Source: Selenomonadales bacterium
GTDB taxonomy: Bacteria > Bacillota > Negativicutes > Sporomusales > UBA7701
Direction: 5' to 3'
Assembly: GCA_029975165.1 (NCBI GenBank)
Contig: JARKPR010000024.1
Coordinates: forward strand, 62,001 to 126,000
Length of the DNA stretch: 64,000 nt
Both the position numbers and the translations under genes were made by a program. Below are positions 1 to 64,000 of this stretch, in pieces (positions within the stretch are counted from its first letter, which is position 1; every line of letters starts with the position of its first letter). The notes under the pieces were generated by a model, which was given only the letters and a program-made list of their open reading frames with translations, was not told the origin of the DNA and ran no database searches.

Positions 1-912
1 GCCATCGCCACCTCGGTGTCGACGCGGGCGCTGGCGCCGCAGCACGCCGTCTGGCTGGCCGCTACGCTCAATTTCCTCGGCGCCCTCATGAGCACCGGCG
101 TGGCGAAGACGATCGGCGGCGACATCGTCAAGTCGGCCCAGCTTATAGACCAGCCGGTGATTATCTCCGCCCTGGTGGGGGCGATTTTCTGGAACCTGCT
201 CACGTGGCTGCTGGGCATCCCGTCCAGTTCGTCGCACGCCCTGGTGGGCGGCGTGATGGGCGCGGTCATTGCCGGCCGCGGTTTTGCGGCGCTGAAGGTG
301 GGCGGCATCGAGAAGATTATCCTCTCGCTGGTCCTGTCGCCGGTCATCGCTCTCATAACGGGCTATTTCGTCATGATCGCCCTGCTGTGGGTCTTCGGCC
401 GCTTCGGCCCGACTTTCCTCAACACCGGCTTCAAGCGGATGCAGTTGCTGTCGGCCAGCCTGATGGCTTTTTCCCACGGCTCGAACGACGCCCAGAAGGC
501 GATGGGCATCATCACGCTCGCCCTGCTGGCCGCCGGCCAGCTCCCTTCTCTGGAGGTGCCGACCTGGGTGAAGCTGGCGTGCGCGCTGTCGATGGGCCTG
601 GGCACGGCGGCCGGGGGCTGGAAGATCATCAAGACGATGGGCACGCGCATCTTCCGCATGGAGCCCATTAACGGCTTCGCCGCCGACCTCAATTCGTCGC
701 TGGTCATCTTCGCCGCCACCTTCCTGCACCTGCCGGTAAGCACCACCCACGTCGTGTCCGGGTCGATCATGGGGGTGGGCTCGGCCAAGCGGGTCACGGC
801 GGTCCGCTGGTCGACGGCGCAGCAGATGGTGTTCGCCTGGCTGCTGACCATCCCGGCCAGCGGAGCGACGAGCGCCCTCACCTATCTCCTGATAAAGTGG
901 CTGTTTCTGTAG
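1..912 (+). CDS. Inorganic phosphate transporter, PiT family (5' truncated by window edge)
   Basis: Membrane carrier that imports inorganic phosphate, usually with H+ or Na+ (PiT/PF01384). The frame is open from base 1, and the first residues (AIATSVSTRALAPQ) match the interior of the family, so the real start lies outside the window. The duplicated family signature is visible: SSSHALVGGVMG near bases 228-263 and STTHVVSGSIMG near 739-774, plus HGSNDAQKAMG near 475-510. Hydrophobic segments run throughout. About 303 residues are seen; the family is usually 330-500. A short hairpin with a T-run follows the stop, so it probably ends its transcript. A regulatory PhoU-like partner may lie upstream but cannot be seen. 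Confidence 0.93.
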   Translation, partial: AIATSVSTRALAPQHAVWLAATLNFLGALMSTGVAKTIGGDIVKSAQLIDQPVIISALVGAIFWNLLTWLLGIPSSSSHALVGGVMGAVIAGRGFAALKVGGIEKIILSLVLSPVIALITGYFVMIALLWVFGRFGPTFLNTGFKRMQLLSASLMAFSHGSNDAQKAMGIITLALLAAGQLPSLEVPTWVKLACALSMGLGTAAGGWKIIKTMGTRIFRMEPINGFAADLNSSLVIFAATFLHLPVSTTHVVSGSIMGVGSAKRVTAVRWSTAQQMVFAWLLTIPASGATSALTYLLIKWLFL

Positions 913-940
913 CCGACAACGCACCAGCACATATTCCAAG

Positions 941-968
941 GGGTATCAGCCGATACTCTTTTTTTTGT
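941..968 (+). terminator. Rho-independent terminator after the phosphate transporter
   Basis: Stem 941-947 / 952-958 (core GTATC-AGCC-GATAC, extended by a G-T and a G-C pair) is followed directly by a run of eight T. It lies 29 bases after the transporter stop. Confidence 0.7.
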
Positions 969-1049
969 TTGTCTTCCCGGCCGCACGGCAGCGGGTATAA
1001 GAGCGGCGCCCGCGCGCCACCTTAAGGTTAGAAAGGCGGCGGTGCGCTG

Positions 1050-1724
1050 ATGAGGATCCTGGTGGTAGAAGACGATGCCCCCCTGCGGGAGGCGGTCGTC
1101 GCGGTGCTGAAGGAGGACGATTACGCGGTGGACGAGGCGGCCAGCGGCGACGAGGGCCTCTACCAGGCCCGGCAGGGGGTGTACGACCTCCTGATCCTCG
1201 ACGTCATGCTGCCGGGGGCGGATGGGCTGGAGATCGTCCGGCGGCTGCGGGCCGAGGGCTGCCGGACGCCGATAATGCTGCTGACCGCGCGGGACAGCGT
1301 CGCCGCCAAGGTGGCCGGGCTCGACTCGGGCGCCGACGACTATCTCGTGAAGCCGTTCGCCGTCCCCGAGCTGCTCGCCAGGGTCAAGGCCCTCCTGCGC
1401 CGCGGCGGGCCGGTGGGGGCGGACGGCGACCTGCGTTACGGCGGCCTGGTCGCCAACCCGCGGGTGAAGGACGCGCTCGTCGACGACACCGCCCTGCGTC
1501 TGACTGTCAAGGAGTACGAGCTGCTCGAATTTCTCCTCCTCAACCGCGAGCAGATCCTCACCCGCGAGCAGATTTTCGACCGCGTGTGGGGCTTCGAGTC
1601 GGAGACGACCCACGGCATCGTAGACCTTTATATCCACTATCTGCGCAAGAAGCTCGCCCCCTTCGGCCGCGACGCCCTCGTCCGCACCGTCCGCGGGGCG
1701 GGGTTCATGCTGAAGGGCGACTGA
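1050..1724 (+). CDS. Two-component response regulator, OmpR/PhoB family
   Basis: DNA-binding response regulator of 224 residues, the usual family length. The N-terminal receiver domain (about 1-115) has the acidic pair D8/D9, phospho-acceptor D51 (LILDVMLPG), T79 and K101 (VKPF). The C-terminal winged helix (about 125-222) carries the OmpR signature LTVKEYELLEFLLLN and ends RTVRGAGFML. ATG follows a purine-rich AAAGGCGGCG site. The partner kinase begins one base after the stop, so the two are co-transcribed. The tolC-macAB efflux genes downstream are the most likely targets, from position only. Confidence 0.95.
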   Translation: MRILVVEDDAPLREAVVAVLKEDDYAVDEAASGDEGLYQARQGVYDLLILDVMLPGADGLEIVRRLRAEGCRTPIMLLTARDSVAAKVAGLDSGADDYLVKPFAVPELLARVKALLRRGGPVGADGDLRYGGLVANPRVKDALVDDTALRLTVKEYELLEFLLLNREQILTREQIFDRVWGFESETTHGIVDLYIHYLRKKLAPFGRDALVRTVRGAGFMLKGD

Positions 1725-1725
1725 C

Positions 1726-2985
1726 ATGTTCCGCAAGACGCTCCGCAAGCTGACCATTCTCAATTCGCTCGTTTTTTTCCTCATCCTGGTGTGGCTGGGC
1801 GGCTCGCTGTACGGCTTCCTCGCCTATCAGTTGTTCGACGAGGTCGACGACGCGATGGCAGTCAGGCTCGCAGCCTTCCGTATAGCCGGTGGCCGCCCGA
1901 AGATGGTTTTCGGCCACCCGGTCGCTTTCGACCCGCGGATTTTCTTGTTCGTCCGCGACGCCGGCGGCCGGGTGGCCAATTTCTACCCTGTGGACAATGC
2001 CGCGGCGGCGGCGGAAGCGGCGGCGGCGGGGGCCCGGGCCGGCAAGCCCCAGATGCGGCGGATAGACGGTCATGTGTACCGCACCCGCGCCCTCCCCTTC
2101 GTCGGCGAGGAGCGGGCGCTCGCCCGCCCCGAGGGCGCGTTCGCGGTCCAGGACGTCGTGGCCGTGGCGATCGTCGACACCGAGACGGCGCTGCTCAGGC
2201 GGCTGCTGGTTATCATCCTCGCCGTTACGGCGGCCGGCATGCTGGCGGTGGTGGTGGCCGGCTATTTCCTCGCCTGGCGGGCGCTCGTGCCGATCAGGTC
2301 GGCGTGGGAACGGCAGCAGCAGTTCGTGGCCGACGCCTCCCACGAGCTGAGGACGCCGCTGACGGTCATCAAGGCGAACGCCGAGCTCCTCCTCCGCTAC
2401 CCCGGCCGCACGATCGAGGAGGAGAGCGTCCGCATCACGAACGTCGTCCGCGAGGCCAACCGCATGAACAAGCTGGTGGCGACGCTGCTCACGCTGGCGC
2501 GGGCCGACGCCGGCCAGCCGGAGCTCAGCCGCGAGGAGGTGGCTTTGGGCGAGCTGGTGGCGGCGGCGGCCGAGCAGTTCGGGCCGCTGGCCGAGCGGAA
2601 GGGGGTGGCGCTGCAGGCGGCGGCCGAGGACGGGGTGACGCTGAGCGCCGACCGCGAGCGGCTGCAGCAGCTGTTGGTCATCCTCCTCGACAACGCGCTG
2701 AAGTTCACCCCCGCCGGGGGACGCATCACCGTGGCCTGCCGCCGCCAGGCCGGCCAGGCGGTGCTCACGGTCGCCGATACCGGCTGCGGCATCCCCCCCG
2801 CCGATGTGCCGCGAATCTTCGACCGCTTTTTCCGCGGCGACCGGGCCCGCTCGCGCGGCGAGGGCGGCTCGGGGCTGGGGCTGGCTATCGCCCACTGGAT
2901 CGTCGAAAGCCACGGCGGCAGGATCCGCGCCGAGAGCGCCATGGGCGCGGGGACGAAGATAATCGTGACGCTGCCGGTTAAGTGA
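1726..2985 (+). CDS. Sensor histidine kinase
   Basis: Membrane-bound HisKA-type histidine kinase, 419 residues. Transmembrane segments at about 10-34 and 158-181 enclose an extracytoplasmic sensor region. The dimerisation/phosphotransfer box DASHELRTPLTVIK places the phosphorylated histidine at H206. The ATP-binding domain follows, with N box (LLVILLDNALKFTP), G1 (DTGCGIP), F box (FDRFFRGD) and G2 (GSGLGLAIAHWIV). No HAMP domain is evident between the second membrane segment and H206. It pairs with the upstream OmpR-type regulator, separated by one base. The stimulus is unknown; neighbouring efflux genes suggest envelope or toxic-compound stress. Confidence 0.94.
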   Translation: MFRKTLRKLTILNSLVFFLILVWLGGSLYGFLAYQLFDEVDDAMAVRLAAFRIAGGRPKMVFGHPVAFDPRIFLFVRDAGGRVANFYPVDNAAAAAEAAAAGARAGKPQMRRIDGHVYRTRALPFVGEERALARPEGAFAVQDVVAVAIVDTETALLRRLLVIILAVTAAGMLAVVVAGYFLAWRALVPIRSAWERQQQFVADASHELRTPLTVIKANAELLLRYPGRTIEEESVRITNVVREANRMNKLVATLLTLARADAGQPELSREEVALGELVAAAAEQFGPLAERKGVALQAAAEDGVTLSADRERLQQLLVILLDNALKFTPAGGRITVACRRQAGQAVLTVADTGCGIPPADVPRIFDRFFRGDRARSRGEGGSGLGLAIAHWIVESHGGRIRAESAMGAGTKIIVTLPVK

Positions 2986-3020
2986 GGCGGCTGTCCCCCA
3001 GTTCTATTATGAATAGTCGC

Positions 3021-3142
3021 AGGCCGTTCAGAAAGCCCCAGATGCAAGGCGCACCGGAGGCTGACACCGGAAGCGTACACGTTAGTACGCTGAGGATGGC
3101 AGCCGAGGAACAACGCCGCAGATGGGGCTTTCTGAACGGCCT
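3021..3142. repeat. Long palindromic repeat element (about 122 bp)
   Basis: Perfect 20-bp inverted arms, 3021-3040 and 3123-3142, enclose an inner region centred on a second palindrome, GCGTAC at 3073-3078 and GTACGC at 3085-3090. Next to the arms the two sides carry similar, non-complementary text (CAGATGCAAGGCGC and, read on the other strand, CATCTGCGGCGTTG). The design, with long arms, a 'GATGC-AAGGCG' box and a TACGT-like centre, resembles dispersed non-coding palindromic repeats seen in many anaerobes, recalled from general knowledge and not checked here. No open reading frame in it looks real. It separates the two-component genes from tolC. Confidence 0.7.
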
Positions 3143-3182
3143 CCCTGTTTTTGCCGCCCGCCGTCTAAAGAAAAACAAAAGA

Positions 3183-3237
3183 TGTTTCGCTACAATGGTT
3201 CCGTACCATGCCAGGACCATATACATCAAGCGAAACA
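3183..3237 (+). promoter_or_regulatory. Inverted repeat in the tolC leader
   Basis: Perfect 9-bp arms TGTTTCGCT (3183-3191) and AGCGAAACA (3229-3237) enclose a small hairpin ATGGT-TCCGT-ACCAT (3195-3209). The outer arm ends a few bases before the Shine-Dalgarno site of tolC. It could be a leader stem affecting tolC translation or a regulator site; the sequence does not decide between them. Confidence 0.4.
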
Positions 3238-3252
3238 GAGGGGGAGAACTAT

Positions 3253-4533
3253 ATGCCGTTCCGTTATGCGAAGAAACCCGCTATCGCCCTGCTGGCCGCG
3301 GCGCTGCTGCTGAACGCGCCGGCGGCGCTGGCCGCGCCGCAGGAGTTGTCCCTCCAGGACAGCATCGCCGCCGCGGTCGCCAACAATCCCGCCCTGAAGA
3401 TGGCCGCCGCCGACAAGGACAGGGCGGCGTACGGCGTGGACGAGGCCAAAGCCGGCCGCTGGCCGACGCTGTCTTTGGGCAGCACTTACAGCCGCCAGCC
3501 GGCGACAGACTACTCGCCGGACAGCGACGGGGTGAACAATAGCCTGCGCCTCAACTGGCAGCTTTACAACGGCGGCCGGACCGAGGGCCTCGTGGACCAG
3601 GCCGAAGAGGGCCTGACGAGCGCCGCGCTCGGCGTCGACAAAGCCGAGCAGCAGGTGCGGCTCGACGCGGCCGCCGGCTACTACGGCGTGCTGCAGACCA
3701 AGAACCTCGTCACCGTAAACGAGGAGGCGGTCAAAAACCTGCAGGAGCACCTGAAAACCGCCCAGGAAAAATTCGCCGCCGGCCTGGTGGCCAAAGCCGA
3801 CGTGCTCCGTTCCCAGGTCGAGCTGGCCAACGCCCAGCAGAATCTCATCAAAAGCCAGAACAACTACGACCTGGCCGTGGCCAGCCTGAAAAACGTCATG
3901 AGCATCGACCCGGACAGCGATATCGTGCTTACCGACGCGCTGAAGTACGAGAAGTACGATAAGTCCCTCGACGACAGCATCGCCCAGGCCCATGCGAGCC
4001 GGCCGGAGGTCGCCCAGGCCCAGGCCGCCGTCAATATGGCCAAAAGCGGCGTGCAGGTGGCCGAGAGCGGCAAGCTCCCGACCCTGACCTTCGGCGCGTC
4101 CAAAGGCTGGAGCGACCTGGCCTTGCCGGAAAATGGCGGCGACTGGTCGGTCAGCCTGGGCGCCAGCTGGAACGTCTTCGACGCCGGCGTGACGAACGCC
4201 AAGGTCCGCCAGGCCGATTCCGGCCTGGCCAAGGCCCAGGAGCAGGCCCGCCAGACGACCGACGGCGTCGATCTCGAGGTCCGTCAGCAGTACCTGTCGG
4301 CGCAGGAGGCCGAAAAGCGCCTGGGGACGACCGATGTCGCCGTCAACCAGGCCGCCGAGGATCTCAGCATCGCCCGCGAGAAATATAACGCCGGCGTCGG
4401 CACTAATATCGACGTCATCGACGCCCAGCTCGCTCTTGCCCAGGCCAGGACCAACTACTACCAGGCGCTGTACGACTACAACGTCAGCAAGGCGAAGCTG
4501 GTCAAGGCCACCGGCCTGAGGGTCGGCGAATAG
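3253..4533 (+). CDS. tolC: TolC-family outer membrane efflux channel
   Basis: Outer-membrane channel of a tripartite efflux system (OEP family, PF02321). The start is set at ATG 3253, behind GGGGGAGAAC, and not at an earlier in-frame ATG at 3208 that lacks a ribosome site. This gives 426 residues with a clean signal peptide (KKPAIALLAAALLLNAPAALA, cleavage before APQ). Two internally repeated OEP halves follow, rich in Ala/Gln/Leu coiled-coil heptads (for example YYGVLQTKNLV and YLSAQEAEKRL). The adaptor and ABC pump genes follow in the same direction. A TolC homologue argues strongly for a second membrane. Confidence 0.92.
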   Translation: MPFRYAKKPAIALLAAALLLNAPAALAAPQELSLQDSIAAAVANNPALKMAAADKDRAAYGVDEAKAGRWPTLSLGSTYSRQPATDYSPDSDGVNNSLRLNWQLYNGGRTEGLVDQAEEGLTSAALGVDKAEQQVRLDAAAGYYGVLQTKNLVTVNEEAVKNLQEHLKTAQEKFAAGLVAKADVLRSQVELANAQQNLIKSQNNYDLAVASLKNVMSIDPDSDIVLTDALKYEKYDKSLDDSIAQAHASRPEVAQAQAAVNMAKSGVQVAESGKLPTLTFGASKGWSDLALPENGGDWSVSLGASWNVFDAGVTNAKVRQADSGLAKAQEQARQTTDGVDLEVRQQYLSAQEAEKRLGTTDVAVNQAAEDLSIAREKYNAGVGTNIDVIDAQLALAQARTNYYQALYDYNVSKAKLVKATGLRVGE

Positions 4534-4561
4534 CGCAAAATACACCGGAGGTGCCGGAAGA

Positions 4562-5662
4562 ATGAAGGCAATTTGGCAGAAGCTTGTTCAGCATAAAAAA
4601 TGGCTCATCCTCGCCGTCGTCCTGGCGGTGGCCGTCAAGGGCGGCCTGGCCTGGCAGGCCAGCAGCAAGGCCAAGGCGGCCACGAACGTCCAGACGGCGG
4701 CGGTCCTGCGGGGCGACATCACGTCGGTGGTGTCGGCGACCGGCACCATCAAGCCGGTGAATTCGGTCGACGTGAGCTCGAAGATCACCGGCCTCATCAA
4801 GGAGACCAAGGTGCAGGAAAACGACGCGGTCAAGACCGGCCAGGTGCTGGTCGTCCTCGACGACACCCGCCTGCAGGCCCAGGTCTCCCAGGCCCGCGAA
4901 CGGCTGGCCAACGCCCAGGCCAACTACGAGCGCAACGAGCGCCTCAGCAGGATCGGCGCCGTTTCCGACCAGCAGCTCGACAGCTCGCGCCTGGACTATA
5001 AGGTGGCCCAGGCCAACTATGACGACGCCGCCTCCCAGCTCGACGACACCGTCATCCGCGCCCCTATCGACGGCGTAGTGATCGGCAAGCCCATCCCCGC
5101 CGGCCAGACGGTGGCCCAGGGTATCTCGAACCCGATGGTCATCCTCACCGTCGCCGATCTTTCCAAGATGCAAATCGAGACCCAGGTCGACGAAAGCGAC
5201 ATCGGCAAGGTGACGGTCGGCCAGAAGGCGACGTTCACGGTCGACGCCTATCCCGGCAAAGTGTTCAGCGGCGTGGTGTCGAGCGTTTCCCAGAAGGCGA
5301 TCGTCCAGCAGAACGTCGTCTACTACGGGGTAATCATCGATGTGGACGGCGGCGACGGCGGGCTCAAACCCACGATGACCGCCAGGGTGTCGATCGGCGT
5401 CGGCGAGAGCAAGAACGTCCTGACCGTGCCGCTGGCGGCCGTCAAGACGAATAAGGATCAGCAGTACGTGATCGTGATGAAGAACGGCCAGCCCGTGAAC
5501 GTCAACGTCGCCACCGGCCTGACCAGCGACGACCGGGTGGAGATCACCAGCGGCCTTGAGGACGGCGACCAGGTCGTCGTCTCCCAGGTCAAGTCCCAGC
5601 AGGCGACGCAGCAGCAGCGGGGCGGCATGGGCGGCGGCCGGGGCATAATGGGCGGCCGCTGA
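4562..5662 (+). CDS. macA: Periplasmic adaptor (membrane fusion protein), MacA-like
   Basis: HlyD/MacA-type adaptor, 366 residues, joining the MacB-like pump to TolC. One N-terminal membrane anchor (about 13-33) is followed by a split biotinyl-lipoyl-like domain (GTIKPVNSVDVSSKITG and the later APIDGVVIGKPIPAGQ), a short alpha-hairpin (QARERLANAQANYERNERL) and a beta-barrel region (QVDESDIGKVTVGQ). The C-terminus is a low-complexity Gln/Gly/Met tail ending RGIMGGR. ATG lies after GGAGGTGCCGGAAGA. It sits between tolC and macB with short gaps, consistent with one transcript. Confidence 0.9.
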   Translation: MKAIWQKLVQHKKWLILAVVLAVAVKGGLAWQASSKAKAATNVQTAAVLRGDITSVVSATGTIKPVNSVDVSSKITGLIKETKVQENDAVKTGQVLVVLDDTRLQAQVSQARERLANAQANYERNERLSRIGAVSDQQLDSSRLDYKVAQANYDDAASQLDDTVIRAPIDGVVIGKPIPAGQTVAQGISNPMVILTVADLSKMQIETQVDESDIGKVTVGQKATFTVDAYPGKVFSGVVSSVSQKAIVQQNVVYYGVIIDVDGGDGGLKPTMTARVSIGVGESKNVLTVPLAAVKTNKDQQYVIVMKNGQPVNVNVATGLTSDDRVEITSGLEDGDQVVVSQVKSQQATQQQRGGMGGGRGIMGGR

Positions 5663-5677
5663 TAGGAGGTATGCGAC

Positions 5678-6367
5678 GTGACGATAGTGTTATCCGATGT
5701 GAAGAAGATTTACCAGATGGGGGATACGACGGTGCACGCCCTCGCCGGCGTCGACCTGTCGATCGCGGCGGGCGAGTTCGCCGCCATCATGGGTCCCTCC
5801 GGCTCGGGCAAGTCGACGATGATGAATATCCTCGGCTGCCTGGACCGGCCGACAGAGGGCTCGTATATCCTTGACGGCCAGGAGGTCGCGACCCTCGGCG
5901 ATGACGAGCTGGCCATCACCCGCAACAAGAAGATCGGCTTTGTCTTCCAGAGCTTCAATCTCCTGCCGCGCATGGACGCCCTGGAAAATGTCGCCCTGCC
6001 GCTCGTGTACGCCGGCGTGGCCAAGGCGGAGCGCACCGAGCGGGCCGCCAAGGCGCTGGCCATGGTCGGCCTGGAGGAGCGCATGCACCACCTGCCGAAC
6101 GAGCTGTCGGGCGGCCAGCGGCAGCGCGTGGCCATCGCCCGCGCCCTGGTCAACGACCCGACGATCATCATGGCCGACGAGCCGACCGGCAACCTCGACA
6201 CCAGGTCGGGCGAGGAGGTCATGGAGATTTTCCGCAGCCTCAACGACCTCGGCCGCACCGTCATCCTCGTTACCCACGAACCCGACATCGCCGGGAACGC
6301 CCGCCGCGTCGTGCATGTCCGCGACGGCCGGATCGTCCGCGACGACCGGAAGGAGCGAACGGCATGA
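5678..6367 (+). CDS. macB: ABC transporter ATP-binding protein, MacB/LolD type
   Basis: ATPase of the efflux pump, 229 residues. Walker [11 protein letters not shown]-loop ([11 protein letters not shown]), signature [15 protein letters not shown], Walker [13 protein letters not shown] and the switch histidine (LVTHEPD) are all present. The GTG start follows TAGGAGGTATGCGAC. In E. coli MacB the ATPase and permease form one chain; here they are two genes that overlap by 4 bp (ATGA), as is common in Firmicutes. With the adaptor and TolC it should form a MacAB-TolC-like exporter; the substrate (macrolide, peptide, lipid or siderophore) cannot be read from sequence. Confidence 0.92.
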
Positions 6368-7578
6368 TAAAGGAAAGCATCGCCATCGCCTGGAGCGCGC
6401 TGGTGGCCAACAAGCTGCGCTCCATCCTCACCATGCTCGGCATCATCATCGGCGTGGGCGCGGTCATCGCCATGATCTCCATCGGCCTCGGCGTGCGCGA
6501 GAAGGTGCAGGATTCGATCGCCAGCCTGGGCAGCAACCTGATCATCGTCACCCCCGGCGCCTCGTCGGCCGGCGGGTCGCGGCAGGCGGCCGGCACGGGC
6601 ATCACGCTGACTTATAAAGACGCCCAGGCCATCGCCCGCAGCGTCGGCGGCGCCAACTACGTCGCCCCCAGCGTCGGTCGGGGCTTCCAGCTCGTCGCCG
6701 GCAACCAGAACTGGACGACGACGGTGACCGGCACGACTCCGGACTACCTGCCGGTGCGCAACCTGGAGGTGGCCAGCGGCTCGTTCTTCACCAGCCGCGA
6801 TCTCGATACCCGGAACCGGGTGGCGGTCATCGGGCCGACGGTGGCCGCCAATCTGTTCGGCGACACTAACCCGATCGGCCAGAGCATCCGCATCAACAGG
6901 TCGCCCTACACCGTCATCGGCGTGCTGGCCGGCAAGGGCCAGTCGATGGGCGGGGCCGACCAGGACGACACCGTCATCATCCCCCTGACGACGGCGCAGG
7001 AGAGGCTTCTGGGCGTGACCAACATCCAGGCCATCAGCATCCAGGCGGCCAGCCCCGAGGTCATAGACCAGACCCAGGACGACATCACCGCCCTGCTGCG
7101 GGCCCGCCACGGCCTGCAACAGGGCGAGGACGACGATTTCACCGTCCGCAATCTGGTGAGCGTTATGGAGACGGCCAACGAGACGACCGGCACGATCACG
7201 CTCCTGCTCGGCAATATCGCCGCCATCTCGCTGTTGGTCGGCGGCATCGGCATCATGAACATCATGCTGGTGTCGGTGACGGAGAGGACGCGGGAGATCG
7301 GCATCCGCAAGGCCCTGGGGGCCAGGTACCGCAATATCCTCCTCCAGTTCCTGGTGGAGGCGGTGAGCATCGGCGTCGCCGGCGGCATCGCCGGCATCCT
7401 CCTCGGCGTCGGCGCGTCGTTCGCGATTTCGGCAATCGCCGGCTGGAACCCGGTCATCTCCGTCGCCGCGATCGTCGTCTCTTTCGCCTTCTCGGTGCTG
7501 ATCGGCCTGTTCTTCGGCCTCTATCCGGCCCGCAAGGCCGCCCTGCTCGACCCCATCCAGGCGCTCAGGTACGAATAG
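6364..7578 (+). CDS. ABC transporter permease, MacB/FtsX family
   Basis: Permease of the tripartite exporter, 404 residues. The layout is that of MacB: one N-terminal membrane helix ([20 protein letters not shown]), a large extracytoplasmic MacB periplasmic core domain (about 50-270), then three C-terminal helices forming the FtsX-like domain. The signature [15 protein letters not shown] sits after the second helix and the chain ends [17 protein letters not shown]. Its ATG overlaps the stop of the ATPase gene, indicating translational coupling. A strong bidirectional terminator follows. Confidence 0.92.
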
Positions 7579-7587
7579 GACTTCGCT

Positions 7588-7636
7588 AACAAGAAAAGAC
7601 GCCAACCCGGATTTGCGGTTGGCGTCTTTTCTTGTT
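7588..7636. terminator. Bidirectional terminator between converging efflux operons
   Basis: Perfect 20-bp arms 7588-7607 and 7617-7636 with a 9-base loop. The arms end in A-runs on one side and T-runs on the other, so it can stop both the macB transcript (+) and the RND-pump transcript (-), whose genes converge here. Confidence 0.9.
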
Positions 7637-7641
7637 ATTTG

Positions 7642-10600
7642 TCACAGGCCCCTGGCGGCGGCTTTCTTTTCGCGCCGGCGCTGTTTGAAGGCTTTGAACT
7701 GCTCGGCGCCCCTTTCGACGAGGACGAACAGCATGGGGATGATGAAGATGCCGAACGAGGTGGCGGCCATCATGCCGCCGACGACCGCCGTGCCCATGGC
7801 GTTGCGGGCCCCGGCGCCGGCGCCGCTGGCGATGGCCAGCGGAATGCAGCCGATGATGAAGGCCAGCGAGGTCATGATTATCGGCCGCAGCCTGATCTTG
7901 GCCGCTTCGATGGCCGCGGGGATGAAGGCCATCCCATTGTCAACCCTGACCTTGGCGAATTCGACGATCAGGATGGCGTTCTTGGACGCCAGGCCGATGA
8001 GCATTATCAGCGCGATCTGCATGTAGATGTTGTTGGAGATGTGGCTGTTGAAAAGGTGGCGCCCGTACTGGAAGAAGAAGGCGCCGAACACGCCGGTGGG
8101 CACGCATAGCAGGATGGCGAAGGGCACTGTCCAGCTTTCGTACAGCGCCGCCAGGCAGAGGAAGACGAACAGGAGGGAGAGGGCGAACAGAAGCGGCGCC
8201 TTGCTGCCGGAGATCTTTTCTTCGCGGCTCTGGTCGGCCCATTCGTAGGCGAAGCCGGTCGGCAGCGTATCCTTGGCGACCTGATCGAGGGCGGCCAGCG
8301 CCTGGCCGGAGCTGTAGCCCGGGGCCGGGTTGCCGCCGATCTGGATGGTGCGGTAGCTGTTGAAGCGTTTGATGAGCGACGGGGCGTTGACCGGCTTGGG
8401 CTTGAGCAGGTTGTTGAGCGGGACCATGGTGCCGCTGTTGCTGCGCACGTAGAAGAAGCGGGTGGCGTCGACGTCGTCGCGGAACTGCGGGTCGGCCTGC
8501 ATGATGACCTTGTAGGAGCGGCCGAAGCGGTTGAAGTCGTTGACCTGATAGCCGCCGAAGTTGGCCTGCAGGGCGCTGAAGATGTCGCTGACCGGCACGC
8601 CGAGCTTGAGGGCCTTCTCGCGGTCGACCTCGAATTCGAAGCCGGGGGTGTTGCTGCTGAAGGACGAGTAGATCATGCCGATCTCGGGACGCTGACGGGC
8701 GGCGGCGACGAATTCTTTCGAGACGCGGTCCATTTCGTCGAGCGTCGAGCCGGCGCGGTCCTCGATCATCATCGTGAAGCCGCCGGTCGTGCCGATGCCG
8801 GGCAGGGCCGGCGGGGCGAAGGCAAGGATGGTGGCCTCGGGGGTGACGGCGTTGTTCATGAAGATTTTCTGGATTTCGCTGTCCACCGACAGTTCCTTCG
8901 TGGTCCGCCGGTCCCACGGGTCCAGCTTGGTGAAGATCATGCCGACGTTGGGCTTGCGGCCCATGCTGAGCAAGTCGAAGCCGGTGACGGCCATGGTGTC
9001 GGCGACGCCGGGCTGGGCGGAGATGTTGGCGGCGACTTTGTTGACGACCTCGCGGGTGCGGTTCATGTTGGCCGCCTCAGGCAGGGAGACGCTGGTGATG
9101 ATGAACCCCTGGTCTTCGTCGGGGACGAAGGACGAGGGCAGCTTGTAGAAGAGCCCGCCGGTGAGGATGAGGAGGACGAGGAGCAGCACGAAGGTGAGGC
9201 GGGCGCGGGGGAAGAGCTTGGTGAGGATGCCGCCGTAACGCTCGACCATGTTGTCGAACCAGTCGTTGAACTTCTCGAGCAGCATGCCCACTCTGCCGCC
9301 GTGGGCGTTGGGGTCGTACGGCTCGAGCAGCAGGGCGCACAGTGCCGGGGTGAGAGACAGGGCGACGATGGCCGACAGGCCCATCGACACGGCGACGGTG
9401 AGGGCGAACTGCTTATAGAGCACGCCCATGGTGCCGCCGAGGAAGGCAACGGGGATGAAGACCGACGCCAGCACGAAGGCGATGGCGACGACCGGCGCGG
9501 AAACCTCGCTCATCGCGCGGATGGTGGCTTCCCGCGGCTGGAGGCCGTTGTAGCGCATATGGTGCTCGACGGCCTCGATGACGACGATGGCGTCGTCGAC
9601 CACCAGGCCGATGGCCAGCACCATGGCAAACAGGGTCAGGGTGTTGATGGAAAAGCCGAGGAGGAGGAAGGCGCCGAAGGTGCCGATGAGCGACACCGGC
9701 ACGGCCAGCATCGGGATGAGGGTGGCTCGCCAGCTTTTCAGGAAGATGAAGACGACGAGCAGGACGAGCATGATGGCCTCCACGAAGGTCAGAGCCACTT
9801 CTTCCATCGACTCGCGCACGTAGTTGGCGCTGTCGAAGACGATCTTGTGCTCCATGCCGTTCGGGAAGCGTTTGGCGGCTTCCTCGATGACCTTGAGGCA
9901 TTTGGAAACGGTGTCGAGGGCGTTGGCGTCCGGGCTGAGCTGGACGGAGAAGCCGGCCGTCGGCTGGCCGCTCGTGTCGGAGAAGAAGCCGTAGTCCTTG
10001 GAACCCAGTTCCACCCTGGCGACGTCGCGGATGCGGATGAAGGAGCCGTCGGGCTGGGAGCGGACGACGATGGCGCCGAATTCCTCGGGCTCGGTGAGAC
10101 GACCCTTGGCCCGCAGGCTGTACTGGTGCTCCTGGTCGGCTGGCGAGGGCAGTTGGCCGACGATGCCGGCCGGGGCCTGGATGTTCTGCTGTTTGATGGC
10201 GTTGGCGACGTCGGTGGCTGTGACCTTGAGCTGGGCCATCTTGTCCGGCAACAGCCAGATGCGCATGGCGAAGTCGGAGCCGAATTCGCTGACCTCGCCC
10301 ACGCCTTTGACGCGCTTGAGGTCGTCGACGAAGTTCAGGCTGCCGTAGTTTTTCAGAAAGGTCCTGTCGTAGGTGCCGTCGGGGGAGTAAAGGGCGAAGA
10401 TGAGCGCCCGGTCCTGGGAGGCTTTGAAGGTCGTGACGCCCGCCGTCTGCACGTCGCCGGGCAGGGCGGCGTTGGACTGGGCGACGCGGTTCTGGGTTTG
10501 GACGGTGGCGATGTCGGGGTTCTTGCCGAGCTCGAACTTGACGCTCAGCGAATAGTACGAGCCGTTGTCGGAGCTGGTCGACTGCATGGCGATCATGTCT

Positions 10601-10818
10601 TCGACGCCGTTGACCTGCTGTTCGATGACCTGGGCCACTGTCTGTTCGATGACGTCGGCGTTGGCGCCGGCGTAGTAGGCGTTGACGCTGACCTGCGGCG
10701 GCGTTATCTGGGGGTACTGGGCGATCGGCAGGTTGAAAGCGGCGATGAGGCCGCCCAGGGTGATGACGACCGACAGCACGATGGCGAAAATCGGCCGGTC
10801 GATAAAGAACTTAGCCAC
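7642..10818 (-). CDS. RND multidrug efflux transporter, HAE-1 family (AcrB/MexB-like)
   Basis: Inner-membrane proton antiporter subunit of an RND pump, 1058 residues, the normal HAE-1 length. The start MAKFFIDRPIFAIVLSVVI is typical. The conserved proton-relay aspartates in TM4 are present as D408/D409 (GLVVDDAIVVIE). Duplicated halves, each with six membrane helices and a large periplasmic loop, are evident, and the C-terminal half has LIMLIGLASKNAILIVEFA. The adaptor gene lies 11 bases upstream in the same direction. No dedicated outer-membrane channel gene is adjacent, so it may share the TolC encoded at 3253-4533. Confidence 0.95.
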   Translation of the reverse strand: MAKFFIDRPIFAIVLSVVITLGGLIAAFNLPIAQYPQITPPQVSVNAYYAGANADVIEQTVAQVIEQQVNGVEDMIAMQSTSSDNGSYYSLSVKFELGKNPDIATVQTQNRVAQSNAALPGDVQTAGVTTFKASQDRALIFALYSPDGTYDRTFLKNYGSLNFVDDLKRVKGVGEVSEFGSDFAMRIWLLPDKMAQLKVTATDVANAIKQQNIQAPAGIVGQLPSPADQEHQYSLRAKGRLTEPEEFGAIVVRSQPDGSFIRIRDVARVELGSKDYGFFSDTSGQPTAGFSVQLSPDANALDTVSKCLKVIEEAAKRFPNGMEHKIVFDSANYVRESMEEVALTFVEAIMLVLLVVFIFLKSWRATLIPMLAVPVSLIGTFGAFLLLGFSINTLTLFAMVLAIGLVVDDAIVVIEAVEHHMRYNGLQPREATIRAMSEVSAPVVAIAFVLASVFIPVAFLGGTMGVLYKQFALTVAVSMGLSAIVALSLTPALCALLLEPYDPNAHGGRVGMLLEKFNDWFDNMVERYGGILTKLFPRARLTFVLLLVLLILTGGLFYKLPSSFVPDEDQGFIITSVSLPEAANMNRTREVVNKVAANISAQPGVADTMAVTGFDLLSMGRKPNVGMIFTKLDPWDRRTTKELSVDSEIQKIFMNNAVTPEATILAFAPPALPGIGTTGGFTMMIEDRAGSTLDEMDRVSKEFVAAARQRPEIGMIYSSFSSNTPGFEFEVDREKALKLGVPVSDIFSALQANFGGYQVNDFNRFGRSYKVIMQADPQFRDDVDATRFFYVRSNSGTMVPLNNLLKPKPVNAPSLIKRFNSYRTIQIGGNPAPGYSSGQALAALDQVAKDTLPTGFAYEWADQSREEKISGSKAPLLFALSLLFVFLCLAALYESWTVPFAILLCVPTGVFGAFFFQYGRHLFNSHISNNIYMQIALIMLIGLASKNAILIVEFAKVRVDNGMAFIPAAIEAAKIRLRPIIMTSLAFIIGCIPLAIASGAGAGARNAMGTAVVGGMMAATSFGIFIIPMLFVLVERGAEQFKAFKQRRREKKAAARGL

Positions 10819-10829
10819 AGGGGTACCTC

Positions 10830-11984
10830 CTATTGCTTCGCCGCGGTCTTAAGGTCTTCCGGCGTAATCATCGCAACCTGCAGGGGCGTGCCCGGCGGCG
10901 CTTTGGCGAAGCCTTCGACGACCACGCGGTCGCCCTCGGCGAGGCCTTCCTCGACGATCCACATGATGCCTACCTTCGGCCCCATCCGGACGGCTTTCTG
11001 CTCGGCCTTGTCGCCCTGGCCGACGACGGTGACGAAGGTTTTGCCCAGCATCTCCTGCACGGCCCGCTCGGGCACGAGGAGCGCGCCGGCGCGCACTTCG
11101 CCTTCGGCGACGACGCGGGCGAACATGCCGGGAATGAGGAGCTTCTGCGGGTTGGGGAAGGCCGCCTTCATGGTCAGCGTGCCGGTGTCGGTGCTCAGGC
11201 CGCGGTCGATCTGCTCGATCTGGCCGGGGAGCTGGTACTTCGAGCCGTCGCTCAGAAGCAGCCGGAGGTTCTTGCCCCATTGCTCGGGGGAGCCGGCCTC
11301 GCCGCGGCGGGTGAATTTCAGGTATTCGCTTTCGCTCATGCTGAATTGCACGAACACCGGGTCGACGTTCGATATGGTGGCCAGCACGGTCGTGCCGGCG
11401 GCGACGTAGCTGCCGACCGCGGGGTCCTTGACGTCGATGCGGCCGGCGAAGGGAGCGACGACAAGCGTATCGTCGAGGTCGTTGGCCGCAGACTGGACCC
11501 GCGCCCGGTTGGCGGCGACGACGGCGGTGTTTTGCGCCTCGGCCGTCCGCTGGGTGTCGAGGGCTTGCCGGGCGATGGCCTGCTGGGCGGCCAGCTTTTC
11601 GTAGCGTATGGTGTCGAGGCGGGAGTTGGCCAGCGTGGCCTCGGACTGGGCGAGCGTCGCCTGGGCGGTCAGCAGGGCCGCTTCGTACTGGCGGCGGTCG
11701 ATCTGGAAGAGTGGCTGCCCGGCGGTGACGGTAGCGCCGCCTTCGACCATCTTGGCGACGATGTTGCCGGAAACTCTGGCCCGGATCTGCACCTCGTTCT
11801 TGGCGATTACCTGGCCGACGTACTCGTATGTAACCGTGGCGTCCTGCTTTGCGACCTGGATGGCCTTGACCGGCACCGCCTGGGCGGGACGGGCCGCTTC
11901 TTTGCCGCAGCCGGCGAGGATGACGGCGACGAGGGCGGCGGCGACGAGACCGGCTGAGCGGCGATTGCTGATGCTTGTGAACAT
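10830..11984 (-). CDS. RND efflux periplasmic adaptor lipoprotein (AcrA/MexA-like)
   Basis: Adaptor subunit, 384 residues, first gene of the RND operon. The signal peptide ends in a lipobox (AVILAGC), so the mature protein should be a lipoprotein anchored through this Cys. HlyD-family features: lipoyl half (YVGQVIAKNEVQIRARVSG), alpha-hairpin (AALLTAQATLAQSEATLA), second lipoyl half (VVAPFAGRIDVKDPAVGSY) and beta-barrel (FSMSESEYLKF). ATG follows AAGGAGGACATTTCGG. The divergent MarR gene across a short AT-rich gap is the probable repressor. Confidence 0.93.
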   Translation of the reverse strand: MFTSISNRRSAGLVAAALVAVILAGCGKEAARPAQAVPVKAIQVAKQDATVTYEYVGQVIAKNEVQIRARVSGNIVAKMVEGGATVTAGQPLFQIDRRQYEAALLTAQATLAQSEATLANSRLDTIRYEKLAAQQAIARQALDTQRTAEAQNTAVVAANRARVQSAANDLDDTLVVAPFAGRIDVKDPAVGSYVAAGTTVLATISNVDPVFVQFSMSESEYLKFTRRGEAGSPEQWGKNLRLLLSDGSKYQLPGQIEQIDRGLSTDTGTLTMKAAFPNPQKLLIPGMFARVVAEGEVRAGALLVPERAVQEMLGKTFVTVVGQGDKAEQKAVRMGPKVGIMWIVEEGLAEGDRVVVEGFAKAPPGTPLQVAMITPEDLKTAAKQ

Positions 11985-12093
11985 CCGAAATGTCCTCCTT
12001 GTCTATAGGGACTCTGGCGTATTCGCCAGCGATTATCGACTTTTGCCAAAGTTTATGATAAACTGTTATTAAATATTAATAATTCTTAAAAGT

Positions 12094-12116
12094 TAATATA
12101 TGTTTACTATATATTA
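12094..12116. promoter_or_regulatory. Candidate MarR operator in the divergent promoter region
   Basis: Perfect inverted repeat TAATATAT (12094-12101) and ATATATTA (12109-12116) with a 7-base spacer, inside the very AT-rich gap between the RND operon (-) and the MarR gene (+). Arm length and spacing suit a MarR dimer, and the position would allow control of both directions. Because the gap is so AT-rich, part of the symmetry may be chance. Confidence 0.45.
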
Positions 12117-12174
12117 CATATTACCCGTGGTGGACTATCTTGTCAACGGGGAAAAATGACGGGGAGGAATTAAT

Positions 12175-12609
12175 TTGAACCGGTCGGAAACCGCCGAGCA
12201 GCTTTTCAACATGTTTTTCCTCCTGAAGAAAAGGCTGGTTCGCCATGCCGCCCGGTTGGTGAAGCACGAATTCAGCCCCATGCAGATGCATGTGCTGTTC
12301 ACGATGCTGGACAGGGCCGCCTTCACCATGACCGAGCTGGCCCGCGACGTGCTCATCTCCAAGCAGCAGTTGACCCCGCTGGTCAACAAGCTGGTGACCG
12401 CCGGCCTGCTCCTCAGGGAACCCGACCCCGGCGACCGCCGAGTGGTCAGGGTGCGCATCTCCCCTGCCGGGTCGGCTTTTCTCGAGAGCCACCGGCAGGA
12501 AGCCATCGGCATTTACGAAGATATGATCGCCTGCCTCGACGGCGACGACCTCGGACGCCTGAGCGGCTCGCTGGCCGAGCTGCAGCTCATCGTCCGCAAG
12601 CTGCCTTAA
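12175..12609 (+). CDS. MarR-family transcriptional regulator
   Basis: Winged-helix regulator of 144 residues, the usual MarR length. The DNA-binding region includes FTMTELARDVLISKQQLTPLV and the wing LLREPDPGDRRVVRVRISPAG, where the D-x-R-D/R-R pattern is the MarR hallmark. The start is TTG at 12175, six bases after GGGGAGGAA; no ATG or GTG fits better. It is divergent from the RND adaptor-pump genes, the standard arrangement for a local repressor released by a pump substrate. Confidence 0.92.
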   Translation: MNRSETAEQLFNMFFLLKKRLVRHAARLVKHEFSPMQMHVLFTMLDRAAFTMTELARDVLISKQQLTPLVNKLVTAGLLLREPDPGDRRVVRVRISPAGSAFLESHRQEAIGIYEDMIACLDGDDLGRLSGSLAELQLIVRKLP

Positions 12610-12659
12610 AAATCCGGGGCCGGCCCGCGGTCGACGGGCCGGCCCCGGATGATGGACGC

Positions 12660-13880
12660 TTACAGAACCTGGCTGATGTGCATGACCTTGAACCGGCCGC
12701 CGCTTTTCTCGGCGGCCTTGTTAAGCTGCACGAGACACACCGGGCACTCGGACACGACGATGTCGGCGCCGCTCTTCTCGATGTTGGCCTGTTTTTTGTC
12801 GAGGACGGCGGCGGCGGCCTCCGGGTAGTCGATGTGGAAGGACCCCGCCCCGCCGCAACAGGTGTCGGCCCCGGGCATTTCGACGTAGTCCCCCGCCTCT
12901 TTCAGGAGTTGGCGGGGTTCTTTTTTTATCCCCTGGCCGCGGCCGAGGTGGCACGGTTCGTGGAAGGTCAGCTTGGCGCCCGCGCGCTGGCGCGGCCGGT
13001 AGCCGGCCTTGACGAGGTACTCGGACAGGCTCATTATTTTGGCGCTGAAGGCTTTGGCCGCATCCCGCCACTCGGGGTCGTCGGCCAGGTAGGCGCCGAT
13101 ATGCTTGAGGGTGCCGGCGCAGCTGGCGCAGTCGCTGACGATGACGTCGGCGTCCGCGAACAGGCGGATGTTCTCTTTCGCCAGGGCGAGGAAGTCGTCG
13201 CGCATGCCGTGGGCCAGATGGGGCAGGCCGCAGCAGACGTTGTCCACCTGGCGGACGGCGGTGACGGTGCCAAGGATTGTCAGCGTTTCGGCGACTGCGT
13301 CGGGGAACATCATCCGCATGCCGCAGCCGTGGAAGTAGGCTACTTTGGTGTCGGCGCCGACGGCGGCCGGGGACGCCGGCGACGGGCCGGCCAAGGCTGC
13401 CGGGCCGGCGAAGCGGGCGAGGTACTGCTCGCGGCCGAGGGTGGACGGCGCCATGCCGAAGGGCACGAGGCCGCCGAGGCCGAGTTTTTTCGTGACCCCG
13501 AGGGCGCCGGCCGACAGCTTGACGAGGCCGGTCTTCTTGAGCATGCCGCCGAGGGCGCGGTATTTGACGCCGGGGCCACCGGTGCGGTCGGCGATGTACT
13601 GGCGGAGGGCGATCGTCGCTTCGTCGGTTTTGACCTTGCTGGGGCAGTTGTCGATGCATGTCCGGCACAGCAGGCAGAAGTTCATCTTTTCCAGCATTTT
13701 GGCATCGGGCGCGAAGCCGCCCTCGACCATGGCGCGGGCAAGGTTGTTCTTGCCGCGGGCGCTCGAGGCTTCGATGTCCTTGACGCCGAACAGCGGGCAG
13801 ACCGGCAGGCAGGTGCCGCAGCGGTCGCACTGGCTGACGATTTCCTTGACTTGTTGCAATAAATCCTTGTCTTTGTCCAT
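12660..13880 (-). CDS. Fe-S oxidoreductase subunit, GlcF/LldE-like (CCG domains)
   Basis: Electron-transfer partner of the FAD oxidase encoded just upstream. Two ferredoxin-like 4Fe-4S motifs lie near the N-terminus (CDRCGTCLPVCP and CLLCRTCIDNCP), followed by two cysteine-rich CCG domains (CCGLPHL; CHLGRG and CCGGAGSFHI). ATG 13880 is chosen: it has AAGGAG six bases upstream, whereas the GTG at 13898 overlaps that site and lacks its own. This gives 406 residues. The pair resembles glycolate oxidase GlcD/GlcF and D-lactate dehydrogenase complexes; the substrate is a 2-hydroxy acid but not decided by sequence. Confidence 0.9.
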   Translation of the reverse strand: MDKDKDLLQQVKEIVSQCDRCGTCLPVCPLFGVKDIEASSARGKNNLARAMVEGGFAPDAKMLEKMNFCLLCRTCIDNCPSKVKTDEATIALRQYIADRTGGPGVKYRALGGMLKKTGLVKLSAGALGVTKKLGLGGLVPFGMAPSTLGREQYLARFAGPAALAGPSPASPAAVGADTKVAYFHGCGMRMMFPDAVAETLTILGTVTAVRQVDNVCCGLPHLAHGMRDDFLALAKENIRLFADADVIVSDCASCAGTLKHIGAYLADDPEWRDAAKAFSAKIMSLSEYLVKAGYRPRQRAGAKLTFHEPCHLGRGQGIKKEPRQLLKEAGDYVEMPGADTCCGGAGSFHIDYPEAAAAVLDKKQANIEKSGADIVVSECPVCLVQLNKAAEKSGGRFKVMHISQVL

Positions 13881-13904
13881 GTCAAACTCCTTGTTCACAG
13901 CCGG

Positions 13905-15293
13905 TCACCATACTTTATCGGGGTTGAGTATCCCCTTGGGGTCGAGGGCCAGCTTGATGGCTTTGAGCACTTCGACGCCGTCTTCGCCGAGGGCGCTGGC
14001 GATGTATTTCCGCTTGGTCATGCCGATGCCGTGTTCGCCCGAAAGCGTGCCGCCCACTTCGAGGGCGACGGCGAATATCTCGTCGACCGCTTTGTGGACG
14101 CGCTCCTCCTCGCCGGGCTTGGCCAGGTCGCAGAGGACGGACGGGTGGAGGTTGCCGTCGCCGGCGTGGCCGTATACGGCGATGGGAATGCCGTGGGTTT
14201 CGGAGATTTTCTTGATGCGGCGGACGACTTCGGGGAAGGCGTCGCGGGGCACGGAGATATCCTCGCCCAGCCTGGTGGGGGCCATGGCGCCCACGGCCGA
14301 GCTCAGGCCGCGGCGGATGGCCCAGATGTCTTCGGCTTCCTTGGCGTCGGCGGCGATGCGGACCTCGGCGACGCGCAGCGAGCGGGCGATTTTTTCGATC
14401 GCCTCGGCCTGCTTGTCGAGGGCGGCGGTGTCTTCGCCGTCGATTTCGATGACGACGCAGGCTTCGATGGCTTGGTCGATGTCGAGCTTGCGGTGGCGGG
14501 CCACCGCCTGGAGGCTCATCTTGTCCATCAGCTCGGCCGCGGCCGGCACGATGCCGGCCTGCAACATGGCATGGATGGTGGCGCAGGCGTCGTCCAAGGA
14601 CGGGAACATGAGCTGGAGGGTGTTGCGGGCTTTGGGCATGGAGATAAGCCGTAGGGTCATCTTGGTGATAATCCCCAGGGTGCCTTCCGAACCGGTGAAC
14701 AGTTGAGTGAGGTTGTAGCCGGTGACGTTTTTGATCGCTTTGCCGCCGGTGTTGATGACGCGGCCGTCGGCGAGGACGACTTCGAGGCCCATGACGTAGT
14801 TGTTGGTGACGCCGTATTTGACGGCCCGCATGCCGCCGGCGTTTTCGGCGACGTTGCCGCCCATGGTGGAAAATTTCCAGCTGGCCGGGTCGGGTGGATA
14901 GAACAGCCCTTTGGCGGCGCAGTGGTTGTACAGGTCGATCGTCCTCACCCCCGGCTCGACCGTGACCATCATGTTGCGCTCGTCGAACTCGATGATCCTG
15001 GTCATGCGGTCGAGGGCGAGCGACATGCCGCCCCGCACCGGGATGCTGCCGCCGGTGCGCCCGCTGGCCGCGCCCCTGGCGGTTACGGGGATGGCGTGCG
15101 CGTTGGCGATGACCATGACTTTGGATACTTCGTCGGTCGTAAGGGGCCGGACGACGATGTCGGGGTTGTTGGCCGGGAGCAGGGGGATGAAGGAGGAGTC
15201 ATACGAATAGCCGAACCTGTCGAGGTTGGTGTCGAGGACGTTTTCGTCCCCCACCACGGCCCGCAGTTTGCTTTTGATCGCTTCAGTAATCAT
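13905..15293 (-). CDS. FAD-linked 2-hydroxyacid oxidase, GlcD-like (glycolate/D-lactate)
   Basis: Flavoprotein of the FAD_binding_4 / FAD-oxidase_C family. The PCMH-type FAD domain (about 35-210) shows PVTARGAASGRTGGSIPVRG and AENAGGMRAVKYGVT; the C-terminal domain has YGHAGDGNLHPSV and SGEHGIGMTKRKY, both hallmarks. ATG 15293 is preferred because it follows AGGAGGCGGAAAG; an earlier in-frame ATG at 15332 has no ribosome site. Length 462 is normal. The Fe-S partner gene begins 24 bases after its stop. It probably oxidises D-lactate or glycolate into the quinone pool or an electron-bifurcating partner. Confidence 0.92.
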   Translation of the reverse strand: MITEAIKSKLRAVVGDENVLDTNLDRFGYSYDSSFIPLLPANNPDIVVRPLTTDEVSKVMVIANAHAIPVTARGAASGRTGGSIPVRGGMSLALDRMTRIIEFDERNMMVTVEPGVRTIDLYNHCAAKGLFYPPDPASWKFSTMGGNVAENAGGMRAVKYGVTNNYVMGLEVVLADGRVINTGGKAIKNVTGYNLTQLFTGSEGTLGIITKMTLRLISMPKARNTLQLMFPSLDDACATIHAMLQAGIVPAAAELMDKMSLQAVARHRKLDIDQAIEACVVIEIDGEDTAALDKQAEAIEKIARSLRVAEVRIAADAKEAEDIWAIRRGLSSAVGAMAPTRLGEDISVPRDAFPEVVRRIKKISETHGIPIAVYGHAGDGNLHPSVLCDLAKPGEEERVHKAVDEIFAVALEVGGTLSGEHGIGMTKRKYIASALGEDGVEVLKAIKLALDPKGILNPDKVW

Positions 15294-15378
15294 CTTTCCG
15301 CCTCCTGATATCATTCTGTCGTGTGGTTCCAACCCAAATTATACCACAATATCGGCCGCAGGGAACCGGAAAAAGTTT

Positions 15379-15401
15379 CCGCCCCCGGAGAACGGGGGCG
15401 G
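15379..15401 (-). terminator. Terminator after the PH-like membrane protein gene
   Basis: Arms CCGCCCCCG (15379-15387) and CGGGGGCGG (15393-15401). Read on the minus strand the stem is followed by AAACTTTTTCC. It lies 7 bases beyond the stop of the gene ending at 15409. Confidence 0.75.
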
Positions 15402-15408
15402 TTCGGGT

Positions 15409-15915
15409 TCAGCGGCTTTTGTCGTCTTCCAGGGCCAACATCCTGTCCGGCATTATCTCTCCCAGCCGGGCGATAAATTCGTCGCTCACCTTGAGCAGCA
15501 GCCCGTGCATCCTGCCGTCCCGGCGGAATACGACTATCCGGGTCGGCCGCGGGTCGGCCGACGAGTACCGGTAAACGTATTTCTTGATCCCTGTGCGCCG
15601 GAAGAATTTTTTCCGGTATCTGGTGGCGAAGCTTTCGACGCTGTCCAGCCGGACGACAAGTTTTCTTTCCAGTCCCCAGCCGGCCGTTACGACCTCGATG
15701 GTGGTGCCGGTGAGGATATAGGCGTACCTGAAGGCGTAGCGCCACGCCCACAGGCCCAGAAAGGCCAGGACGTATAGTGTGCCGCCGATACCCCCGGTGC
15801 CTTTGAGGTAGACCCAGGTTTGCCAGCCCAGCCATGACAGGAGGGCGGCGAGAATGATCCCGCCAATAGCGGTCTGTGCTTTTCCCTGGTGCGAGTTTTC
15901 CCGATATGTCTCCAT
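15409..15915 (-). CDS. Hypothetical membrane protein with PH-like C-terminal region
   Basis: I do not recognise a named family. With ATG 15915 (behind AGGTGACCTCAGT) the protein has 168 residues: two hydrophobic helices at about 15-35 and 40-62, then a soluble half with alternating strands (ILTGTTIEVVTAGWGLERK, TRIVVFRRDGR) and a C-terminal helix. That layout is like small bacterial PH-domain (bPH2/YdbT-like) membrane proteins, but the resemblance is one of shape only. It lies downstream of the decarboxylase beta subunit behind a stem-loop, so co-transcription is doubtful. Confidence 0.6.
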   Translation of the reverse strand: METYRENSHQGKAQTAIGGIILAALLSWLGWQTWVYLKGTGGIGGTLYVLAFLGLWAWRYAFRYAYILTGTTIEVVTAGWGLERKLVVRLDSVESFATRYRKKFFRRTGIKKYVYRYSSADPRPTRIVVFRRDGRMHGLLLKVSDEFIARLGEIMPDRMLALEDDKSR

Positions 15916-15953
15916 ACTGAGGTCACCTACCTGTGGCCGATGATTGGCGCAAG

Positions 15954-15990
15954 AGGCGGATACGCGGGGCATAAGCCTGCGTATCCGCCT
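15954..15990 (-). terminator. Stem-loop after the decarboxylase operon
   Basis: Perfect 12-bp arms AGGCGGATACGC (15954-15965) and GCGTATCCGCCT (15979-15990), 17 bases beyond the mmdB stop. No clear T-run follows on the minus strand, so it may work as a weak or Rho-assisted terminator or as an mRNA 3'-end stabiliser. Confidence 0.55.
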
Positions 15991-16007
15991 CATGTGTTGC
16001 CGAGAGT

Positions 16008-17138
16008 TTATTTCAGCATGGCTAGCATGGTGCCGGCGGCGACGGCGGTGCCGATGACGCCGGCGACGTTCGGGCCCATGGCGTGCATGAGCAGGAAGTT
16101 GGCGGGATTGGCTCTCTGGCCGACCACCTGGCTGACGCGCGCCGCCATTGGCACGGCCGATACGCCGGCGGAGCCGATCAGCGGATTGACCTTGCCGCCG
16201 GAGGCGTAGTACATGACCTTGCCCAGCAGCACGCCCCCGGCGGTGCCGCCGATGAAGGCCACCAGGCCGAGGACGATGATTTCGATTGTCCTCAGGTTGA
16301 GGAAGTTCTCCGCCGACATTGTCAGTCCTGTACCGGTGGCCAGGAAGATGGTTACTGTGTTTATGAGGGCGTTTTGTGCGGTGTCGGACAGCCGGTCGGT
16401 GACGCCGGATTCGCGGAAGAGGTTGCCGAGCATCAGCATCCCCATCAGCGAGGCTATGGGCGGCAGCAGCAGGCTGATGACGACGGTGGCGACAATCGGG
16501 AAGGCCAGCCGTTCGAATTTCGAGACCGGCCGCAATTGGTCCATGACGACTTCCCGTTCTTTCTTGGTGGTCAGCAGCTTCATGACCGGCGGCTGGATGA
16601 GCGGTACGAGCGACATGTAGGAGTAGGCGGCGACGGCAATGGCGCCCAGCAGGTGCGGAGCCAGCTTGATGGTCAGGTAGATGGCGGTCGGGCCGTCAGC
16701 GCCGCCGATGATGCCGATGGCAGCGGCTTCCTGGACGTTGAAGCCCAGCAGCATGGCCCCGCCGAGCGATACGAACACGCCGATCTGGGCAGCGGCGCCG
16801 AGCAGCAGTGTCGAGGGGTTGGCGATCATCGGGCCGAAGTCGGTCATGGCGCCGACGCCCAGGAAGATGAGCGGCGGGAAGACTTCGTATTCGATGCCTT
16901 TTGAGATGAGCTGCATGACGCCCGGGTCTTCGAAGAAGCCGGTCTTGGGCAGGTTGGCGAGGATGCAGCCGAAGGCGATGGGCGAGAGCAGGAGCGGCTC
17001 GAAGCCTTTGGCGAACGCCAGGTAAATGAGCACCAGACCAACGGCGATCATGATGGCGTTGCCGGCGGTGAACGCCGCGAAGCCGCTGTCTGCCCATACG
17101 GCCTGCAAGGCGACCGCAAACGCGTTAAATAGTTCCAT
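16008..17138 (-). CDS. mmdB: Sodium-pumping methylmalonyl-CoA decarboxylase, beta subunit
   Basis: Membrane subunit (OadB/MmdB family, 376 residues) that removes CO2 from carboxybiotin and uses the energy to export Na+. About ten hydrophobic segments are visible. The ion-site motif [10 protein letters not shown] is conserved in the fourth region and the second half has [21 protein letters not shown] and [19 protein letters not shown], all typical. It is the last of the four decarboxylase genes (A-D-C-B order). Specificity for methylmalonyl-CoA over oxaloacetate or glutaconyl-CoA is inferred from neighbouring epimerase and mutase genes. Confidence 0.95.
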
Positions 17139-17163
17139 ATTTTTTTCCTCCCCTAATCCGATC

Positions 17164-17562
17164 TCAGCCGAGCACGATCATCGGATCGCCGGTCGAGACG
17201 GTCTGGCCGGGGGACACACGCACGTCGGCGACCTTGGCGTCGGCGGGGGCCATGATTTCGTTCTGCATCTTCATGGCCTCGAGAAGGAGCATTACGTCGC
17301 CGCGTTTGACGGTGTCGCCGGCTTTGACGTTGACGGAGAGAATTTTGCCGGGCATGGGGGCGTTGATTGTCTGGGCGCCGGCCGGCACGGGGGCGGCGGC
17401 AGGTGCGGGAGCCGCTGCCGGGGCGGCGGCCTTGGGAGCCGCAACGGCGGGTGGGGCGGCCGGGGCCGCAGCAGGTGCAGTTGCAGGCGAAACGGTGCCG
17501 CTTATTCTTTCCACGTCGACTTCGTAGGTTTGGCCGTTAACGGTTATGAGGAATTTTTCCAT
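17164..17562 (-). CDS. mmdC: Biotin carrier protein of methylmalonyl-CoA decarboxylase (gamma subunit)
   Basis: Biotinyl carrier, 132 residues from ATG 17562, which follows GGAGGAGAAAACAAAA (an in-frame ATG at 17580 overlaps that site). The N-terminal segment [18 protein letters not shown] is followed by a flexible Ala/Pro-rich linker (about 30-65) and a biotinyl domain with the canonical EAMKMQNE, in which the Lys is biotinylated. It carries the carboxyl group from the alpha subunit to the membrane beta subunit. The repetitive GCC/GCG linker is normal for this family. Confidence 0.95.
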
Positions 17563-17589
17563 TTTTGTTTTCTCCTCCACCCATAATTA

Positions 17590-17934
17590 TCAATACAGTT
17601 TGTTTCGGGTATGTACAGATTCCAAGCGGGCGGCCTGAGCCCAGTCGGGGCTGCCGACGGGACGCACGGCCACGATCCGCGCCGCGCCGAACCCGGTAGC
17701 AGCGACCGCGGCGGCCAACACGGCTATGAGTTGGCTGTGGTCGCTTGGGGCCGGAACGGCGGCGACAGGAGCCGGGGCGGCGGCGGGCGGCAAATCAGCC
17801 GCCGGCTTTTTTCGCGTCGGGTCGATAATTTTGATCAGGCGGATAATCAGGCTCAGTCCCCACAGAACGACAAATACGACCGCCATGTTGATGAACATGA
17901 TCAGCAGCGGGTTGGTGGTCACCGGTTGACTCAC
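17590..17934 (-). CDS. mmdD: Methylmalonyl-CoA decarboxylase delta subunit (OadG family)
   Basis: Small membrane subunit of 114 residues that holds the decarboxylase complex together. One N-terminal membrane helix (LLIMFINMAVVFVVLWGLSL, about 10-29) is followed by a Pro/Ala linker and a conserved C-terminal region ending WAQAARLESVHTRNKLY, where the VAAAVA...A-R tail is typical of MmdD/OadG. The GTG start at 17934 follows AGAGGTGAAAAT. It lies between mmdA and mmdC as in Veillonella and Propionigenium relatives. Confidence 0.88.
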   Translation of the reverse strand: MSQPVTTNPLLIMFINMAVVFVVLWGLSLIIRLIKIIDPTRKKPAADLPPAAAPAPVAAVPAPSDHSQLIAVLAAAVAATGFGAARIVAVRPVGSPDWAQAARLESVHTRNKLY

Positions 17935-17979
17935 ATTTTCACCTCTTTCCCATAAGTTGTCTCGTTTTAAGGTGCGAAG

Positions 17980-19509
<1,530 letters not shown>

Positions 19510-19558
19510 AAAGCACCTCCAAACAGATGTATTGCAAAAACCGGGCGCGATTTGCCGC

Positions 19559-19966
19559 CTATTTGCGCTCGGAGAGTTCCAGCAGGATGCCGCCGGTGGC
19601 CTTCGGGTGGACGAAGGCGATGCTGGCTCCGCCGGCGCCGTAGCGCGGTTGTTCGTCGATGAGGCGCACGCCTTTGGCTTTGAGGTCGGCCAGGGCGTTT
19701 TCGATGCTGTCGACCCTTAGGGCCACGTGCTGGATGCCTTCGCCGTTCTTTTCGATGAATTTGGCGACCGGCCCGTCGGGGGAGGTGGATTCCAGAAGTT
19801 CGACCTCGCTGTCGCCGCAGGGGATGAAGCATACTTTCACTTTCTGCTGCTCGACAATTTCCTCGCCCATCGCTTGCATGCCGAGCGTCTCGGTGTAGAA
19901 TTTCTTGGCCTGCTCTAAGTCTTTGACGGCGATGCCGAGATGGTCTACTTTGAGCACCTTGAACAT
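19559..19966 (-). CDS. mce: Methylmalonyl-CoA epimerase
   Basis: Glyoxalase/VOC-fold enzyme, 135 residues, converting (R)- and (S)-methylmalonyl-CoA so that mutase product can enter the decarboxylase. Metal-ligand region [14 protein letters not shown] (H9), the family segment [30 protein letters not shown], and a C-terminal LLELSERK with the last metal-binding Glu are all visible. ATG follows AAGGAGGCAGAACA. It sits between meaB and mmdA in the operon, the expected metabolic position. Confidence 0.95.
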
Positions 19967-19999
19967 TGTTCTGCCTCCTTACGGATTTTTATTTAGCCG

Positions 20000-20938
20000 T
20001 TAGCGCAGGTAGGCGGCCAGCAGCCGTTTGACGATGGCGTACGGGTCTTCGCGGCGCTCCGCCAGGGCCGCCGCCAGGGCGTCGAGCTGGCCGGAGGCGG
20101 CGATGTCCTTGAGGATGCGGTGGCTTATCTGTTCTTCGATGAGGGCGATGAGTTCGTTCCGCGCCCGCGCCGTCCGCCGCCGGACAAGTTCCCCGGAGGT
20201 ACCGAGGAAGGCGGCGTGTTCGTCGATGGTGGCGACGAGTTCTTCGATGCCCTGGCCGGCGTTGGCCACCGTCTGACGGATCGATGGCCGCCAGGCCGAC
20301 TTCGCCTGGTCGAGGTCGAGCATCATATTGAGCTCGGCTTTGAGGCGTTCGGCCCCTTCGCGGTCGGCCTTGTTGATGGCGAACACGTCGCCGATCTCGA
20401 GGATGCCGGCCTTGATGGCCTGGATATCGTCGCCGAGGCCGGGGACGAGGACGACGACGGTGGTGTCGGCGGCCTTGACGATGTCGACTTCCGACTGGCC
20501 CACGCCGACTGTTTCGACGAAGATGACGTCCTTGCCGGCGGCGTCCATGATCTTGACCACGTCGGCCGTCTTGCGCGATAGCCCCCCCAGGCTGCCGCGC
20601 GTGCCCATGCTGCGGATGAAGACGCCTTCGTCGAGCGTGAGTTCGTTCATCCTGATGCGGTCGCCGAGGATGGCGCCGCCGGAGAAGGGGCTGGTGGGGT
20701 CGACGGCGATGATGCCGACCGTCTTGCCCTGGCGGCGGTAGACCTTGACCAGTTTGTCGGTGAGGGTGCTCTTGCCCGCCCCCGGCGGACCGGTGACGCC
20801 GATTACGTAGGCCTGGCCGGTGTGGGGATAGAGCTGCTGCATGATGGCCGTCGCTTCGTCGTACTCGTTCTCGACGGCGGTGATGGCCCGCGACAGGGCC
20901 AGCCGCGAGCCGGCGAGAAGTTCCGCCGCTATATCCAT
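20000..20938 (-). CDS. meaB: Methylmalonyl-CoA mutase-associated GTPase MeaB
   Basis: G-protein chaperone (ArgK/MeaB family, 312 residues) that loads and protects adenosylcobalamin on the mutase. Walker A GPPGAGKST is at residues 50-58; the switch region VDPTSPFSGGAILGDRIRM, the ETVGVGQSEVD block and the base-recognition motif NKAD follow. It lies directly downstream of the mutase B12-binding subunit. Its own ribosome site is weak, so it may depend on translation of the preceding gene. Confidence 0.96.
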   Translation of the reverse strand: MDIAAELLAGSRLALSRAITAVENEYDEATAIMQQLYPHTGQAYVIGVTGPPGAGKSTLTDKLVKVYRRQGKTVGIIAVDPTSPFSGGAILGDRIRMNELTLDEGVFIRSMGTRGSLGGLSRKTADVVKIMDAAGKDVIFVETVGVGQSEVDIVKAADTTVVVLVPGLGDDIQAIKAGILEIGDVFAINKADREGAERLKAELNMMLDLDQAKSAWRPSIRQTVANAGQGIEELVATIDEHAAFLGTSGELVRRRTARARNELIALIEEQISHRILKDIAASGQLDALAAALAERREDPYAIVKRLLAAYLR

Positions 20939-20975
20939 GCCGCTGTCACCGCCCCGGGGCCGCGTGCCGCAGGCT

Positions 20976-21368
20976 TCACTTCACGTTGGCCTTGATGAAG
21001 TCGATGATGCTGGCGGTCGGGGTGCCGGGGGTGAAGACCGCAGCCACGCCGGCTTCCTTGAGGCCGGGGATGTCGGCGTCGGGGATGACGCCGCCGCCGA
21101 TGACGAGCACGTCGTTCATCCCTTTGCCGCGCACCATATTGACTACTTTCGGGAAGAGGGTGTTGTGCGCCCCCGACAGCAGGCTCAGGGCCACGACGTT
21201 CACGTCTTCCTGCAGGGCGGCTTCGGTGATCTGTTCGGGGGTCTGGCGAAGACCGGTGTAGATGACTTCGAAGCCGGCGTCGCGAAGCGCGCGGGCTACG
21301 ACTTTGGCGCCGCGGTCGTGTCCGTCGAGGCCGGGTTTGGCTACTAGCACGCGTATATGTCTTTCCAT
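20976..21368 (-). CDS. Methylmalonyl-CoA mutase, B12-binding (small) subunit
   Basis: Separate cobalamin-binding subunit of 130 residues. The DxHxxG motif is D15-G-H17-D-R-G20 ([11 protein letters not shown]); H17 is expected to coordinate cobalt. The rest of the Rossmann-like fold shows [11 protein letters not shown] and [17 protein letters not shown] follows TAGGAGGGACGAACG. In many bacteria this domain is fused to the large chain; here the mutase is split into two genes, 25 bases apart. Confidence 0.95.
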
Positions 21369-21393
21369 CGTTCGTCCCTCCTAACGCTTCTCG

Positions 21394-23040
21394 CTACAGG
21401 CTTACGTGCGCTTCGTATTCGCCGAACACTTTGCGCATCACGCCGCAGATTTCGCCAAGGCTGGCGTATGTTTTGACGGCGTTCAAGATGAACGGCATGA
21501 GGTTCTGGTGCTCGTCGCCGCAGGCCGTCTCAAGGGCGGCCAGCTTGGCCTGGACGGCGGCGCCGTCCCGCTCGGCCTTGACTTTGGCGAGCTTGCTTTT
21601 CTGGAATTCGCCCACCGACGCGTCGACCCTGAGCAGGCCTTCGGCCGGTTTTTCCTTGATCTGGAACTGGTTGACGCCGACGATTACGCGTTGCTTGTTT
21701 TCGACTTCCATCTGCCAGCGGTAGGCGCTCTCTTGGATCTCTCTCTGGATGTAGCCTTTTTCGATCGCCGCCGGGGCGCCGCCCAGCTCGTCGATTTTTT
21801 TGATGTATTCCCAGCATTCCTTTTCGATCTTGTCGGTGAGGGCCTCGACGTAGTACGAGCCGCCCAGCGGATCGACGACGTCGGCCAGGCCGGATTCGTA
21901 GGCGACGATCTGCTGGGTCCTCAGGGCGATGCGCACCGAGTCTTCGGTCGGCAGGGCGAGGGCTTCGTCGCGCGAGTTGGTGTGGAGCGACTGGGTGCCG
22001 CCGAGTACGGCCGCCGCCGTCTGCAGGGCGACGCGGACGATGTTGTTGTCCGGCTGCTGGGCAGTGAGCATCGAGCCGGCGGTCTGGGTGTGGACGCGCA
22101 GCATCCAGCTCTTGGGGCTCTGGGCGCCGAAGCGCTCTTTCATGACTTTGGCCCAGACCCGCCGCGAGGCGCGGAATTTGGCGACTTCCTCGAGGACGTT
22201 GTTGTGGGCGTTCCAGAAGAACGACAGCCGGCCGGCGAAGTCGTCGACGTTGAGGCCGGCCTTGATGGCCGCGTCGACGTAGGCGATGCCGTCGGCGATG
22301 GTGAAGGCGATTTCCTGCGCGGCGGTGGAGCCGGCCTCGCGGATGTGGTAGCCGGAGATGGAGATGGTGTTCCATTGGGGCACGTTTTTCGAGCAGTATT
22401 CGAAGATGTTGGTGATGAGCCGCATCGAGGGCTTAGGGGGGAAGATATAAGTGCCGCGGGCGGCATATTCTTTAAGGATGTCGTTCTGGATAGTGCCGTT
22501 GAGCTTGTCGGCGCTGACGCCCTGTTTCTCGGCGACGGCTATGTACATGGCCAGCAGGACGGCGGCCGGGGCGTTAATGGTCATCGAGGTCGATACTTTG
22601 CCGAGGTCGATCTGGTCGAAGAGGATCTCCATGTCTTTGAGGGTGTCGATGGCGACGCCGACCTTGCCGATCTCGCCTTCGGCAATGGGGTCGTCGGAGT
22701 CGTAGCCGATCTGCGTGGGCAGGTCGAAGGCGCACGACAAGCCGGTCTGGCCCTGCTCCAGGAGGTAGCGGTACCGCTTGTTGGATTCTTCGGCGGTGGC
22801 GAAGCCGGCATATTGGCGCATCGTCCAGAAGCGCCCCCGGTACATGGTCGGCTGCACGCCGCGGGTGAAGGGATATTCGCCCGGGAAGCCCAGGTCGCGC
22901 TCGTAGTCGAAGGCTTCAAGGTCGAGCGGGGTGTATAGGCGGTTGGGCACGAGGTTCTGCCGTTCGGGGTTTTTGGCCGCGGCCTTTTCTACCTTGGCGG
23001 TGTAGGCGGCCATTTTGGCTTGCAAGGATTCGTTGGCCAT
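21394..23040 (-). CDS. Methylmalonyl-CoA mutase, catalytic (large) subunit
   Basis: TIM-barrel subunit of 548 residues that rearranges succinyl-CoA and methylmalonyl-CoA using adenosylcobalamin from its partner. The family blocks [65 protein letters not shown] and [19 protein letters not shown] are all present, and the chain stops where the B12 domain would begin in fused forms. ATG follows AAAGGAGGACAACAAA. It is the second gene of the operon, between the CoA-transferase and the B12 subunit. Confidence 0.96.
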
Positions 23041-23064
23041 TTTGTTGTCCTCCTTTGCTCTTGG

Positions 23065-24573
23065 CTATTTTGCTTTCATTGTCCCGGTCTGCATAAACCG
23101 GATATGCCAGGAGAGGACCTCGTCGAGCAGGTGCGGCGTGTGGGCGTGGCCGGTGGCCTTCTCGGCCCTTTCCAAGTAGTCGTGCAGCATGGGCTGGTAG
23201 TCGGGGTGGGCGCATTTGTCGATGATGACCCTGGCCCGCTCCTTGGGGCTGAGGCCGCGCACGTCGGCCACGCCCCGCTCGCTGATGAAGATGTCGGCGT
23301 CGTGTTCGGTGTGGTCGACGTGCGAGCACATCGGCACGATCGAGGAGATGGCGCCGCCTTTGGCGACCGAGTTCGTGAAGAAGATGCTCAGGTAGCCGTT
23401 GCGGGCGAAGTCGCCGCTGCCGCCGATGCCGTTCATCATTTTGGTGCCCATGATGTGGGTGGAGTTGACGTGGCCGAAGATGTCGATCTCGATGGCGGTG
23501 TTCATGGCTATTATTCCAAGCCTCCGGGCCATTTCCGGGCTGTTGGCGATTTCTTGCGGTCTGAGGAGAATTTTGTTGCGATATTCCTTGATATTGGCGT
23601 ACAGCCTTTTCAGCCCGTCCGGCGAGGGGGTGAGCGAGGTGCCGGAGGCGAAGTCTAGTTTGCCGGCGTCGAAGAGGTCGAGCATGCCGTCCTGGATAAC
23701 TTCGGTGTAAACGGTGAGGTTTTCGTACGGGGATTCGGCCATGCCGGCCATGACGGCGTTGGCGACCGAGCCGACGCCCGATTGCAGGGGCAGGAGGTTC
23801 TTCGGCAGGCGGTCATGTTTGATCTCGTTCATGAAGAATTCGCTGAGGTGGGCGCTCATGGCCCTGGCGTCGTCGTCGATGGGCGCCAGGGGCCGCACGG
23901 CGTCGGGCAGGTCGCAGGGAACGATGTAGGTGATTTTGTCCGGGCCGGCCGGGATGTACGGCGTGCCGATGCGGTCGTCGACCTTGACGATGGGGATGGG
24001 CTGGCGGCGGGGCGGGTCTGCGGGGACGTAGACGTCGTGCATGCCTTCGAGCTCAAGGGGCTGCGAGGTGTTGACCTCGACGATGACGATGTCGGCGCTC
24101 TGCACGAACGAGGCCGAGTTGCCCAGCGAAGTCGTCGGCACGATGTGCCCTTCCTCGGTGATGGCGCAGGCTTCAACGATGGCGACGTCTACCTTGCCGC
24201 CGAGGTACCCGTAGCGCGACATCTGCGCGACGTGCGACAGGTGCAGGTCTACGTATTGGATGCTGCCGTTATTGATCAGTTTGCGTAAGGCGTCGTTCGT
24301 CTGGTACGGCAGGCGCTTTTGGATGCCGCCCGCTTCCGCCAGGGCGCCGTCGAGTTCTTTGCCGACCGAGGCGCCGGTCCAGAGGTTGATTTTGAAGTTT
24401 TCCTTCTTGATCTGCTCCGCCAACGCCAGCGGCACCGCTTTCGGGTAGCCGGCGGGCGTGAAGCCGCTCGCGCCGATATTCATTCCCGGCTTTATGGCCG
24501 CCGCTGCTTCCGCCGCTGACACGATCTTGCCGTGCAGAGCCCTGCATCGCACCCGGTCCCTGATATCGGTCAT
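23065..24573 (-). CDS. Acyl-CoA:succinate CoA-transferase (acetyl-CoA hydrolase/transferase family)
   Basis: Class I CoA-transferase of 502 residues, probably moving CoA between propionyl-CoA and succinate to close the propionate cycle. ATG 24573 follows TGGAGGGAGAATGGG; a frame extending to 24660 lacks a ribosome site. Family blocks: GASGFTPAGYPKAVP, the region VEACAITEEGHIVPTTSLGNS with the catalytic Glu, GIGGSGDFARNGYLS, and VPMCSHVDHTEHDADIFISE near the C-terminus. It is the first gene of the methylmalonyl operon. Acetyl-CoA as an alternative donor is possible. Confidence 0.92.
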   Translation of the reverse strand: MTDIRDRVRCRALHGKIVSAAEAAAAIKPGMNIGASGFTPAGYPKAVPLALAEQIKKENFKINLWTGASVGKELDGALAEAGGIQKRLPYQTNDALRKLINNGSIQYVDLHLSHVAQMSRYGYLGGKVDVAIVEACAITEEGHIVPTTSLGNSASFVQSADIVIVEVNTSQPLELEGMHDVYVPADPPRRQPIPIVKVDDRIGTPYIPAGPDKITYIVPCDLPDAVRPLAPIDDDARAMSAHLSEFFMNEIKHDRLPKNLLPLQSGVGSVANAVMAGMAESPYENLTVYTEVIQDGMLDLFDAGKLDFASGTSLTPSPDGLKRLYANIKEYRNKILLRPQEIANSPEMARRLGIIAMNTAIEIDIFGHVNSTHIMGTKMMNGIGGSGDFARNGYLSIFFTNSVAKGGAISSIVPMCSHVDHTEHDADIFISERGVADVRGLSPKERARVIIDKCAHPDYQPMLHDYLERAEKATGHAHTPHLLDEVLSWHIRFMQTGTMKAK

Positions 24574-24660
24574 CCCATTCTCCCTCCACTTCAAACTTAT
24601 TATGATGACAAGAACACATAAAAATACACCCGGCCCGTACCGCCCTAGGGGACGGAACAA

Positions 24661-24847
24661 ACCTGGTGCAAGTCCACTACACTATCTATTACCGTCGGAT
24701 AATAGACCGCAAACCTGTACAGGCGGCTATCGCGCGCTTCTAGTCCGCCGGCATAGCAGTCCTGTCCATGCGCGAAAACGTATGAACGTTGTCTGGCAGG
24801 CGCCTTTGCCTGCCGGATGTCGGTTACCATACCATTATATGTATGGT
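24661..24847. other. Candidate structured RNA or repeat in the 530-bp non-coding gap
   Basis: No convincing gene lies between 24574 and 25029. On the plus strand the gap holds a hairpin CTATTA (24686-24691)/TAATAG (24700-24705); CCGC (24707-24710) that can pair with GCGG (24723-24726); an alternative pairing of the same GGCGG (24722-24726) with CCGCC (24745-24749); and GGCAGGC (24795-24801)/GCCTGCC (24808-24814). Perfect arms ACCATAC (24826-24832)/GTATGGT (24841-24847) flank a minus-strand TATAAT at 24834-24839, a possible -10 for the CoA-transferase operon. If that is right, the hairpins lie in a 250-base leader of the B12-dependent mutase operon. GGTGCAAGTCC at 24665-24675 recalls cobalamin riboswitches and group II introns, but the remaining consensus was not found. 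24848-25029 shows nothing else. Confidence 0.4.
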
Positions 24848-25029
24848 TTATTCGGCATCCCGGCGGGAAATCCTGCCCGCTGACAGGACTTTGTTCGCCG
24901 GCTTTTTGCCCCCTCCCCCACCCCCTGATGGGCTCTCCGGGCCGCGCGGACCAGGGAAACCGTCTTTCACGGGCGCCCGCAAAAATTTTGCAGTTCCGGC
25001 AGGAATTTCAAAGGCGACAGCCAACTAGA

Positions 25030-25060
25030 TTGTATAATAGCATTATACAAAATGTATACA
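25030..25060. promoter_or_regulatory. Palindromic operator and -10 upstream of the GntR gene
   Basis: TTGTATAAT (25030-25038) and ATTATACAA (25042-25050) form a perfect 9-bp inverted repeat around AGC. A second palindrome TGTATACA (25053-25060) follows at once. The first arm contains TATAAT, a likely -10. Sites with a GTATAC core are usual for FCD-type GntR regulators, so this is probably the autoregulatory operator. Confidence 0.6.
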
Positions 25061-25102
25061 TTTCGCGGAAAGATTTCGACAATTTCAGGGAGTGAAGGCC
25101 GG

Positions 25103-25777
25103 TTGAGAAACGATGCTCTTGCTCGGCAAACGGAGAATTTGCGCGAACGGGCTTACCGGATTATCAAGCAGCGGATCATCAGCTGTCAAATCGTGCCGGG
25201 CAGCGCTCTGAACGAGCGGGAGCTCGTGGCTGTGATCGGCGTAAGCCGCACGCCCATCCGCGAGGCGCTCAACAGGCTGGAGAAGGAGAATCTCGTGACC
25301 ATCATTCCCGGCCGCGGCGCGTTCGTAAGCTCGATAACCGTCAAGGAGATCAACGACATCTATCAACTGCGCGAGATCATCGAGCCCCACATCATCGTCC
25401 TGGTCACGCCGGTCTTCCCGGAGGAATGTCTGCTGGCCTACAAGCGGGCTTTCCAGGCCCTCGACCAGGACGACTACGACGGCCTTGTCAGGCTCGACAG
25501 CGAGTTCCATTCCCTGTTGATGGATTCGGCCGAGAACGATCTCATCAACCAGGTGATGGCCAATATGTTCGCCCAGAACCAGCGCATCCGCTTCCGCCTG
25601 ACGCGCCAGCCCGCCCGCTTGCAGGAGACGGTGGCCGAACATCTCGCGGTGATCGAGGCCATGCTGGCCCGCGATTCGTTGCGGGCGCAGGAGGCGATGC
25701 GGGAGCATCTGGCCCAGTCCCGCCAGGCGGCGTTCAAGCTGCCGGACGGCCAGATGGCGTTCAGGCCGCTCGGTTGA
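25103..25777 (+). CDS. GntR-family transcriptional regulator (FadR/FCD subfamily)
   Basis: Helix-turn-helix regulator with an all-helical FCD ligand domain. The DNA-binding part shows the GntR pattern LRERAYRIIKQRIISCQIVPGS, LNERELVAVIGVSRTPIREAL and LVTIIPGRGAFV; the FCD part has YQLREIIEPHI and HLAVIEAMLARDSLRAQEAM. TTG 25103 behind GGGAGTGAAGG is preferred, giving 224 residues; the in-frame ATG at 25052 lies inside the operator and would be too close to the transcription start. It precedes, in the same direction, three sugar-acid genes that it probably controls. Confidence 0.88.
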   Translation: MRNDALARQTENLRERAYRIIKQRIISCQIVPGSALNERELVAVIGVSRTPIREALNRLEKENLVTIIPGRGAFVSSITVKEINDIYQLREIIEPHIIVLVTPVFPEECLLAYKRAFQALDQDDYDGLVRLDSEFHSLLMDSAENDLINQVMANMFAQNQRIRFRLTRQPARLQETVAEHLAVIEAMLARDSLRAQEAMREHLAQSRQAAFKLPDGQMAFRPLG

Positions 25778-25826
25778 CGGTTGCGCAACGCTGCTTTCCA
25801 GCTACAGACAACAGGAGGTTCAGGAG

Positions 25827-26867
25827 ATGAAAGGCTTAGTGAAGTTCGCCAGGGGCAACGGCAATATGGAGGTCCGGGAGGTGCCCGAGCCGCAGCCCGG
25901 CCCCGGACAGGTGAAGATTGCCGTCGAAGCCGCCGGCATCTGCGGGTCTGATCTGCATATCTTCCACGACGACATCGCCGGTATCCCCATTAACCCGCCC
26001 GTCATTACCGGCCACGAGTTCAGCGGCGTGGTCGCCGCCGTGGGCGAAGGGGTGACCGCCTGGAAGACAGGCGACCGCGTGACCTCGGAGACGGCGTTCA
26101 GCTTCTGCGGCCAGTGCGGGCACTGCCGCGCCGGCCGGTACAATATCTGCGACCACCGGCGGACGCTCGGCTATTGGTACAACGGCGCCTTCGCCCCTTA
26201 TACGGTCGTGCCGCAGGAGAGGGTGCACAGCCTGCCCGACAGCATCGATTTCATTGCCGGGGCGCTGTGTGAGCCGCTGGCCTGCGTGACCCACGCCGTC
26301 CTCGAACTGACGGCCATCACGACCGGCGACGTCGTCCTCGTGAGCGGCCCGGGGGCGGTAGGGCTGCTGGCCCTGCAGGTGGCCAAGGCGCAGGGAGCCA
26401 CGGTGATCGTGTCCGGGACGGCCATCGACGGCCCGCGGCTGAAGATGGCCGCAAAGCTCGGCGCGGACCGGGTCGTTACCGTGCCTGCCGAGGATGTGTT
26501 CGCCGCCGTCGGCGAGCTGACCGCAGGGCGCGGCGCCGATGTCGTGCTGGAATGCTCCGGTTCCCAGCCGGCGGCCAACGACGGCCTGCTGCTGACGCGG
26601 AAGTTCGGCAGCTACACGCAGATCGGCCTGTTCGGCAAGCCAATCCAGTTCGACTTCGAAAAGGTCTGTTACCGCGAACTGAAAGTGACCGGATCGCTCG
26701 GTTCCACGTGGACGTCGTGGAACAAGGCCATCCAGTTGATGGCCAGCGGCCGGGTCGACACCAGGAGCCTCGTGTCCGACGTCATGCCTGTCACCGAATG
26801 GCAGGAGGCGTTCCGCAAGTTCGAGAGCAAGGAAGGGCTGAAGCTCGTCCTGACGCCCGTAAGGTAA
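25827..26867 (+). CDS. Zinc-dependent alcohol/polyol dehydrogenase (MDR family)
   Basis: Medium-chain NAD(P)-dependent dehydrogenase, 346 residues, of the sorbitol/threonine/galactitol dehydrogenase group. Catalytic zinc residues are in GICGSDLHIFH and TGHEFSG; the structural zinc loop CGQCGHCRAGRYNIC has four cysteines. The nucleotide fold shows VLVSGPGAVGLLALQVAKA. ATG follows ACAGGAGGTTCAGGAG. It is the first structural gene after the GntR regulator and likely oxidises a secondary alcohol of a sugar acid or polyol; the exact substrate is not evident. Confidence 0.88.
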   Translation: MKGLVKFARGNGNMEVREVPEPQPGPGQVKIAVEAAGICGSDLHIFHDDIAGIPINPPVITGHEFSGVVAAVGEGVTAWKTGDRVTSETAFSFCGQCGHCRAGRYNICDHRRTLGYWYNGAFAPYTVVPQERVHSLPDSIDFIAGALCEPLACVTHAVLELTAITTGDVVLVSGPGAVGLLALQVAKAQGATVIVSGTAIDGPRLKMAAKLGADRVVTVPAEDVFAAVGELTAGRGADVVLECSGSQPAANDGLLLTRKFGSYTQIGLFGKPIQFDFEKVCYRELKVTGSLGSTWTSWNKAIQLMASGRVDTRSLVSDVMPVTEWQEAFRKFESKEGLKLVLTPVR

Positions 26868-26911
26868 GGTTAGCTCCGCCGGAGGGCGGATAATATAAGG
26901 GAGGGATGCAA

Positions 26912-27703
26912 ATGCCTAAATTTGCCGCCAATCTGACCATGCTGTTCACGGAAGTGCCGTTCCTCGACAGGTTCGAGGCCGCGGCCGCCGCCGGCTTCAA
27001 GGCCGTGGAGTTCCTGTTTCCGTATGCGTACCCTGCCGAGCAGCTGCAGGAAAAGCTGCAGAAGAACGGCCTGAAGCTGGTGCTGTGCAACTTGCCGGCC
27101 GGCGACTGGGCGGCCGGGGACCGCGGTACCGCCGCCGACCCGCGGCGGCAGGAGGAATTCCGGGCCGGGGTGGCTACGGCCGTAAGCTACGCCGAAGCGC
27201 TCGGGGTCGGGCAGATGAACTGCCTGGCCGGCAAGACGGTCGCCGATGTTTCCTTGGAAGAGCAGCAGAAGACGCTGGTGGAAAACGTGCGCTTCGCCGC
27301 CGACGCGCTGGCGAAGATCGGCCGCAATCTGGTGGTGGAGCACATCAACACCCGTGATATCCCGGGGTTCTTCCTCTCCACCACCAAGCAGGTGCTCGAC
27401 CTGCTGGCCGTCGTGGACCGCCCGAATGTCTACCTGCAGTATGACATGTACCATGCCCAACGTATGGAGGGCGAGCTGCTGGGGACTTTTACGGCCAACC
27501 TCGCCAAGATCGCCCATATCCAGATCGCCGACAACCCCGGCCGGCACCAGCCCGGGACGGGCGAGATAAACTACCGCCACGTGTTCGCCGCCATCGACAA
27601 GAGCGGCTACGAGGGATACATAGGCCTCGAGTACGTGCCCGGCGAAGGCGGCACCGTGCCTACGCTGTCCTGGGCGGGCGAATACGGCTACAAGTTGTCG
27701 TAA
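26912..27703 (+). CDS. Hydroxypyruvate isomerase-like protein (Hyi/OtnI family)
   Basis: Xylose-isomerase-like TIM barrel of 263 residues. MPKFAANLTMLFTEVPFLDRF, FEFLFPYAYP-like VEFLFPYAYPAEQL, NCLAGKT, VVEHINTRDIPGFFL and YDMYHAQRMEGEL match the hydroxypyruvate isomerase / 2-oxo-tetronate isomerase group. The start is ATG 26912, seven bases after GGGAGG; the in-frame ATG at 26906 touches that site. With the reductase that follows it would turn hydroxypyruvate into tartronate semialdehyde and then glycerate, or act on a four-carbon 2-oxo acid. Confidence 0.85.
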   Translation: MPKFAANLTMLFTEVPFLDRFEAAAAAGFKAVEFLFPYAYPAEQLQEKLQKNGLKLVLCNLPAGDWAAGDRGTAADPRRQEEFRAGVATAVSYAEALGVGQMNCLAGKTVADVSLEEQQKTLVENVRFAADALAKIGRNLVVEHINTRDIPGFFLSTTKQVLDLLAVVDRPNVYLQYDMYHAQRMEGELLGTFTANLAKIAHIQIADNPGRHQPGTGEINYRHVFAAIDKSGYEGYIGLEYVPGEGGTVPTLSWAGEYGYKLS

Positions 27704-27727
27704 CAAGAAAAACAGGGAGGTATTATC

Positions 27728-28624
27728 ATGGCTAACAAGAAAATCGGCTTCATCGGCCTCGGCATCATGGGCAAACCGATGAGCAAAAACCTGCTCAAGG
27801 CGGGCTACGACGTGACGGTCTTCGATATCGTCCAGGCTGCGGTCGACGAAGTGGTCGCCGCCGGCGCGAAAGCGGCTTCCTCGCCCAAGGACGTGGCCGC
27901 CCAGACCGACATCATCATCACCATGCTCCCCAATTCGCCCCACGTGAAGAAGGCCGTCCTCGGCGAGGGCGGCGTCATCGAGGGCGCCAAACCCGGCGCG
28001 CTTGTCGCCGATATGAGCTCAATCGCTCCCCTGGCGGCCAAGGAGGTTGCCGCCAAATTGGCCGAGAAGGGCGTCCGCATGCTGGATGCGCCGGTGAGCG
28101 GCGGCGAGCCGAAGGCCATCGACGGCACGCTGTCGATCATGGTCGGCGGCGCCCAGGCCGATTTCGACGAGGCCCTGCCGATCTTCAAGTGCGTGGGGGC
28201 TTCGGCCGTGCTGTGCGGCGACGTCGGCGCCGGCAACGTGACGAAGCTGGCCAACCAGATCGTCGTCGCCCTGAATATCGCCGCCGTGTCCGAGGCGTTC
28301 ACGCTGGCGACCAAGGTCGGCGTCGACCCGGCGCTGGTGTTCGACGCCATCAAAGGCGGCCTGGCGGGCAGCACTGTCATGAACGCCAAGGGTTCGATGA
28401 TGCTCGACCGCAACATCAAGCCCGGCTTCAGGATCAACCTCCATATCAAGGATATGGCCAACGTCCTCGAAACCGCCCATGACGTGGGCGTGCCGCTGCC
28501 GCTGTCGGCGGGCGTGATGGAGATCATGCAGGCCCTGAAGGTCGACGATCTGGGCGACGCCGACCACAGCGCGATCGTCCGCTACTACGAGAAGCTGGCC
28601 AAAGTGGAAGTGGCCCGCAAGTAA
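27728..28624 (+). CDS. garR: Tartronate-semialdehyde reductase-like (2-hydroxy-3-oxopropionate reductase)
   Basis: Beta-hydroxyacid dehydrogenase of 298 residues. The NAD(P) motif is GFIGLGIMGKPMSKNLLKAG; the substrate motif DAPVSGGEPKAIDGTLSIMVGG and catalytic-lysine region GNVTKLANQIVVALNIAAVSEA are those of GarR/GlxR. ATG follows ACAGGGAGGTATTATC. It closes the GntR-adh-hyi-garR operon and is followed by a strong terminator. Related 3-hydroxyisobutyrate dehydrogenases share these motifs; the adjacent Hyi-like gene favours tartronate semialdehyde. Confidence 0.88.
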   Translation: MANKKIGFIGLGIMGKPMSKNLLKAGYDVTVFDIVQAAVDEVVAAGAKAASSPKDVAAQTDIIITMLPNSPHVKKAVLGEGGVIEGAKPGALVADMSSIAPLAAKEVAAKLAEKGVRMLDAPVSGGEPKAIDGTLSIMVGGAQADFDEALPIFKCVGASAVLCGDVGAGNVTKLANQIVVALNIAAVSEAFTLATKVGVDPALVFDAIKGGLAGSTVMNAKGSMMLDRNIKPGFRINLHIKDMANVLETAHDVGVPLPLSAGVMEIMQALKVDDLGDADHSAIVRYYEKLAKVEVARK

Positions 28625-28636
28625 TATGGGAACGCT

Positions 28637-28668
28637 AAAAGGGAGCATCCGCGCGGATGCTCCCTTTT
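28637..28668. terminator. Bidirectional terminator between garR and livF
   Basis: Perfect 32-bp palindrome (16-bp arms 28637-28652 and 28653-28668) with AAAA at one end and TTTT at the other, between two converging genes. Confidence 0.88.
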
Positions 28669-28689
28669 CAATCCCTACTCAATCGTACC

Positions 28690-29394
28690 TTAGATCCCCA
28701 GATAGGCTTCGCGGACTTTGTCGTTGCCCATGAGTTCTGCGCTCGTGCCGCTGAGCACGACCCGCCCGGTTTCGAGCACGTAGCCGCGATCGGCGACATG
28801 CAGGGCCTCGACGAGGTTTTGTTCGATGATGAGGATGGAGACGCCCATCTGGGAGACGTCGGCGATTATTTTGAAGACGGTCTCGACCATGAGCGGCGAC
28901 AGGCCGAGCGAGGGCTCGTCGAGGATCATGAACGAGGGGTACATCATCAGGGCGCGGGCGATGGCCAGCATCTGCTGTTCGCCGCCGGACAGCGTCCCGG
29001 CCAGTTGCTCCCGGCGTTCCTTCAGCCGCGGGAAGAGCGCGAACATTTCCTCCATCCGCGCGGACCGCTTGGCTTTGGCCGCGGCGATATAGCCTCCCAG
29101 CATGAGGTTGTCGTAAACGGACAGCCGGGCGAGGATGCCGCGGCCCTGGGGAATGTGGGCGATGCCCAAGGCCGGCAGCTGGTGGGGCTGCAGCTTGGGA
29201 AGGCTCTGGCCGCGGAAGGTGATGTCGCCGGACCAGACCGGAAGCAGGCCGGATATGGCTTGCAGCAGGGTTGTCTTACCGGCTCCGTTCGAGCCGACGA
29301 GGGCGACGGTCTCCCCTTCCTCGACCGTGAGGGAAACACCGTCAAGAACTTTAAGATCGCCATAGCCGGTGACAAGATCTTTGATTTCTAGCAT
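28690..29394 (-). CDS. livF: Branched-chain amino acid-type ABC transporter ATPase LivF
   Basis: ATPase of 234 residues, second ATP-binding subunit of a Liv-type importer. Walker A GSNGAGKTTLL, the LivF block IPQGRGILARLSVYDNL, signature LSGGEQQMLAIARALM, Walker B FMILDEPSLGLSP and VETVFKII are present, ending with the typical MGNDKVREAYLGI. ATG 29394 overlaps the end of livG by 7 bp; the longer open frame upstream belongs to a shadow of livG. Confidence 0.93.
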   Translation of the reverse strand: MLEIKDLVTGYGDLKVLDGVSLTVEEGETVALVGSNGAGKTTLLQAISGLLPVWSGDITFRGQSLPKLQPHQLPALGIAHIPQGRGILARLSVYDNLMLGGYIAAAKAKRSARMEEMFALFPRLKERREQLAGTLSGGEQQMLAIARALMMYPSFMILDEPSLGLSPLMVETVFKIIADVSQMGVSILIIEQNLVEALHVADRGYVLETGRVVLSGTSAELMGNDKVREAYLGI

Positions 29395-30116
29395 GGTTTG
29401 TAGCTCCCCCCCAAATACGCCTTGACCACCCGCTCGTCCTGCATGACGGCATGGGGTTCGCCGTCGGCCAGCATGCAGCCCTGGTCGAAGACGACGACCC
29501 GGTGGCAGAGGGACACGACGGCTTTCATGACGTGCTCGATGAAGATGACGGTGACGCCCTGCCGGTTGATGGCGCGGACCAGGTCGAGGCCGTCCTCCAT
29601 TTCCTTCGGGTTGAGCCCGGCCATGACTTCGTCGAGCATGAGCAGGGACGGCTTGAGCGCCAGCGCGCGGCAGAGGTCGAGCCGCTTGCGCTTTTCGACC
29701 GGCAGGTTGCAACTCTTGGTGTTGATGTACTGGGACAGGCCGGCGACCTCGATCGCTTGGCGGGCGTTCTTTTCGGCCGCGTCGACCAGCGTCTCGTCGA
29801 GCAGGGCGGAGACGATGACGTTGTCGAGCACGGTCAGGTTGAGGAACGGCCGCGACGCCTGGAAGGTGCGGGCGATGCCGGCGCGGGCCACCATGGCCGG
29901 CTCGAGGCCGGTGATGTTCTTGCCCCGCAGCGCTACCTGCCCGCCGTCCGGGCGGTACAGACCGCACACCGTGTTCACGAATGTGGATTTACCGGAGCCG
30001 TTCGGGCCGATCAGGCCGAGGATTTCGCCTTCGGCTACGTCGAAGGATACGTCCTTCAGCGCCTGGATGCCGCCGAACGATTTTTTCAAGTTTTTGACTT
30101 CAAGTATTGCCCCCAT
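29388..30116 (-). CDS. livG: Branched-chain amino acid-type ABC transporter ATPase LivG
   Basis: ATPase of 242 residues. KNLKKSFGGIQALKDVSF, Walker A GPNGSGKSTFVN, GIARTFQASRPF (the LivG-specific Q-loop context), EKRKRLDLCRALALKPSLLMLDEVMAGLN and the C-terminal VVKAYLGGSY are typical. The signature helix reads LPVEKRKRLDLCRAL, not the usual LSGGQ-type sequence (normally LPYGxQRRLEIARAL in LivG), a mild divergence worth noting. It lies between livM and livF in the standard order. Confidence 0.92.
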   Translation of the reverse strand: MGAILEVKNLKKSFGGIQALKDVSFDVAEGEILGLIGPNGSGKSTFVNTVCGLYRPDGGQVALRGKNITGLEPAMVARAGIARTFQASRPFLNLTVLDNVIVSALLDETLVDAAEKNARQAIEVAGLSQYINTKSCNLPVEKRKRLDLCRALALKPSLLMLDEVMAGLNPKEMEDGLDLVRAINRQGVTVIFIEHVMKAVVSLCHRVVVFDQGCMLADGEPHAVMQDERVVKAYLGGSYKPC

Positions 30117-30152
30117 TGCTTGCCAACCTCCTTCTTACGAAAATCCCGACCG

Positions 30153-31100
30153 CTAATTCCGGCGGAAAAAGGACGATAGTCCCTGAGGTCTTATGGAAAT
30201 GACCAGAATCAGCAGCAGGCCGTATAGGACGAGGCTGGCGCCGCTACGGATGTCTCCGAGGTAGAGGTTCGTCATTTCGGTGAGGAAGATGACGACGACC
30301 GAGCCTATCACCGGGCCCCACAGGGTTCCGATGCCGCCGACGATGACCACGACGGCGATTTCGATCGAGAGGTTCAGCCCGGCGACGCTGTCCGGGTCGA
30401 TGAAGCTGACGGAGAAGGCGTACAGCACGCCGCAGGCCGCAGTGATTGCCGCGCTGATGAGCAGGGCGAACATTTTTACCTTGTGGGTCTGGACGCCGAG
30501 CGATTCCGCCGCGTCCTGGTCTTCGCGGATGGCGGCCAGGTAGCGGCCCATCTTGGCGTGCTCCAGGTAGCGCACCAGGAAGAAGACGACGACGAACATG
30601 GCGAGCGCCAGGTAGTAGTAAGGCGCTTTGGACGAGAACTGCAGGAAGAGGAAGTTATCGCCCTTGTAGGGCAGCGGGATGCCGTTGGCGCCGCCGGTGA
30701 AGTCCTGGAAGTGGAGGAGCAGCGTCCTGACGATCTCGCCGGCGGCGATGGTCGCCAGCGTGAAGTACGGGCCCCTGAGCCGGAAGCAGGGGTAGCCGAT
30801 CAGGCCGGCCACGGCGACGGCGATGACGACGCCGACCAGGCCGCCGATAAGCGGCGTGAGCGATTGGTAGATGACGAACAGCACGGCGGTATAGGCGCCG
30901 ACGGCGAAGAAGGCGGCGTGGCCGAGGGAGAGCTGGGCGCCGTAGCCGCCGATGAGGTTCCACCCCAGGCCGATGGTGGCGAAGAGGAAGATCATGAAAA
31001 AGGAGTGTTGGATGTAGAGGTTGTCTACTAATAGAGGGAATGCCAGCAGCAAGACGGCTGCGACGGCGGTAAGCAGATATTTTTTTACGTCTTTTTTCAT
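30153..31100 (-). CDS. livM: Branched-chain amino acid-type ABC transporter permease LivM
   Basis: Membrane permease of 315 residues with eight or so hydrophobic segments. Family motifs: GYGAQLSLGHAAFFAVGAYT, FTLATIAAGEIVRTLL, FTGGANGIP, YLAAIREDQDAAESLGV and IVVIVGGIGTLWGPVIGS. The start is ATG 31100 and the livH stop lies one base upstream, so the two are translationally linked. It partners with LivH in the pore of the importer. Confidence 0.93.
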   Translation of the reverse strand: MKKDVKKYLLTAVAAVLLLAFPLLVDNLYIQHSFFMIFLFATIGLGWNLIGGYGAQLSLGHAAFFAVGAYTAVLFVIYQSLTPLIGGLVGVVIAVAVAGLIGYPCFRLRGPYFTLATIAAGEIVRTLLLHFQDFTGGANGIPLPYKGDNFLFLQFSSKAPYYYLALAMFVVVFFLVRYLEHAKMGRYLAAIREDQDAAESLGVQTHKVKMFALLISAAITAACGVLYAFSVSFIDPDSVAGLNLSIEIAVVVIVGGIGTLWGPVIGSVVVIFLTEMTNLYLGDIRSGASLVLYGLLLILVISIRPQGLSSFFRRN

Positions 31101-31101
31101 C

Positions 31102-31968
31102 TCAGTTCACCCTCCTGCCGAAGAGGCCGCTGGGTCGCAGGAACAGGACGAGCAGGAACACGAGCCAGGTGCCGATGGGCGCCAGGTCGAGGGCGACGTA
31201 CGTCCCGGTGAGCGACTCCAGGATGCCGATTATCAGCCCGCCCAGCAGCGCCCCCGGCACGCTCCCCATGCCGCCGAGGACGACGACGACAAAGGCGGTG
31301 AGGTTGAACAGGGTGCCTATCCCGGGGTAGACGTAGAACATCGGCGTTAGCAGCACGCCCGCCAGGCCGGCCATGACGATGCCGATGGCGAATGCCAGCG
31401 TGAAGATGAACTTGGGATTTATGCCGAGCAGGGTGGCGATGTTGCGGTTTTCGGCGCAGGCGCGCATCGCCCGCCCGAGGTCCGTTTTCGCCAGCATATA
31501 ACTCAACAGGCCGACGAAGATGAGGGCCACCACGAAAGCAACGACGCGGGCCAAGGGCAGAGACAGGCCCGCGAAGTTGAGCGCGGCGTCCTTGATGGTA
31601 GTCTGGACGGTTAGGTAGTCGGCGCCGTAGATTACCAAGATCACGTTTTGCAGGAAAATGGAGAGGCCTAACGTCAATAGGATGGCCACTTCGTCGGGTT
31701 TGCCGACGACGCGGGCGATCAGGGTCCGGAAAACGATATAGCCGACTGCCAGCATTATGAGTCCGACCGGCAACAATCCGGGATAAGGCCCCACTTTCAG
31801 ATAGGTCGCCAGCATCCAGCTGGCGTACATGCCGAGCATGACGAACTCGCCCTGGGCGAAGTTTACGATCCCCATGACGCCGAAGATCAGCGTCAGGCCG
31901 ACGGCAACCAGCGCATATACGCCGCCGATCATCAAGCCGTTGATGGTGGTCTGCAGGAATATGTCCAC
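31102..31968 (-). CDS. livH: Branched-chain amino acid-type ABC transporter permease LivH
   Basis: Membrane permease. GTG 31968 is taken as the start because GGGAGGAAAGTTC precedes it and the protein then begins VDIFLQTTINGLMIGGVYAL, as LivH proteins do; a frame open to 32034 has no such support. Length 288. Motifs: GLTLIFGVMGIVNFAQGEFVMLGMY, MRACAENRNIATLLGIN and VVVLGGMGSVPGALLGG. It follows the binding-protein gene and precedes livM. Confidence 0.93.
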   Translation of the reverse strand: MDIFLQTTINGLMIGGVYALVAVGLTLIFGVMGIVNFAQGEFVMLGMYASWMLATYLKVGPYPGLLPVGLIMLAVGYIVFRTLIARVVGKPDEVAILLTLGLSIFLQNVILVIYGADYLTVQTTIKDAALNFAGLSLPLARVVAFVVALIFVGLLSYMLAKTDLGRAMRACAENRNIATLLGINPKFIFTLAFAIGIVMAGLAGVLLTPMFYVYPGIGTLFNLTAFVVVVLGGMGSVPGALLGGLIIGILESLTGTYVALDLAPIGTWLVFLLVLFLRPSGLFGRRVN

Positions 31969-32053
31969 GAACTTTCCTCCCTCTTGCCGGTATGCGGGGC
32001 CGGACCACACGTCCGGCCCCGCTCTCTTCCCCACAGGTGAGTTTCCGTCGGTG

Positions 32054-33301
32054 TTATTTCTTGAATTCGAACGCTCTGGTGGAATCTTCTGCCGGGAATA
32101 CCGTACGAGGTTTGCCGTCCTGCCACTGGATCATGACCGGATGGACGGGGCTGTTCCAGCCCTTTTCGTCGAACTTGGTGGTGCCGGGCTGCATCATGGC
32201 CGCCATGCCGGTATTGGAGTTGAAGCTGGCCAGCGCGTCGCGCACTTTGGTGGGATCGGCGGAGCCGGCTTTTTCGATGGCTTCGGCGATCAGGCGCACG
32301 GCGACGTAGGTCGGGCCGGCGTGTTCGGTCATGAAGGTGCCGAATTTCTTCTCATAGCGCTCGGTGACGGCGACAAGGTCTTTGTTGGCGGTGATGCTCT
32401 TGGAGTCCCAGTTCCAGGAGGCGACGCTTACGAAGCCGTTGACGGCATCGCCCATCTCTTTGGCGAACGCGGGCCACAGGAAGCCGGCGCCGCCGCCGAT
32501 GATGACCGGGTTGACGTTCATCGATTTCATGGTGTTGATGATGAGCTTGGCGTCGGTGGTGTAAGCGACCGGAAAGAGCGCCTGGGCGCCGGAGGCCTTG
32601 ATCTTGGTCACGAGGGGCGAGGCGTCGGTGAAGCCGTGCGGATAGGCTTCGTACAGCACCATGTCGAGGCCGGCCTTGGCGGCGATGTCTTTGACGCCGG
32701 CGGCGGTGGAGACGCCGTAGCCGGAATTTTCATACACGACGGCTACCTTGGTGATCCCCAGCTTGAATTTCTCGTTGAGGAACTTGAGGAATTCGACCTG
32801 GGTGCCGCCGAACTGGCTGCCCTTCGGGGTGACCTGGAAGGTGTACTTGTAACCCTGGGCAGTGATCTGGTCGTTGATGGAGTTGGTGATGAGCGGCACT
32901 TTCGCTTTTTCGGCCACCGGGAGGATGGGGAGCGTGAGGCCGCTGATGCCGGTGCCGACCATGCCGGCTACCTTTTCCGAGCTGAAGGTGCGCTCGGCGA
33001 CCGAGGCGGCCTGCTTGGGATCGCTGGTGGTGTCGACGACGACGAGCTTGATCTTCGCGCCGCCCAACGCCTTGATGCCGCCGGCGTTGTTGATGTCCTC
33101 GACCGCCAGTTCGGCGGCGTTGAGGTCCTGCTGGCCGGCGTCGACGTTGCTGCCGGAGAGCGGATTCATGAACGCGATCTTGACTTCCGTGACTTTCTGC
33201 GGCTCAGCTTTTTTGTCGCCGCCGCCGCAGCCCGCAAACATGGAGGCGGCGAAGACGAGTACCAGGATCACCGAGAATAATTTCCACTGTTTCCCCCTCA
33301 T
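32054..33301 (-). CDS. livK: ABC transporter substrate-binding lipoprotein, LivK-like
   Basis: Periplasmic-binding protein type 1 (Peripla_BP_6), 415 residues. The signal peptide MRGKQWKLFSVILVLVFA... ends in a lipobox (MFAGC), and a Gly/Lys linker follows. Mature blocks include VKIAFMNPLSGSNVDAGQQDLNAAELAVEDIN (read as two adjacent parts) and VGTGISGLTLPILPVAEKAKVPLI. It opens the liv operon. Such proteins bind leucine/valine but also amides, urea or aromatic acids; the nearby LacI-transketolase cluster leaves a non-amino-acid ligand possible. Confidence 0.92.
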   Translation of the reverse strand: MRGKQWKLFSVILVLVFAASMFAGCGGGDKKAEPQKVTEVKIAFMNPLSGSNVDAGQQDLNAAELAVEDINNAGGIKALGGAKIKLVVVDTTSDPKQAASVAERTFSSEKVAGMVGTGISGLTLPILPVAEKAKVPLITNSINDQITAQGYKYTFQVTPKGSQFGGTQVEFLKFLNEKFKLGITKVAVVYENSGYGVSTAAGVKDIAAKAGLDMVLYEAYPHGFTDASPLVTKIKASGAQALFPVAYTTDAKLIINTMKSMNVNPVIIGGGAGFLWPAFAKEMGDAVNGFVSVASWNWDSKSITANKDLVAVTERYEKKFGTFMTEHAGPTYVAVRLIAEAIEKAGSADPTKVRDALASFNSNTGMAAMMQPGTTKFDEKGWNSPVHPVMIQWQDGKPRTVFPAEDSTRAFEFKK

Positions 33302-33445
33302 TAATTAACCCCCTTTTCTTTTTGCCGATCTGGATTCTATAATCAAGTTTCCGCCGGTGCCGGGGCGTCGCGGACAGGAAGCCGCCGCCGGCAGCGGCCG
33401 AAACCGATTATTGGCTTCCGGGAACTGACTCACAGGGGCGGGCTG

Positions 33446-34498
33446 CTAGTCTGCCGGCTGCAGCAGGATCTTGAGGCCTTCCTTCTTCTCCATGAGTTCG
33501 AACGCCTCGTGCCACTTGTCGAGCGGCATGACGTGGGTGACGACCTGGGTCACGTCGACCTGCTTGCTATCGATCAGGACGAGGGCTTTTTCCCATACGT
33601 CCCAGTTGTGGCTGAACAGGCCCTTGAGGGTGGCGGCCTTGGCGATCAGCGGGTCGAGCGAGAAGCCGACCGGGCCGGGGCCCCAGCCGAGCTTGTTGAT
33701 CTGGCCGCAGGGACGGACGATGTCGAGCGAGAGCTTGAGCGTCGGCGAGAAGCCGGCGGCATCGACGACCAGGTCGGCGCCGTATTTCTCGTGCATGTCC
33801 ATGATGATGGGCACCGGGTCGGTCTTGGAGCTGTTGATGGTCATGGTGGCGCCGAGTTTCTTCGCCAGCTCGAGGCGGCTTTCGTCCCCGTCGGTGCCGA
33901 CGACGACGATGTCGGACGCGCCCTGGATGCTGACCATCTTCGTGCAGAGAAGGCCGATCGGCCCCGGACCGATGACGACGACGAGGTCGCCCGGGCGGAC
34001 GCTGGCGTGCTTGACCATGGCGCTGTAGGCGACGCATAGGGGCTCGGTAACGGCCGCTTCCTTCATCGATACGCCCGCTGGCAGCTTGTGGAGCAGCCGG
34101 CTGGGCACGCGGATGTATTCGGCGAACGCGCCGTCGACCATGAAGCCGAAGCCTTCCCGCTCGCGGCAGACATGGTAGTTGTTCGTACGGCACATGACGC
34201 ATTTGCCGCAGTATTTGGCGTGGGTTTCGGCGGTGACCGCTTCGCCGAGCGACCAGCCGGTGACGTTGGCGCCGAGTTTTTCGATGGTGCCGGAGAATTC
34301 GTGGCCGAGGATGACCGGCACGTTGACCGGGTAGCTGACATGTTGATGGTGCATGTGCGGATCGCTGCCGCAGATGCCTATGTAGGCTATCTTGACCAGA
34401 ACGTCGTCCGGGCCGATGGTCGGGATGGGCACCTCCCGCAGCTCCGTGGCCCCCGCCACGTTGTCGTACTTTACGACCGCTTTCATCGTCGTCTTCAT
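33446..34498 (-). CDS. Zinc-dependent sugar/polyol dehydrogenase (MDR family)
   Basis: Medium-chain dehydrogenase of 350 residues, sorbitol/threonine dehydrogenase group. Catalytic zinc: YIGICGSDPHMHH and LGHEFSG; structural zinc loop CGKCVMCRTNNYHVC. Nucleotide fold: VVIGPGPIGLLCTKM. It is a distant paralogue of the dehydrogenase at 25827-26867. A perfect LacI-type operator lies 44-58 bases upstream of the start, so it is probably part of the LacI regulon together with the split transketolase. Confidence 0.88.
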   Translation of the reverse strand: MKTTMKAVVKYDNVAGATELREVPIPTIGPDDVLVKIAYIGICGSDPHMHHQHVSYPVNVPVILGHEFSGTIEKLGANVTGWSLGEAVTAETHAKYCGKCVMCRTNNYHVCREREGFGFMVDGAFAEYIRVPSRLLHKLPAGVSMKEAAVTEPLCVAYSAMVKHASVRPGDLVVVIGPGPIGLLCTKMVSIQGASDIVVVGTDGDESRLELAKKLGATMTINSSKTDPVPIIMDMHEKYGADLVVDAAGFSPTLKLSLDIVRPCGQINKLGWGPGPVGFSLDPLIAKAATLKGLFSHNWDVWEKALVLIDSKQVDVTQVVTHVMPLDKWHEAFELMEKKEGLKILLQPAD

Positions 34499-34542
34499 TT
34501 TCTCGTCCCCTTCGCTGTTATTTTCCGCTGCTTATTTGTTTA

Positions 34543-34556
34543 TGGAAACGTTTCCA
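34543..34556. promoter_or_regulatory. LacI-type operator upstream of the zinc dehydrogenase
   Basis: Perfect 14-bp palindrome TGGAAAC-GTTTCCA with the central CG typical of LacI/GalR family sites. It lies between the transketolase and dehydrogenase genes. The same GAAACGTTTC core recurs at 37680-37689 before the lacI-type gene, so both are probably bound by that regulator. Confidence 0.75.
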
Positions 34557-34574
34557 AGCTTATTACAGGGCATG

Positions 34575-35555
34575 TCACGCCAACGATTTTCCTTTGCGGG
34601 CGACGGCTTTTTGGGCCATGGCGGCGATATCGCTGGCGGTCATCTGGAACCTCACTTTGAGGTAGTCTTCAGGACCGACCTCGCCGAATATGTCGCGGGC
34701 GCCGATGCGCTCGAGCGGCACGAGGCAGTTTTCGGCCACGACCTCGGCGACCGCCGAGCCCAGCCCGCCGATGATGCTGTGGTTCTCGGCCGTGACGAGG
34801 GCGCCGGTTTCTTGGGCGGCCTGGATGATGGCGTCTTTGTCGATGGGTTTGATGGTGAACATGTTGAGCACCCTGGCCGAGATGCCCTGGCCGGCGAGGA
34901 TGTCGGCCGCCTGGAGGGCCTCGTCGACAAGGATGCCGGCGGCGATGATGGTGACGTCCTTGCCGTCGCGCAGCGGCGCCGCTTTGCCGATCTCGAACGT
35001 CGAGCCTTCGCCGTAAACCTTGACGACGTTTTTCCGCGCCGAGCGGATGTAGAACACGCCGTAACGCGCGGCGACCTGCCGCGTGATGTCGCGCATCATC
35101 GTGGCGTCGGTCGGTTCGATGATCGTCATCTCGGGGATGGTGCGCATGATGCCCATGTCCTCGAACGGCATGTGGGTGCCGCCGTTGAAGGCGGCCGTTA
35201 TCCCCGGGTCGCCGCCGATGATTTTGACGTTGAGCCTGGCGTATGAGCAGGAGATGAAGACTTGGTCGCAGACCCGGCGAGTGGCGAAGATGCCGAAGGT
35301 ATGAGCGAAGGGTATCTTGCCGGTGGCGGAGAGGCCAGCGGCGACGCCGATCATGTTCGCTTCCTGGATACCGCAATTGAAAGTCCTGTCCGGGAAAGCC
35401 TTCTGGAAGGGTACAGTCCCCATGGAGTTCATGACGTCGGCGTCGACGGCGACGATGTCCTCGTTCCAGCGCGCTAGCTCGATGAGCGTCTGGCAGTACG
35501 CGTCGCGCATCGCGACCTGTTCTTTGCTGTGGTTGTTGTCCAAGACGATATTCAT
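34575..35555 (-). CDS. Transketolase, C-terminal half
   Basis: Second chain of a split transketolase, 326 residues from ATG 35555 (a GTG at 35564 is the alternative; GGAGGG lies just before it). It holds the pyrimidine-binding and C-terminal domains: VAVDADVMNSMGTVPFQKAFP, NCGIQEANMIGVAAGLSATG, FAHTFGIFATRRVCDQVF and the C-terminal VTAENHSIIGGLGSAVAEV. The catalytic Glu is in GIQEANM. It follows the N-terminal half by 18 bases. Together they transfer two-carbon ketol units between sugar phosphates. Confidence 0.92.
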   Translation of the reverse strand: MNIVLDNNHSKEQVAMRDAYCQTLIELARWNEDIVAVDADVMNSMGTVPFQKAFPDRTFNCGIQEANMIGVAAGLSATGKIPFAHTFGIFATRRVCDQVFISCSYARLNVKIIGGDPGITAAFNGGTHMPFEDMGIMRTIPEMTIIEPTDATMMRDITRQVAARYGVFYIRSARKNVVKVYGEGSTFEIGKAAPLRDGKDVTIIAAGILVDEALQAADILAGQGISARVLNMFTIKPIDKDAIIQAAQETGALVTAENHSIIGGLGSAVAEVVAENCLVPLERIGARDIFGEVGPEDYLKVRFQMTASDIAAMAQKAVARKGKSLA

Positions 35556-35573
35556 GCTATTCACCGCCCTCCG

Positions 35574-36422
35574 TCAACTTTTGCACCCGCAACGGGCGAG
35601 GTCCTTCTCCAGTTCGGCGATCGCCTCGGCGGCCATGTCGGGGCTGATATTCATGTGATGGTTGAGGAAGACCGGCTCGGCAAAGCAGCACCCTTTGCCT
35701 TTGACGGTATCGAGGACGATCACGGACGGGCGCCCTTCGGCCTGCTTGGCCTTCTCGACGGCGGCGACGATCTGGCCCGCGTCGTGGCCGTCGACCTCCT
35801 GGCTGTGCCAGCCGAAGCAGGCGAATTTGCCGGCCAGGCCGGTGAGGTCGTTGATGTCCTGCGTATAGCCGTCAAGCTGCTTTTTGTTGGCGTCCACGAA
35901 GGCGATCAGCTTGTCGACCTGCCAGTGGGCGGCGAACTGGACGCCTTCCCATATCTGGCCCTCGTTGCATTCACCGTCGCCGAGGATGAGGTAGACGTAG
36001 TTGTCTTTCTTGTTCAGGCGGTGGCCCAGGGCTACGCCGATGGCCGTCGAGATGCCCTGGCCGAGCGAGCCGGTGGTCATGTCGATGCCGGGCGTTTTGA
36101 GGCGGTCGCAATGGCTGGGCAGGTTGGTGCCGGGCTGGTTGAGGGTGAGGAGTTCTTCCGTTGGGAAATAGCCGGCCAGGGCCAGGGCGGCGTATACCGA
36201 CGGCCCGGCGTGGCCTTTGGAGACGACGAGCCAGTCCCGCCCGTCCCAGCCGGGGTTGCGGGGATCGATTTTCATCACGCCGCCGTACAGGACGGCCAAT
36301 ACCTCCGCTATCGACATCGAGCCGCCGATGTGGCCGAAGCCGAGCTTGCCCATGGCCCGCAGCGTCTCGACCCTGATCTTGTGGGCAAGGATGCCCATTT
36401 CGCGGATTTTCTGTTCATCCAT
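35574..36422 (-). CDS. Transketolase, N-terminal half
   Basis: Thiamine-diphosphate-binding chain of a split transketolase, 282 residues from ATG 36422. LGFGHIGGSMSIAEVLAVLY, DWLVVSKGHAGPSVYAALAL, MTTGSLGQGISTAIGVALGHRL and the TPP motif GDGECNEGQIWEGVQFAAHW, with the Mg2+-binding GDG...N pattern, are present. It lies 44 bases after the LacI-type regulator gene. Split forms usually serve a dedicated sugar pathway and not the central pentose pathway. Confidence 0.92.
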   Translation of the reverse strand: MDEQKIREMGILAHKIRVETLRAMGKLGFGHIGGSMSIAEVLAVLYGGVMKIDPRNPGWDGRDWLVVSKGHAGPSVYAALALAGYFPTEELLTLNQPGTNLPSHCDRLKTPGIDMTTGSLGQGISTAIGVALGHRLNKKDNYVYLILGDGECNEGQIWEGVQFAAHWQVDKLIAFVDANKKQLDGYTQDINDLTGLAGKFACFGWHSQEVDGHDAGQIVAAVEKAKQAEGRPSVIVLDTVKGKGCCFAEPVFLNHHMNISPDMAAEAIAELEKDLARCGCKS

Positions 36423-36465
36423 CGTTATCACCCGGTTTCGTAGAATTGTGGTGCCGCGGCTTCTC

Positions 36466-37488
36466 CTAAAGCGGTCCGTCGGTCCGCCGGCAGGCGGCGG
36501 TGCTCTCCCTGATCACCAGTTCCGGCGTGAAGGTCAACCGGCGGTGGGGCTGGTCCTTGTTCGCCATCCGGTTGACGACCATCTCGGCGGCCGCCCGGCC
36601 CATCTCCCGCGCGTGCTGGCGCACCGTGGTCAGCTTCACCGTGCCGGTCACGGCTATCGGCGAGTCGTCGAAGCCGACGATGCTCAGGTCGTCCGGTATT
36701 TTCCGGCCCCGTTCGGCGTAGGCCACGACTACCCCGCGGGCCATCATGTCGTTGCCGCAGAACACGGCCGTGACGTCGCCGGGATTTTCCAGCAGGCGGC
36801 AAGCGAACTGGTAGCCGCCTGTTTCCTGGAGATTCCCCTTCCAGACATCCCCGTCCCGGACCTGGAGCCCGGCCTCCTGCATGGCGTCGCAGTAGCCCCG
36901 CAGGCGGTCGCGGCTGGCGGTGGAGTTGTCCGGCCCCGACCAGTGGGCGATGCGGCGGTGGCCGAGGTCGAGCAGGTGCCTGGCGGCGATATAGCCGCCG
37001 TAGTAGTTGTCGGTAAGGACTACGTCGGTGGGCACGGAGACGAGGTAGCGGTTGGTGAGGACGATCGGGAAGGCGAGCTTGGACAGGTTATTGGTCAGCT
37101 GGGGCGTTTCCGGCGCGGTGACCATGATGACGCCGGCGAAGTTGTTCTCGGTGACCGCTTCAAGATATTTCTCTTCTTTGGCGGGATCGTAGTTCGTGTA
37201 GCACAGGACCGCCAGGTAGCCGAGCTCGTTCAGGGCCTCTTCGGCCGCGGAGAAAAGTTCGGCGTAGAACTGGTTGAACCGGTCGCCGATGATGCAGACG
37301 ACGACGTTCATCTTGCCTTTCACCAGACCGCGGGCGACGTTGTTCGGCCTAAAGCCGGTTTCATCGATTATCCCCTGAATACGGGCGCGGGTTTCCGCGC
37401 TCACGTAAGGGTTGTTGTTGATGACCCGCGATACCGTCGAACAGGAGTGTCCGCTTTTTTTCGCGATGTCTTTGATGGTCGCTTTCAT
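36466..37488 (-). CDS. LacI-family transcriptional regulator
   Basis: Sugar-responsive repressor of 340 residues from ATG 37488 (behind GGGGAGTGTGCCA); the longer open frame to 37725 is not supported. The N-terminal HTH and hinge read MKATIKDIAKKSGHSCSTVS and RVINNNPYVSAETRARIQGI. The periplasmic-binding-like sensor domain has TNRYLVSVPTDVVLTDNYYGGY and GFDDSPIAVTGTVKLTTVRQ. GAAACGTTTC palindromes upstream of this gene and of the zinc dehydrogenase are its probable operators. The inducer is unknown; a pentose, polyol or similar is likely given the enzymes. Confidence 0.92.
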   Translation of the reverse strand: MKATIKDIAKKSGHSCSTVSRVINNNPYVSAETRARIQGIIDETGFRPNNVARGLVKGKMNVVVCIIGDRFNQFYAELFSAAEEALNELGYLAVLCYTNYDPAKEEKYLEAVTENNFAGVIMVTAPETPQLTNNLSKLAFPIVLTNRYLVSVPTDVVLTDNYYGGYIAARHLLDLGHRRIAHWSGPDNSTASRDRLRGYCDAMQEAGLQVRDGDVWKGNLQETGGYQFACRLLENPGDVTAVFCGNDMMARGVVVAYAERGRKIPDDLSIVGFDDSPIAVTGTVKLTTVRQHAREMGRAAAEMVVNRMANKDQPHRRLTFTPELVIRESTAACRRTDGPL

Positions 37489-37677
37489 TGGCACACTCCC
37501 CAAAACCGCCTTAGGACAAAAAAACGGGCAAAACAAAAAACGCTTCCACAAAATGCGGGACTTGTATTTTACTTGTCGAGCTAAGCCGCAACCCTTATGT
37601 ACAAGAGTTTCCCGCATTTTCGACAAAAAGCCCCGAAAAATCGACCCGTCCGTTACCACTTTGTAGCGGGCGGGATG

Positions 37678-37692
37678 TAGAAACGTTTCCAG
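37678..37692. promoter_or_regulatory. LacI-type operator upstream of the lacI-like gene
   Basis: Core palindrome GAAACGTTTC at 37680-37689 in the context TAGAAACGTTTCCAG, matching the operator at 34543-34556. It lies about 190 bases before the regulator start, suggesting autoregulation. The rest of 37489-37800 is AT-rich upstream sequence in which I see no gene. Confidence 0.65.
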
Positions 37693-37801
37693 ACAGAGTA
37701 TATCATGACTGAAAAATGAGGTCAATAAAGAAGATTCCCATTATTCAAGTTATTTTTGTAACATATTCGGCCTAAAAGATACCTGGCCTGGCAAAAAACA
37801 C

Positions 37802-37831
37802 GCCCTGTAATGGCGTTCGCCATCACAGGGC
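37802..37831. terminator. Terminator after the methyltransferase gene
   Basis: Stem GCCCTGTAATGGC (37802-37814) / GCCATCACAGGGC (37819-37831), one G-T pair, with a T-run on both outer sides (six T on the minus strand, five on the plus). It lies 37 bases beyond the methyltransferase stop. Confidence 0.82.
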
Positions 37832-37868
37832 TTTTTCGTGCGGCCGATAAATTTCGCGTTGCCGTGAA

Positions 37869-38552
37869 TCAGTCCGGGTATTTTATGGCGTATAGTCCTA
37901 CCTGCAGCCCCGACAGCCACAGCACCTCGACGGTGGAAAAACCTGCCGCGGCCAGCAGGTCGAAGTGCTCGGCCAGGGTGATCGGGAAAAATTCCACTCC
38001 GTAGCGCCCGATGTATTTCTCGACGCCGGCGGGGTTTTTCCCGCTGCTCAGTTGCGCGCGGCGCCACCATTCGAGGCCGATCTCCAGCCCCTGCGGCGTC
38101 CGCGGCCGGAGGGTCTCGTACGTTATATACAAGCCGCCCGGCTTGAGCATCCGGTAACAGTTGGCCGTCGCCGCCCGCCGGCCCGCGGCGTCGAAATAAT
38201 GGTGGGCGAGGACGGCGGTTATCACGTCATAGGTCACGTCCGGGCTGGCGAGCGCTTCCGTGCCCAGCGGCAGGTATTCGCAGCCGGAAAGCTTCGCCGT
38301 CTTTTCCTTGGCGATCGCCAGCATCGGGGCCGAGGGATCGGCCAGGGTGAAGCGGGTGCCCGGCAGGGCGGCGGCGGCCTTGGCGACGAAGGTCCCCGTG
38401 CCGCAGCCCGTATCCAGCCAGGCAGCCGGGGCAGGCTTCACCACTGCCGTCAGGCTGAGGATCATTTCGTGGAACCGGTCATAAAAGGGCATCGTTTTGG
38501 TAATGTTGTCGTCGTATTCATGAGCGGGCTGGGAAGTCGTATTGTCGCGCAT
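37869..38552 (-). CDS. Class I SAM-dependent methyltransferase
   Basis: Rossmann-fold methyltransferase of 227 residues from ATG 38552 (behind GGAGAGGTGACAGCG). Motif I is WLDTGCGTGTFV; the later FTLADPSAPMLAIAKEKTAKL, VITAVLAHHYFD and MLKPGGLYITYETL are motifs II to IV. The acceptor cannot be told; the fold resembles small-molecule (UbiE/TehB-like) enzymes. It stands alone between two terminators, next to but apparently not part of the catabolic operon. Confidence 0.82.
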   Translation of the reverse strand: MRDNTTSQPAHEYDDNITKTMPFYDRFHEMILSLTAVVKPAPAAWLDTGCGTGTFVAKAAAALPGTRFTLADPSAPMLAIAKEKTAKLSGCEYLPLGTEALASPDVTYDVITAVLAHHYFDAAGRRAATANCYRMLKPGGLYITYETLRPRTPQGLEIGLEWWRRAQLSSGKNPAGVEKYIGRYGVEFFPITLAEHFDLLAAAGFSTVEVLWLSGLQVGLYAIKYPD

Positions 38553-38698
38553 CGCTGTCACCTCTCCGCTAATTGCGGCAACCGCCGGCGGGCGTCGAGC
38601 GCCCTCCGGGCGGATGTTTTTGCTCCGGAAGTGTAATTCAAAATAGAACGGCCCTTTTCCTGCCTGCCATCGCACTTTGCCGGCGGCTATAGGAAAAA

Positions 38699-38721
38699 GG
38701 CATGTCGCTCTACGGCATGCC
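38699..38721 (-). terminator. Terminator at the end of the sigma-54 catabolic operon
   Basis: Arms GGCATG (38699-38704) and CATGCC (38716-38721). On the minus strand the stem is followed by CCTTTTTCC. It lies about 35 bases past the stop of the lyase gene. Confidence 0.65.
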
Positions 38722-38754
38722 CTTGCGGAGGTATACGCCCCTTACAGGCACGGT

Positions 38755-39660
38755 TTACAGATTTTCGTATTTGCAGGCCTGGGCCATGTGCCCGGTCAGG
38801 TTCTGCTGGATTTCTTCGCGCACGATCTTCACGGTTTCGAGGTATTTGTCGAGGTCGATTCCGGTTTCCACCCCCATGGCGTGGAGCATGTTGACCATGT
38901 CCTCGGTGGCGGTGTTTCCCGCCGCCCCCGGGGCGAACGGGCAGCCGCCCAGCCCGCCGATCGAGGTCTCGAAGGTCGTGATCCCCGCTTCCAGGCCGGC
39001 CAGGGTATTGGCCAGCCCCATGCCGCGAGTGTCGTGAAGGTGCAGACCGACGGGCACGCCGGCGAACTCCCGCTGCATCGCCCCCACCAGGTTATATACC
39101 TGCAAGGGGTCGGCGACGCCGATCGTGTCGCAGAGGATGACCGACGTGGCGCCGAGCTTCAGCGCCGCTGCCGCGAGACTGATGACGAGGTCTTCCTCCA
39201 CCCTCCCCCGGAAAGGGCAGCCGAAGGCGGTCGCCGCGGCCAGGCGCACCTTGAGGCAGGGCAGCTCGCTGATGATGGCGGCGAGGTCGGCCAGCGACTG
39301 GTCGCGCGTCCGGTTGAGGTTGGCGAGGTTATGCTGCTCGCTGGCCGAAATGACGTAGGTCACTTCGCGGATGCCGGCCGCCCAGGCGTTCTTGGCCCCG
39401 GTCAGGTTGGGGACGAGGGCGATCGGCCGGAAGCCCTCCCCGGCCGCGGCGGCGACGGCGCGGGCGACCTCGGCCGCGTCGGCCATCTGGGGGATGGCCT
39501 TGGGGTGGACGAAGGACGTCGCCTCGACGGTCTTCACGCCGGCGGCGATTATCCCGGCGATGACCTTGAGCTTCACGGCCGTCGGGATGGGCGTCTTGAT
39601 GTTCTGGAAGCCGTCGCGCGGCCCCACTTCGACTACTTCGACATATTTAGGCATTTGCAT
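38755..39660 (-). CDS. HMG-CoA lyase-like acyl-CoA lyase (possible citramalyl-CoA lyase)
   Basis: TIM-barrel lyase of the HMGL family, 301 residues from ATG 39660 (AGGTGG eight bases upstream). Metal and catalytic motifs are complete: VGPRDGFQN near the start, HLHDTRGMGLAN, and the HMG-CoA-lyase signature loop IGGLGGCPFAPGAAGNTATED with the conserved Cys. The family cleaves tertiary 3-hydroxyacyl-CoA esters: HMG-CoA to acetoacetate plus acetyl-CoA, and in Chloroflexus (R)-citramalyl-CoA to pyruvate plus acetyl-CoA. The CoA-transferase gene next door fits the second reaction type. It is the last gene of the operon. Confidence 0.85.
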   Translation of the reverse strand: MQMPKYVEVVEVGPRDGFQNIKTPIPTAVKLKVIAGIIAAGVKTVEATSFVHPKAIPQMADAAEVARAVAAAAGEGFRPIALVPNLTGAKNAWAAGIREVTYVISASEQHNLANLNRTRDQSLADLAAIISELPCLKVRLAAATAFGCPFRGRVEEDLVISLAAAALKLGATSVILCDTIGVADPLQVYNLVGAMQREFAGVPVGLHLHDTRGMGLANTLAGLEAGITTFETSIGGLGGCPFAPGAAGNTATEDMVNMLHAMGVETGIDLDKYLETVKIVREEIQQNLTGHMAQACKYENL

Positions 39661-39679
39661 CGCGCCTACCACCTTTACG

Positions 39680-40873
39680 CTAAATCAGCCCTTCCTGTTG
39701 CAGGGCGGCGATCTCCTCGTCCGTCAGCCCGAGCAGGTTCTTGTACACTTCGTTGTTGTGCTGGCCGAGGAGGGGGGCCGGCGTCCGCACGCAGGGCTTG
39801 GTTTCCGACAGCTTGAGATGGGTGCCGGCAATCTTTGTCCGCCCGGCTTTCGGGTGCTCGACCTCGACGAACATCTCCCGCGCGCCGGCGATGTGTGGGT
39901 CGCTGACCACCTGCTCGATGTTGTTTATCGGCGCGGCGGGCACGCCGGCGGCCAGCAGCAGGTCGACGATTTCCCCCGCCTTCTTGGTGACTGTCCAGGC
40001 CTCGACGATCGGTTTCACTTTGTCGTGCTTCTGGACGCGCTTCCAGTTGGTGTCGATCTCGGGATCGAAGGCGATTTCCGGTTTGCCCATGACCTCGCAC
40101 AGCTTCTGCCACAGTTTGTCGTTGCCGGCGCCGATGACCAGGCTGCCGTCGCTGGCCTTGAAGGAGTCGTAGGGATAGACCGACTCGTAGCGGTTGCCGA
40201 TGCGCTGCGGCAGGCGCTTTTCCACCAGGTAGATCTGGTTGATGATCTCCATGCTGGCCACCGCCGAGTCGACGAGGGAGATGTCGACCTTCTGGCCGGC
40301 GCCGTGGGCATCGCGATAGCGCAGCGCGGCCAGGATGCCGATCGTGACCGACAGCCCCGCCAGCACGTCGGCCATCGCCGTCCCCGTACGGGTCGGCTCG
40401 CCGCCCGGCCAGCCGGTGGTGCTCATCAGGCCGCTCATGGCCTGGCCGATGATGTCGTAGCCCGCCCGGTCCTTGTAGGGGCCGTAGTGGCCGAAGCCGG
40501 AAACGGCGGCGTAGACGATGCGGGGGTTGACTTTCTTGAGGTCCTCGTAACCCAGGCCGAGCTTTTCCATCGTGCCGGGGCGGTAATTTTCCACGACCAG
40601 GTCGGCCTTTTTGATCATTTCGAGGAAGATGGCCTTGCCGCGGCCCTTGAGGTTGAGGGTGATGCCCTTTTTGTTGCGGTTGAGGTTCATGTAGTAGGAA
40701 CTTTCGCCGTTGACGAAGGGGCCGAAAGCCCGGCTGTCGTCCCCTGTTTTAGGGACCTCGATCTTGATGACTTCCGCGCCCATATCGGCCAGCATCATGG
40801 TGCAGAAAGGACCGGCTAGTACCCGCGTCAGGTCAAGTACCCTAACTCCGTCCAAAGCTCCAACGTAATTCAT
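39680..40873 (-). CDS. Class III CoA-transferase (CaiB/BaiF family)
   Basis: Family III CoA-transferase of 397 residues. Typical blocks: GVRVLDLTRVLAGPFCTMMLADMGAEVIKIE (read in parts), YYMNLNRNKKGITLNLKG, VVENYRPGTMEKLGLGYEDL, the active-site region YAAVSGFGHYGPYKDRAGYDII and PFKASDGSLVI-like DSFKASDGSLVIGAGND. ATG follows TAGGAGGAACCTGCC. It likely makes the CoA ester of a hydroxy dicarboxylate for the lyase 19 bases downstream. In the Chloroflexus 3-hydroxypropionate cycle, citramalate CoA-transferase belongs to this family. Confidence 0.9.
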   Translation of the reverse strand: MNYVGALDGVRVLDLTRVLAGPFCTMMLADMGAEVIKIEVPKTGDDSRAFGPFVNGESSYYMNLNRNKKGITLNLKGRGKAIFLEMIKKADLVVENYRPGTMEKLGLGYEDLKKVNPRIVYAAVSGFGHYGPYKDRAGYDIIGQAMSGLMSTTGWPGGEPTRTGTAMADVLAGLSVTIGILAALRYRDAHGAGQKVDISLVDSAVASMEIINQIYLVEKRLPQRIGNRYESVYPYDSFKASDGSLVIGAGNDKLWQKLCEVMGKPEIAFDPEIDTNWKRVQKHDKVKPIVEAWTVTKKAGEIVDLLLAAGVPAAPINNIEQVVSDPHIAGAREMFVEVEHPKAGRTKIAGTHLKLSETKPCVRTPAPLLGQHNNEVYKNLLGLTDEEIAALQQEGLI

Positions 40874-40885
40874 GGCAGGTTCCTC

Positions 40886-41374
40886 CTAGACAGTTTTTTT
40901 CAGATACGGGACAAGCCCGCCTTCGCCGATAAGCGCCAATATGTGCGGCGGTATCTTGCTGCAGGCATATTGTTCATTTTTAGTCTTGTTCACGATGACG
41001 CCCTGTGCGAGGTCGATCTCGATCAGGTCGCCGTCGCTGATCTTGTCCGTGTCGGCGCATTCGATCACCGGGATGCCCAGATTGATGGCGTTGCGGTAGA
41101 AAATCCGCGCGAAGAATTTGGCGACGATCGCCCCGACGCCTAGGTGCTTCAGGGTCAGCGGCGAGGTCTCGCGGCTTGATCCCGAGCCAAAATTGACCCC
41201 CGCCACCAGGATATCGCCTTGGCGCACCTTGGCCGCGAAGTCGGGGTCGATGGCGCTCATCGCGTATTTGGCCGCCTCGGGGATGCTAAGCTCCATGTAC
41301 TGGGGAGGGGAAATGATGTCGGTGTTGATGTTGTCGCCGTATTTCAGGACTTTGCCGGCCACTATGCCGTTCAT
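40886..41374 (-). CDS. Aconitase-family hydratase small subunit (LeuD/DmdB-like)
   Basis: Swivel-domain subunit of 162 residues. GKVLKYGDNINTDIISPPQYM, GVNFGSGSSRETSPLTLKHLG (the substrate-binding loop) and GIPVIECADTDKISDGD match the short archaeal/anaerobe-type LeuD group, which includes isopropylmalate, citramalate and 2,3-dimethylmalate dehydratases. ATG 41374 overlaps the large-subunit stop by 4 bp. No leucine-synthesis genes (leuA, leuB) are near, so a catabolic role is more likely. Confidence 0.9.
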   Translation of the reverse strand: MNGIVAGKVLKYGDNINTDIISPPQYMELSIPEAAKYAMSAIDPDFAAKVRQGDILVAGVNFGSGSSRETSPLTLKHLGVGAIVAKFFARIFYRNAINLGIPVIECADTDKISDGDLIEIDLAQGVIVNKTKNEQYACSKIPPHILALIGEGGLVPYLKKTV

Positions 41375-42648
41375 GCGCCCACCTCCCGGACAAACTCGCG
41401 CGGGTCGGTTATCTTGCCGGTGATGGCGCTCGCTGCGACCGTCAGCGGCGACCCGAGGTAGATTTTGGCATTCTTGCTGCCCATGCGGCCGATGAAGTTG
41501 CGGTTGGTGGCCGAGATGCACACCTCGCCGTCGGCCAGCAGGCCGGAATGCAGCCCCACGCACACCCCGCACGTCGGCGCGAGGATGACGGCGCCGGCCG
41601 CGGCCAGCGTAGCCAGCAGGCCGCTGGCGCTGGCCCGCTGCCAGATGTCCTGGGAGGCGGGCGAAACGAGCAGGCGTACGCCCTTTTTCACTTTGCGGCC
41701 TTTGAGGACGGCGGCGGCGGCTTCGAGGTCGCTGTAACGCCCGCCGGTGCATGAACCGATGTAGGCCTGGTGGACCGCGGTGCCCTTTACGTCCCCGACC
41801 GGGGCGACGTTGTCGACCTCGTGCGGGCAGGCGACGACCGGTCCCAGTGCGTCGGCCCGGAAGTCGTGGGTCGCGCAGTAGCTGGCGTCGGCGTCGCTGA
41901 CGATCAGCTCGTAGCCGCCGGTGATGCCCCGCGCCGCCAGGAATTCGACCGCCTTGGCGTCGGGCGCCATCAGCCCGGCCTTGGCCCCCATCTCGACCGC
42001 CATGTTGGTTATCGCCAGGCGCTCGTCGATGCTGAGCGCCTCAATGGTGTCGCCGACGTATTCGACCGTTTTGTAGGTGGCGCCGGCGTGGCCGATGATG
42101 CCGATCGTTTTCAGGGACATGTCTTTCGCCATGACGCCCGGCGGCAGTTTGCCCCGCCAGGTCACCTTGATCGTTTCCGGGACCCTCAGCCACGTTTTGC
42201 CGGTCACGAGAATCCCCAGCATCTCGGTGGAGCCCACCCCGCTGGCGAACGCGCCGAGCGCGCCGCCCATGCAGGTGTGCGAATCCGTGCCGAGCACGAC
42301 GGTTCCAGGCCTTACGTGGCCGTACTCGGCCATGATCTGGTGGCAGGGGCCGACGAACTCGTGGTAGTTCTCTATCCCGTGGGCCGCGGCCCAGTCGCGG
42401 GTGAACTTGACGATCTCGGCCTGCTTGATGCTGGCGGGAGGGGTGTAATGGTCGGAAATAACGACGACCTTGTCCTTATCCCAAACCTCGTCCTTGATCT
42501 CTAGCATCTTTGCCGCTATTTCCACCCGCGGCCCGAGGATATCGTCCATCATGGCCCGGTCGACATTTACCCAGAGAATATCCCCGGCCGACGCCCCGCT
42601 TACGCCGGCGGCCCTGGCGAGAATCTTCTCCGACATTGTTTTGCCCAT
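41371..42648 (-). CDS. Aconitase-family hydratase large subunit (LeuC/DmdA-like)
   Basis: Iron-sulfur subunit of 425 residues. Substrate and cluster motifs: VISDHYTPPASIKQAE, GTVVLGTDSHTCMGGALGAF, and the [4Fe-4S] ligands in SDHT/GSCTGG (IGSCTGGRYSDLEAA) and APTCGVCVGLHSG. The start ATG 42648 follows GGAGGGGGCTTT. Homologues hydrate or dehydrate isopropylmalate, homocitrate, citramalate/citraconate or dimethylmalate/dimethylmaleate. Operon context, with a PrpF-like isomerase, CoA-transferase and lyase, suggests hydration of a citraconate-like acid. Confidence 0.9.
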   Translation of the reverse strand: MGKTMSEKILARAAGVSGASAGDILWVNVDRAMMDDILGPRVEIAAKMLEIKDEVWDKDKVVVISDHYTPPASIKQAEIVKFTRDWAAAHGIENYHEFVGPCHQIMAEYGHVRPGTVVLGTDSHTCMGGALGAFASGVGSTEMLGILVTGKTWLRVPETIKVTWRGKLPPGVMAKDMSLKTIGIIGHAGATYKTVEYVGDTIEALSIDERLAITNMAVEMGAKAGLMAPDAKAVEFLAARGITGGYELIVSDADASYCATHDFRADALGPVVACPHEVDNVAPVGDVKGTAVHQAYIGSCTGGRYSDLEAAAAVLKGRKVKKGVRLLVSPASQDIWQRASASGLLATLAAAGAVILAPTCGVCVGLHSGLLADGEVCISATNRNFIGRMGSKNAKIYLGSPLTVAASAITGKITDPREFVREVGA

Positions 42649-42718
42649 AAAGCCCCCTCCCCGCCTGATTATCGCCGCCGGGGCAGACTGGCTTCCCCGG
42701 CGGCGTCGTCTTTGCGTG

Positions 42719-43939
42719 TTAGTTGTCCCAGTATCCCCTGACCGCCGCGTCGACGCACTGTTTGTCGCTGCCGTACCAGGTCATGAGGTTGTTGCCGCCC
42801 GGGGCGTAGAACGCCATCTTGGGGGAGCTGGTGGCGAGCGTTTTGAAGCCGAGCGCTTCCGGGATGCTGAGCACCGTGCAGAGATCCTGCGTGAGAACGG
42901 CGCCGGCGTCCTCGATGATCTTGCGGTAGCCGAGCTGGGTTGCCAGACCTTTGATGGCGACATTGGTATGAATCCAGAAGGTGACGTCCTTGTGGACCTT
43001 TTTGCCCCGGAGCAGCATGGCGACGTCCCTGATCTGCCGCAGCGTAAAATGCGGGCAGCCGATGGCGACGTAGTCGACCTTGGGGTCGGCCGCGGACGTG
43101 AGCTGGCGCTTGCCGGCGGCGATCTCCTTGTCGGTGATCAGCACCGTATCGTACTTCTTGCCGCCGAAAGCTGCCGCGACGGTCGGCGCCTCGGGGGTCA
43201 CGCCGACGGCGTGGAACATGGCCACGCTGCCGGAGGACGCCAGGGCGGCGCCGAGGTACACCAGGTCTTCGATACAGGGATTGAGGATGCCGTCGAACAC
43301 GGGGACTTTCGTGCCCACGATCTTGCCGACATAGGCGCCCAGCGCGCCGTAATCGGCGGTATCCTCAAGCTTGGCCGTCACCTTGAACAGGATGTCGCCG
43401 CGGCGGTTCTCGTCGAGATGGAAGCCGTACAGCGGCGTGCGGCCGATCAGGCCGGCGGCCAGGGCGCTGGGGCCGCCCTCGCGGTTGTCGCGCGCGCCGA
43501 GCACCGAGTTGGTGAAGACGACGGCCGACGATTCCGACCAGGCGATGCTTTCGCCGAACCGGGGCAGGACGCCGGTGTAGTAAGGGACACAGGACGAGGT
43601 GCCGAAACAGCCCATACACTCGTAAGCGTCCTCGATTCTCATCTGGTTGTGGCACCAGTCTTTCGGCAGCCCGAGGTCGCGGCTGCGGTCGACACCGATG
43701 ACGTTCATGGTCGTGGGCACGCACACCCTGGCTCCGGCCTTCGCCATATCCTCGGCCCAGTCCGCGCCGGCGAGCCCGTGGCTTTTGAGCGACAGGCCGG
43801 CGACATGGGCGCTGTTGATGGGAACGGTTTTTTCCGCGCCGTAGATCTCACCGAGGGTGGCGAGCATCTCCATGGCCTTCTGCATCGGTTCGCCGCGTTC
43901 GCCGTCAAGGATCCTCTTTTCCTCGTCGGTCAGCTTCAT
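42719..43939 (-). CDS. Aconitase X catalytic (large) subunit
   Basis: AcnX family protein (formerly DUF521), 406 residues. Starts MKLTDEEKRILDGERGEP, the family hallmark, and contains MGCFGTSSCVPYY, FTNSVLGARDNREGGPSALA, ADPKVDYVAIGCPHFTL and the C-terminal FYAPGGNNLMTWYGSDKQC. Characterised members dehydrate mevalonate 5-phosphate (archaea) or cis-3-hydroxy-L-proline (bacteria). Here the enzyme is two-subunit: its ATG overlaps the stop of the small-subunit gene by 4 bp. In this operon a hydroxy-carboxylic acid is the likely substrate. Confidence 0.92.
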   Translation of the reverse strand: MKLTDEEKRILDGERGEPMQKAMEMLATLGEIYGAEKTVPINSAHVAGLSLKSHGLAGADWAEDMAKAGARVCVPTTMNVIGVDRSRDLGLPKDWCHNQMRIEDAYECMGCFGTSSCVPYYTGVLPRFGESIAWSESSAVVFTNSVLGARDNREGGPSALAAGLIGRTPLYGFHLDENRRGDILFKVTAKLEDTADYGALGAYVGKIVGTKVPVFDGILNPCIEDLVYLGAALASSGSVAMFHAVGVTPEAPTVAAAFGGKKYDTVLITDKEIAAGKRQLTSAADPKVDYVAIGCPHFTLRQIRDVAMLLRGKKVHKDVTFWIHTNVAIKGLATQLGYRKIIEDAGAVLTQDLCTVLSIPEALGFKTLATSSPKMAFYAPGGNNLMTWYGSDKQCVDAAVRGYWDN

Positions 43940-44358
43940 TTATTTTCACCTCTTTTGAAAACTTCGACGATCCCCTTGGTGGCGTCGACCTTCACGAAGT
44001 CGCCGTCGGCGATCACCGCGTAGGGGTCCTGGTCGAGCTTGTCGACGACCGGGATGCCGCCCATGATGGCGCCGACGGCGATGATCGTTTCCGTCAGCAC
44101 GTTGATGATGGCGGCCGGGGCCGTTTTGCTCTTGGCGAGCTGGTACACGACGTAGGAACCGCCGGTGCTGCCTTTGCCGTTGGGGAAGACGAGGATTTTG
44201 TCCTTGATGGACTTGTTCATCAGTTCGTGGTTGTGCTCGATCACCGTGCCTGTTTCGACGTCCATGCCGAAATTGAAGCCGATCGGCTCATGGCAGAGCA
44301 GCGCTTCGCCCTCGGCATAGCCTTTGCTGATCGGCCGGCCCTTAAGAATTATTGACAT
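43936..44358 (-). CDS. Aconitase X swivel (small) subunit, DUF126
   Basis: Swivel-domain partner of aconitase X, 140 residues. LKGRPISKGYAEGEALLCHEP, ILVFPNGKGSTGGSYVVYQLA and ADGDFVKVDATKGIVEV are the conserved DUF126 blocks; the PxGKGST loop contributes to the active site in characterised AcnX. ATG follows GGAGGTGTGAAAGG. It is fused to the large subunit in many proteobacterial AcnX proteins but separate here. Confidence 0.92.
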   Translation of the reverse strand: MSIILKGRPISKGYAEGEALLCHEPIGFNFGMDVETGTVIEHNHELMNKSIKDKILVFPNGKGSTGGSYVVYQLAKSKTAPAAIINVLTETIIAVGAIMGGIPVVDKLDQDPYAVIADGDFVKVDATKGIVEVFKRGENK

Positions 44359-44403
44359 CCTTTCACACCTCCGTTGTTTGGTACCGAACTTCGTTTTTGC
44401 CGG

Positions 44404-45807
44404 CTAATACAGGCCGAGCACTTTCCAGTACGCCATGCCGGCCGTCAGGTAAATTACGGCGGCGACGACCATGACGATCGTCCCGACCTTCCACCAGGTG
44501 GCCTGGTCGACGTAGCCGGGGCCGAAAAGCACGGGCGCGACCGCGTTGCCGTAGTGGGTGAGCAGGCAGCCGAATTCCGACATCGCGCCCATGAGGAAGA
44601 TGAGCGGCCAGACGGGAACGTTCGCGACCAGGCCGAGGGTGAACAGCACCGGGATGAAGGTGGAGCAGTACGGGGCAAGCGAGGCGAAGAAGTAGCGGAC
44701 AGGGATGCTGATCACCAGCAGGCCGACGAGGATGATATACGCGTCGTAGCCGGTGAAGTTGAGGTTTTTGGCCATGACATCGGTCAGCCACTTGAAGAAG
44801 CCGGCCTTGGCCAGGCCGTCGGCAAGGCTGATGATGCCGCCGTACCAGATGAGGGTATTCCAGGCGCCTTTGGCATTCACCAGGCTCTCCCATTTGACGA
44901 CGCCCGTCACCAGGCAGGCGCCGACGAAGCCGATGGCGACGGCGGTGGCGTCGATTTTGGTGATGGTGCCGGTGGCCCAGCCGATGATCGAAAGCACGAA
45001 CAGGAGGGCCAGCGTTTTTTCCCGCCGGGTCGTCAGGCCGATTTCCGCCAGGCCGTTGGCCGCTATCTCCTTGTTGTTGATGGTTTTGATTTCCGGCGGA
45101 TACAGCTTGTAGACAATGTAGGGGACGAGTAGCAGGATGAGCAGGGACGGCGGGAAGATCGCCATCGCCCACTGCGTCCAGGAAACATCCTGCTTGAGGA
45201 TGCTCTTGGCGAAGGTGGTGACCAGCAGGTTGGTCGCCGAGGCGGTGAGGAACATCGACGCGGTCGTGATGCTGATCTGGTAGAGGAGCAACGTCAGGTA
45301 GCCGCCGATCCGCCGCGAGGTCGGCCCCGGCTCGGAGTCGAGCGTGACGGCGATGCTGCGGAAGATCGGGTAGACCAGGCCGCCCGTGCGGGCGGTGTTC
45401 GACGGCGTCGCCGGGCTGATGATCATGTCGGTGAACGCGGCCACATAGCCGAGGCCAAGGGTCGTCCGGCCGAGCTTGCCGATAAGGATGTAGGCGATTC
45501 TTCTTCCCAGTCCGGTTTCGACGAACGCCTGGCCGAGCATGAAGGCCGAGAATACCAGCCAAGCCGTCGTCGAGGCGTAGCCGGCCAGCACGATGCTGGT
45601 ATTTTTGAAACAGATGCTCGATACGGCCACCGCCACGATCAATACCACCGGTTCGGGGGCGGGACGGAGCATTAGGCCGATGATGGCGCCGAGGTAGACG
45701 GCGAACAGCTGCCAGGCCTTGACCGGCAGGCCGGCGGGCACGGGCATCAGCAGCAGAATAACCGGGACTAAAACCGTAACAGCTACTTTCCAGTATTTTA
45801 CCTGCAT
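44404..45807 (-). CDS. DASS-family (SLC13-type) di/tricarboxylate transporter
   Basis: Anion symporter or antiporter of 467 residues with about 12 hydrophobic helices, of the divalent anion:Na+ symporter family (CitT, YflS, plant 2-oxoglutarate/malate translocator). Motif SPATPSNTARTGG is the family substrate loop (usually SNTA), and the second repeat has EFGCLLTHYGNAVAPVLFG. ATG follows GAGGAGAAATTTTC. It lies inside the catabolic operon between prpF-like and acnX genes, so it probably imports the operon's carboxylate or exports a product by exchange. Confidence 0.9.
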   Translation of the reverse strand: MQVKYWKVAVTVLVPVILLLMPVPAGLPVKAWQLFAVYLGAIIGLMLRPAPEPVVLIVAVAVSSICFKNTSIVLAGYASTTAWLVFSAFMLGQAFVETGLGRRIAYILIGKLGRTTLGLGYVAAFTDMIISPATPSNTARTGGLVYPIFRSIAVTLDSEPGPTSRRIGGYLTLLLYQISITTASMFLTASATNLLVTTFAKSILKQDVSWTQWAMAIFPPSLLILLLVPYIVYKLYPPEIKTINNKEIAANGLAEIGLTTRREKTLALLFVLSIIGWATGTITKIDATAVAIGFVGACLVTGVVKWESLVNAKGAWNTLIWYGGIISLADGLAKAGFFKWLTDVMAKNLNFTGYDAYIILVGLLVISIPVRYFFASLAPYCSTFIPVLFTLGLVANVPVWPLIFLMGAMSEFGCLLTHYGNAVAPVLFGPGYVDQATWWKVGTIVMVVAAVIYLTAGMAYWKVLGLY

Positions 45808-45878
45808 GAAAATTTCTCCTCATGAATCATTTTCCGCTAAAACTGGACCGACTATATTACGGTGGTAGGTTTAAAGTT

Positions 45879-47033
45879 CTAGAACACGGACTTCTTCACG
45901 TAGACGTAGCCGTCCATGATCCGCCGCGCCGTGCGGTAGACGCCGAGGCGCTTGGTCTTGACCTGGCCGGCGACAAGCTCGGCTTCGGCTTCCACGGGGA
46001 TGACGCCACCCGGATGGCCGATGTTGACCGTCAGGCGCGTCCTGGCTTCCTCGCGCAGCACCTCCCAGGCGACGCTGCCCGGTACGCGGACGGCGGCGCC
46101 GGTGCAGACCGTGCCTGTGCCGGGATAGGTCTTGTGCATCTTGAGCATGAACAGCAGCCGGGAGACGAGGTCAACTTCTTCGGCTTTGACGGTCGTGCCG
46201 CTGATCGTTTTGTACTCGGCCGGCGGGCTGACGATGGCGAAGAAGGGGATGTAGGGGCTCTTGGCGGCGGCGTCTTCCGGCTTGTCGACCAGACCGAAGA
46301 TGACGGCCGCCTGGCCGCGGATCTTTTCGATGGTGGCCATCAGCGGCTTGTTGGCTTCGATCTCGCTCGGCGATTCGGTGCCTTTCATGCCGAGGCTCTG
46401 GGCGTTGATGAATACCAGGGGATTGCCGGCGTCGACCAGCGACACGGTGTATTTGACGCCTTCGACTTCGATGACGTCCTTGGCGTTGCCGGTGGGCAGC
46501 AGCTTGCCGCAGCACGAGCCGGCGGTGTCCGACCAGTCGAGGGTGATCTTGGCGCCCGTGCCGGGGCAGCCGTCGATGGCGAAGTCGCCGTCCACCCTGG
46601 CTTTGCCGTTTTTGACCGGCACTTCGGCGATGAGGATGTTGTTGCTGTTGGTCAGGTGGATGCGGACGGTGGTGACCGGCTCGACCGGCTCGACCAGTCC
46701 TTCGTCGATGGCAAACGGGCCGACGGCGGAGGAAATGTTGCCGCAGTTGCCGCCGTAGTCCACGAACTCGGTTTCGAAGCTGACCTGGCCGAAGGTGTAG
46801 TCGACGTCGGCGTCTTCACGGGTGGGAGGAGAGATGATTGCCAGCTTGCTGGTGAGGACGTCGGCGCCGCCCAGGCCGTCGATCTGGCGGACGTCGGGGC
46901 TGCCGTAAATGGCCAGGATGACGGCGTCGCGTTTCGCGGGGTCCTTGGGCAGCTCGTTCTTCATGATGAATACGCCTTTGCTGGTGCCGCCGCGCACGAT
47001 GGCGCACCGCAGCATTTCCATTTCCGGATGCAT
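45879..47033 (-). CDS. PrpF-family double-bond isomerase
   Basis: Diaminopimelate-epimerase-fold isomerase (PrpF, PF04303), 384 residues. MLRCAIVRGGTSKGVFI at the start (K18-containing RGGTSKG) and YGGNCGNISSAVGPFAIDEGLV carry the active-site residues; GGADVLTSKLAIISPPT and TYPGTGTVCTGAAVRVPGSV are also conserved. Known members shift a C=C bond: 2-methylaconitate isomerase, 3-methylitaconate isomerase of Eubacterium barkeri, oxalomesaconate tautomerase. ATG follows AAAGGAGGGTTTCT. It would supply the unsaturated acid for the LeuCD-like hydratase. Confidence 0.9.
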   Translation of the reverse strand: MHPEMEMLRCAIVRGGTSKGVFIMKNELPKDPAKRDAVILAIYGSPDVRQIDGLGGADVLTSKLAIISPPTREDADVDYTFGQVSFETEFVDYGGNCGNISSAVGPFAIDEGLVEPVEPVTTVRIHLTNSNNILIAEVPVKNGKARVDGDFAIDGCPGTGAKITLDWSDTAGSCCGKLLPTGNAKDVIEVEGVKYTVSLVDAGNPLVFINAQSLGMKGTESPSEIEANKPLMATIEKIRGQAAVIFGLVDKPEDAAAKSPYIPFFAIVSPPAEYKTISGTTVKAEEVDLVSRLLFMLKMHKTYPGTGTVCTGAAVRVPGSVAWEVLREEARTRLTVNIGHPGGVIPVEAEAELVAGQVKTKRLGVYRTARRIMDGYVYVKKSVF

Positions 47034-47078
47034 AGAAACCCTCCTTTTATTTTCTTTGCGGGGTTGTGGGCCCCGCTG

Positions 47079-48080
47079 CTACTGCTTCATGGCCTGGGCG
47101 ACCGCGACCGACAGCGATACCGTGGCCCCGACCATCGGGTTGTTGCCCATCCCGACATAGCCCATCATTTCGACGTGGGCCGGGACGGAGGACGAGCCGG
47201 CGAACTGCGCGTCGCAGTGCATGCGGCCGACGGTGTCGGTCAGGCCGTAGGACGCCGGGCCGGCGCCGTTGTCGTCGGGGTGGACGGTGCGGCCGGTGCC
47301 GCCGCCCGAGGCTACGGAGAAATATGCTTTGCCGTTGTCCCAGCACCACTTTTTGTACGTGCCGGCGACCGGATGCTGGAAGCGGCTCATGTTGGTCGAG
47401 TTGCCGGTGATGGAGACGTCGACGCCCTCGCGGATCATGATGGCGACGCCTTCCTGGACGTCGTCGGCGCCGTAGCAGCGCACCGCCGCCCGCGGCCCTT
47501 TGGAGAAGGATTTTTCTTCGGCAACGGCCAGTTCGCCCGTATGGTAGTCGTAGGTAGTGCGCACGTAGGTGAAGCCGTTGATGCGGGAGATGATGTAGGC
47601 GGCGTCCTTGCCCAGGCCGTTGAGGATGACCTGCAGCGGCTGTTTCCTGACCTTGTTAGCCGAATTGACGATGCCGATGGCGCCTTCGGCCGCGGCGAAC
47701 GATTCATGGCCGGCCAGCAGGGCGAAGCACCTGGTGTTTTCGTTCAGCAGCCGGCCGGCCAGCCGGCCGTGGCCGAGGCCGACCTGGCGGTGGACGGCGA
47801 CCGAGCCGGGGATACAGAACGCCTGCAGCCCTTCGCCAATGGCTTCGGCAATTGCCGACGCATCGGCAAGCCCTTTCTTCATGGCGACCGCGCCCCCGAG
47901 GATATAGGCCCAGCAGGCGTCGTCAAAGCAGATGGACTGAACGCCGCGGACGATGGCGAATACGTCTACACCGCGGCCCTCCAGCAGGGCGCGGGCCTCT
48001 TCGAGCGACTGCAGCCCGTTGGCTTTGAGGCATTTGTCGATGCTGTCGCGGCGGCGGTCGATTCCTTCAAATGTCACCAT
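47079..48080 (-). CDS. GGGtGRT protein (function unknown)
   Basis: Protein of 333 residues belonging to the family named for its motif: GGGTGRT is present at residues 259-265. Other conserved stretches are SICFDDACWAYILGGAVAMK, GHGRLAGRLLNENTRCFALLAGHESFA and the C-terminal GYVGMGNNPMVGATVSLSVA. No biochemical role is established as far as I know. It starts 15 bases after the NifU-like gene stop, a pairing I recall as common in anaerobes. The Gly-rich loop might bind a nucleotide or cofactor; this is only a guess. Confidence 0.85.
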   Translation of the reverse strand: MVTFEGIDRRRDSIDKCLKANGLQSLEEARALLEGRGVDVFAIVRGVQSICFDDACWAYILGGAVAMKKGLADASAIAEAIGEGLQAFCIPGSVAVHRQVGLGHGRLAGRLLNENTRCFALLAGHESFAAAEGAIGIVNSANKVRKQPLQVILNGLGKDAAYIISRINGFTYVRTTYDYHTGELAVAEEKSFSKGPRAAVRCYGADDVQEGVAIMIREGVDVSITGNSTNMSRFQHPVAGTYKKWCWDNGKAYFSVASGGGTGRTVHPDDNGAGPASYGLTDTVGRMHCDAQFAGSSSVPAHVEMMGYVGMGNNPMVGATVSLSVAVAQAMKQ

Positions 48081-48095
48081 ATTCTATCCCCTCCC

Positions 48096-48785
48096 CTATT
48101 CCCGGCGCGGGTCGATTTGTTTTACGGCCTCGGCGAAGCGCCCGTACGTCCCCTTGGCTTTTGCGAAAGCATCGTTGGGACTCATGCCTTTGGCGATGTA
48201 TTCCATCATTTTGCCGAGGTGGACGAATTCGTAGCCGATGACCTCGCCGTTCTCGTCCAGCCCCATGCGGACGATGTGGCCTTCGGTCGTTTCGAGATAC
48301 CGCGGCCCCCTGGCCAGCGTCCCGTACGATGTCCCCACCTGGCTGCGCACGCCGGCCCCCAGGTCTTCCCATGCGGCGCCGATCGGCAGCCCGCCGTCGG
48401 AGAACGAGGTCTGCGTACGGCCGTAGACGATCTGCAGGAAGAGCGCTTTCATGGCGCTGTTGGTCGCGTCGCACACCAGGTCGGTGTTCAGGGCTTCCAT
48501 GATGGTTTTGCCGGGCAGGATCTCCGCCGCCATGGCCGCCGAATGGGTCATGCCGGAACAGCCGATATGCTCGATCAGGGCCTCCTGGATGATGCCGTCT
48601 TTGACGTTCAGCGTCAGTTTGCACGTCCCCATTTGCGGCGCGCATGTCCCGCAGCCGTGGGCGAAGCCGGCTATATCCTTGACATCCCTGGCCCGGACCC
48701 ACTTGCCCTCTTCCGGGATCGGCGCCGCGCCGTGATTCGGCCCCTTAGTCACTGTGCACGATTTTTCCAGCTCACCTGTCAGCAT
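48096..48785 (-). CDS. NifU-like iron-sulfur cluster scaffold protein
   Basis: IscU/NifU N-terminal-like protein, 229 residues from ATG 48785; the open frame reaching 49004 runs back through the sigma-54 promoter and is not coding there. Cysteines at C45, C48, C55 (HGCGTCAPQMGTC), C76 (HIGCSG) and C105 (LVCDA) are candidate ligands. C76 in GCS and C105 match the scaffold-type spacing, and the N-terminal CxxC is an addition. It is the first gene of the operon, followed by the GGGtGRT gene. It may deliver clusters to the LeuC-like and AcnX dehydratases. Confidence 0.85.
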   Translation of the reverse strand: MLTGELEKSCTVTKGPNHGAAPIPEEGKWVRARDVKDIAGFAHGCGTCAPQMGTCKLTLNVKDGIIQEALIEHIGCSGMTHSAAMAAEILPGKTIMEALNTDLVCDATNSAMKALFLQIVYGRTQTSFSDGGLPIGAAWEDLGAGVRSQVGTSYGTLARGPRYLETTEGHIVRMGLDENGEVIGYEFVHLGKMMEYIAKGMSPNDAFAKAKGTYGRFAEAVKQIDPRRE

Positions 48786-48900
48786 GCTTCGCGCCCCTTT
48801 CCTTATTTGAAGAATCGGCTGTCCTCCACCGGCGCCCGCCCGGGAATACCGCCCCGTGGCCAGCCGTTCCCCACTGTTGCTGCTATTCTGTAATATATAA

Positions 48901-48916
48901 AGCAAAAAGCATGCCA
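48901..48916 (-). promoter_or_regulatory. Sigma-54 promoter of the catabolic operon
   Basis: On the minus strand TGGCATG-CTTT-TTGCT, a near-perfect match to the -24/-12 consensus TGGCACG-N4-TTGCW with both invariant GG and GC present at correct spacing. It lies 116 bases before the NifU-like start and downstream of a gene for a sigma-54 activator. The predicted transcription start is near 48890. Confidence 0.85.
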
Positions 48917-49032
48917 AATCGCCAAGCCTTGATTTTAGCATGCTTAACAGTACGTCATTCTCATTTTTGAAACGCAAAAATACGTTTGTACGATTTTCTG
49001 GCATAAATAAGGACTTTTAATCCAGTCCCATT

Positions 49033-49050
49033 ATTGAGATTCAATTCTCA
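49033..49050. promoter_or_regulatory. Possible upstream activator site for the sigma-54 promoter
   Basis: Overlapping dyads ATTGA-GAT-TCAAT (49033-49045) and TGAGA/TCTCA (49035-49039, 49046-49050) lie 120-150 bases upstream of the -24 element. Another weak dyad is AAACG/CGTTT (48970-48974, 48983-48987). Either could be an enhancer-type site; evidence is limited to symmetry and distance. Confidence 0.35.
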
Positions 49051-49059
49051 TAAATGATA

Positions 49060-50979
49060 TTAGTTGCCGGGCACCTTGCGCCAGACCGTGGCCCGGCCGA
49101 TCTTGAGTATTTTTGCCACCTGATTGCGGTCGTTGCCGTGAACCGCCAGGAGAAAATTGATTATGCTATTTTCCACCTCGTGGACGGCGTATTTCAACCC
49201 CTTATCCCAGCGCACGCGGACGGAAAGGGCCGCCTCCTTGCCCTCGGCCGTTCCCGGCATGACTTTTTGCAGCATCGCCGGCATGCCGCCGCCGGCCGGC
49301 GAACTGCGCATCAGCAGCGACAGCCGCTCCATGACGTTATACAGTTCGCGGACGTTCCCCGGCCAGTCGCCGGCCGCCAGCAGCGGCTGCAGTTCCTTGG
49401 CGGCGCTTTTTTCGTCCACCCGGACGTTGAACCGCCGCAGGAAATTTACCGCCAACAGGAAAATGTCCTCCTTGCGCTCCCGCAGCGGCGGAATCTCCAG
49501 GTTGAATACGCTCAGCCGGTAGAATAGGTCGTCGCGGAAGTCCCCTTGCTCCACTTTCTGGGCCAGATTTTTATTCGTGGCGCTGATGATGCGGATATCC
49601 ACGGGCACGATCCTGTCGCCGCCGACCCGCATGATCTCCTTTTCCTGCAGCACCCTCAGCAGTCTGGCCTGGAGGGACTTGGGAAGCTCGCCGATCTCGT
49701 CGAGGAAGATCGTACCCTTGTGCGCCAGCTCGAAAAGCCCCGGCTTGCCCTTTTTCCTGGCGCCGGTGAACGCTCCGCCTTCGTAGCCGAACAGTTCGCT
49801 TTCCAGCAGGTGTTCGGGGATGGCCGCGCAGTTGATGGCCACGAACGGCCCTTTGCTGCGCTTGGAGGCGTTATGGATGCTCTGGGCGAACAGTTCCTTG
49901 CCTGTGCCCGATTCGCCCTGGATGGTCACGGCCGAATCGGTGGTCGCATACAGCGCCGCCAGGCGCTTCAACTGTTCCATGCGGGGATTGGCGGTCAGGA
50001 TGTCTTGGAACCGGTGCCTGGCGACGAAGCCTTTGTCGTGAATCTGCTTGCGGATTATCTGTTCCATGTGCTGGATTTTGGTCACGTCTTCGAAGGTGCT
50101 GACGACGCCGATCTGTTTCCCGTCCAGCATTATCGGGATGCGGCTCGTGGCGATCGTCCCGCCGTGAACCTGCTGCAACACGGCGATTTCGGCCTCGCCG
50201 GTATTGAAAACGACATGCATCCGCGTATTGGGGATGACGTCCTGGACCTTGCGGCCGATCACCTCGGCGGCAGGTCTGCGGAAGATCCGTTCCGCCGCCG
50301 GGTTGTAGATGGTAACCTCGTTCTGCTCATCGGTGACGATGATCCCCTCGGTGATGGAATCGAGCACGATCTTGAACCTGGCCGCCCGGCTGCGCTCGGT
50401 CTGCCGCACCCGGGCGAGGTGGATGGCCTGGTCGAGCGACCGGTAAACCGCTTCCTCGCCGCATTCGATGAGCACGCCTTCCAGGCCGCATTCGACCGCC
50501 AGGCGGACCGCTACCATGCCGCCGATGACGACGGTTACGCCTTTCTTTTTGGCCGCGATGATTCCCTTGCGGATCTCCGCTTCGGACGCGAACGTGTATT
50601 CAAGGAGCTTTACGGCGAACATCTTCTCGATGTCGCGGATGCCGTACATGTTTTCCTTGTAGTTGAAAAAGCCGATCCTGCCGGCCCTGTCCTTGATCGA
50701 ACTGACCGCCCGCGCCGCGTCGAACGGCGTGATCGGCACGGAAACGACCGGGACGCCCACCGCCGCCTTGATATAGTCGGCCGTGCCGCCGCGGCTCAAA
50801 ATCACGTCGGTATTCGGCTCGATCTTTTTGGCTATTCCCGCCGCCTCTCCCAGCGTGGCGATGGCGACATAGGGCCGCAATCCCTCCTGCTTCGCCAGCC
50901 GGGCAAAGACGGTGGCCATATCGGGGTAAGGCGATATCAGCGCCAGTTTTATTTCCTCGTTCTGCCGCAAGGCCTGCAC
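49060..50979 (-). CDS. Sigma-54-dependent activator with PrpR N-terminal sensor and PAS domain
   Basis: Enhancer-binding protein of 639 residues. Domains in order: PrpR_N sensor (about 10-190, SRGGTADYIKAAVGVPVVSV), PAS (about 200-305, VLDSITEGIIVTDEQNEV), AAA+ ATPase (about 325-560) and a Fis-type HTH (NDRNQVAKILKIGRATVWRK). Walker A is GESGTGKE (355-362), the sigma-54 contact loop GAFTGA (402-407), Walker B IFLDEIGE. GTG start behind AAGGAGGTCACGGTT. PrpR_N senses 2-methylcitrate in the founding member, so a branched carboxylate is a likely signal here. The sigma-54 promoter and ten-gene operon follow directly. Confidence 0.95.
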   Translation of the reverse strand: MQALRQNEEIKLALISPYPDMATVFARLAKQEGLRPYVAIATLGEAAGIAKKIEPNTDVILSRGGTADYIKAAVGVPVVSVPITPFDAARAVSSIKDRAGRIGFFNYKENMYGIRDIEKMFAVKLLEYTFASEAEIRKGIIAAKKKGVTVVIGGMVAVRLAVECGLEGVLIECGEEAVYRSLDQAIHLARVRQTERSRAARFKIVLDSITEGIIVTDEQNEVTIYNPAAERIFRRPAAEVIGRKVQDVIPNTRMHVVFNTGEAEIAVLQQVHGGTIATSRIPIMLDGKQIGVVSTFEDVTKIQHMEQIIRKQIHDKGFVARHRFQDILTANPRMEQLKRLAALYATTDSAVTIQGESGTGKELFAQSIHNASKRSKGPFVAINCAAIPEHLLESELFGYEGGAFTGARKKGKPGLFELAHKGTIFLDEIGELPKSLQARLLRVLQEKEIMRVGGDRIVPVDIRIISATNKNLAQKVEQGDFRDDLFYRLSVFNLEIPPLRERKEDIFLLAVNFLRRFNVRVDEKSAAKELQPLLAAGDWPGNVRELYNVMERLSLLMRSSPAGGGMPAMLQKVMPGTAEGKEAALSVRVRWDKGLKYAVHEVENSIINFLLAVHGNDRNQVAKILKIGRATVWRKVPGN

Positions 50980-51136
50980 AACCGTGACCTCCTTGATTGG
51001 CTCCGCGATAGTCGCACCCCTGTTTCATTCTCGACAGAGAGATAAACATCCTGCCGGACAAATTTGCAAGCCCTCGCGCGACAGGCTCAAGATGCGCCCT
51101 CCCCGGTGCGGCTTTTTCCGCGTCGCGGCGAAAAAA

Positions 51137-51170
51137 GGACCGCCCATAAGCCCGAAAGCTTCGGCGGTCC
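51137..51170 (-). terminator. Terminator after tctA
   Basis: Arms GGACCGCC (51137-51144) and GGCGGTCC (51163-51170), followed on the minus strand by six T. It lies 12 bases past the tctA stop and separates the Tct operon from the sigma-54 activator gene. Confidence 0.88.
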
Positions 51171-51181
51171 AGAGGGGATTA

Positions 51182-52687
51182 CTATATGTCGATGTCCGAG
51201 GCCAGCATGTCCTTTTTCTTCATGATGCCGGCGATGATGCTGGCGACGAGGATGAGAATCGCCAGAATGAGCAGCGGGGCGGTCAGGGGGTTGGTGAAGA
51301 ACCGCCAGAAGTTCCCCTGATACATGACCAGGGCCTGCGACAGCGACGATTCCATCAGGCCGCCGAGGATGAAGGTCAGCACGACGGGCGCCAGCGGGAT
51401 GTCGAGTTTTTTCAGCAGGTAGCCGAGGAGTCCGAAGCCCAGCATTACCCCGATGTCGAAGACGCTGTTTTTGATGCTGTACGCGCCAAGAACGGCGATG
51501 GCGAGGATGATCGGGAAGAGCAGCTTCGGGGGGACTTGCGTCAGCTTGGCCCATAAACCGGCCATCGGCAGGTTCATGACCAGAAGGATGGCGTTGCCGA
51601 TAAACATGCTGGCGATGACGCCCCAGACGAACTCGGGGTTTTTCTGGAACAGCTGCGGACCGGGCTGAAGGCCGTGCATGATGAAGGCGCCCAGCAGGAT
51701 GGCGATCGTCGGCGAACTGGGAATGCCCAGGGTGAAAAGCGGGATGAGCGCCCCGCCGCAGTAGGAGTTGTTGGCGGTTTCCGGCCCGGCGACCCCTTCG
51801 ATGGCCCCTTTGCCGAAGCGCGACGGGTCTTTGGCCATCTTTTTCTCCAGCGAGTAGGACATGAGCGTGGGGATGACCGAGTTCGTGCCCGGGATCAACC
51901 CGATAAAAAATCCGATAACCGTTCCCCGGCTGATCGCCTTGAGGGACGGGAGCCACTCTTCTTTTCGCGGCAACAGGCCTTTGAGCACGGGCATCTTGTC
52001 CGAGCTGATCAGCGATTCGGCGGTGAGCATGATCTCCGAAATGCCGAGCAGGCCCATGGCGATGGGCACGAAGTCGAAACCGTCCTGCAGCTCGGGGATG
52101 CCGAACGAGAAGCGGAACGTCCCTGTCACCGGGTCGGTGCCGACCATGGCCAGCGCCAGGCCGATGAGGGCGGCAATCATCCCCCGCACCAGGGATTTGC
52201 CCATCAGGCCGATGACCATCGTCATACCGAGCACCAGCAGGGCGAAATATTCCGGCGGGCCGAACTTCAGCGCCAGCCTGGCTATCGGCGGGCCGATGAA
52301 GGCCAGGCCGATGATGGATATCGTCCCGCCGATAAACGAGCCGATGCCCGCGATGCCGAGCGCCGTGCCGGCCCGCCCCTGCTGGGCCATCGGATAGCCG
52401 TCCATGCAGGTGATGACCGAAGCGGCTTCGCCCGGGGTGTTGATAAGCACCGAGGTGATGGTCCCGCCATACATGGCGCCGTAATAGATGCCGGCGAGCA
52501 TTATGATGGCGGCGATAGGTTCCATTCCGTAAGTCAGCGGCAGCAATACGGCTGTGCCCGTGCTGGGGCCCAGTCCCGGCAGGACGCCGATCAGCATCCC
52601 GAAGGTGACCCCAATCAGGCAATATAGCAGGTTCTGCCAGGAAAACGCTATTTCAAAGCCCATACCCAGTTGGCCGAGCAATTCCAT
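51182..52687 (-). CDS. tctA: Tripartite tricarboxylate transporter, large permease TctA
   Basis: Large membrane subunit (TctA, PF01970), 501 residues, about 11-12 helices. Signature segments: LIGVLPGLGPSTGTAVLLPLTYGMEP, GGTITSVLINTPGEAASVITCMDGYPMA (read in two parts) and the second repeat IPGTNSVIPTLMSYSLEKKMA. With TctB and a TctC-type binding protein it forms a secondary importer driven by an ion gradient, used for citrate and many other carboxylates. It is the last gene before the terminator at 51137. Confidence 0.95.
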   Translation of the reverse strand: MELLGQLGMGFEIAFSWQNLLYCLIGVTFGMLIGVLPGLGPSTGTAVLLPLTYGMEPIAAIIMLAGIYYGAMYGGTITSVLINTPGEAASVITCMDGYPMAQQGRAGTALGIAGIGSFIGGTISIIGLAFIGPPIARLALKFGPPEYFALLVLGMTMVIGLMGKSLVRGMIAALIGLALAMVGTDPVTGTFRFSFGIPELQDGFDFVPIAMGLLGISEIMLTAESLISSDKMPVLKGLLPRKEEWLPSLKAISRGTVIGFFIGLIPGTNSVIPTLMSYSLEKKMAKDPSRFGKGAIEGVAGPETANNSYCGGALIPLFTLGIPSSPTIAILLGAFIMHGLQPGPQLFQKNPEFVWGVIASMFIGNAILLVMNLPMAGLWAKLTQVPPKLLFPIILAIAVLGAYSIKNSVFDIGVMLGFGLLGYLLKKLDIPLAPVVLTFILGGLMESSLSQALVMYQGNFWRFFTNPLTAPLLILAILILVASIIAGIMKKKDMLASDIDI

Positions 52688-52708
52688 ACGGTGAAACCCT
52701 CCCCACCC

Positions 52709-53155
52709 TCAAAAAAATGCGCCCTGCGGCAGCGGAATTTTCAGGAAAACCTGGAATACGAAGTACAGGCAGAGCGCGGTGACGACCGAAAGGCCGATTG
52801 CCCAGTGCCACTTGTACTCGCGCAAAAACAGCATCAGCAGCATGATCGTGCCGGCGACGATGTAACCGGTATAGTCGACGATCAGGATCAATATGCTGAT
52901 GGACGCGATGACGGTCAGCATATAGGAGAACTCCCGGCCGCGGGGAAATACCGCCGCAAGAGAGTACCCTTTTTGCTTGACCGACTCCAGGATATACAGG
53001 ACGGAACAGATCGCCAGGCCGCCGCTGATCCACAGGGGGAACAACCCGGCTCCCGGCCCGTATTTCCCGTAGTAGCCGTAGCCCAGCGAGGTTTTAAACA
53101 TCAGGCCCGCACAAACAAGAAGAATTATTCCCGTCCAAACACCGGAATTTTTCAC
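52709..53155 (-). CDS. tctB: Tripartite tricarboxylate transporter, small permease TctB
   Basis: Small membrane subunit (TctB), with four hydrophobic helices (GIILLVCAGLMFKTSLG, LFPLWISGGLAICSVLYI, SYMLTVIASISILILIV, IGLSVVTALCLYFVFQVF). The GTG at 53155 is chosen because the protein then begins VKNSGVWTGIILL as relatives do and GGGGGTGGG lies upstream; the open frame extends to an ATG at 53191 that has no ribosome site, so the start is uncertain. Length 148. It lies 21 bases before tctA. Confidence 0.82.
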   Translation of the reverse strand: MKNSGVWTGIILLVCAGLMFKTSLGYGYYGKYGPGAGLFPLWISGGLAICSVLYILESVKQKGYSLAAVFPRGREFSYMLTVIASISILILIVDYTGYIVAGTIMLLMLFLREYKWHWAIGLSVVTALCLYFVFQVFLKIPLPQGAFF

Positions 53156-53260
53156 GAACACCCACCCCCGCGTCGCTGACGATTGTACCATGGGCCGGAA
53201 AAGGAAAACATGCAGACCGAACGAAGCGTCCGGTCTGCATACTGCGTCCAGGCGGCCGCT

Positions 53261-54265
53261 TTACCAACCAAGCAGGTCTTTGATATCGACGATGCCTTGT
53301 TCTTCACGTTTCAGGGATTTATACAAGCCTTCCGGATTCTGATAATCGAGCTGCAGACCCATCTCGTCCATCTTCTTCCTATGCTCCGGGTTCTTGGTCG
53401 CCTTTTCGATCGCGGCGGTCAATACGGCGATGATCGCCGGGTCGGTGCCCTTGGGGGCGGCGAAGCCGCGGGCGGACCAGGACACGACGCCGTCAAAGCC
53501 CAGTTCTTTCAGGGTCGGGATGTCGTTCAGCAGCGGCGAGCGCTTGTCGTCCATGACGGCGAGGACTTTGACCTCTTTGTTCTTGTGGAGCGTCGTCACG
53601 TCGCCGACATTGGCCACCATCACGTCGACATGGCCGCCGAGGACGGCGGTGATGGTCTCGTTCGCGCCCCGATTGTGGACGGCTTCGAATTTGGTGCCGT
53701 ATTTCTTGTTGAATTTCAGGGCGGCGATGTGGTCGTCGCCGGTGATGCCGGTGGAGGTCGTCGTGACCACATGGGTCTTGGCGTATTCGATCAGCTCTTT
53801 CATGTTGGTGAACCGCGTTTCATCCTTGCGGATCGCGATGGCTCCCGGGTCGGTGACATGGTTGGCGATCAGCGCGAAGCTGTCGATGCTTTCCTTGCGG
53901 TTGCTTTTGGGATCCATGTAGCCGGTGATCAGGTTCGGCGTGTTGATCAGGGAGATCGTGTAGCCGTCCGGTTTGGACTTGAGCAGTTCAGCCCAGCCGA
54001 CCCAGCCGCCGGCCCCCGGTTTGTTGATCACGTTGATGGGGACGCCGAGATCCTTCTCCACGACGGCCATCAGCGCCCGTGTCCCGAGGTCCGAGCTGCC
54101 GCCGGCGCCGTAGTTGACGAACACCGTGATCGCCCTTGTCGGGTATTTCTCCTTCGGCTTTTCCTTGGCGGCGGGCGAGTCGGCCTTGCCGCAGGCGGCA
54201 AGACTGGCCGCCAGAGCCACCATGAGCGATACGAGCAGGAACCTACCGAGCATTTTTCTCATCAT
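53261..54265 (-). CDS. tctC: Tripartite tricarboxylate transporter substrate-binding protein (TctC/Bug)
   Basis: Solute-binding protein of 334 residues (Bug family, PF03401). A lipoprotein signal ends LAASLAAC. The mature part has YPTRAITVFVNYGAGGSSDLG (PAG loop equivalent), VINKPGAGGWVGW, and HKNKEVKVLAVMDDKRSPLLNDIPTLKELG, all standard. It captures a carboxylate outside the inner membrane and hands it to TctAB. The ligand is unknown, but neighbours point to the acid degraded by the surrounding operons. Confidence 0.93.
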   Translation of the reverse strand: MMRKMLGRFLLVSLMVALAASLAACGKADSPAAKEKPKEKYPTRAITVFVNYGAGGSSDLGTRALMAVVEKDLGVPINVINKPGAGGWVGWAELLKSKPDGYTISLINTPNLITGYMDPKSNRKESIDSFALIANHVTDPGAIAIRKDETRFTNMKELIEYAKTHVVTTTSTGITGDDHIAALKFNKKYGTKFEAVHNRGANETITAVLGGHVDVMVANVGDVTTLHKNKEVKVLAVMDDKRSPLLNDIPTLKELGFDGVVSWSARGFAAPKGTDPAIIAVLTAAIEKATKNPEHRKKMDEMGLQLDYQNPEGLYKSLKREEQGIVDIKDLLGW

Positions 54266-54299
54266 CCATCCCCCCTATTTTTATGCGGTCTCTCCAGAG

Positions 54300-54977
54300 T
54301 CAATCGATGTATTCGCAGCCCCGTTCGGCCAGGGCCTTGTCGATCCAGGCGCGGTCCCAGGCCAGGTTTTCGATTTCGACCATGGTCTTTTGTTCGGCCG
54401 CCTGCTTGGCCTGGGCCTTCTTGAGCAGTTCCGGCGCGTCCTGCGGCTTGACGACCACGACGCCGTCTTCGTCGCCTACCAGGATGTCGCCCGGGCAGAT
54501 GACCACGCCGCCGCAGGCCACGGGGAAGTTGATCTCGCCTGGGCCGTCCTTGTAGGGGCCGGCCGGCGTGATTCCCGCCGCGTAGATGGGGATGGCCAGT
54601 TTCTTCAGCGTGCCGACATCGCGGATCGCGCCGTCGAAAATGAACCCCCCCAGGCCGCGCTTGATCGCCCACAGAGCCATGAGTTCGCCCATGATCGAAT
54701 TGGTCAGATCCCCTTGGGCGGCCACGACGAGGATATCCCCCGGCTGGGCCATGTCGAGCGCTTTGTGGAGCAGCAGGTTGTCCCCCGGCCGGCAGGAGAT
54801 CGTGAACGCCGGCCCGCACAGCGGCGCCTCGTTGACGGGACGGATGCCGGCGTCGAGGCAGAACATCCTGTTCATCATATCCGCGATGTTGGCGACCGGC
54901 AGGCCGGCAAAGCCGCCGATCAGTTCCTTGGGCGGACGTTCGAAGCTTTTTTTGATTCGCAGTCCTACATTTGCCAT
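54300..54977 (-). CDS. RraA-family aldolase/decarboxylase-like protein
   Basis: RraA/DlpA-fold protein of 225 residues from ATG 54977 (GGGAG ten bases upstream). LVVAAQGDLTNSIMGELMALWAIKRGLGGF and FDGAIRDVGTL carry the residues that bind Mg2+ and the enolate in 4-hydroxy-4-methyl-2-oxoglutarate / 4-carboxy-4-hydroxy-2-oxoadipate aldolases, which also decarboxylate oxaloacetate. True RraA (RNase E inhibitor) proteins are shorter, about 160 residues, so an enzyme role is likelier. It lies between a dehydrogenase and tctC. Confidence 0.85.
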   Translation of the reverse strand: MANVGLRIKKSFERPPKELIGGFAGLPVANIADMMNRMFCLDAGIRPVNEAPLCGPAFTISCRPGDNLLLHKALDMAQPGDILVVAAQGDLTNSIMGELMALWAIKRGLGGFIFDGAIRDVGTLKKLAIPIYAAGITPAGPYKDGPGEINFPVACGGVVICPGDILVGDEDGVVVVKPQDAPELLKKAQAKQAAEQKTMVEIENLAWDRAWIDKALAERGCEYID

Positions 54978-55019
54978 GGTCAAACCACTCCCTCTTGGGT
55001 TTTTATGTACCTGCGCCTA

Positions 55020-55886
55020 CTAGCCGAGGGCATCTACCACAGCCCGCAGATCGGCCGGCGGTTTGCCGCCGAACTTGTCTTTCAGCTTCTTGGCGGACAG
55101 CCATTGCAGTTTCTTCATGGTGGCCTCCGTCATCGTCGGCAGGATGCCCAGGTCCCGCAGCATGGTCATGCAGTCGGCCATCTCGTGGCTTTGGCGCTCC
55201 GCATGGATCGCGCCGGCGGGCACGAGGAAATTCATCTGGTCTGCGAACGGTTTTTCGACCGACCCGGCGATCGAAGGGATGACAAGGTCCTGGACCTGCA
55301 GCTTGTAGGCCGCCTCGAGCATCTCCGTCTGCAGGGCGGCGATCCCTTTCATGTAGACGCTGCGGACAAGTTTGACGGCGATGGCGTCGCCCGCCTTGTC
55401 GCTCACCTTGCTCAGGTTCATATGGGCGGGGGCCATCAGTCCGATGAACTTGTCGGCGCCGCTGCCGCTGAGGAGGGTGGGCACCTTGTGCCGCTGCTGC
55501 GTCAGGCCGCCCATGAGCGCCCCGTCCACGAAACCGGCGCCGGTCGGCGCGATCAGTGCGGCGATTTTGGCCTTGGTCGTCGGCGACGACGTCGACACGT
55601 CGGCGTAAAGCTTGCTGCCATCCAGGGCCGCAATCGCCGACTCCGCCGCCTGCAGCGCGCGGCTGCCGGGCACCGCGGCGATGATTACGTCCGCAGTCCG
55701 CACGACGTCGGCCGGCGCCGGCAGCAGTTCGACGGCCGCCGCGGCGGACCGTTCCCGCACAAGCGGGCCGTATTTCGGGTCATCCTTGAGCGGCTCGAAA
55801 GCTACGATCCCGGTCAGCCCTTCGGCTTTAAACCCCCGGGACAACTCGAAAGCCACTTCGCCGAAGCCGATAAATCCTAAACGCAT
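55020..55886 (-). CDS. NAD(P)-binding hydroxyacid dehydrogenase, DUF1932 type
   Basis: Beta-hydroxyacid-dehydrogenase-like protein of 288 residues from ATG 55886 (AAAGG nine bases upstream). Nucleotide motif MRLGFIGFGEVAFELSRGF; substrate-region DVSTSSPTTKAKIAALI and FVDGALMGGL; helical C-terminal domain of the DUF1932 type with KLVRSVYMKGIAALQTEMLEAA, where the Lys is the catalytic one. Some relatives act on phosphoglycerol or hydroxy-carboxylic acids. It sits with an RraA-type aldolase and Tct transporter genes in one operon. Confidence 0.82.
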   Translation of the reverse strand: MRLGFIGFGEVAFELSRGFKAEGLTGIVAFEPLKDDPKYGPLVRERSAAAAVELLPAPADVVRTADVIIAAVPGSRALQAAESAIAALDGSKLYADVSTSSPTTKAKIAALIAPTGAGFVDGALMGGLTQQRHKVPTLLSGSGADKFIGLMAPAHMNLSKVSDKAGDAIAVKLVRSVYMKGIAALQTEMLEAAYKLQVQDLVIPSIAGSVEKPFADQMNFLVPAGAIHAERQSHEMADCMTMLRDLGILPTMTEATMKKLQWLSAKKLKDKFGGKPPADLRAVVDALG

Positions 55887-55908
55887 GATAACCATCCTTT
55901 GAAAAGTT

Positions 55909-56766
55909 TTACGTGCGCATGAACTCGCTGAATTTGTCGTTGAAGTTCAGTCTGTCCTTGAGCTCCCGTTCCTTTTGCCGGCACAGCAGCGTCGTGATGT
56001 ACTCGCAGACGAAGTTGAGCGCGGTCACCGAATTGTAGAAGCTCATGCTGTCCGTATCGATCACGACCGTGTGGTCGGCGTAAGAGGCCACCGGCGAGAC
56101 CAGGTCGTCGGTCAGCAGGCAGATCTTCACGTTTCTTTCCTGCGCCATCTTGCAGACCTCGATATCCATCTTATAGTAGCGGGCAAACGACAGCAGGACC
56201 AGCACGTCCTTTTCGCCGATGCCTTGCAGCAGTCCGAAAGTATCCACGTCCGCCGAGGAGGCTTCGACCACGCCGTTGATCACGTACCGCAGCGTGCGGG
56301 CGAAAAAGTGGGCTACCCCGCTGCAACCCCGGAAGCCGACGATGTATTTGTGGTCGGCGGCGCTCAGTTGTTCGACGATCCGGTCGAAAACAGCCAGATT
56401 GTTCTGCCGGAACGCTTTCTCGATGCTCTCGTGCATCATCTGCAAAAAGGCGTCGGCCAGGCTCCGGTCGGCCGGCAGGACCGCCCGCCGGTCGAAGCGG
56501 GAACTGAGCGACATCCACGACATCCCTGCCGTTACATGTTCCGAAATGATCGAGTGCAGGTCGTTTTTGAGCGCGTTGTAGCCGTCATAGCCGATTTCCC
56601 TCACGAACCGCAGAACCGAAGCGTCGCTCACGCCGATTTCGTCCGCTACCTGGCGCAGCGATTTCTGGCTCAACAACAGCTGATTTGCCAAAAAATACGC
56701 GGCGATCTTCTTCTGCGCCTTGGTAAACTGTTTTTTCTTCAGTTTTTCCGCAAAGATATTCCCCAT
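55909..56766 (-). CDS. RpiR/MurR-family transcriptional regulator
   Basis: Regulator of 285 residues with an RpiR helix-turn-helix (about 12-80: FTKAQKKIAAYFLANQLLLS, SLRQVADEIGVSDASVLRFVREIGYDGYNALK in parts) and a SIS domain (about 125-260: YIVGFRGCSGVAHFFARTLR, DVLVLLSFARYYKMDIEVC). SIS domains bind phosphosugars or related acids. It is the second gene of its operon, after a hydroxyacid dehydrogenase. The long palindrome over the promoter at 57766-57794 is a plausible operator. Confidence 0.9.
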   Translation of the reverse strand: MGNIFAEKLKKKQFTKAQKKIAAYFLANQLLLSQKSLRQVADEIGVSDASVLRFVREIGYDGYNALKNDLHSIISEHVTAGMSWMSLSSRFDRRAVLPADRSLADAFLQMMHESIEKAFRQNNLAVFDRIVEQLSAADHKYIVGFRGCSGVAHFFARTLRYVINGVVEASSADVDTFGLLQGIGEKDVLVLLSFARYYKMDIEVCKMAQERNVKICLLTDDLVSPVASYADHTVVIDTDSMSFYNSVTALNFVCEYITTLLCRQKERELKDRLNFNDKFSEFMRT

Positions 56767-56806
56767 AAATCACCAGCTCCCCCCATATATTCCGAGGTCG
56801 GCGCGG

Positions 56807-57736
56807 CTAAATCGCCGGGTGCTGCGGAGAATTCCCCTCCAGAACGCTGATCGTCTCCCTGACAACTTCCAGCCCGGTCCGGTAAAGGGCTTCCTCCGTG
56901 CTGCCCCCGATATGGGGCGTCGCGCAGAAACCGGGCAGGGAAAGGAGCTTGTTATCCCTGGCCGGCGGCTCGAGCTGGAACACGTCGCAGGCGGCCGCCC
57001 TGATCTTCTTGTTCACGAGCGCGTCGTACAGGTCGTCTTCGTTCACGATGCCGCCGCGCGCGGTATTGATGAGAATCGCCGAAGGCTTGAAGCTGTCGAA
57101 AACCGGGCCGGCAAGCAGGTTCTTCGTCCCTTCCGTCAGCGGGACGCTGATCGTAACGATATCGGCATCGCCGATCGCCTCTTGCAGGGTGGCGCATTTT
57201 TTCATACCCAACCGTTCGGCCTGTTCGCCGGCGAGGTACGGGTCGAAGGCGTTGAGCCTGACGCCGAAACCGTTCTGCAGGATGCTTGCCAGCTTCCTGT
57301 TGATGTTGCCGATGCCGATGAGGGCGACCGTTTTTCCCGCGATCTCGTTGCCGATCAGCGCCGGGGGGGCGATCGTCTTGTACTCGTCGTTTCTGACCCC
57401 GGCGTTGGCTACGCTGATATGCCTGTAAAGGTTGAGGATAAGGCCGACGACCATTTCCGCGACAGAGTTGATATTGGTGGTCGGCGTGTAAAGCACCGTC
57501 TTGCCCAGCTCTTTGGCCGCCGCCAGATCGATGGTATTGCAGCCGACACCGTGTTTGGCGATGACCTTGAGCTTCTTCGCCTGCTGCATCATCTCTCTGG
57601 TGACGGTGATATTGCGGAGAATGATCGCGTCGACCGCTTCGATCTGATCGAAAGTGGAAACGACGGTGCAATGCTCTTTTAACAGCGCAACCGCTTCCGG
57701 GTGAATATACTCGCTTAAATAGACCGTTTTGTTCAT
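56807..57736 (-). CDS. D-2-hydroxyacid dehydrogenase (SerA-like)
   Basis: NAD-dependent D-isomer 2-hydroxyacid dehydrogenase, 309 residues from ATG 57736 (GGAGGTCGAACCG upstream). Catalytic set: NTARGGIVNEDDLYDAL (Arg), the following Glu region (VFQLEPP) and the His of ATPHIGGSTEEA. The nucleotide motif VALIGIGNINRKLASIL has N-I-N where G-x-G-x-x-G usually ends in G, a small departure. It lacks the ACT domain of true SerA. First gene of the RpiR/RraA/Tct operon; it may reduce a 2-oxo acid or oxidise a D-hydroxy acid. Confidence 0.88.
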   Translation of the reverse strand: MNKTVYLSEYIHPEAVALLKEHCTVVSTFDQIEAVDAIILRNITVTREMMQQAKKLKVIAKHGVGCNTIDLAAAKELGKTVLYTPTTNINSVAEMVVGLILNLYRHISVANAGVRNDEYKTIAPPALIGNEIAGKTVALIGIGNINRKLASILQNGFGVRLNAFDPYLAGEQAERLGMKKCATLQEAIGDADIVTISVPLTEGTKNLLAGPVFDSFKPSAILINTARGGIVNEDDLYDALVNKKIRAAACDVFQLEPPARDNKLLSLPGFCATPHIGGSTEEALYRTGLEVVRETISVLEGNSPQHPAI

Positions 57737-57765
57737 CGGTTCGACCTCCGGATAAATGTTGCGAT

Positions 57766-57836
57766 TGCAATATTTTTTAAAAAAATATATTGCATTTGCC
57801 ACATTCAGTCTATATCAAAGTGGTTATACTTGTCAA
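57766..57836 (-). promoter_or_regulatory. Sigma-A promoter with overlapping palindromic operator
   Basis: Minus strand: TTGACA (57836-57831), 16-base spacer, TATAGA (57814-57809). Just downstream lies the dyad TGCAATAT (57766-57773) / ATATTGCA (57787-57794), almost fully symmetrical across its AT centre. A repressor bound there would block transcription start; the RpiR-type regulator in the operon is the obvious candidate. Confidence 0.7.
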
Positions 57837-57873
57837 TGAATTTGGATAATTCATCCGGCATAATAAAAGAAGA

Positions 57874-57905
57874 CCCTGAAACAGCGAAATTCCGCCGTTC
57901 CAGGG
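57874..57905 (-). terminator. Terminator after thiH
   Basis: Stem CCCTGAAACAGCG (57874-57886) / CGCCGTTCCAGGG (57893-57905) with two mismatches; on the minus strand it is followed by TCTTCTTTTATT. It lies 19 bases past the thiH stop. Confidence 0.78.
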
Positions 57906-57923
57906 CCTGCATGCGAGCAAATA

Positions 57924-59075
57924 CTACACCCTGACATAGTCGGTATAAACCGGCTGGAGCCCCCGGGAGAGGATCATCCGGTGGACCTCGGCCACGCTGC
58001 GCGGGTCGGCAATCTCGAACTGCTCGTCGCCCTTCTCCGCGGCTTTGTGGCCGCCGACCCCGACGCAGACCCCGGCGGAGATTTTCGTGGCCGCCATGCC
58101 GATGACATGGTCGCGGAACCCGGCCCGCTCCCTGGTGGAGATCGTGATCCCCGCGAACGGCATCAACAGGCGGAAGGCCAGCATGACCTGCAGCAGCTGC
58201 CGCTCGTGGACGTCGTTGGCGTTATTGGCGGCGTTGTTGATATACGGCCGCAGCCGGGGCACCGAGAAGGAAATCTCGGCGGGCGGATATTTCTGTTGCA
58301 GGAAAAAGGCGTGCAAGCCAACGGCGAAGGCATCTTTGCGGAAGTCGCCCAGCCCCAGCAGCGCGCCGAAGGCCACGCCGCGCATCCCGCCCCGCAGGGC
58401 GCGCTCCTGGGCATAGAAACGGTAGGGGAAAACGCGTTTCGGCCCCCGCCGGTGCACCTGCTCGTATTTGTCCGGATCGTACGTCTCCTGATACACGCAG
58501 ACATAGTCGGCCCCGCAGGCGTGCAGGTACGCGTACTCATCGGTATTCAGGGGATAAATTTCGATGCTGACGGTCGCGAAGTACTTGGCCGCCAGTTTGA
58601 CGGCCTCGCCGATGTATTCGACGCCGGACTGCCGGCGGGATTCGCCGGTCAGGAGGAGGATTTCCCGCAGCCCTGATGCCGCTATCGCCTTTAGCTCCTC
58701 TTCGATTTCCGCCGGCGACAGTTTTCCGCGGTGGATGCGGTTCCGGCAATTAAACCCGCAATAAACGCATTCATTTTCGCAGTAATTGGCGATATACAGC
58801 GGCGTAAACAGCTGCACGGCGTTGCCGAAATGCTTGCGGGTCTCAGCCGTGGCTTTAGCCGCCATTTCCTCCAGAAAATCCGCCGCCGCCGGCGACAGGA
58901 TGGCGCCATAATCTTCGACGGCCAGCCGTTCCTGCCGCAGCGCCCTTTTAACATCATCGCCCGTATAGCGCCGGTAATCGTACCCGGCCAGCAACGCGCC
59001 GACCTTTTCCAGCACAGCGGATTCAATGGCTTCCATACCGTCGGCATACGCCATATGGTTGTCCCGCTCTTTCAT
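57924..59075 (-). CDS. thiH: 2-iminoacetate synthase ThiH
   Basis: Radical-SAM enzyme of 383 residues that cleaves tyrosine to dehydroglycine for thiazole synthesis under anaerobic conditions. The cluster motif is C99-ENE-C103-VY-C106 (CENECVYCGFNC). The later YVCVYQETYDPDKYEQVHRRGPK (in parts), GALLGLGDFRKDAF and SFSVPRLRP match ThiH. ATG 59075 follows GGAGGAGTGAGGATT; the longer upstream frame is a shadow of thiG. Last gene of thiS-F-G-H. Use of ThiH in place of glycine oxidase ThiO fits an anaerobe. Confidence 0.95.
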   Translation of the reverse strand: MKERDNHMAYADGMEAIESAVLEKVGALLAGYDYRRYTGDDVKRALRQERLAVEDYGAILSPAAADFLEEMAAKATAETRKHFGNAVQLFTPLYIANYCENECVYCGFNCRNRIHRGKLSPAEIEEELKAIAASGLREILLLTGESRRQSGVEYIGEAVKLAAKYFATVSIEIYPLNTDEYAYLHACGADYVCVYQETYDPDKYEQVHRRGPKRVFPYRFYAQERALRGGMRGVAFGALLGLGDFRKDAFAVGLHAFFLQQKYPPAEISFSVPRLRPYINNAANNANDVHERQLLQVMLAFRLLMPFAGITISTRERAGFRDHVIGMAATKISAGVCVGVGGHKAAEKGDEQFEIADPRSVAEVHRMILSRGLQPVYTDYVRV

Positions 59076-59080
59076 AATCC

Positions 59081-59848
59081 TCACTCCTCCAGGAAGCCGG
59101 TCAGAGGACTGGACGCTTCCGCCCGGCCGTCGAGAACGCGCCCCAATCCGGACAGGTAGGCCGCCCGGCCGGCCTCGACCGCCAGCTTGAACGCTCTCGC
59201 CATCTTGGCGACATCGCCAGCGGTGGCGATGGCCGTATTGCACATCACCGCCGCGACGCCCATTTCCATCGCCTCGCAGGCTTGCGACGGCCGGCCGATG
59301 CCCGCGTCGACGATGATCGGCAGGTCGATTTCCTCCACCAGGATGCGGATGAACTCCTTGGTGCATAATCCCTTGTTGCTGCCGATCGGCGCGCCCAGAG
59401 GCATGACCGAGGCAGCCCCGGCCGCCGCCAAGGCCCGGGCGACGTTCAGATCGGGATACATATAGGGCATCACGATGAAGCCTTCCTTGGCCAGAATCTC
59501 GGTCGCCTTCACCGTTTCATAGTTGTCCGGCAGAAGGTATTTGGCGTCGCGGATGATTTCCAGCTTGATAAAATCCCCGCAGCCGATTTCCCGCGCCAGG
59601 CGGGCGATCCGCACGGCCTCGGCCGCGGTTCGCGCGCCGGAGGTATTCGGCAGGAGGGTGACGCCCGCGGGGATGTAGTCCAGAATGTTCTCCTGGCCGC
59701 CGACGTTGGCCCGCCGCAGGGCGAGGGTCACCATCTGTACCTCGCCGTGCTCTACGACTGCCCGCGTCAGCTCGAGGGAAAACTTGCCCGAGCCCAGGAT
59801 CAGCCGCGATGTGAATTTATGGCTGCCGATTACGAGTTGATCGTTCAC
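59081..59848 (-). CDS. thiG: Thiazole synthase ThiG
   Basis: TIM-barrel thiazole phosphate synthase of 255 residues. [11 protein letters not shown] near the start, VTLALRRAN, the Schiff-base lysine K95 in [22 protein letters not shown] and the phosphate loop [18 protein letters not shown] are conserved. It joins deoxyxylulose phosphate, ThiS thiocarboxylate and the ThiH product. Between thiF (12 bases before) and thiH (5 bases after). Confidence 0.96.
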
Positions 59849-59860
59849 GAAAAACCACCT

Positions 59861-60664
59861 CTATATGTCTTCTAGTCCCAGCAAAAGCCGCAAAACCATA
59901 TTCGCCTGATGGCCGGCGCAAATCTGCACCCTAGGGGCCATCAGCCCCGTTCCCACAGCCGCCCCTGTTTCGCGGTCGCCGCACACGTATAGCCGCCCCA
60001 TTGGCCGCGACGTTCTGATCGCGTTGGCGCTCGCAAACCCGGCCATGCCGGAGGCGGCGACGACCTTGACGCCCGGCAGCTCCGCCAGGGCCGTATTCAC
60101 CAGCATGGCCTTGGCGTCCGGCCTGTCGAAGGCCTCGCACAGGATGTCGCAGCCGGCGAACAGTGCGGCCACATTGGCGGCCTCCACCCGCACCGGGCGG
60201 GTCTCGACCCTGACGAACGGATTGATCTCCGTCAATTGGCCTTGCAGGGCAAGGGTTTTCGGCATTCCCAGATGGCGTATATAGTAACTTTGCCGATTCA
60301 GGTTGCTGGGCTCGACGATGTCGAAGTCGACGAGCAGCAGCTGGCCGACGCCGATCCTGGCCAGCATAATTGCGATGTTCGAACCCAGTCCGCCGAGCCC
60401 GGCGATGGCCACTTTCCCCTGTTTCAGCTTGCTATGTACCGCCGGGGTATGCCGCGCCATCATCATGCTCTCCAGTTCCTCCCGGCCCGGCATGGCGCCC
60501 TTGCGGATGATCGTCAGGGTGTCGTTTTCCGCCAGGAGGTGATCGCTGTCGATCTGAAAGCCGTTTAAAACGACGATATCGCTTTCGCCGCCCAGCCGCG
60601 CGCGCGCTTCGAAGGCGGTGCGGCAATCGAGGGTACGTTGCTTCCCGTTCACTTCAATTTTCAT
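59861..60664 (-). CDS. thiF: ThiF-family adenylyltransferase with a ThiS-like N-terminal domain
   Basis: E1-like enzyme of 267 residues that adenylates ThiS. The ATP loop is GLGGLGSN (89-96), with VDFDIVEPSNLNRQSYY and CDILCEAFDRPDAKAML following. Residues 1-65 look like a ThiS/MoaD ubiquitin fold (MKIEVNGKQRTLDCRTAF, IVVLNGFQIDSDHLLAENDTL) but without the GG tail, so it cannot itself act as sulfur carrier. The zinc cysteines of E. coli ThiF are not evident. A complete thiS gene precedes it by 3 bases. Confidence 0.92.
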   Translation of the reverse strand: MKIEVNGKQRTLDCRTAFEARARLGGESDIVVLNGFQIDSDHLLAENDTLTIIRKGAMPGREELESMMMARHTPAVHSKLKQGKVAIAGLGGLGSNIAIMLARIGVGQLLLVDFDIVEPSNLNRQSYYIRHLGMPKTLALQGQLTEINPFVRVETRPVRVEAANVAALFAGCDILCEAFDRPDAKAMLVNTALAELPGVKVVAASGMAGFASANAIRTSRPMGRLYVCGDRETGAAVGTGLMAPRVQICAGHQANMVLRLLLGLEDI

Positions 60665-60667
60665 CTT

Positions 60668-60862
60668 TCAACCGCCACCTACAAAACGCACGATTTCCAG
60701 CGCATCCTCATCCGCGAGCATGGTGCTTTCATACTCTGCCTTGGGGACGATCACCCCGTTGCGTTCGACGGCAATCGTTCTGCTATCGTACCGCCCGGCC
60801 GTCAAGAACGCCAGTAAGGTCTGTTCCTGCTCCAGGGGGACCGTCTTGCCGTTTACCCTCAT
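60668..60862 (-). CDS. thiS: Sulfur carrier protein ThiS
   Basis: Ubiquitin-fold sulfur carrier of 64 residues from ATG 60862, seven bases after AGGAGG; a frame open to 60898 runs into the upstream terminator stem. The protein begins [20 protein letters not shown] and ends EIVRFVGGG, the C-terminal Gly-Gly being the site of thiocarboxylation. First gene of the thiS-F-G-H operon. Confidence 0.93.
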
Positions 60863-60895
60863 CTTTTCACCTCCTGTGCGGCCCAAAACAAAAAA

Positions 60896-60941
60896 CACAA
60901 AATGGGCCTGACACCCTTTTGGTGGTGCCCCCCATTTTGTG
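60896..60941 (-). terminator. Terminator/attenuator-like hairpin in the thiS leader
   Basis: Perfect 11-bp arms CACAAAATGGG (60896-60906) and CCCATTTTGTG (60931-60941), with a second stem inside (GGCACC/GGGTGTC on the minus strand), followed on the minus strand by TTTTTTGTTTT. It ends about 25 bases before the thiS ribosome site and lies after the -10 at 60959, so thi transcripts must pass it. It may equally end lipA transcripts. Confidence 0.78.
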
Positions 60942-60958
60942 CTTCTTCTTTATAAACC

Positions 60959-60987
60959 ATTATAATACGCCGGCCGCGCCAAAGCAA
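60959..60987 (-). promoter_or_regulatory. Sigma-A promoter of the thi operon
   Basis: Minus strand TTGCTT (60987-60982), 17-base spacer, TATAAT (60964-60959). Predicted start near 60952, just before the hairpin at 60896-60941. The leader of about 90 bases is too short for a normal TPP riboswitch plus its terminator. Confidence 0.65.
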
Positions 60988-61031
60988 GTAGGGCCTGCCG
61001 CAGGCGACGATTGCGCCGTTTACGCCAAGCC

Positions 61032-61889
61032 TTAGACGCTCTCTACAAGAGCCTCGCCGGCATGATACGAGCTTCTGACCAGCGGCGAGGAGGCCACGTA
61101 GCGGAAGCCCATCCCCTCGGCCTGTCGCTTGTAGGCGGCAAAAGCCTCCGGAGTTATATATTCTATTACCGGATGATGATTTTTCGACGGTGCCAGGTAC
61201 TGGCCGATCGTTACGATGTCGCAGTCCGATTGGCGCAAATCCCCCAGCAGTCCCTCAACCTCTTCCGGCGCCTCTCCCAGACCTACCATGAAGCCCGATT
61301 TGGCGTAAATGCCGGCATCCATTGCTTTTATCCTTTTAATTAGCTCCAGGGAACGGTAATAATCCGCCAGCGGCCTGACCGCCGGGTAAAGCCGCCGTAT
61401 TGTTTCGACATTGTGGTTGATTACTCTGGGCCCGGCCTTGACCACCTTCGCCAAAGCACTCCCGCTGCCCTGGAAATCCGGGATAAGCACCTCTATGGTC
61501 GTAGCGGGCGAGACATTTTTCACCGCTTCGATAACCGCGGCAAAATGCCCGGCGCCGCCGTCAGGAAGATCATCTCTGGTCACCGATGTGATTACCACGT
61601 GCTTTAACGCCAGTTCCTTCACGGCCTGGGCGACATGATAAGGCTCCTGGGCGTCGATAGCCGTGGGGACGCCTTTGCTTACTTTACAAAAAGTGCAATT
61701 CCTCGTGCACTCCCTGCCCAGAATCATAAAGGTGGCTGTCAGCTTGCCGAAACATTCCATGAGGTTGGGGCAGTTGGCTTCCTCGCAGACGGTATGCAGG
61801 TTCAGCTTTCTTAACATCGCCGATACCTGTCGCAGCTCGGGGCCGCCGGCAATCCTTATTTTGAGCCAGTCCGGCTTTCTATTCTCCAT
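61032..61889 (-). CDS. lipA: Lipoyl synthase LipA
   Basis: Radical-SAM sulfur-insertion enzyme of 285 residues. The auxiliary cluster ligands C35, C40 and C46 ([12 protein letters not shown]) and the SAM cluster C61, C65, C68 ([10 protein letters not shown]) are all present, and the C-terminal RSSYHAGE has the serine ligand. Its ATG overlaps the lipB stop by 11 bp, so they are translated together. It makes lipoyl groups for 2-oxoacid dehydrogenases or the glycine cleavage system. Confidence 0.96.
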
Positions 61890-62577
61890 CGGTTAACTCC
61901 TCGATGCTCCTTAGGAATTTTGCTTGGCCTACAATCTCGGGCTCCACCTGAAAAACCGCGGCAAAATGCTTGACAATGCGCTCCATCACCGTTTCCATAT
62001 CCTGCGGCGCACCCAGCAGCCTTTGCAGGGAAGTCACTCCCTTATCCCTTATCCCGCAGGGCGTAATCCACCGGTAGTGCTCCAGGTCGGTATTCACGTT
62101 GAAGGCGAACCCATGCATCGTGACCCAGCGCCTTATCGCGCAGCCGATGGCCGTAATCTTCTCGTTTCCTACCCATACGCCCCTGTACGCGGCAATCCTG
62201 CCGGCATCGAGACCATACTCCGCCTGCAGCAGGCTAATAAAGGTCTCTTCCAGCCGGCCGACATAGTCTTTGGTAGCTTTCCCGTGATAATTCAGGTTCA
62301 AAATGGGATAGCCCACGATCTGTCCCGGGCCGTGATAGGTCACATCCCCGCCCCGGCGGCTATGGTAGACCTTGACGCCCATATTGCCGAGGAATTCTTC
62401 GCTCACCAGAATATTGTCCGTTTTTCCGTTTAGGCCCAAAGTAAGTACCGGCGGATGCTCCAACAACAGAAGAACGTCCCCGATCGCTTCCTGCTCCCTG
62501 AGTTTATGGATCTTCAGCTGCAACTCAAGAGCTGTTTGGTATTCAATCATCCCAAGTTTGGCGACCTTCAGCTTCAC
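61879..62577 (-). CDS. lipB: Octanoyltransferase LipB
   Basis: Transfers octanoate from acyl carrier protein to lipoyl domains. GTG 62577 (behind GAGGGTAGCTCTG) gives 232 residues starting [20 protein letters not shown], as in the family. Active-site blocks: [40 protein letters not shown] and the Cys of ITPCGI. The frame is open further, to 62733, but that stretch coincides with a promoter and has no homology I recognise. Confidence 0.92.
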
Positions 62578-62704
62578 CAGAGCTACCCTCTTTTTATCCC
62601 GTATTCCACGGGGGATCGGCAGCGGCAACCGGGAAGAAACAAAAAGGCCACAGCATATGAAGCTCCGGCCTTCGGCGTTCCAATCGGCTACCGCCTTTTC
62701 ATAA

Positions 62705-62733
62705 AGTCTATCCGACCCGAAAGCATCTGTCAA
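62705..62733 (-). promoter_or_regulatory. Sigma-A promoter of lipBA
   Basis: Minus strand TTGACA (62733-62728), 17-base spacer, TAGACT (62710-62705), about 130 bases before the lipB start. The rest of the gap 62578-62878 shows no gene. Confidence 0.6.
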
Positions 62734-62878
62734 GATTTATTTCCTGTTTCCGTCGCGTTAACGAAACCACGAAACTCGCTTTGGCTGTGGGGCGATCATC
62801 GTCAGGTGACCGGTAATCGAGCGCCTAATTCGTCAGCCGAGGTGCCGGCGCCGGTTTCCGGTAAAAGGGCTATAAACG

Positions 62879-62912
62879 AAGATGCACCCGCAGGAACGGG
62901 CGGGCGCATCTT
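62879..62912. terminator. Terminator after the molbindin-like gene
   Basis: Arms around AAGATGC (62879-62885) and GCATCTT (62906-62912), extended inside by a GC-rich stem (ACCCGC/GGGCGG with one mismatch). It lies 15 bases past the stop at 62928. Confidence 0.65.
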
Positions 62913-62927
62913 TTGTATGTGGGCTTC

Positions 62928-63131
62928 TTATTTGATTATCATCATCTCGGTGGCTTTCACCAGGGCGGTGACTTTATCGCCCGCTTTGATGCCCAGGTCG
63001 TCGACGGAATCGATCGTGATCGCCGCGACTAGCTCGGTGCCTTTGTGGTCCATGACCACCTTCGCCATAACATTGCCTTTCACGACTTCCTTGACCGTGG
63101 CTTCCAGCTTGTTACGTCCGCTGATTTTCAT
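62928..63131 (-). CDS. Molbindin-like TOBE-domain protein (Mop)
   Basis: Single TOBE/Mop domain of 67 residues from ATG 63131, seven bases after AAAGGAGG. MKISGRNKLEATVKEVVKGN, MAKVVMDHKGTELVAAITIDS and GIKAGDKVTALVKATEMMI follow the molbindin pattern closely, including the terminal VKATEVMI-like strand. Such proteins bind molybdate or tungstate for storage or sensing. An AT-rich dyad lies about 100 bases upstream. Confidence 0.9.
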   Translation of the reverse strand: MKISGRNKLEATVKEVVKGNVMAKVVMDHKGTELVAAITIDSVDDLGIKAGDKVTALVKATEMMIIK

Positions 63132-63226
63132 TGCCGGACCTCCTTTCCAAACAGACTCCGCAAGTAAATTATACCAACATCCTCTAATTTTGTAAAGCAA
63201 TTTACTATTATCATCTAATAAAACAC

Positions 63227-63253
63227 GTTATTATCAATAATAATATTAATAAC
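63227..63253. promoter_or_regulatory. AT-rich dyad upstream of the molbindin-like gene
   Basis: Arms GTTATTA (63227-63233) and TAATAAC (63247-63253). The CGTTAT...ATAAC pattern faintly recalls ModE boxes, but the region is extremely AT-rich and the match is loose. Nothing else was seen in the gap 63132-63372. Confidence 0.25.
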
Positions 63254-63372
63254 ATTAACAAACATGACTCTAGGCCAATCTGGCATTCTGTTGAGCGCCG
63301 TTATGTTATGTGTTGTCAAATATTACAAAAAAGGCCAAAAAAACTGTTGCCGAAACCAAAATATTTCTTAAC

Positions 63373-63561
63373 CTAATCGCCGCCAGCTAAAGCCAGTATA
63401 ACGATACCTGCGCCAACCATCAGCCCCGATATCCACACAAGCAACTGGACAAGCCTTTCCTGTTTCTCATTCAGCTCCGTGGCCATGGCGCAGAAACAGG
63501 ATATGGTCAGCATCAGCCCTACCGGCAGGATGATCGCGGCCAAAAGAACCTGGACATTCAT
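63373..63561 (-). CDS. Small hypothetical membrane protein
   Basis: 62 residues with two membrane helices (VLLAAIILPVGLMLTISCFC at about 5-24 and LLVWISGLMVGAGIVILALA at about 40-59) joined by a charged loop (ELNEKQERLVQ). The hairpin shape is a common small-protein form, and I recognise no family. It lies 69 bases after the DUF364 gene in the same direction and may be co-transcribed. Confidence 0.55.
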   Translation of the reverse strand: MNVQVLLAAIILPVGLMLTISCFCAMATELNEKQERLVQLLVWISGLMVGAGIVILALAGGD

Positions 63562-63630
63562 ATAATCTCCATCCCCGGCCGGATTATCCGGCCCGTTTCC
63601 GCCCTTTCTCCGTCCGGCGGAGTCCTGCGC

Positions 63631-64000
63631 TTATACTCTTACCGACACTTTCCGCCCGTAGCCGATCAATTGCAGCATTCCGGCGCACTGGCTTATTCCC
63701 GCGAGGATGGCCTCTCTGTTCGCCGGCAGCCACCTCGTCCCCGAGAGGACGGTGACCCCGGTGCCGCGGAACGCGGCGGGATACATAGGCGTGCTGGCGC
63801 CGACCATGACCACGTCCCTTGCTCGGGAGCAATAGCCCAGCAGCTTGTCCAGCGTGCCGTTTATCAGCGACGTGCTGCTGACGAATACCACCTGGCACTC
63901 GGGCAGCAGCTCCGGCTCGGCCGCTTCCGGATGAACCTGGCCGGCCACCCCCTTGCCCCGTTCGAAGACAAGCAGGCGCCGGACCTTGCCTCTCAGCCCG
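63631..64000 (-). CDS. DUF364 / putative heavy-metal chelation domain protein (5' truncated)
   Basis: C-terminal part of a DUF364-type Rossmann-like protein (PF04016). The frame stays open to the window edge (upstream residues GKVRRLLVFERGKGVAG), so the start is outside. Visible blocks: VVFVSSTSLINGTLDKLLGYCS, VVMVGASTPMYPAAFRGTGVTVLSG (in parts) and AILAGISQCAGMLQLIGYGRK. At least 123 residues are present of a usual 240-280. These proteins often occur with metal or molybdenum genes and may bind a metal chelate; the molbindin-like gene is 0.5 kb away. Confidence 0.82.
   Translation of the reverse strand, partial: GLRGKVRRLLVFERGKGVAGQVHPEAAEPELLPECQVVFVSSTSLINGTLDKLLGYCSRARDVVMVGASTPMYPAAFRGTGVTVLSGTRWLPANREAILAGISQCAGMLQLIGYGRKVSVRV

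Follow-up and report, generated by a model that had tools for sequence, protein, structure and literature searches.

Which substrate is handled by the two-subunit aconitase X (AcnX) encoded beside a DASS-family carboxylate carrier in the window, the whole stretch of 64,000 nucleotides analysed here? The original prediction placed this pair beside the carrier with exact coordinates, the Pfam matches exceed their cut-offs, and the PrpF, LeuC and LeuD genes that it named as neighbours were all found. The Pfam AcnX model (PF04412) aligns with the large subunit over its full length (464 bits against a cut-off of 31.5), and the corresponding subunit from Thermococcus kodakarensis AcnX (TkAcnX) matches it at 307 bits. 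The small subunit is recognized by the AcnX swivel-domain model (PF01989; 103 bits, above cut-off) and also matches the TkAcnX small subunit and AF0055. Since the full-length catalytic and swivel domains are both present together with the conserved catalytic set, we predict that the two genes, which overlap by 4 bp, encode a type-II (two-subunit) AcnX. It is the sole AcnX in the assembly, which is 96% complete; the other PF04412 match is LeuC.

Features of the AcnX gene cluster (38755-54265) in window coordinates
Feature	Coordinates	Strand	Evidence
Predicted HMG-CoA-lyase-type lyase	38755..39672	-	PF00682, NF004283 above cut-off; HxH and GLGGCP loop
Family III CoA-transferase	39680..40873	-	PF02515, 438 bits
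LeuD-type small subunit	40886..41374	-	QYMEL and SSRET motifs
LeuC-type large subunit of hydratase/isomerase	41371..42648	-	PF00330
Predicted AcnX large subunit (domains 1-3)	42719..43939	-	406 aa; PF04412, TkAcnX match, column comparison
Predicted AcnX small subunit (swivel domain 4)	43936..44358	-	140 aa; PF01989, TkAcnX small subunit match
DASS-family anion symporter	44404..45807	-	PF00939, 467 bits; TIGR00785 above cut-off
PrpF-family protein, predicted isomerase	45879..47033	-	nearest solved relative 3G7K
GGGtGRT protein, function unknown	47079..48080	-	PF14057, 586 bits
NifU-like protein, paired with GGGtGRT	48096..48785	-	weak, sub-cut-off NifU matches
Sigma-54 -24/-12-like site TGGCATGCTTTTTGCT	48901..48916	-	1 mismatch
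Sigma-54-dependent activator, PrpR_N sensor domain and PAS	49060..50979	-	PF00158, PF06506
TctA-like transporter membrane component	51182..52687	-	sequence resemblance; beside Pfam-confirmed TctC
TctB-like small membrane component	52709..53191	-	inferred from position and size
TctC-type solute-binding protein	53261..54265	-	PF03401, 149 bits

The cluster extends beyond the DASS, PrpF and LeuCD genes recognized at the outset. The family III CoA-transferase, the lyase, the PrpR-type activator, TctABC and the GGGtGRT/NifU pair had been overlooked, and their presence constrains the chemistry. The start of the NifU-like gene was set at the ATG at 48785, behind a Shine-Dalgarno-like stretch, and the sigma-54-like site lies about 115 bp upstream of this gene. 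The site is the sole match at <=1 mismatch in 64 kb, and the count at <=2 mismatches is not above chance. Papers on GGGtGRT proteins show only changes with iron supply. A methylmalonyl-CoA/propionate cluster is present in the same window and counts in favour of the catabolic scheme proposed below.

Column-by-column comparison with the AcnX structures shows that the cluster ligands and catalytic residues are those of the phosphomevalonate enzyme and that four hydroxyproline-specific residues are replaced. The large subunit has the putative cluster ligands C117, C295 and C354 and keeps E136, S137, S138, K374 and Y378, and the small subunit retains the catalytic Ser-Thr of the GKGST loop. The archaeal phosphomevalonate dehydratases TkAcnX and ApAcnX (AcnX type IIb; PDB 7CNR, 7CNS; PMC8184944) share with the window AcnX the family, the two subunits, the three cysteines, Glu-Ser-Ser, Lys, Tyr, the small-subunit Ser-Thr and most of the anion loop. 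Twelve of 14 active-site columns are identical to TkAcnX; A47 is kept, as is the phosphate-contacting loop G48-x-S50 plus N79 (A47-G-L-S50), with V49L and N53S as substitutions in the large subunit. This likeness, together with Ser53, which is also found in Thermoplasmata AcnX, would suit an enzyme acting on a phosphorylated substrate, either phosphomevalonate or a close analogue, like the archaeal one. We nevertheless regard such a substrate as improbable. The window AcnX lies in a separate clade, and its small subunit has Asn-Phe where TkAcnX has Leu-Gly (within-clade motif FNF). The assembly gave no match to HMG-CoA reductase and has IspH of the MEP route, and the cluster contains no kinase or UbiD-type decarboxylase but carboxylate transporters and a catabolic-type regulator. 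Further differences from TkAcnX are Gly in place of Val in the small subunit (STGG replacing STVG), a 7-residue insertion after position 86 and a C-terminal extension. The claim that the neighbours fit neither known AcnX function goes too far in one respect, as the window AcnX keeps most of the anion-binding loop seen in the phosphomevalonate enzyme.

AtAcnX, the cis-3-hydroxyproline enzyme (PDB 7CNP, 7CNQ), likewise shares the family and the core catalytic residues, and the best NCBIfam match of the window AcnX is the cis-3-hydroxyproline dehydratase model, with 279 bits where the cut-off is 700. Even so, it is very improbable that the window enzyme acts on cis-3-hydroxy-L-proline: where AtAcnX has its substrate contacts Asp203, Ile206, Thr72 and Trp35, the window enzyme has Ala, Ser, Gly and Asn, the third cluster cysteine is at the TkAcnX position (C295), and no hydroxyproline genes lie nearby. 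No proline racemase in the genome reaches the cut-off, the sub-threshold match being the PrpF gene itself. The claimed absence of proline-racemase-like, imine reductase and mevalonate genes therefore holds for racemases at cut-off and for HMG-CoA reductase, but one OCD/mu-crystallin-family gene is present on another contig, and this family includes pyrroline-2-carboxylate reductases.

The window AcnX and that of a second locus, L003, form their own clade (support 100/99). TkAcnX falls inside a 12-row clade (support 99/96) that does not include the window AcnX, and the window and L003 pair is also outside the AtAcnX clade. Several bacterial type-II AcnX subclasses with no assigned substrate are already in the literature: according to a structural study of 2021, bacterial types IIc-IIf have the landmark residues of neither characterised function and await characterisation (PMC8184944). 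Because the window AcnX lies in a separate clade, lacks the hydroxyproline-specific residues and belongs to a carboxylate-catabolic operon, a carboxylate substrate new to the family, as originally predicted, is the best inference.

The enzymes encoded around AcnX indicate what its product might be. The PrpF-family protein scores 416 bits with 3-methylitaconate isomerase (Mii; 3G7K), 265 with PrpF (2PVZ) and 228 with oxalomesaconate isomerase; closer to Mii than to the other two, it is predicted to be an isomerase. LeuCD is nearest to isopropylmalate/citramalate isomerase, and its LeuC is distinct from six other LeuC-like genes in the genome. The QYMEL/SSRET variant of LeuD occurs neither in biosynthetic LeuD nor in the DmdB-like proteins of nicotinate-fermentation-like clusters, which were identified by inspection and not by any assay, and whose small subunits have YAM/YLNT and SSREQ/SSREH. 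Such DmdAB-type motifs, from clusters with mutase-like and dimethylmalate-lyase-like genes, were not found in the window LeuD. A role of LeuCD in leucine biosynthesis was rejected, given the six other LeuC-like genes and the differing motifs. The nearest solved relative of the family III CoA-transferase is succinate-hydroxymethylglutarate CoA-transferase, and the lyase, which contains LHLHD and GLGGCP, is predicted to be of the HMG-CoA-lyase type from its catalytic loop and a subfamily model above cut-off (NF004283, 300 bits against 246). Although both are nearest to HMG enzymes, 3-hydroxy-3-methylglutarate was judged a less likely CoA-activated acid because LeuCD enzymes are known to act on dicarboxylates of the vicinal (maleate) type.

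Part of this set recalls the tail of nicotinate fermentation (methylitaconate isomerase, DmdAB dimethylmaleate hydratase and dimethylmalate lyase), in that methylitaconate isomerase is the closest relative of the window PrpF and a LeuCD-type hydratase is co-operonic. In contrast, the window LeuCD belongs to another subfamily, and the CoA-transferase and HMG-lyase-type enzyme replace the lyase. Nicotinate fermentation itself was rejected, as mutase and hydroxymethylglutarate genes are absent.

We propose, with a probability of roughly 0.6, that the cluster works as an inducible operon for breaking down a branched hydroxy-di- or tricarboxylate taken up from outside, with AcnX as the dehydratase, a general scheme with no named substrate. 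The sequence data show the gene identities, the catalytic motifs, the separate AcnX clade and the recurrence of the gene module; we infer in which order the steps run, in which direction AcnX works and what all the substrates are. Uptake would proceed via TctABC and/or the DASS carrier. The AcnX heterodimer, with its three-cysteine [4Fe-4S]-type site, would dehydrate a beta-hydroxy carboxylate bearing a second anionic group to a branched unsaturated dicarboxylate, in which the PrpF protein, of the methylitaconate-isomerase type, would shift or isomerise the double bond. LeuCD would then rehydrate it to a 2-methylmalate-type acid, to be activated by the CoA-transferase and cleaved by the HMG-CoA-lyase-type enzyme to pyruvate and an acyl-CoA. 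We tentatively favour 2,3-dimethylmalate as the acid and propionyl-CoA as the acyl-CoA; citramalate and acetyl-CoA are a more doubtful pairing. Counting against the scheme are the unexplained Glu in the YMEL loop of LeuD, an operon without a gene producing the precursor, whose natural source was not identified, and the phosphomevalonate-type anion loop kept in AcnX.

In the bacterial itaconate/citramalate degradation by Ict-Ich-Ccl, the acid is first activated with CoA, and the citramalyl-type CoA ester is then split into pyruvate and acetyl-CoA (PMC9875883, PMC12290011). The proposed window route shares this logic of activation and then cleavage; it differs in that the lyase is of the HMGL and not the CitE type, hydration would come before CoA activation, and AcnX and PrpF are extra. 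No member of the HMG-lyase family is known to us that uses dimethylmalyl-CoA or citramalyl-CoA as its substrate, and a literature search for dimethylmalyl-CoA and an HMGL-type citramalyl-CoA lyase returned nothing useful. The chances are nearly balanced, tipping slightly against, that the clade of the window and L003 enzymes makes up a third functional class of AcnX, a branched hydroxy-dicarboxylate dehydratase feeding a methylitaconate/citraconate-type isomerase and a hydratase in an undescribed CoA-dependent route to pyruvate and propionyl-CoA (or acetyl-CoA). If so, AcnX would gain a polycarboxylate activity that ties it back to its superfamily's aconitase/isopropylmalate chemistry, and the route would be a CoA-dependent alternative to dimethylmalate/methylisocitrate-type lyases that preserves a thioester, which dimethylmalate lyase would not yield. 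The downstream enzymes would limit the AcnX product to a branched unsaturated dicarboxylate, and the substrate question therefore shrinks to a short screen.

The nearest AcnX is that of L003 (67%), from a MAG labelled Gallicola sp. As in the window, its core comprises both AcnX subunits, PrpF, LeuC, LeuD, the CoA-transferase, the lyase and the NifU-like, GGGtGRT and PrpR-like genes, whereas the gene order differs and a TAXI-type TRAP transporter stands in place of DASS/Tct. This core is common to these two clusters only (n=2, one from a MAG) and is absent from about 40 other bacterial AcnX loci compared; no further copy of this AcnX operon turned up when the window's genus, order, class and phylum were searched, nor in relatives of L003. 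The AcnX of a Cupriavidus plasmid (48%) has a different context, as do other bacterial AcnX loci. AcnX and the LeuCD branch might instead serve two different substrates and share only a regulon, with AcnX perhaps a hydratase or catalysing a side reaction. The two transport systems, DASS and TctABC, would fit this, as would relatives of the LeuCD-lyase module without AcnX (L207, L208, L229, L249 and L252). We consider it unlikely, and favour one pathway, because the cluster genes all run in one direction, separated by short gaps, and because L003 has this set too, rearranged and with another transporter.

Relatives of the module also bear on a CoA-dependent breakdown of 2-methylcitrate, in which AcnX would dehydrate 2-methylcitrate as AcnD does, PrpF would isomerise methylaconitate, LeuCD would form 2-methylisocitrate, and the CoA-transferase and lyase would yield pyruvate and succinyl-CoA. 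AcnD and PrpF are known substitutes for PrpD (PMC5690661), and in Shewanella methylcitrate dehydration an Fe-S dehydratase is paired with a PrpF-family isomerase, as in the window, where a PrpR-type regulator with a PrpR_N domain is a further point of likeness. Moreover, paired MmgE/PrpD-type genes take the place of AcnX in L207/L227 and L208/L228, and for the linked lyases of sister clusters PrpB is the best-scoring model, yet below its cut-off. However, the window has AcnX and not AcnD, its operon has no methylcitrate synthase (or other citrate-synthase-type gene) or methylisocitrate lyase, and its PrpF-family protein resembles methylitaconate isomerase far more closely than it does PrpF. 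LeuD has YMEL instead of the YLRT of the homoaconitase small subunit, and therefore a likely binding Arg for the third carboxylate is missing. Together, these differences make the 2-methylcitrate route unlikely. In favour of the general scheme proposed above, QYMEL/SSRET LeuD or close variants in the sister clusters accompany a CoA-transferase and HMG-type lyase in L229, PrpF, an HMG-type lyase and a SucCD-like ligase in L207, and an ICL-superfamily lyase in L252, L251 and L228, the closest relatives of the L252 one being petal death protein, 2,3-dimethylmalate lyase and methylisocitrate lyase.

We confirmed by profile searches that a two-subunit AcnX and a DASS symporter lie exactly where the original prediction had placed them, within a cluster larger than it had described. 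The Pfam AcnX model matches the large subunit over its full length (464 bits), and the gene shares a 4-bp overlap with that of the swivel subunit, which was recognized by domain profile search. A profile search of the 4.19-Mb assembly returned this single AcnX, the weak second match being LeuC. The substrate had been proposed to lie outside the two known for AcnX, phosphomevalonate and cis-3-hydroxyproline; the proposal was under-argued, but its main point is probably right, and a short list of substrates is now open to testing.

Gene content and coordinates of the AcnX cluster and compared loci
Locus	Position (strand)	Feature
Window	54265 to 38755 (-)	Cluster, in order: TctC, TctB, TctA (TctA and TctB named by resemblance and position), sigma-54 activator with PrpR_N domain, NifU-like protein, GGGtGRT, PrpF, DASS, AcnX small, AcnX large, LeuC, LeuD, family III CoA-transferase, HMG-CoA-lyase-type enzyme
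Window	42719-43939 (-)	AcnX large subunit, 406 aa
Window	43936-44358 (-)	AcnX swivel (small) subunit, 140 aa
Window	44404-45807	DASS symporter
Window	47079-48785	NifU-like/GGGtGRT pair
Window	48901-48916	Sigma-54 -24/-12-like site, one mismatch, between activator and NifU-like gene
Window	16008-24660	Methylmalonyl-CoA mutase (separate B12-binding subunit), epimerase-like, MeaB, carboxyltransferase, OadB-type sodium pump, CoA-transferase
L003 (MAG contig, labelled as Gallicola sp.)		Cluster, in order, with identities to window: PrpR-like, CoA-transferase (60%), HMGL (48%), LeuC (67%), LeuD (63%), metallo-beta-lactamase-fold protein, PrpF (66%), AcnX S (61%), AcnX L (66%), TAXI-type TRAP binding protein and permease, NifU-like (61%), GGGtGRT (63%)
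L003	6665-7354	Lactonase-like gene of metallo-beta-lactamase fold, flanked by LeuD and PrpF
L003	14065-15765	NifU-like/GGGtGRT pair
L229 (Peribacillus plasmid)	443-18015	LLM flavin oxidoreductases (flavin-monooxygenase), riboflavin kinase, flavin reductase, lactonase-family gene, CoA-transferase-LeuCD-HMGL module
L230 (Yersinia ruckeri plasmid)	5557-8093	Incomplete LeuC, then QYMEL-type LeuD and PrpF; transposase fragments flanking

The window and L003 enzymes form one clade (support 100/99) in a maximum-likelihood tree of 56 rows, with unsettled placement among the other bacterial clades; the phosphomevalonate dehydratase TkAcnX falls in an archaeal clade that includes one Chloroflexota row (99/96) and the cis-3-hydroxyproline enzyme AtAcnX in a further clade (99/97). 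At the 14 active-site residues described for TkAcnX, the window carries A47 G48 L49 S50 S53 N79 C117 E136 S137 S138 C295 C354 K374 Y378, whereas TkAcnX has A G V S N N C E S S C C K Y and AtAcnX D G C I S N C E S N S C K Y. The three window cysteines match the TkAcnX columns, marking them as putative [3Fe-4S]/[4Fe-4S]-type cysteines. The hydroxyproline-specific residues Trp35, Thr72, Asp203 and Ile206 (PMC8184944) are replaced by Asn, Gly, Ala and Ser, and a small-subunit FNF is confined to the window and L003 among the sequences compared (FLG in TkAcnX, FWG in AtAcnX). Judged from these residues, carboxylate and hydroxyl recognition would be kept and the far-end anion pocket partly kept but altered by a polar residue, a picture compatible with, though no proof of, an additional carboxylate on the substrate. 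A phosphorylated substrate is possible, as the phosphomevalonate loop is largely retained; however, the assembly contains IspH and no HMG-CoA reductase, and the operon has neither kinase nor UbiD, these absences not being absolute because the assembly is 96% complete. One OCD/mu-crystallin gene lies elsewhere in the assembly.

A scan of 84,980 genomes found the closest AcnX in L003 (67%); none closer turned up in separate searches of the window's class (380 genomes), its phylum (398) or L003 relatives (61). The same enzymes recur in L003 in rearranged order and with a different transporter, which argues for one pathway; none of the ~40 further bacterial AcnX loci whose neighbourhoods were compared carries this gene set. 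The lactonase-like gene of L003 hints at possible entry of the substrate in lactone form.

The window PrpF protein scores best against 3-methylitaconate isomerase (416 bits, versus 265 for PrpF); LeuCD is closest to the M. jannaschii isopropylmalate/citramalate isomerase, the CoA-transferase to succinate-hydroxymethylglutarate CoA-transferase and the lyase to HMG-CoA lyase. Catalytic motifs of the lyase (LHLHDTRG, GLGGCPFAPGA), transferase (MADVLAG) and PrpF (GGNCGN) are intact. The window LeuD carries QYMEL and SSRET, in contrast to the YLNT/YAM and SSREH/SSREQ of biosynthetic LeuD and of the DmdB-like proteins encoded in clusters resembling nicotinate fermentation. From this gene content we propose a route, including its directions and substrates, in which a branched beta-hydroxy di- or tricarboxylate would be imported and AcnX would dehydrate it; PrpF would then isomerise the product, LeuCD would rehydrate the isomer, and the CoA-transferase would activate the resulting acid for cleavage to pyruvate and an acyl-CoA. 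The methylmalonyl-CoA mutase cluster at 16-25 kb could serve propionate/succinate metabolism, handling propionyl-CoA and succinyl-CoA; this slightly favours the dimethylmalate version, although proximity is the only link.

LeuCD relatives recur in other loci, where several family names were assigned by eye. They accompany a CoA-transferase and HMG-type lyase in L229 (LeuD with QYMSQ); PrpF, HMG-type lyase, SucCD-like ligase subunits, TctABC and two MmgE/PrpD-like genes in L207/L227; and PrpF, TctABC, two MmgE/PrpD-like genes and an ICL-superfamily lyase in L208/L228. ICL-superfamily lyases directly adjoin them in L251 and L252, and the closest relatives of the L252 enzyme are petal death protein, 2,3-dimethylmalate lyase and methylisocitrate lyase, with the PrpB model below cut-off. 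The loci thus use either CoA activation with an HMG-type lyase or a lyase of dimethylmalate/methylisocitrate type, and the place of AcnX is taken by MmgE/PrpD-type genes; the replacement of PrpD by AcnD and PrpF in Shewanella (PMC5690661) offers a precedent for this kind of exchange. The L229 cluster could be for riboflavin or lumichrome ring degradation via dimethylmaleate.

From GGGtGRT onwards, no gap between adjacent cluster genes exceeds about 70 bp, and some of the genes overlap. The sigma-54-like site is the only one in the window with at most one mismatch and is argued from its position, not from count, because two-mismatch matches are not above chance. In L003, a site with one mismatch lies upstream of the AcnX small-subunit gene, within the intergenic gap, and one with two mismatches directly follows the PrpR-like gene.

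The NifU-like/GGGtGRT pair is common to both AcnX clusters, and in L217 a GGGtGRT gene adjoins PrpF and LeuC. In two reports the pair, or GGGtGRT alone, is described only as changing with iron supply (PMC10434189, PMC5395762). Speculatively, the pair may supply Fe-S to AcnX and LeuCD.

Three other AcnX clades were seen. One, with AL--SN / FY-SSVQ motifs (bacterial loci L145, L149, L151, L026, L063), lies beside histidine-utilisation-looking genes, by eye urocanase-, imidazolonepropionase-, formiminoglutamate-deiminase- and HutD-like; we know of no AcnX role in histidine breakdown. Another (L004, L130, L131, L133, L134 and L231, a Cupriavidus necator C39 plasmid) accompanies RraA/HMG-aldolase-like genes and, in several loci, UbiD-like decarboxylase and dihydropyrimidine-dehydrogenase-like genes, all named by eye. 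The third (L154, L156, L160) adjoins MttB-like methyltransferases, partly also corrinoid proteins, a context that suggests a substrate of the methylated, betaine-like kind.
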